From a virus, in IMG/VR virus record IMGVR_UViG_3300028008_000125, positions 1 through 21,676 of that record: DNA of 21,676 nucleotides. The stretch is one strand, 5' to 3'. The notes under the pieces were generated by a model, which was not told the origin of the DNA, did no database searches, and was given only the letters and a program-made list of their open reading frames with translations. The position numbers and the translations under genes are program-made. Shown here one piece after another: positions 1-21,676 of the stretch (positions are counted from its first letter, which is position 1; the number at the start of each line of letters is the position of its first letter).

Positions 1-1739
1 GACTACTTACAGGAGCACAAGCCGAATCAATTATTGGGTCTGATGACGTAACTTATAGTGTTTTATCTATAAAAATTAAAAATCAAACTGGTATAATAAT
101 TAGTTCGCAGGCATTTACTCCAAAAACTACTATTACAGGATTTCAAGGCGGAATTAATGCTGGTATGAATCTTAGTGCATCGGCACTAGTAGGTACATCA
201 GTATTAAAATACTACGGAGTTTCAGAAAAAGCTGAAAATCTTATAGTTAACAATACTATTGTTCCTGCTACAAATTTTTTAAGAAGCGATGCAGAATCTA
301 GTTCTAACTTCCAACTTAATATTAAAAACGATCAAGGCATTGTTGTAGGTACTAGTGGACAGTTAGGAATACAAATAGAAAATCAAAGTACCGTATTTCG
401 ACAAAATAGTGATACGTCTAATATAGATTTTAGAATGCTTAATAGCACATCTTATGATACAATACTAAGACTAGATGCTAGAGGCTTTATCGGCGTTAAT
501 AATACAGCACCTGAATCGGCACTAGATATTAAAGGAAGTGTTAAAGTAAATCAAGCATTAGGTGATCCGACATCAGGAAAAATATTAATCGATACTACTT
601 ATAATAGTACTGATCTTCTTTCAGGCACGTTTGTAACTAAGGGCGGAATTGCAGTAGCGAAAGATATACAAGCCGGCGGAAACATAATTTTAGGCGGCAA
701 TGATGATAATAATGAAGCAACTGCTGGATATATATCTAGTGGTAATATATCACCTACAACTACAGGTAGATGGGATATTGGATCAGCTGTATTAAAATAT
801 GATAATGTTTATGCTAATACGTATTTTGGTAATTTACAAGGTAATGTAAGCGGAACAGTCAGCGGCAGAGCAGGATCTGCAGATAGAATTGCAAGTGCTA
901 CTACGTTTGGAATAACTGGTGATGTAACTGACAATAGTTTTGAATATGACGGCCAAGTTGGCGGCACTACAAAAACATTTAATGTACGTATTGCTAATAG
1001 TTTTATATCAAACAAGACAACTTTGCCCTTTTCAGATAACGAAGATGAAATATTGCTTAACAAATTTAGTTCATCGGGCGGATTTGACTCGGGTGTTTAT
1101 AAAGTAAAGAAAAGTACTTTTTTAAGTACAATTCCTTTAGTCCCTGCAGGCGGCCTTATGCCATTTGCAGGAAGTGTGCTACCGTCAGGTTGGTTATTTT
1201 GTGATGGATCTATTGTTAATATTTCTGATTACAGCATATTGTTTACAGCTATTGGGTATGCATTTAAAGATAGATCTTTATTATTACAAAATGGTGCAAC
1301 AACATTTGGCTTGCCGGACTTTAGAGGTAGATTTGCTTTAGGCCTTGATAATATGAATGGTGCACCAGCAGGCAGAGTTACAAACGCTGCTGCCGGAGCT
1401 GTTGGCGGAAACGCTGGAACCGAAGCAGTGCGTGTTAGAGATGTTAATTTACCAGAACACGACCATAATTTAGAAGGCCCGAGCGGAAATCAATATTATG
1501 CATTACGGGAAGCAGCGGGAGAACCTTCTGATAATAACGCAATTAAATTAACAGTTGAGCCTGGTCTCGGCGGCACTCAAGGTTTAGCATCAAGCGGTGG
1601 CATTGCTGGCGGTGGAGCAACAGGTAGCGGAGATTTTACAAATATTGGTACAGAAGAAGTACCAGAACTTGTAGGTGCGCCACTGGATACTATGAATCCA
1701 TACTTAGCTGTTAATTATATAATCTATACTGGAAATTAA
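1..1739 (+). CDS. Tail fibre protein with C-terminal phage tail-collar domain (5' partial)
   Basis: This is a virion fibre subunit, probably involved in receptor contact or fibre tip formation. The reading frame is open from the left edge (first full codon at base 3), so the ATG at 165 is internal and the true start lies upstream. The residues before that ATG (AESIIGSDDVTYSVLSIKI, then a GFQGGINAG segment) align with the second module of the next two genes. The middle holds fibre-type repeats: a DARGFIGVNNTAPESALDIKG segment near 475-535, the DIGSAVLKYDNVYANTYFG segment near 775-830, then NLQGNVSG. From about 1144 the C-terminus reads PAGGLMPFAGSVLPSGWLFC followed by GLPDFRGRFALG and LPEHDH, the signature of the phage tail-collar family, and it ends NPYLAVNYIIYTGN. 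The family assignment of the collar is firm; which fibre of the particle it belongs to is unknown. The next gene starts one base after its stop. Confidence 0.9.
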   Translation, partial: LLTGAQAESIIGSDDVTYSVLSIKIKNQTGIIISSQAFTPKTTITGFQGGINAGMNLSASALVGTSVLKYYGVSEKAENLIVNNTIVPATNFLRSDAESSSNFQLNIKNDQGIVVGTSGQLGIQIENQSTVFRQNSDTSNIDFRMLNSTSYDTILRLDARGFIGVNNTAPESALDIKGSVKVNQALGDPTSGKILIDTTYNSTDLLSGTFVTKGGIAVAKDIQAGGNIILGGNDDNNEATAGYISSGNISPTTTGRWDIGSAVLKYDNVYANTYFGNLQGNVSGTVSGRAGSADRIASATTFGITGDVTDNSFEYDGQVGGTTKTFNVRIANSFISNKTTLPFSDNEDEILLNKFSSSGGFDSGVYKVKKSTFLSTIPLVPAGGLMPFAGSVLPSGWLFCDGSIVNISDYSILFTAIGYAFKDRSLLLQNGATTFGLPDFRGRFALGLDNMNGAPAGRVTNAAAGAVGGNAGTEAVRVRDVNLPEHDHNLEGPSGNQYYALREAAGEPSDNNAIKLTVEPGLGGTQGLASSGGIAGGGATGSGDFTNIGTEEVPELVGAPLDTMNPYLAVNYIIYTGN

Positions 1740-1740
1740 A

Positions 1741-3669
1741 ATGAGTTATCAACTAAACAAGACAGACGGCACAATATTAACAGACTTAATTGATGGCCAA
1801 ATAGATACTACTAGTACTAACCTTGTACTTGTTGGTAGAAACTATACAGGGTACGGTGAATACTTTAATGAAAATTTTATTAAATTATTAGAAAATTTTT
1901 CCAATACATCATCACCTAGTAATCCGTTAACTGGACAAACTTGGTGGGATAATAGCGATAAGCGATTAAAAGTGTATGACGGAATACAATGGAAAGCAAG
2001 TGGCGGACCATTTGTACAAACTACTCGACCACAAATGGTTGCTGGTGATTTATGGATAGATAGTTTAAACAATCAAGTATATGCATACGATGGCAGCGAT
2101 CTTATTTTAATGGGTCCGTCATATACTCTAACACAGGGCGAAACTGGATACAGAGTAGAAAGTATACTTGATGCCCAGAGCCGTTCTAGAACAGTTGCAA
2201 GTTTATATGTCGGCGGTACATTAACAGCAGTAGTTAGTGCAATAGAATTTACACCAGTGTACAGTCAACAAATAGACGGACTAGTTACAGCAACTAATCC
2301 AACTGGTATAATATATCAAGGATTTAATATTATTGACACTGATAATTTTAAATTTAGAGGTATTGCAGATTCTGCTAATGCACTTGTTACAGCAGGAGGC
2401 GTAGTTAGAACTGCTGACAGTTTCCTTCCGTCAACTGCTAATGGATTAACAACAGGCACATTAACAATTTCAAACTCAGGTGGATTAACTGTTGGTTCTT
2501 CGCAGAATCACGTACAAAAAATTGTAGGTCCTAGATATTATTTAGAAAACCAAATTACTGACGAAGATATGAGTATGCGTGTTAAGTCAAGCTCATTTGG
2601 ATCAATTACAGTAGATGCAATTTACGTAGATGCAAGTACTGCAAGAGTTGGAATATTTAATAGAACACCAGCCGGCGAATTTAGACTACCTGATTATACA
2701 TTAGATGTAGATGGTGATTTACGAGTAACTGGTAATCTTTTAATCGAAGGAACGACAACTAGTATTGATGTTGCTACACTAAGAATTGAAGATAAAAATA
2801 TTGAAATTGCTAAAGCATCTGATAGCACAACATTAACTGGATTAAATGCAGATAACGCCGGTCTTATATTAGATACTTCAGATGTTGGGCAAAAATTATG
2901 GACCTGGAAGCAATTAGAAGATGCATGGACAACTAATGTTAATTTAGATCTAAGTGACAATACTAAGGCAATAAAAATTGGCGGAGAAAACAAATTAACA
3001 AATACAAGTTTAGTTAATATTCAAAAAGCCCCGCAATTAGACGAAATTGGAAACTTAATTAATTTAGATATTGATGATATAAACATAAATGGCGCTACAA
3101 TAACAGCATCACCAAGTCTTGGTTCTTTTGCAGTAGTTTCTAATAACGGAATTAATATTACAGCGTCCGGCGACATTGCAATACAAGATAATCAAAAAAT
3201 TACAGGATTAGCTAATCCTACAGAAGATCAAGATGCTGCAACAAAGGCATACACCGATCAACAAATATCAACTGAAGTTATAGTATTTTCACTAGACGTT
3301 ACTGGATTAGGAGTAGACTCGACATTAGAAGCAAATGTTGCAACAATTATAAATTCAATGTATCCAGCAGACATACTTAATACTGGCAAGACTGCAAAAA
3401 TACATACAACATCATATGCAGGAGCAACGGTAACTGGTATTAATGTTACTGTATCAGAAAGTCCTGACACAAGTGGAGTACTAACTAAAAATACTGTTGC
3501 AGTTGATCAAGGCGGTGCGTCAAACGCTGGCCAAGCAATACAAGATCTTGATGCTTCAAACACAGCAAGCGGTAATGTTGTTCTTACTCCGTCAAGAACA
3601 TTAATGACTTATACATCAATCGGTACAGCATGGACTCACACAAGTACAACTGAACCGTATTCATTTTAA
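1741..3669 (+). CDS. Tail fibre / virion structural protein, paralogue of its two neighbours
   Basis: A 642-aa fibre-like protein. Residues 1-130 form a domain shared with the downstream gene: MSYQL, then YTGYGEYFNENFIKLLENF, LTGQTWWD and GIQWKASGG, followed by a second tryptophan-containing unit (GDLWIDSLNNQVYAYDG). A second module (about 133-210) ending in GFNII is shared with both neighbours. Residues about 300-340 contain ARVGIFNRTP and YTLDVDGDLRVTGNL, and about 345-420 contain IEDKNIEIA and WTWKQLEDAW, a repeat style common in marine T4-like fibres. Residues about 486-510 carry the fibre repeat KITGLANPTEDQDAATKAYT. The last ~130 residues (Ser/Thr-rich, ending TTEPYSF) are not recognised. 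The start follows the previous stop by one base, with only a weak GGAAA upstream, so translation may depend on coupling. The role in the virion is inferred from these motifs and the location. Confidence 0.87.
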   Translation: MSYQLNKTDGTILTDLIDGQIDTTSTNLVLVGRNYTGYGEYFNENFIKLLENFSNTSSPSNPLTGQTWWDNSDKRLKVYDGIQWKASGGPFVQTTRPQMVAGDLWIDSLNNQVYAYDGSDLILMGPSYTLTQGETGYRVESILDAQSRSRTVASLYVGGTLTAVVSAIEFTPVYSQQIDGLVTATNPTGIIYQGFNIIDTDNFKFRGIADSANALVTAGGVVRTADSFLPSTANGLTTGTLTISNSGGLTVGSSQNHVQKIVGPRYYLENQITDEDMSMRVKSSSFGSITVDAIYVDASTARVGIFNRTPAGEFRLPDYTLDVDGDLRVTGNLLIEGTTTSIDVATLRIEDKNIEIAKASDSTTLTGLNADNAGLILDTSDVGQKLWTWKQLEDAWTTNVNLDLSDNTKAIKIGGENKLTNTSLVNIQKAPQLDEIGNLINLDIDDININGATITASPSLGSFAVVSNNGINITASGDIAIQDNQKITGLANPTEDQDAATKAYTDQQISTEVIVFSLDVTGLGVDSTLEANVATIINSMYPADILNTGKTAKIHTTSYAGATVTGINVTVSESPDTSGVLTKNTVAVDQGGASNAGQAIQDLDASNTASGNVVLTPSRTLMTYTSIGTAWTHTSTTEPYSF

Positions 3670-3672
3670 TTG

Positions 3673-3681
3673 AATAAATAC
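3673..3681 (+). promoter_or_regulatory. Candidate T4-type late promoter (AATAAATAC)
   Basis: AATAAATAC lies in the 40-base gap between two fibre genes, 29 bases before the downstream ATG. T4 late promoters have the core TATAAATA, and marine T4-like phages are known to use relaxed (N)ATAAATA versions. The same nine bases occur at 9119-9127 at nearly the same distance from another fibre start. A ribosome site (AGGGG, 3695-3699) follows. The call rests on the motif and its placement only. Confidence 0.55.
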
Positions 3682-3709
3682 TAATAATAGCACTAGGGGT
3701 TTACAAGCA

Positions 3710-5227
3710 ATGGCTTATCAAATAGACAGATATAACAATACACTGTTAACAACAGTAGAAGATGGTACAGTTGATCAAACAACTGACCTTAAATTCATAG
3801 GTAAAAACTATGCAGGATACGGAGAAATTCAAAATGAAAATATGTTATTTTTACTTGAAAACTTCTCTGGCACTGTTGCGCCACCTCGGGCACTAACTGG
3901 TCAACTTTGGTATGACTCTGCAAGCGCCAAACTAAAATTTTATGACGGAAATACATGGAAGGCATCAGGTGGAGCAACTGCAACTAGTACAGCACCAACA
4001 GGTTCTTCAAATGGAGATTTTTGGTGGGATAGTGCAAACAACCAATTATATGTGTATAACGGAACAACTTTTGATCTCATAGGCCCGCAAAACTCAGGCG
4101 AAGGTCTAACACAAATGCAAAGTGTAGATCTAGTAGGACAAGATGGCAGTACTAATAGTGTTATTACTACAACCCTTAATGATGTAATTATAGCTATTGC
4201 AAGTAATAGTCCTGCATTTGATATTGATGCTAGTAACACTATAGCAGGTTTTACTAAAATTATTAAAGGTTTAAATTTAATTAACACTCTAAGTACTGGT
4301 GTAAATCCTGGTATCACAACAAGTGAACATAGATTCAATGGAACTGCAACATCAGCAGAAAAAATTGTTGTTTATGACGCAAACGGTGCTATTGTTAAGG
4401 TTGTAGATGGATCTGAATTAGTTACAACAACTTCGGGTACAGCAAGCGTATTTAATGAAGAAACTAAATTTAAAAGTAATACAGGTATAAAAATTGGATC
4501 ATCAGATCAACTATCTATAGGGTTTGATGCAAATACAAATGCCGGAGTGATAACTAACTCTAATGGTTCGAGTAGTAAGATATTATTGCAAACAACTAGT
4601 ACATTAGGAGCAGTAACTACAATAGCTGACGTTAATATACTTGGTATTATGCCAGGTGCTGATAATGTATACGATATTGGATCATCCTCGCTACGCTGGA
4701 AAGAGATACATTCTACAAAATTTAAAGGTGTTGCTGATAAATCTGACAAATTAAAATATGGAACAGATTTATATGCAGTCGGAAGCCAATTATTGTCAAA
4801 TGATACTGTTGCTGTTAGAACTGGTGACGGAAACATAGTTGCTAACTTATTTCAAGGTACAGCAACAAGTGCAAGATATGCTGACTTAGCAGAAAAGTAT
4901 GCAACATCAGAAGAATTGCCAGCAGGCACAGCAGTTGCAGTAGGTGGCGAAGCAGAAGTGCAGCCAGCAAGTGCAAGTAGTCATTGTATTGGAGTTGTAT
5001 CAACTGATCCAGCATACATGATGAACAGTGAAGCCGAAGGCCAATACATTGGACTTAAAGGGCGGTTGCCTGTAAGAGTTAAGGGTGCAGTTAGAAAAGG
5101 CGATGCAGTTTATGCAATGGCAGATGGCGTATGTACAACTATTTCAACAACAGCAATGGTAGGAATTGCGCTGGAAAGTAATAGCAATGAGGGCGAAAAG
5201 CTAGTAGAATGCGTACTTAAGGTATAA
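3710..5227 (+). CDS. Tail fibre protein with possible self-processing (Peptidase_G2-like) C-terminus
   Basis: A 505-aa paralogue of the preceding gene. Residues 1-130 repeat the same domain (MAYQI, then YAGYGEIQNENMLFLLENF, LTGQLWYD, GNTWKASGG, GDFWWDSANNQLYVYNG), and the second module runs to about 190. Near residues 320-345 is VYDIGSSSLRWKEIHSTKFKG, a fibre repeat also seen in the first gene of the window. From about residue 385 the C-terminus reads ARYADLAEKYATSEELPAGT, then IGVVSTDPAYMMNS, LPVRVKGAVRKGDAVYAM and a closing GEKLVECVLKV. The YADLAE...GVVS..P pattern recalls intramolecular chaperone/self-cleaving ends of phage appendages (Peptidase_G2 type). That comparison is inference; no catalytic residues are confirmed. 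The ATG is supported by AGGGG ten bases upstream, and a late-promoter-like motif precedes it. Its stop codon overlaps the TAAGGA ribosome site of the next gene. Confidence 0.87.
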   Translation: MAYQIDRYNNTLLTTVEDGTVDQTTDLKFIGKNYAGYGEIQNENMLFLLENFSGTVAPPRALTGQLWYDSASAKLKFYDGNTWKASGGATATSTAPTGSSNGDFWWDSANNQLYVYNGTTFDLIGPQNSGEGLTQMQSVDLVGQDGSTNSVITTTLNDVIIAIASNSPAFDIDASNTIAGFTKIIKGLNLINTLSTGVNPGITTSEHRFNGTATSAEKIVVYDANGAIVKVVDGSELVTTTSGTASVFNEETKFKSNTGIKIGSSDQLSIGFDANTNAGVITNSNGSSSKILLQTTSTLGAVTTIADVNILGIMPGADNVYDIGSSSLRWKEIHSTKFKGVADKSDKLKYGTDLYAVGSQLLSNDTVAVRTGDGNIVANLFQGTATSARYADLAEKYATSEELPAGTAVAVGGEAEVQPASASSHCIGVVSTDPAYMMNSEAEGQYIGLKGRLPVRVKGAVRKGDAVYAMADGVCTTISTTAMVGIALESNSNEGEKLVECVLKV

Positions 5228-5236
5228 GGAACCCAA

Positions 5237-8200
5237 ATGGCAAATATTACAGCAGCACGAATTAATAACCTACAAAACAGAATTTCATTAATTTATGGTC
5301 AAGGCGCAGGCCAAAGTGGTTACGGACAAACACTATCAAGTAGCCAAGTTAGTTCAGTCGAAGGCGAAGTTAGAGCAGCTGATCTTAATAACATATATGC
5401 AGATATTTTAAATGCTAGAGTACACCAGGTTGGTGTTGGTAATTTATCAATCGATACAGTAATAAGTGGATCAAATACCGTAGCAGAAGAAACAAGTGCA
5501 TTTCTAAGCGATGACGGAATACTTACAGATGACCCTGATGGGTTTAAGAAAGGTATAGCTGACTACGAAGCATTAATGACTTTAATTGAAACTAATAAAT
5601 TTATTGTATCACCGTCACAAGCAGAACAATCACTTAAATTAACTGATATACGATCAGCGTCATGGAACGGATTAATTTATCAAGTATTTACAGTAACATT
5701 TAATGATTCAGATCACAGACGTAACTTTTTTAATAGCGGCGGACAAATAAGAATAGCAGCAGCTAATTCTGCATCAAAAACACAAAAAGGACTTGATTGG
5801 GCGCAATTACTTGCTGAAGTTGGAACAATCTCATTTGGATATAACAACACTGTAGTAAACTCTACTCAAGTATCTTCTGTAGGCAATTATGACCTTACAT
5901 CTGCGTATCAACAGATTTATTACAAAGCCGGTACTGGATATACAAGTGCCGTATACGAAAATAATACTTTTAAAATTAACGCTAGAGAGTTGACTGGTAG
6001 TAAAATTGAATTTAGAATTGAGTTTGATGATACTGTCTTTGATAACGTAGTTGACAATAATGTAGACGGAAGACTTGAAAGTAATGCACAATTATACATT
6101 GCTAAAGGAAACTATGTATCTGTTGAAGATCCTACATTTTCCATCACAACATCAGTATCAGGATTTGACTCTCCTGCAGAGATTAATAGGAGCCCAGAAT
6201 ATTCTATTGGAGTTGACTTAGCAAGGAATCAATATGAAATTCATAATGCAAATGCACAACAATATGCAAGTATAGATTATGTTGTAAATGCAGTAAATGT
6301 CGATTACCCGATTACATTATACTGGGATACAGAAGCTGTTAGTGGCAATGTTACTGCGGCAGACTTTGATGACAACACTCTATCAGGAAGTATTACAATT
6401 ACCGCAGCATATACACAAGCTGAACGAACTATTAATAGAACACTTTTAGCTGATAACTTTACTGAAGGTACTGAAAGTTTTAGATTAAGGTTATACACAG
6501 ATGCGTCACTGTCAAGTTTTGTTGACTCGACCGGAGTTGTTACAATAGTAGATAATTCTGTAGGTGTTACACCTGCACCTACACCTACATATTCAATAAC
6601 ATCAGAATATTCGAGTGTAACAGAAGGAGAATCATCAACATATACTGTATCTACTAGTAATGTACCTAATGGTATATTATATTGGACAACTACAGGGGCG
6701 GGCATAACTGCTGGAGATTTTACTGATAATACACTTAGTGGAACTGTTGAAGTATTTGGCGGAACAGGTCAATTTATTCGTACTACTAGAGCAGATTTAG
6801 CAACTGAAGGCACAGAGGTTTTTGACATACAACTAAGAACAGGCTCAGTTAATGGCACAGTTGTGTTAACAGCAGGCAATGGCGCAGCAACGTATATATC
6901 AGATACTTCACTAACACCGCCGACAGCAACTTTCTTATCCAACAGCGGCACGTCAGTAGTTTCTACTACACCAGGAATATACAAATGGACTGCTCCGTCT
7001 CATATTAATAATGTAACTGTGCAAGCAATCGGCGCAGGTGGCTCAGGATATAGCAACGGCGGCGCAGGCGGCGGTGGCGGAGGCTATGCATCTAGTACAG
7101 TCTCAGTAAATCCAGGACAAACATATGACGTAGCAGTTGGTGCAAACGCAAGTAATTCAGCAGGCGGAAATACATATTTTAGAACATTAAACACTGTGTC
7201 GGGTAGAGGCGGAAGTCAAGGCTCTTTTGTGTCCAATAATACTACTTTATCACCAGGTGCAACCGGCGGAGGATTTGTTGGAACAACTGGTGGCAATGGC
7301 GGTGCCGGCGGCGCTGGGTACTATACTTATGGTGGAGGCGGCGGAGGCGGCGTTGGAGGCTACGGCGGCACCGGAGGCACAGGAGGCACAGGAGGCCGAT
7401 CGATATCTGGAATATCAGCAACTAACGGAACAGCAGGCGCAAACGGAGCCGGAGGCGGCGGTGGCGGAGGCGGTACAACTAGTCCTAGTTACGGGGCAGG
7501 TGGCGGAGGTGGCGTAATAGCTACAGCTACATCTGCGCCATGGGCTGGCGGAACTTTTGGAACGGCTAATGGCTCTACTGGCACAGGCGGTGGTGGTGTC
7601 GGACCTGGCGTTACTAGCTTTGATGGTGCTGATGGCAGTTCTACTGGCGGAGGCGTAGGCGGCAACTATGGTGGAGGCGGCGGAGCATCAGGAGGCAGCG
7701 GTGGCGGCACTTCAGCATCTGGCGGCCCTGGCGCAATTGTATTATCGTGGGATGCAGTACCTGCGCCGACACCGGCAATAGTTCCTGCAATATCTACTTC
7801 TTCTAGCAATCTACAATTTACGTCACCTTCTGGAGTAAGACCAAGCCCGCAGCGTATTACATTTACATCAAACGCAGCAGTAACAGTAACAGGTATATCA
7901 GTTAGTCAAAGTAGTGCATCTGCTACAAGTATTGATTATACAGGAGCCTTAGGTGTACCAAGCGGTGTTGCTAACTTCTCAGTTACTCCGAGCTCGAGTA
8001 AATATATAGATGTTACATTTTATAGATTTGGAAGTTCAGGAACATCAACACTAACAATAAGTACAACTGCAGGCACAAAAGTTGTACAACTTAATTGGAC
8101 AGCAGAAGTAGATCAAACTCCGACATATAGCATGACTGTAGATAGCGGTCGAGCTGGATATCCAACAGTAGGTGATGAAACAACATATTCGGCATTTGTA

Positions 8201-9091
8201 TACACAGTAACAACTACTAATGTTCCAAACGGAACAGTACTATACTGGGTTAATAAACAAACATCTTCACCCGCACCTATTTCTGCAAATGATGTTAACG
8301 GACTCACTGGAACAGTTACAATTAGTAATAATTCAGGATCATTTACTAGGACAGCAGTAGCTGACGCTACAACTGAATCAGGTACAGAATTTTTTGGAAC
8401 AGAATTAAGAACTGGAAGTGTCGCAGGCCCAGTAGTCCAAAATGCAATTTATGCTGCTATACAAGACTCATCTTTAACTCCAGCAGCACCAGTACCGACA
8501 TATAATCCATCAATAAGTCTACCTACATCAGTAACAAGAGGCGAAACGTTTGCTTATGCTATTAACGGTGGAGCACCAGGAACAACATGGACAGCTAATA
8601 ACGGAATATCAGAAGCTACAGGAACTTTTGACAACAACGGTGATTTTTCAGGAACTACTGTAATTAATAGCGCAGGATCTTACACTTATGTTGTAACCTA
8701 TTCCGATCCTACATCGACTACAGACACGTTTAATATTACAGTAGTTGATCCAGAACCAGTATCACAAGATACTCCTGTAACAGTTAGCCCTACAAGTAAA
8801 TCAATTGAAATTGATCCAGGCACACAAATTGCAGCAGCTAGTTTTGTAGTTACTAATCCAACTGATGAGATCCTTAATATAAGTGTACAAGAGATTAGTA
8901 GACCATCAGGAACAAATACAGGTATTTCAGCTAGAAGCTTTGTACTTGCTCCGGGTGCAACTAGGCGTGTAGGAGTAGCCGGCAATACTAGTAATTTAAA
9001 TGCAAACACATATACATTTAATTTTGGTATTCTTGCAGCAGGTTATCCGGGAACATATCCTAAATTTTCTCTAGTGCTATACAGACAATAA
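5237..9091 (+). CDS. Giant modular adhesin / tail fibre with glycine-rich domain
   Basis: A 1284-aa protein, probably a host-recognition fibre. Residues 1-300 are an anchor domain shared with the next gene: MANITAARINNLQNR, GYGQTL, HQVG, and RRNFFNSGGQIR at 161-172, a motif common in marine phage structural proteins. Two Calx-beta-like modules follow (about 325-445 and 448-556), each with a TEGTE loop, the second ending DTSLTPP. Residues about 580-840 are a glycine-rich domain introduced by IYKWTAP and VTVQAIGAGGSG, with long GGX runs, closing on GGPGAIVLSWD. After it come an Ig-like module (about 845-960), a third Calx-beta-like module (about 963-1085, TESGTE variant), a PKD/Ig-like module with GTFDNNGDFSGT and GSYTYVV (about 1088-1175), and a C-terminal Ig-like module. 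No signal peptide or membrane segment is visible. TAAGGA (5225-5230) is the ribosome site and overlaps the previous stop. Receptor binding is inferred. Confidence 0.88.
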   Translation: MANITAARINNLQNRISLIYGQGAGQSGYGQTLSSSQVSSVEGEVRAADLNNIYADILNARVHQVGVGNLSIDTVISGSNTVAEETSAFLSDDGILTDDPDGFKKGIADYEALMTLIETNKFIVSPSQAEQSLKLTDIRSASWNGLIYQVFTVTFNDSDHRRNFFNSGGQIRIAAANSASKTQKGLDWAQLLAEVGTISFGYNNTVVNSTQVSSVGNYDLTSAYQQIYYKAGTGYTSAVYENNTFKINARELTGSKIEFRIEFDDTVFDNVVDNNVDGRLESNAQLYIAKGNYVSVEDPTFSITTSVSGFDSPAEINRSPEYSIGVDLARNQYEIHNANAQQYASIDYVVNAVNVDYPITLYWDTEAVSGNVTAADFDDNTLSGSITITAAYTQAERTINRTLLADNFTEGTESFRLRLYTDASLSSFVDSTGVVTIVDNSVGVTPAPTPTYSITSEYSSVTEGESSTYTVSTSNVPNGILYWTTTGAGITAGDFTDNTLSGTVEVFGGTGQFIRTTRADLATEGTEVFDIQLRTGSVNGTVVLTAGNGAATYISDTSLTPPTATFLSNSGTSVVSTTPGIYKWTAPSHINNVTVQAIGAGGSGYSNGGAGGGGGGYASSTVSVNPGQTYDVAVGANASNSAGGNTYFRTLNTVSGRGGSQGSFVSNNTTLSPGATGGGFVGTTGGNGGAGGAGYYTYGGGGGGGVGGYGGTGGTGGTGGRSISGISATNGTAGANGAGGGGGGGGTTSPSYGAGGGGGVIATATSAPWAGGTFGTANGSTGTGGGGVGPGVTSFDGADGSSTGGGVGGNYGGGGGASGGSGGGTSASGGPGAIVLSWDAVPAPTPAIVPAISTSSSNLQFTSPSGVRPSPQRITFTSNAAVTVTGISVSQSSASATSIDYTGALGVPSGVANFSVTPSSSKYIDVTFYRFGSSGTSTLTISTTAGTKVVQLNWTAEVDQTPTYSMTVDSGRAGYPTVGDETTYSAFVYTVTTTNVPNGTVLYWVNKQTSSPAPISANDVNGLTGTVTISNNSGSFTRTAVADATTESGTEFFGTELRTGSVAGPVVQNAIYAAIQDSSLTPAAPVPTYNPSISLPTSVTRGETFAYAINGGAPGTTWTANNGISEATGTFDNNGDFSGTTVINSAGSYTYVVTYSDPTSTTDTFNITVVDPEPVSQDTPVTVSPTSKSIEIDPGTQIAAASFVVTNPTDEILNISVQEISRPSGTNTGISARSFVLAPGATRRVGVAGNTSNLNANTYTFNFGILAAGYPGTYPKFSLVLYRQ
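6979..7755 (+). other. Glycine-rich (polyglycine) domain-coding segment
   Basis: About 260 residues within the first giant adhesin, dominated by GGX and GGGGG runs encoded by ggc/gga/ggt codons. This makes a local GC-rich island in an otherwise AT-rich window. It includes a short tandem array of the 9-mer GGAGGCACA (7373-7390, plus a degenerate third unit) encoding GGT repeats. The leading IYKWTAP...VTVQAIGAGGSG and the NPGQTYDVAVG strand resemble the lead-in of glycine-rich phage fibre domains. By analogy with T4-like gp38-type adhesins, such runs can pack as polyglycine helices presenting variable loops; that structural reading is inference. Confidence 0.75.
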
Positions 9092-9118
9092 TATAAAAAA
9101 ATAGTCATGGGTATTTTT

Positions 9119-9127
9119 AATAAATAC
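9119..9127 (+). promoter_or_regulatory. Candidate T4-type late promoter (AATAAATAC)
   Basis: AATAAATAC sits in the 63-base gap before the largest gene, 28 bases ahead of its ATG, matching the spacing of the copy at 3673-3681. A short AT-only inverted repeat (AAAAATA 9097-9103, TATTTTT 9112-9118) lies immediately upstream. A purine-rich GAGAG (9145-9149) is the likely ribosome site. Confidence 0.55.
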
Positions 9128-9154
9128 ACAGTATATAAAAATTAGAGAGATTGC

Positions 9155-12100
9155 ATGCCCACTACTATTTTAGCTACCCGATTTAATAATCTGCAAGACA
9201 GACTTGATGCTGTACTAGGCACGTCAGGTTCTGCTGCTCCAACATTTGGATACGGGCAAACACTTAATGCAGCATTGGATGTTGCAGGCACCCGCGCAAA
9301 CACACTGCCAAATTCAGATAAAATTACTGCACAACAGTACGAAGATTTGTATATTGACATTGTTCGATGTAGAGCACACCAAGTTGGCGCCGCAGCAGTT
9401 ACTATAGATGATTTTGTAATTGGTGATTTTGAAACTAATGCAGCTAACACTGATAAAGTAGAAGAAGCATACATTAGTGCTCTTGAGTCATTAATGACTA
9501 CTATAGAATTAAATCGCTTTGATATTGATATTGCAACACAAGCAACAACAGCATTACTAACAACAGCAGCTAATGTACCAATATCGAGTACATACACTAA
9601 TAGTGTAAATGGATCTTGGACTAACTTTCTTAATCAAATATTTACTGTAACATTTCCTACTGTAGAAGATCGTAGGCATTTTTTTAACGCTGGCGGCGAA
9701 ATACGTTTTAATGCCGAAGTAGCATATACAGGAGCCCAACAAAAAACAGCTGATTGGCAATCTTCTATGGCAGCAATGGGAGTTATTAGTTTTACAGCAG
9801 ATGATACTTACAGTAATTCTAGTGTAGGATCTGCAAGTAATATTGGTAACAACTCTTTAACAAGTACATATCAATTGTGTTATAGAAACGATGCTGGCAC
9901 AACATATTCACAAAGTGCATACGAATTATATGCATTACAAACAGGCCCACGTACAATTCAGTTTAAAGTATTTTTTACAGATCCAAACCCGGGAGGCTGG
10001 TCAATTGATGAGCCGGTATTTGGAGACTGGACTAGTAGTGCTTCATTATTGATCCCGGATGGATCTGTTACTATTAACGGAATAACACATAACACTGTGG
10101 TAATTGAGAGTTCTCAATTACCTTCAGGTAGCAATATTGTTAATTTAAGTGCAAATCCGCCACCAGTTCCGTCATATAATTTATCAAGATCAACATCAGC
10201 GGCAAGCGAAGGAAACTCAGCAACAATAACATTAGCAACTGGAAATGTTTCTAATGGAACAACTATACCATATACAATTACTGGGGTAACTACAAGTGAC
10301 ATAAATATCCCCTTACAAGGAAATTTTGTAGTAGGAGTTACTAATTCAGTAACTATTACTTTTGCTAATGATTTATTAACTGAAGGAACTGAGACTCTTA
10401 CACTAGCATTAAATAATGGAGCATCTACTATTAGTGTAAATATTAACGATACTTCGTTAACGCCGCCTGCTGCTGGCACAAAATTAAATCAATATTGTGT
10501 TGGCGATGATTTATACGGGACTTATGCAAATGGATCAGGCGGAACTTATGCTGCACTAATACAAACAAATAGTGCAACGTGTGGTTATGTTCCGCCATTT
10601 ACGTTTAGCATAACTCCTACAGCTTATCTAACACAAAACACTGCATGGGACATTGGCGATGTTGTAATTAACACAACAGCAACTACTAATATTACAATTA
10701 CAGCACCAGCTGGTGTTCGATCAGGAGTAGTAACAGTTCAATCAACCTCTAGACCGAGTGAATGGGCAGTGGCTGTTGACGATGTATCAAGTGCTACAAC
10801 TGCTAGTAAAAATTATAATCTTGCAGCAGGACAATCGATTACTGTTCCAATTAGTGTTACACCATCCTCAGTCCTAGACTTTGCTGCTGTAAATAGACAA
10901 TTTGATTTCACAGTCCTTGAAGCTACTGGCGCCGGCCCATCTTATAAAGTATATTGGACGGGTGCAGGTGTACCTGTGCCACTAACGCCAAATATCAACA
11001 CTACGCTTAATGTTGATAAGGTAATAGGCAACGAAACTACTTCTAATACATTTACATTTAGCGGAACAGTAACAGGTTGGGAGTCAACCACTGGCTCAGT
11101 ATCTTGGCAACAAGTTGGCGATGAGATGAATGCCAATGATTTCATCAACGGTACAACCGGCACAGCACCGGTTACTATCACTAACAGTCCTAACACAGGT
11201 GATGGCACATACTCATTTACACGATCTATAAGAGCTGACTCGACAACAGAGGGTACGGAAGAATTTGGAACTAGAACATATTTGGCATCTACCCCAACTG
11301 TTCAGTCTCAAACTAGAGTTGTTAGTGTTAGTGATACAAGTGACGATCCCCCAGTTGCAGCGCAATTTTCCAGCGGAAGATTTGGCAATGCTCATACATT
11401 TAGTATAGCCCCAACAGAAACTACAACTTGGACTACAAGCGTGTCGTTAACTAGTGCGCCGAACAACAATCCAGTTGAGCTTACTGTTAGGGCATCAAGC
11501 TGGTATAATACATGGAACGTTACTATAAACGGAAGTGTTGTTGCTGTTGCCGGCGGTGCTAGTGCAATGCATACGTTTAGTATAACACCTGGCCAATCTG
11601 AAACAATAACAATATCTGTAACTGCTACAGATGGCCCGCATAATGCAAGCACTGGACAGCTTGTCTTGTACCAGGGATCTGGCACAAGCGGATCACCTAT
11701 ACTTGATAGACATTATTATACAGGAACAACAACAGCTTGGGCAGCCCCAGTTATTCAAACCGCAGGATTTAGTCCTCCAAATCCAACAGTTGGAACTCCT
11801 GCATCACTATATTACACCACTTCTAATGCTACACAGGTAGATTACTCTATTACAGGTAGTGCTTTGCCTGACGACCTTGCGGTAACTTATGATAATGGGT
11901 TAATACCAGATGATCTTTATGTCAATGCAAACGTTGACGATATTACATTTCCGGTTGAAGGAACTGCAAATTGGTCTGTTATTGCAAGTACACCAGACGG
12001 GCAAACTGACACGGCAAGCGGCCAACTTACAACAACACTTATTGAATCAGATTTTAGTATTCTGCTTGATTATACTGTCGGCACAGCAACCGGCACCATA

Positions 12101-15100
12101 CAGTATTTTGAAGGCGATACAGTTGGATTTAGATTAAGATACAAGAATTTTACTGACAGTACATTTGTTAGTAAAATCTTTAGAAATAGAGGAAGCGGCA
12201 ATATTGCAGCTGAATTTGGTGGATCTGACACAGTTACCTTTACAGGCTTAAATACAAGTCAAGATAATGTGATGAGATATGCATATGCATCTCTCCCAAC
12301 CACTGTTGATAGTGATTATGAACCTTTCATTGAAAGCTATAGATTATCAGATAGCACCGGCGTACCCACTTATACGACATTCTTAGTTTCAGATAGACCG
12401 CTACCAAACACCTGGGAAATCTTAGAAACATCTGTTCCGGTACGCAGCCTGTTTACATACTCTGCTACAGGCTTTCCGACAACAACAGTAACATATACCG
12501 CAGCGTCAGTACCTGATTATAATCAACAAGGTAGTAGTTTTACAATACCAAATAGTGGACGATATAGTCGACAGTCTATGCATACATTACCAGGTGATTT
12601 TACATATGTTGCCACCTTCCCTCAGCAATACCCAAACGCTCCGCAGCCGTTGGGTATGGAGATTACAGCAACGGTAAGAATATGTCCAGTACTATCAATA
12701 ACAATGGATAGTACTGCGCTACCAGGAGATAGTGTAGCAATAACAATTAGCGGCGGCTTACGAAATGGCTATTTCTTCTGGGGACACGACCAAGCCGCTG
12801 GCGGTGTCAGATTAAGATTTAATAACAGCGGAGTTGCATCATTTAACTTTAATGCAGGTTCTCCGGCAACTTATACATACACAGTTACAGAAGAGTTCTG
12901 TAGTGGAACAGCTTCAGCTACACTAATTGTGCAACAAGTATATTCACCGTCTGCATCAGTATCTCCAGCAAGTCCTTACATAAATGAACTTACTGCGTTA
13001 AATATCGTTGGCGGTCGCCCGGGCAGTAGCTTTAATATTACAGGACCTCATCCTATATCTAATGCTAGTTTTAATAACGAAGGAAGATTTACTACATCAA
13101 GTGCTTATTCTACAGCTGGCACTTTTAACTACGTTATAGCTGTTCCTTCCCCGGACACTAACGGTGCGTTTACGATAGTAGTTCGAAATGAGCCACCGCC
13201 GCTATACACGCCCAATCTTACCTTAATTCAACCAAGTACAAATGAATCAGTCACCGGCGCAATTACCGGCGCCTTACCAAACGGTTCTTACTTCTGGTCT
13301 GCAACAAACAATGCATCTGACAGCGGTCCAACTAGCGGCACGTTAGACGGTGCCGGCAATGGATCATTTAGTTATACACGGGATGACACTACTTCGTCTA
13401 CGTATGCTTCTGTTTCGTTTATGAGTATAGCGTCTTATGCCGAAGGGTATGCGCAAATTAATTATACACTAGAAGGAATAGCTGCACCACTACCACTACC
13501 AACTCCAACTATATCTTGGACAGCGGCGGCGAGTCCTGTAATTCAAAACGTTACTAATGCTACTTTAAGTTGGAATGCCGGCGCCGATGCTGCTACTGCG
13601 TCAACTGTAATAGTAGATCCTAACGGTGGTTCAGGCACAGTGCCTGGCTTAACTTACAATACAACAAGTGTTCTTGCTTTGCCTGGTACATATACTGCTA
13701 CTATTACAGCAACTAATTCAACAGGATCTGCTACTGAATCAGCATCTATAACAGTAGTTAGTCCAGCAGATCCACCCGAACCAATAATACAGTTCCTGTC
13801 GGCTACATACACAGTTGGTGAAACTATTCAGGCAGCAGTTAATCCGGATAGTGCCGGCGGAACATATAGTAGTTATAGTTATATACGAGACCCTAGCAAT
13901 ACTATTATAGCAGATTCCCAATCAATAAGTCCTCACACACTTAGTGCAACTGCTACTACTACTGGAACACATACAGCAGGTATGCTAGTATTGTATAGAG
14001 GAAATTCCAATGAACAACTGTCAGTATCTGGTGGGCCTGACTCGACATCAGTATCAGCACCAGCAGGTACAGGATCAATATCATTTGATCAATCATCTTA
14101 TTATGTGGGAGAGACTATAGCTGCTAACTATACAACTTCAAATGCAAATAGTGTAACTGCAACTATATCTAAAGATGGCACATCGCTGGTGTCAACAAAC
14201 ACTTCACCAAACGGCACACTAACATATGAAGCATTGACTGCTGGAACATACGGCGCAGGATTGTCAGTAAACAATTCAGTAGTATCTACAGACACTGTTT
14301 CAGTTGGAGTACCGGCGCCAGTAATTAATTCTTTTTATTGGAGCCCGTCGTCAATAGAAGTAGGTGATTCTAATACACTGTATTGGGATGTTACAGGCGC
14401 AACATCAATAGTAGTAACTGGTGATACTGGAACCTACAGTTTAGGACCATCAGGCACACGGGCAAATGGACCGTATCTTGGCGCCGGAAACTTTAATACA
14501 ACATTAACAGCTTATAATGCAGGTGGCACTGTTACTGCTACTGCTCCGATTACAGTAACAGCACCAGCTCCAGCAGCACCGAGTATTAGTTTTGGTCCTC
14601 AAGTTGGAATTATTAATGATACCCAGTATACACTGACGTGGACTGCAAACGGAGTAAGCTCTCCGAGTATAGCTATTACAGATCCAAATGGTACCGTCAC
14701 TTCGTTTACTACTCTTACTGGCAGCTATACAAGCACATTAGGTGTACAGGGTATATGGTCAGCTACTATAACAACTGCTGGCGGCACAGCTTCTGCATCA
14801 GTCACAGTTAATAATGCTCCTGAGGAACCACCGGCTGTTGGCACACTATTAAGTACATATTGTGTTGGTACAACACAATGGGGCATTTACTCCGGCGGCT
14901 ACGGTCCAGACACATACGCAATTATTCAAACAAATAGTATATCTTGTGGATACACACCCCCACCGCCGGCAGCTGGAACAGTGCTTAGTTCTAACTGTAG
15001 TGGAACTACATTAGTTCAGCAAATAGCTGACGGCAGCGGTGGATCGAATACAGTCGAAACACCAAACAGTACAGAATGCGGATATACTCCACCACTAAGC

Positions 15101-15352
15101 TACACTGTAACAATAAGTGTATTTGTAGGACCGTATAACGGGTCAACATCATTATGTACAGCTTATTTTACTGGAACTCCAGGTGCTTCTTATGGATGGG
15201 CCGCTGGCGGATCAAGCGGCAGTGGCACTTTCAATTCTGCCGGTGCTGACTCGATTAGTGCAGCATTGCCCTCAGGCACTTATTTCGGCGCAATCTACAG
15301 CGGTGGACAGTCTGCTTCAACAAGCTGGACTGTAGGTGGCATCGCTGATTAA
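9155..15352 (+). CDS. Giant modular Ig-like adhesin / tail fibre (2065 aa)
   Basis: The largest gene in the window. Residues 1-320 repeat the anchor domain of the preceding gene (ATRFNNLQDRLD, GYGQTL, HQVG, and RRHFFNAGGEIR at 173-184). The rest is a chain of beta-sandwich-type modules: a Calx-beta-like module with TEGTE (about 339-438), a Cys-pair module (441-478), an Ig-like module (about 480-605), another Calx-beta-like module (about 610-733), a second Ig-like copy (about 735-865), then many PKD/Ig-like modules, several with an NGxFxW or PGxxF strand and an AGTFNYV-type strand. Two further Cys-pair modules (1896-1933, 1941-1977) precede a final module ending in SWTVGGIAD. No enzyme motif, signal peptide or membrane segment is seen. 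It probably forms a long fibre or surface spike that binds the host. The size is unusual for a single fibre subunit, but the frame is intact throughout. Confidence 0.88.
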   Translation: MPTTILATRFNNLQDRLDAVLGTSGSAAPTFGYGQTLNAALDVAGTRANTLPNSDKITAQQYEDLYIDIVRCRAHQVGAAAVTIDDFVIGDFETNAANTDKVEEAYISALESLMTTIELNRFDIDIATQATTALLTTAANVPISSTYTNSVNGSWTNFLNQIFTVTFPTVEDRRHFFNAGGEIRFNAEVAYTGAQQKTADWQSSMAAMGVISFTADDTYSNSSVGSASNIGNNSLTSTYQLCYRNDAGTTYSQSAYELYALQTGPRTIQFKVFFTDPNPGGWSIDEPVFGDWTSSASLLIPDGSVTINGITHNTVVIESSQLPSGSNIVNLSANPPPVPSYNLSRSTSAASEGNSATITLATGNVSNGTTIPYTITGVTTSDINIPLQGNFVVGVTNSVTITFANDLLTEGTETLTLALNNGASTISVNINDTSLTPPAAGTKLNQYCVGDDLYGTYANGSGGTYAALIQTNSATCGYVPPFTFSITPTAYLTQNTAWDIGDVVINTTATTNITITAPAGVRSGVVTVQSTSRPSEWAVAVDDVSSATTASKNYNLAAGQSITVPISVTPSSVLDFAAVNRQFDFTVLEATGAGPSYKVYWTGAGVPVPLTPNINTTLNVDKVIGNETTSNTFTFSGTVTGWESTTGSVSWQQVGDEMNANDFINGTTGTAPVTITNSPNTGDGTYSFTRSIRADSTTEGTEEFGTRTYLASTPTVQSQTRVVSVSDTSDDPPVAAQFSSGRFGNAHTFSIAPTETTTWTTSVSLTSAPNNNPVELTVRASSWYNTWNVTINGSVVAVAGGASAMHTFSITPGQSETITISVTATDGPHNASTGQLVLYQGSGTSGSPILDRHYYTGTTTAWAAPVIQTAGFSPPNPTVGTPASLYYTTSNATQVDYSITGSALPDDLAVTYDNGLIPDDLYVNANVDDITFPVEGTANWSVIASTPDGQTDTASGQLTTTLIESDFSILLDYTVGTATGTIQYFEGDTVGFRLRYKNFTDSTFVSKIFRNRGSGNIAAEFGGSDTVTFTGLNTSQDNVMRYAYASLPTTVDSDYEPFIESYRLSDSTGVPTYTTFLVSDRPLPNTWEILETSVPVRSLFTYSATGFPTTTVTYTAASVPDYNQQGSSFTIPNSGRYSRQSMHTLPGDFTYVATFPQQYPNAPQPLGMEITATVRICPVLSITMDSTALPGDSVAITISGGLRNGYFFWGHDQAAGGVRLRFNNSGVASFNFNAGSPATYTYTVTEEFCSGTASATLIVQQVYSPSASVSPASPYINELTALNIVGGRPGSSFNITGPHPISNASFNNEGRFTTSSAYSTAGTFNYVIAVPSPDTNGAFTIVVRNEPPPLYTPNLTLIQPSTNESVTGAITGALPNGSYFWSATNNASDSGPTSGTLDGAGNGSFSYTRDDTTSSTYASVSFMSIASYAEGYAQINYTLEGIAAPLPLPTPTISWTAAASPVIQNVTNATLSWNAGADAATASTVIVDPNGGSGTVPGLTYNTTSVLALPGTYTATITATNSTGSATESASITVVSPADPPEPIIQFLSATYTVGETIQAAVNPDSAGGTYSSYSYIRDPSNTIIADSQSISPHTLSATATTTGTHTAGMLVLYRGNSNEQLSVSGGPDSTSVSAPAGTGSISFDQSSYYVGETIAANYTTSNANSVTATISKDGTSLVSTNTSPNGTLTYEALTAGTYGAGLSVNNSVVSTDTVSVGVPAPVINSFYWSPSSIEVGDSNTLYWDVTGATSIVVTGDTGTYSLGPSGTRANGPYLGAGNFNTTLTAYNAGGTVTATAPITVTAPAPAAPSISFGPQVGIINDTQYTLTWTANGVSSPSIAITDPNGTVTSFTTLTGSYTSTLGVQGIWSATITTAGGTASASVTVNNAPEEPPAVGTLLSTYCVGTTQWGIYSGGYGPDTYAIIQTNSISCGYTPPPPAAGTVLSSNCSGTTLVQQIADGSGGSNTVETPNSTECGYTPPLSYTVTISVFVGPYNGSTSLCTAYFTGTPGASYGWAAGGSSGSGTFNSAGADSISAALPSGTYFGAIYSGGQSASTSWTVGGIAD
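10099..10122. repeat. Perfect 11-bp inverted repeat inside the giant adhesin gene
   Basis: GGTAATTGAGA (10099-10109) and TCTCAATTACC (10112-10122) are exact reverse complements separated by two bases. As a hairpin this gives a ten-pair stem with a four-base loop. It lies in frame within the coding sequence, at the end of the conserved anchor domain and just before the first Calx-beta-like module. No T-run follows, so it is not a standard terminator. Its function, if any, is unknown. Confidence 0.8.
10475..10588 (+). repeat. Cys-pair module, copy 1 (C-x27-CGY)
   Basis: Encodes residues 441-478 of the 2065-aa adhesin. The pattern is GTxLxxxC, a glycine-rich middle, QTNSATCGY, then PP. The cysteines are at residues 448 and 476. 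Two further copies lie near the C-terminus. The pairing suggests a disulfide-closed or metal-bound small module, which is inference. Confidence 0.8.
14840..14953 (+). repeat. Cys-pair module, copy 2 (C-x27-CGY)
   Basis: Residues 1896-1933 of the giant adhesin: GTLLSTYC, a glycine-rich middle, then QTNSISCGY and a proline run. The cysteines are at residues 1903 and 1931, the same spacing as copy 1. The IQTNS stretch is identical to copy 1 in protein. It is directly followed by copy 3. Confidence 0.8.
14975..15085 (+). repeat. Cys-pair module, copy 3 (C-x26-CGY)
   Basis: Residues 1941-1977 of the giant adhesin: GTVLSSNC, DGSGGSN, then TPNSTECGY and PP. The cysteines are at residues 1948 and 1975, one residue closer than in the other copies. 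This copy is more diverged, keeping the ends and the NS-x2-CGY signature. Confidence 0.75.
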
Positions 15353-15371
15353 AAAGTAAGCCAGATATAAT

Positions 15372-15418
15372 TTGACAAATCTCTAAAAGTGTTATATACT
15401 ATTATATAATACAAGGAG
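15372..15418 (+). promoter_or_regulatory. Sigma70-type promoter and ribosome site before the glycosyltransferase/radical SAM cassette
   Basis: TTGACA (15372-15377), a 17-base spacer and TATACT (15395-15400) form a near-consensus sigma70 promoter in the 73-base gap after the adhesin gene. A strong AAGGAG (15413-15418) lies seven bases before the ATG at 15426. This is the best promoter in the window and contrasts with the late-type motifs before the fibre genes. It suggests that the downstream cassette can be read by unmodified host RNA polymerase, early or independently of late transcription; that timing is inference. Confidence 0.7.
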
Positions 15419-15425
15419 ATCCTCT

Positions 15426-15785
15426 ATGGACGAACGTCTAGAAAAAGCAATTGATTTTTCAAACTACATAGTTACCCTCAACAATCAAAAACGTTTATTA
15501 AAAGAAGAGTATGAAGAAAATTTATTACATTATTTTAATGGTGGACAATTTACCATTACTAAAGAGTTAATTACGTTCGTTGGTTTACTAGTAAATTCTA
15601 AAAATGTCGAAGATGTAGTTCTAACAGACGATAACAGTATTCCGATTAAAATTGAAGACCTTGCTAAATTCTATGAAGATGTGACGGATTGTTATTTTTC
15701 TGCATCTAATAGCTATCATACAAAATATAACATTTTAAAAAAACAACGCTCAGTTGAAGCATTAGTAGGACTAAAAGTTGACTAA
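15426..15785 (+). CDS. Hypothetical protein, 119 aa, first gene of the cassette
   Basis: I do not recognise the family. The protein is small, hydrophilic and probably mostly helical, with a charged N-terminal stretch (MDERLEKAIDFSNYIVTLNN, then RLLKEEYEENLL) and a basic tail segment (ILKKQRSVEALVG). No signal peptide, membrane segment or cysteine cluster is present; there is one cysteine near residue 89. The start is well supported: AAGGAG sits seven bases upstream and a sigma70-type promoter precedes it. The last eight bases overlap the start of the following glycosyltransferase, so translation of the two is probably coupled. A cassette-specific accessory role is possible but unproven. Confidence 0.8.
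   Translation: MDERLEKAIDFSNYIVTLNNQKRLLKEEYEENLLHYFNGGQFTITKELITFVGLLVNSKNVEDVVLTDDNSIPIKIEDLAKFYEDVTDCYFSASNSYHTKYNILKKQRSVEALVGLKVD
15766..15770 (+). promoter_or_regulatory. Ribosome site supporting a TTG start
   Basis: TAGGA seven bases before TTG at 15778. An in-frame TAA at 15772-15774 leaves only one codon upstream, so translation of the next gene must begin at or after this TTG. Confidence 0.55.
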
Positions 15786-16623
15786 AGGTGCATTACTTAT
15801 TGCAAGGAACAATGGCGAACTTGATTATGCCAAGCAAGCAGTTTTCTTAGCTAAACGAATTAAACAACACCTTAATATACCTACAAGTGTTATTACTGAT
15901 AGTGTTGACTATATAAACGACTCATTAGATCACACAGTGTTTGATGAGATTATACCCATTGGTTATACAAACGATAACAATACTAGAAAATATTACGACG
16001 GCACTCTTGCATCTAAAACACTTAATTTTAAAAATAATTATAGAATAAATGCATACGATCTTAGTCCATATGATGAAACGTTATTGTTAGACACTGACTA
16101 CATTATTTCTAATGACTTATTTAAGTCGTGTTTTGATAGTTTAAGTGATTTGCAGATGTTTTCAAAATCACAAGATATTGCAAATATACGAGATAGTAGA
16201 GAGTTTATACACATAAGTGAGTATAGTGTTGATTTTTACTGGGCAACTGTTGTATTTTTTAGAAAAACACCTAACAATGAATTATTTTTTAATCTAATAA
16301 AACATATACAAGATAATTGGAGTCATTATGTATCTGTATATCAATTATCTTCTAGCTTGTTTAGGAATGACTTTGCATTTAGTATTGCAGCTCATATATT
16401 AAATGGATTTATGACAGGCGACTATGTATCTCCTTTACCAGGAAAGCACATGTATACAACAGACAAAGATATATTGTGGAAATTAGAAGACGATAACTTT
16501 ACATTTTTAGTTGAAAAAAAGGATTATGTGGGAGAATATACTGCCGTAAAAACACAAGGGCAGAGTATACACGTAATGAATAAGTTTAGTTTAGAACGGA
16601 TAATTAATGATGAACAAAACTAA
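15778..16623 (+). CDS. Putative GT-A-fold glycosyltransferase (copy 1), TTG start
   Basis: A 281-aa protein with the layout of GT-A-type sugar transferases. The N-terminal strand TKGALLIARNN and helix DYAKQAVFLAKRI are followed by SPYDETLLLDTDYII, with the metal/nucleotide-sugar DxD motif (DTD) at residues 105-107. It is a paralogue of the next gene: TKG...NN..DY..QA..LA and SPYD(E/Q)T...DTD line up, with the proline eight residues before the motif in both. The start is the unusual codon TTG. An in-frame stop lies two codons upstream, and the conserved N-terminus begins right at this codon. The gene overlaps the previous one by 8 bases and the next by 17. The donor and acceptor sugars cannot be read from the sequence. 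Modification of a surface glycan or virion protein is inferred from the neighbours. Confidence 0.78.
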   Translation: MTKGALLIARNNGELDYAKQAVFLAKRIKQHLNIPTSVITDSVDYINDSLDHTVFDEIIPIGYTNDNNTRKYYDGTLASKTLNFKNNYRINAYDLSPYDETLLLDTDYIISNDLFKSCFDSLSDLQMFSKSQDIANIRDSREFIHISEYSVDFYWATVVFFRKTPNNELFFNLIKHIQDNWSHYVSVYQLSSSLFRNDFAFSIAAHILNGFMTGDYVSPLPGKHMYTTDKDILWKLEDDNFTFLVEKKDYVGEYTAVKTQGQSIHVMNKFSLERIINDEQN

Positions 16624-17461
16624 GGGAATAGTAGTACTTGCACAAAACAACGAGACTACTGACTATGTTCAACAGGCTTGTCTTTTAGCATTAAGTTTAA
16701 AATTTACTAATTCTAATTGTAAAATTAGTATTGTAACTAATGATAACATTTCTGCAAAATATAAAAATCTATTTGATGAGATTATCAGTATTCCGTGGGA
16801 CGACTCAGCAATAGACACTGAATGGAAAATTGAAAATAGATGGAAACTTTATCACTGTTCTCCGTATGATCAGACTATAGTAATGGATACAGATATGTTG
16901 GTTCTCCAAGATATATCAACGTGGTGGACTTTTTTGTCTAACTACGAAGTATTTTTTACTACTAAGGTACACACTTACCGTGGCAACGAAGTTACTGGAG
17001 ATTATTATAGGAAAGCCTTTGTAAATAATAATTTGCCAAATTTATATAGTGGCTTTCATTATTTTGAAAAATCAGACTTTGCATTAGAATTTTATACATG
17101 GTTAGAATTAGTAGTAACAAACTGGCAAAAGTTTTATGAAATTTTTATTAAACATGATAAACCTACGTGGTGTAGTATTGATGTATGTACTGCAATTGTT
17201 ACACTTATTTTAAATTGTGAAGATAAAATATCAAATAAGATTGCAAAATTTCCATCGTTTACTCATATGAAGCCAAATATACAAGATTGGTATAGCAACA
17301 AAAACAAATGGAAAGATTGCATTGATGTATATCTAGATAATAATCTACAACTTAAATTAGGCAATCATCATCAAACTGGAATATTACATTATACAGAAGA
17401 TGATTTTATAAAACTATCTATGTTAAAATCTTACTATAAGGAATTATATAATGACAACTGA
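16607..17461 (+). CDS. Putative GT-A-fold glycosyltransferase (copy 2)
   Basis: A 284-aa paralogue of the preceding gene. It begins MMNKTKGIVVLAQNNETTDY, and the helix QACLLALSL follows. SPYDQTIVMDTDMLV carries the DxD motif (DTD) at residues 94-96. Later parts include a tryptophan-rich stretch (STWWTFL), SGFHYFEKSD, and a C-terminal HHQTGILHY that may supply a metal or phosphate ligand as in related GT-A folds; that last point is inference. Two adjacent ATG codons (16607, 16610) are possible starts and differ by one residue. GGA at 16598-16600 serves either. The gene overlaps the previous one by 17 bases and the next by 11. It may act in sequence with its paralogue on the same acceptor. Confidence 0.78.
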   Translation: MMNKTKGIVVLAQNNETTDYVQQACLLALSLKFTNSNCKISIVTNDNISAKYKNLFDEIISIPWDDSAIDTEWKIENRWKLYHCSPYDQTIVMDTDMLVLQDISTWWTFLSNYEVFFTTKVHTYRGNEVTGDYYRKAFVNNNLPNLYSGFHYFEKSDFALEFYTWLELVVTNWQKFYEIFIKHDKPTWCSIDVCTAIVTLILNCEDKISNKIAKFPSFTHMKPNIQDWYSNKNKWKDCIDVYLDNNLQLKLGNHHQTGILHYTEDDFIKLSMLKSYYKELYNDN

Positions 17462-18071
17462 TACTTTGTCAGCACTTTTTAAAACTTTATCAATAGATTC
17501 AGCTAGTAACGATACTAAGTTTGTATATTATCACAAAGCAACTGGAGAGATTCAGAGAATTTCTAACATTAGCTTTCTTGAAGAAGGTTATGAGTGTTTA
17601 GAAGTCTTGTCGGATAAAGTAGCTGATATTTTATTAGGAAAAAAAGATTTATCTAACTATAAAATAATGTTTAATTTTAAAACACGAGAATTAGAACTGC
17701 AAGAAAATTCTCCTATTAAAATAGCAAATATTACTGATAAATTACATAATATACCGCTGAATTCACGTGAGCCTGATTTAATAATCAAATGCGGCACTGA
17801 GAAATGGACAGTTTGCCTTTCTCCTCGACATCAAGATTATTTTAGATCAATGACGTCAGTGGTTGATGATATAAAATTTAATTTTAGTATTACCAAAAAG
17901 AATGATCCTAATATATTAATTGATATGTTCAAAATTGAATTATACGAGTTATTATCTATCCCAGAAGTTGACATTAGTGGACAGATTAATATTCCTAAAA
18001 ATATAGACAATGTTAGCATATATACTTTTAAATATTTTAACAACTACGGCTATGAGATTATAAATGAATAA
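17451..18071 (+). CDS. Hypothetical protein, 206 aa, between glycosyltransferases
   Basis: I do not recognise the family. The protein is mixed alpha/beta in appearance, with KFVYYHKATGEIQRIS near residues 23-38, a hydrophilic centre, and a C-terminal part rich in aromatic residues (YTFKYFNNYGYEIINE). There are three scattered cysteines (ECLEV, IKCGT, TVCLSP), no signal peptide and no membrane segment. The start has a good ribosome site (TAAGGA, 17437-17442, eight bases away) and overlaps the previous gene by 11 bases. The end overlaps the next gene by 8. Placement inside a run of glycosyltransferases suggests a partner or structural protein of the same process, but nothing in the sequence shows which. 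Confidence 0.78.
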   Translation: MTTDTLSALFKTLSIDSASNDTKFVYYHKATGEIQRISNISFLEEGYECLEVLSDKVADILLGKKDLSNYKIMFNFKTRELELQENSPIKIANITDKLHNIPLNSREPDLIIKCGTEKWTVCLSPRHQDYFRSMTSVVDDIKFNFSITKKNDPNILIDMFKIELYELLSIPEVDISGQINIPKNIDNVSIYTFKYFNNYGYEIINE

Positions 18072-18993
18072 ATTTAGAGTTACAGACTATGATATAATCT
18101 ATTTGTCTTATGACGAGCCAAATGCAGAAAAAAATTATGCAGATCTGTGCCAAAAGATTCCGTGGGCTAAACGTGTACACGGTGTAAAAGGCAGTGATGC
18201 TGCACACAAAGCTTGTGCAGAACTAAGTGAAACAGATAGATTTATTACTGTAGACGGTGACAATAGAATCCGTGAAGAGTTCCTAAATCAAGTTCTTGAC
18301 TTTGACGAACATCAAGATTTAACAAATACAGTAATAAGCTGGTGCGGCAAAAATGAAATTAATGGCCTAACATACGGTAACGGTGGACTTAAATGTTGGC
18401 CTAAAGATTATGTACTTAATATGCGTACACACGAAAACGCTGATCCTGATAATAAACATGCACAAGTAGACTTCTGTTGGGATGCACAATACATTCAAAT
18501 GAATAGTTGTTACTCAGATGTGTACAATAATTATACCGCCCAACAAGCATGGAGAGCAGGATTTAGAGAAGGAGTAAAGCTTGCAACTGACCGCGGTTTA
18601 CGATTATCTAAAGAAGAACTAAAAAACAATCATTGGCGGTGTTTACATATGCTATATGTTTGGAGTATGGTAGGCGCAGATGTAGAAAATGGTCTTTGGG
18701 CTATATATGGCGCAAGAGAAGGGCTGTACATGACAATGTGTACAGACTGGGATTATGTACAAGTGCGTGATTTTGATTATCTCAATGATTATTGGAAAAA
18801 TGTAGTTTCAAAAAATATAACAGAAGAAACCTTGTTAGGATCGATTGAACATCTAGGCGCTAGTCTTATTGATGAATTGGATATTCCAATTTCGATAAAT
18901 CCATTAGATGCACAACAAAGTAAATTCTTTAAAACAGTGTACCAATATACTCGCCAGCCTCTATCTAAACAACTTATAATTGATAAAGAATAG
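18064..18993 (+). CDS. Putative glycosyltransferase (GT2-like, DGD motif)
   Basis: A 309-aa protein. The N-terminus DYDIIYLSYDEPNAEKNYAD followed by KRVHGVKGSDAAHKAC and FITVDGDNRI matches the beginning of GT-A transferases of the GT2 type: a first beta strand, a nucleotide-binding region, then a DxD motif (DGD, residues 64-66). The middle contains ISWCGKNEINGLTYGNGGLK, as expected for an acceptor/donor pocket. A tryptophan- and tyrosine-rich helical part follows, including AWRAGFREGVKLA and NHWRCLHMLYVWSMVGADV. It is not a close copy of the two upstream transferases. The start overlaps the previous stop by 8 bases, and the ribosome site is weak, so coupling is likely. The sugar and acceptor are unknown. 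Proteins of this style occur in marine T4-like phages. Confidence 0.75.
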   Translation: MNKFRVTDYDIIYLSYDEPNAEKNYADLCQKIPWAKRVHGVKGSDAAHKACAELSETDRFITVDGDNRIREEFLNQVLDFDEHQDLTNTVISWCGKNEINGLTYGNGGLKCWPKDYVLNMRTHENADPDNKHAQVDFCWDAQYIQMNSCYSDVYNNYTAQQAWRAGFREGVKLATDRGLRLSKEELKNNHWRCLHMLYVWSMVGADVENGLWAIYGAREGLYMTMCTDWDYVQVRDFDYLNDYWKNVVSKNITEETLLGSIEHLGASLIDELDIPISINPLDAQQSKFFKTVYQYTRQPLSKQLIIDKE

Positions 18994-18997
18994 TTAA

Positions 18998-20569
18998 ATG
19001 AAAAAGAACGATATTAAATTACTTAAAGACAAGAACGGTGAATTAACTAGTGATCCCTCAAATGTTGAAAACGTAAATAAGTTGTTAAACAACAAAGGCT
19101 GCGGGTTTTGCCTTGCGAAGTTTACACAGGTAACTATGCATTTAGGTACTGGTTACATGCATAGCTGTCATCATCCTAAAATGCATAAAATACCTTTAGA
19201 TGAATTACAAGAAGACTATCGTGCATTATTTAATACCAAGCATCTAAAAACTGCTCGAAAAGAAATGCTTAATAATCAAAAACCTTCTGAGTGTGATTAT
19301 TGTTGGCGTATAGAGAATGACGGCAATCTTAGTGACCGCAGTTTTAAAAGTATGAAATCGTGGGCACTTGATCGTCATGACGATATTATAGCGTCAACAG
19401 GAGACGAAAACATAACTCCTACATACCTAGAGGTTAGTTTTAGTAATGCATGCAATATGAGTTGTTTATATTGCGGCCCTGAATTTAGTACTACATGGGT
19501 AGATGACCTTAAACAAAAAGGCCCAATGAAAGTTTTAGAAGGATTAGCTGATAATGAACGTTGGGTACAAGGTTGGCAAGATCTTGATAATTTAGCATAT
19601 AAAAATAAAGACCACAATCCTTACATTGAAGCATTTTGGAAATGGTTTCCTGAAATTTATCCTGGGTTAGAACATTATAGAATTACCGGTGGCGAGCCGT
19701 TAATGAGTAAAGAAACATTTAAAACTATAGATTGGATTTTTGAGAATCCTAACGATAAACTTGATTTTTCGATCAACACTAATTTAAGTGTTGTTGATAG
19801 TATATGGGATCGATTTATTGATAAGTTAATAAAAATTAAAGATAATAAAGTTAAAAGCGTTACAATTTACACTAGTGTCGAAGGATATGGAAAACGTGCA
19901 GAGTATGTGCGTAGAGGATTAGATTTTGAGGTTTTCAAAAAGCGATATGAACAACTTGCTAATCTAGGCAATGTTAAAGTTGTTATTATGGCAGCATACA
20001 ATGTATTAAGTATTACAAGTTTTGGCAAGCTACTAGAATGGCAATTAGAGATGAAGAAAAAATATCACTTTAATACGCCTGTGCTTTGGTGGGAAGAAAA
20101 TCTTCCATTTTCTTTTAGAGAAGGAATGTCTAATAATGAATTAAAAAAGCGTTCTCCGTCTCATGTAGTTCCATTAGGATTAGATATTCCGTATTTAAGA
20201 TATCCGCCATTTTTAGACGCCCAAATATCTACTGATAAATTAGTACAAGATTATATGTTACCTACAATGGACTATATGGCAGCTAATACAATTGATAATA
20301 AATGGCAAATGCATCTTTCTTTTGAACTTAACGAAATGTATAAACTTAAATCAATTACAGAACACCGATTAAAAATATCTTGGACAACTAAACCCGGAAC
20401 AGAAGAGCATTATAAAACTATTATTATACCTAGAGCAGAGCTTTATGACTTCCTTAACGTTAAAGACGCTCGCGACGGAACTAATTTCCTAGAAACTTTT
20501 CCCGAAATGGCAGAATTTTATGAAGAATGTAGATTAGCTAAAGAAATAGTAAGATCTAAAATAGCATGA
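18998..20569 (+). CDS. Radical SAM protein with N-terminal twitch-like cysteine domain
   Basis: A 523-aa radical SAM enzyme. The [4Fe-4S] cluster that cleaves S-adenosylmethionine is bound by CNMSCLYC (C152, C156, C159), preceded by the strand YLEVSFSNA. The SAM-binding TGGEP motif is at 230-234. Ahead of this core is a second cysteine set, C35 and C38 (CGFC), C57 (HSCHHP), C99 and C102 (CDYCWRIE). This looks like an auxiliary-cluster 'twitch' domain placed at the N-terminus, where such domains usually follow the core. Marine phage proteins of this type are annotated as twitch domain-containing radical SAM protein. The reaction is unknown; peptide or sugar modification is plausible. It starts four bases after the transferase upstream and overlaps the next gene as ATGA. 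Confidence 0.88.
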   Translation: MKKNDIKLLKDKNGELTSDPSNVENVNKLLNNKGCGFCLAKFTQVTMHLGTGYMHSCHHPKMHKIPLDELQEDYRALFNTKHLKTARKEMLNNQKPSECDYCWRIENDGNLSDRSFKSMKSWALDRHDDIIASTGDENITPTYLEVSFSNACNMSCLYCGPEFSTTWVDDLKQKGPMKVLEGLADNERWVQGWQDLDNLAYKNKDHNPYIEAFWKWFPEIYPGLEHYRITGGEPLMSKETFKTIDWIFENPNDKLDFSINTNLSVVDSIWDRFIDKLIKIKDNKVKSVTIYTSVEGYGKRAEYVRRGLDFEVFKKRYEQLANLGNVKVVIMAAYNVLSITSFGKLLEWQLEMKKKYHFNTPVLWWEENLPFSFREGMSNNELKKRSPSHVVPLGLDIPYLRYPPFLDAQISTDKLVQDYMLPTMDYMAANTIDNKWQMHLSFELNEMYKLKSITEHRLKISWTTKPGTEEHYKTIIIPRAELYDFLNVKDARDGTNFLETFPEMAEFYEECRLAKEIVRSKIA

Positions 20570-21676
20570 TACAATTAGCACATGACTGGATAGGACCAAG
20601 TGGCCCTTGGCCAAACGGTCAGAGTCTAGATTTACTAACATCACCTAATAATTATGAAGATTCTCATTATTCTACTACTAATACTGTTTATAATCTTGAA
20701 AGTAAAAGACATCCGTATACTTACTCTAAATTACATGCAATTTTAGGCAAAAACATAACGCACAGTCATATTCTTGATTGTAATAACAAATTTATATACG
20801 AACTAACACCATTACTTAAACCGTATCAATGGACTAATAATGCATTTGATAGTGTAAGCACAGTAGCAATGCAAGCACAACAAGCTGGTAAATGTTTGTT
20901 TATTATTAATGATATGAATGAAGGCTATTCAAATAATACATACAATTTTTTTAAGAACTTACATGAGCAACTTAATAAATTTAAATTAAATCCGGCTAAC
21001 ATATTGTACATCACAATGAATTCCCTTGCAGAAGAAGAGTATTCTAAGTGGGCAAAGGTAAATAATATACCTTGTACAATCAATATATCTACTGTTTATT
21101 TGTACGAGTCTGTAGATGACTTAACTGCTACTATAACTAAGCCTGCAAAGCATTTTATTTGTCTTAATAGACAGCCAAATCCATTAAGACAGTGTTTAGT
21201 ATATGAATTATGGAGAAGAGATTTATTACAATACGGTCATATTAGTATGCCAGACGTAAATGAAACATTAGATTTTCATTTTGATAAAACAAATCTTCAA
21301 TTATTCAATATAGATGATAGTCGCTGGCAAGAATTTTTAGACACACTTCCTTATATTGCAGATGGAAGAAGTTTTACAGATCAAACGTGCAACACTAATT
21401 CTATAACAGATTTTTATTACGACAGTGTTTATAGTATTATTACAGAAAATACTATAGGTGAAACTGATTGTATAAAGTTATCTGAAAAAACATTTAGGAG
21501 TTTAGGTAATTATTGTTTGCCGTTACATATGTATAGCAAGGGAACCGGACAACAACTTGCTAGATTGGGATATAAATTAGATTGTAAGGAGTATGATAAT
21601 ATAGTAGACGATAGCAAACGTTTTCAAGCATTAATTAATAAAATAGAAAAAATTTGTCAAATAAATATTAATACAC
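20566..21676 (+). CDS. Unknown-function protein of the modification cassette (3' partial)
   Basis: An open frame of 370 complete codons runs from ATG at 20566 off the right edge with no stop. Its start overlaps the radical SAM stop (ATGA), so translation is coupled. The N-terminus is MIQLAHDWIGPSGPWPNG. Two motifs stand out: HFICLNRQPNPLR (from residue 196) and SEKTFRSL (from residue 306), the latter followed within 35 residues by QQLARLGYKLD. Phage and bacterial proteins with an FxCLNR strand plus an S/TEKTxK...LG end have the feel of the nucleotide-sugar-binding half of GT-B transferases (EKT acting as a donor-binding segment). That comparison is from memory and is inference. No signal peptide or membrane segment is seen. 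Confidence 0.72.
   Translation, partial: MIQLAHDWIGPSGPWPNGQSLDLLTSPNNYEDSHYSTTNTVYNLESKRHPYTYSKLHAILGKNITHSHILDCNNKFIYELTPLLKPYQWTNNAFDSVSTVAMQAQQAGKCLFIINDMNEGYSNNTYNFFKNLHEQLNKFKLNPANILYITMNSLAEEEYSKWAKVNNIPCTINISTVYLYESVDDLTATITKPAKHFICLNRQPNPLRQCLVYELWRRDLLQYGHISMPDVNETLDFHFDKTNLQLFNIDDSRWQEFLDTLPYIADGRSFTDQTCNTNSITDFYYDSVYSIITENTIGETDCIKLSEKTFRSLGNYCLPLHMYSKGTGQQLARLGYKLDCKEYDNIVDDSKRFQALINKIEKICQININT

Follow-up and report, generated by a model that had tools for sequence, protein, structure and literature searches.

Immediately behind the fibre genes of a 21,676-base virus fragment (the window, by which we mean the whole stretch of DNA analysed) lie seven tightly coupled open reading frames, g1 to g7, at 15426-21675. 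Our preferred reading, to which we give a probability of roughly one half, is that they belong to an island of glycan genes, headed by a promoter of early type, that remodels the surface glycan of the infected cell. Comparison with related loci indicates that the cassette is real and common and under selection for function; its first five genes form a nearly constant core, and g6 opens an exchangeable tail.

Layout of the cassette and the fibre genes

Open reading frame calling on the window placed g1 at 15426-15785 (119 aa, with the Shine-Dalgarno sequence AAGGAG), g2 at 15778-16623 (281 aa), g3 at 16607-17461, g4 at 17451-18071, g5 at 18064-18993, g6 at 18998-20569 and g7 at 20566-21675, all on the + strand. 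The last of these is open at its 3' end, where it is cut by the end of the record. The reading frame of g2 begins with TTG, and its homologues start at the identical residue. The close packing reported in the original prediction proved exact throughout: g1/g2, g2/g3, g3/g4 and g4/g5 overlap by 8, 17, 11 and 8 bases, g5 and g6 are separated by a gap of 4 bases, and g6 and g7 share an ATGA overlap. Of the bounds given there for the cassette, 15372 and 21676, the former coincides exactly with the start of a sigma-70-like promoter, which the original prediction did not mention, and the latter marks the end of the record, not of the island.

Upstream, and also on the + strand, are f3 (3710-5227, 505 aa), which encodes a fibre-type virion protein with PHROG tail fibre and virion matches, and f5 (9155-15352, 2065 aa), which encodes a giant fibre-type protein. 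The products of f5 and f4 (1284 aa) have an N-terminal domain in common, which also occurs in single proteins of about 300 aa at the same place in relatives. Both bear very long repetitive extensions (5237-15352), and GC content peaks at 0.536 in a glycine-rich region at 7001-8000.

Recurrence in related phages

Relatives were collected with three seeds, g1 and g5 having been added because the g6 seed was biased. The g1 and g5 seeds each gave about 600 matches, of which the best 80 were used, so that the figures derived from them are valid for the nearer relatives, and the two sets of loci have some contigs in common. The gene order, which the original prediction had proposed to look for in other phage contigs, does recur: all seven genes stand in the same order in 43 loci of the g6-seeded scan, 33 of them distinct at 90% g5 identity. 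Among the long-enough loci from the best 80 g1 matches, g2-g5 were found in 52 of 52 and g6 in 47 of 52, and g1 itself is present in all cassettes. The loci from the best 80 g5 matches contain g1-g3 in 61 of 63 cases, with g6 directly 3' of g5 in 47 of 72.

Of the 134 distinct g1 genes, 133 are preceded by a fibre homologue, at a distance of no more than 250 bases in 125. The genes are thus neither scattered nor remote from fibres in the relatives, and the earlier picture of a fibre-attached, co-transcribed glycan-modification locus extends to related phages. A tblastn search of g1, g3 and g5 against 50,697 phage records returned no homologue.

The carriers appear, from their capsid sequences, to be T4-like, jumbo-type aquatic phages. 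A gp23-type major capsid protein (PF07068) is encoded on cassette contigs of G002, G003 and G017 (contig C57, together with g5). The capsid compared shares 71% identity with that of the Sinorhizobium jumbo phage Phosso, its closest cultured relative, and 65-68% with those of large phages such as PA5oct, Vibrio 2.275.O and their relatives. The cassette was also seen on two contigs of a Candidatus Neomarinimicrobiota MAG, L241 and L242 (PBPT01000016.1 and PBPT01000082.1; 335 and 153 kb). It appears that these contigs come from jumbo phages and were binned into the MAG, whose cassette contigs also carry gp23.

A fixed head and an exchangeable tail

The seven genes had been viewed as a single modification pathway with a radical SAM enzyme embedded in it. 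One co-transcribed glycan locus is what remains of that view; the radical SAM enzyme is not integral to it, as g6 and g7 are swapped as a unit. The window is 37-70% identical to the related locus L001 as far as about position 19050 and 81-96% identical beyond it, while L001 and L014 are 81-90% identical across most of g1-g5 and 39-63% identical beyond. Protein identities co-vary within g1-g5 (rho 0.74-0.89) and less so with g6 (0.36-0.52). Together, the shift at about 19050 and the weaker covariation of g6 show a breakpoint at the g5/g6 junction, from which g6 and the genes that follow are exchanged between phages as a unit. We refer to the core genes g1-g5 as the head and to g6 onward as the tail.

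The first open reading frame 3' of g5 encodes a radical SAM protein in 129 of the 161 cases scored (from 170 loci, not dereplicated). On the sugar side, the cargo families include sugar (GDP-Man) epimerase/dehydratase, UDP-glucose/GDP-mannose dehydrogenase, DegT aminotransferase and carbamoyltransferase; others are SGNH hydrolase, nitroreductase, and B12-binding and SPASM-type radical SAM proteins, and halogenase, AMP-binding and 2OG oxygenase proteins are present as well. In the nearest long relative, a 275-kb genome (G001), the head opens a run of about 42 kb with about 40 genes on the same strand; the genome has 12 N-terminal-twitch (N_Twi) radical SAM genes over the family cut-off, one of them outside this run. 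Three partial N_Twi genes, B12-radical SAM proteins and several SGNH-like hydrolases were also seen in it (L325-L327, C1:15500-62000), and almost all of these genes fall within the run. Its radical SAM load is unusually high for a phage.

So many radical enzymes in one phage, 12 over-cut-off N_Twi proteins besides the B12-radical SAM ones, might point to a metabolite, RiPP-like or an amino-sugar, that the tail makes for secretion or signalling and that the transferases glycosylate. The halogenase, AMP-binding and 2OG oxygenase cargo would suit such a product, and there is a precedent in jumbo cyanophages, for which halogenated sugar or amino-acid metabolites have been proposed (PMC7824862). 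We nevertheless think a natural product improbable: the invariable part of the locus is the transferase head and not the radical SAM enzymes, the strict docking to fibres would be left unexplained, and no precursor peptide was identified, albeit without a dedicated search.

Module swapping at the g5/g6 border would also be expected of a selfish or hitchhiking cassette that sits in a plastic host-recognition region and shares no function with the fibres, and T4-like phages commonly have fibre regions that are hypervariable (PMC7029224). This account is very unlikely, since the catalytic motifs are kept at 30-50% identity, the order of g1-g5 is fixed and a dedicated promoter is conserved, all of which argue for selection for function.

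Protein families of the cassette

The DxD-type motifs noticed in g2 (DTD), g3 (DTD) and g5 (DGD) of the window are conserved: DxD is present in 34 of 34 aligned g2 proteins, mostly as DTD, and in about 29 of 34 g3 proteins, and D-[GA]-D in 34 of 34 g5 proteins, where D64-x-D66 is invariant. By blastp, g2 and g3 are related to each other. The profile match to glycogenin is clear for g3 (E 8e-7) and weak for g2 (E 0.04). Neither window protein matches a Pfam model, the GT8 family model included, and relatives of g3 match other Pfam models only, and weakly. We therefore term the two GT8-like (or glycogenin-like) glycosyltransferases rather than GT8, the likeness consisting of the DxD motif and of profile similarity to solved GT8 enzymes, which is weak for g2. 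For g5, a GT-A/GT2-like protein, the AlphaFold2 model (pLDDT 89) was matched by Foldseek to the GT-A enzymes SunS, RmlT, TarP and GalNAc-T with E 2e-4 and probability 0.99, but with a TM-score of about 0.3. We infer that g2, g3 and g5 are putative sugar transferases.

The other two head genes are less readily placed. No family was found for g1 in Pfam, PHROG or PDB, and its identification as an 'L-shaped tail fibre assembly' protein was rejected, there being no similarity. The fast-evolving g4 protein gave a beta-rich AlphaFold2 model (pLDDT 86) with no match in the PDB and, in BFVD, matches to unnamed phage proteins only; judging by this model it could be a virion part.

The product of g6 is an N-terminal-twitch radical SAM protein, with 287.9 bits (E 1.3e-85) against NCBIfam NF033640 (N_Twi_rSAM), above the curated cut-off of 170 bits; all 34 aligned members match this model at E<=1e-5. 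The CxxxCxxC motif already noted (Cys 152/156/159) is invariant in 34 of 34 proteins, as are four N-terminal cysteines (Cys 38/57/99/102) that had been absent from the first account and that, going by the family name, would fit an auxiliary [4Fe-4S] cluster. Most of the cellular N_Twi radical SAM relatives found are from Bdellovibrionota, often with several copies per locus (L240, L243-L293). As a source or host of the cassette this group was rejected: its N_Twi proteins are distant (about 31-44% identity), and the loci seen contain no g1-g5. The g7 family has 30 aligned relatives, and the window protein has no Pfam match and no meaningful PDB match. The suggestion that it is a glycosyltransferase was dropped, as no profile match speaks for it; one relative weakly matches Stealth_CR4.

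Promoters of the cassette and of the fibre genes

Between f5 and g1, at 15372-15400 on the + strand, lies a sigma-70-type promoter motif, TTGACA-N17-TATACT, that agrees with the consensus at 11 of 12 positions and ranks in the top two of the region's 44 promoter-like sites. The element TTGACA-N17-TATA[A/C]T is found upstream of g1 in 80 of 118 dereplicated relatives, as against 2.5% under a Markov null, and the spacer is 17 in 78 of the 80. In control upstream regions, the sigma-70-type element occurs at 0-3% for f1, f2, f3, g2, g3, g6 and g7, at 5% for f4/f5, at 6% for g4 and at 17% for g5. It is absent before g1 in about one third of lineages, with TAAATA in its place in 26 of 52 tested.

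Of the f3 homologues, 95% also have TAAATA in their upstream region, against 9% of shuffled sequences; for f4/f5 the figures are 47% and 12%. In the window, the late-type AATAAATA precedes both f3 (3673-3680) and f5 (9119-9126). The relaxed motif NATAAATA has four matches in the window, of which two precede fibre genes, and the T4 late promoter TATAAATA has none. In T4-like cyanophages, sigma-70 motifs stand before early genes and NATAAATA before late genes (PMC2984593); by this rule, the predicted promoter motif suggests that the cassette is expressed early.

The promoter spacers (from -35 to -10) show more complementarity to the Shine-Dalgarno region of their own g1 than permuted spacers do (mean 13.2 versus 11.4, sd 0.27). 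In read-through transcripts, such pairing may possibly act as a terminator or lock translation. Complementarity of up to 12-13 pairs, in some cases followed by T-runs, was seen in about 10 of 74 dereplicated promoters; examples are found before position 6422 of L003, 8001 of L180 and 6428 of L002. A hairpin that hides the g1 Shine-Dalgarno in read-through transcripts was considered but not upheld as a general feature, as long stems are seen in only about 10 of the 74 and the stem in the window is 6 bp long.

Proposed role

We propose that the window holds the head of a long operon for building and modifying a glycan, docked right behind the fibre genes, which unmodified host RNA polymerase would transcribe early. 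Together with the GT-A-like g5, the glycogenin-like g2 and g3 would assemble or lengthen a short glycan that these phages have in common, and the swapped tail, with its radical SAM proteins, sugar enzymes and SGNH hydrolase, would render this glycan chemically variable. The product would alter the surface glycan of the infected cell, which could block the adsorption of competing phages or stop progeny from binding to cell debris; either effect would explain why the locus travels with receptor-binding genes.

The same transferases could instead glycosylate the adjacent f3-f5 products, with the radical SAM enzymes modifying fibre residues or the sugar and thereby tuning receptor binding or shielding. 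Such decoration of the virion would make sense of the near-perfect adjacency to fibre genes and of the large and variable f4/f5; glycogenin, which g3 resembles, is a protein-glucosylating enzyme, and SunS and GalNAc-T, both peptide transferases, are among the best fold matches of g5. We consider it rather doubtful, and remodelling of the host envelope more likely, because g1 has a host-type promoter in 80 of 118 lineages whereas f3 upstreams carry late-type sites, and because enzymes for free sugars and sugar nucleotides are found among the downstream cargo. Against our preferred reading, enzymes made early could still act on fibres later, the g1 promoter is a motif that a third or so of lineages lack, g4 could belong to the virion, and the fold match of g5 has low TM-scores. 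In addition, neither a membrane flippase nor a polymerase was identified, and any surface glycan would thus need borrowed host export.

Tentatively, and with more reason to doubt than to accept it, the head may be seen as a dedicated early glycosylation machine of a widespread uncultured jumbo clade, and the tails as interchangeable assembly lines of radical SAM enzymes, by which each phage would acquire a surface chemistry of its own. The locus would then be a viral analogue of serotype cassettes, made up largely of radical enzymes of unknown reactions. If this is true, common uncultured aquatic jumbo phages carry a standard glycosylation module with plug-in chemistry, whose promoter sets glycosylation apart from the fibres travelling alongside. 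The locus offers a concrete test of the old question of whether the surface-glycan genes of phages serve to protect the cell during infection or to decorate virions, and it supplies a list of dozens of radical SAM enzymes without an assigned reaction.

Comparison with known systems

The nearest described arrangement is the host recognition cluster of pelagimyophages, T4-like phages of SAR11, which sits between VrlC and gp14 (Zaragoza-Solas 2020; PMC7029224). There, too, tail fibres are followed by glycosyltransferases, GT8 being the commonest, and by radical SAM cassettes; these sets vary among close relatives, and O-chain modification against coinfection has been proposed. Unlike the present cassette, the cluster has no fixed five-gene head or dedicated promoter in the part of that paper cited here, and the capsids closest to that of the cassette phages are those of jumbo phages, Phosso and PA5oct among them. 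The cultured pelagimyophage HTVC008M was rejected as a member of the group, since the 93 kb examined contain no homologue of g1-g7.

Jumbo cyanophages have surface-polysaccharide (LPS) clusters that likewise combine arrays of glycosyltransferases and sugar-modifying enzymes and are proposed to ward off superinfection (PMC7824862, PMC3037559). These clusters lie near hli03 or phoH, by tRNAs, and not behind fibres (PMC3037559), and the text of the jumbo cyanophage review does not mention radical SAM (PMC7824862).

Two isolate systems offer partial parallels. Phosso (PV764938) has four annotated radical SAM genes, and a fifth recognised by Pfam, just after an f3-like fibre gene, but it has no g1-g5 homologues and its radical SAM proteins are not of the N_Twi class (at most one marginal match). 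Behind that fibre gene are a cupin, radical SAM and unknown proteins (L321:18000-25742), an experimentally accessible parallel locus. Among the 50,697 phage records, g6 matched only Vibrio phages K566 and K567 (OZ196521, OZ196593) at E<=1e-5. These also mix N_Twi radical SAM genes with GT8 and GT4 genes; isolate K566 has three beside its GT8/GT4 genes, with the lipid-A enzyme PagP about 5 kb off. However, identity to g6 is about 25%, g1-g5 are absent and the surrounding 12 kb or so contain no annotated fibre gene.

The original prediction spoke of an undescribed system. Fibre-side glycan clusters with radical SAM genes have been reported for pelagimyophages (PMC7029224), and polysaccharide clusters for jumbo cyanophages (PMC7824862); our full-text literature searches found no description of this cassette. 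In kind, the locus belongs with these phage surface-glycan clusters beside fibres, and what appears new relative to the literature searched is its architecture: a fixed five-gene head, a dedicated promoter and an exchangeable tail rich in radical SAM enzymes.
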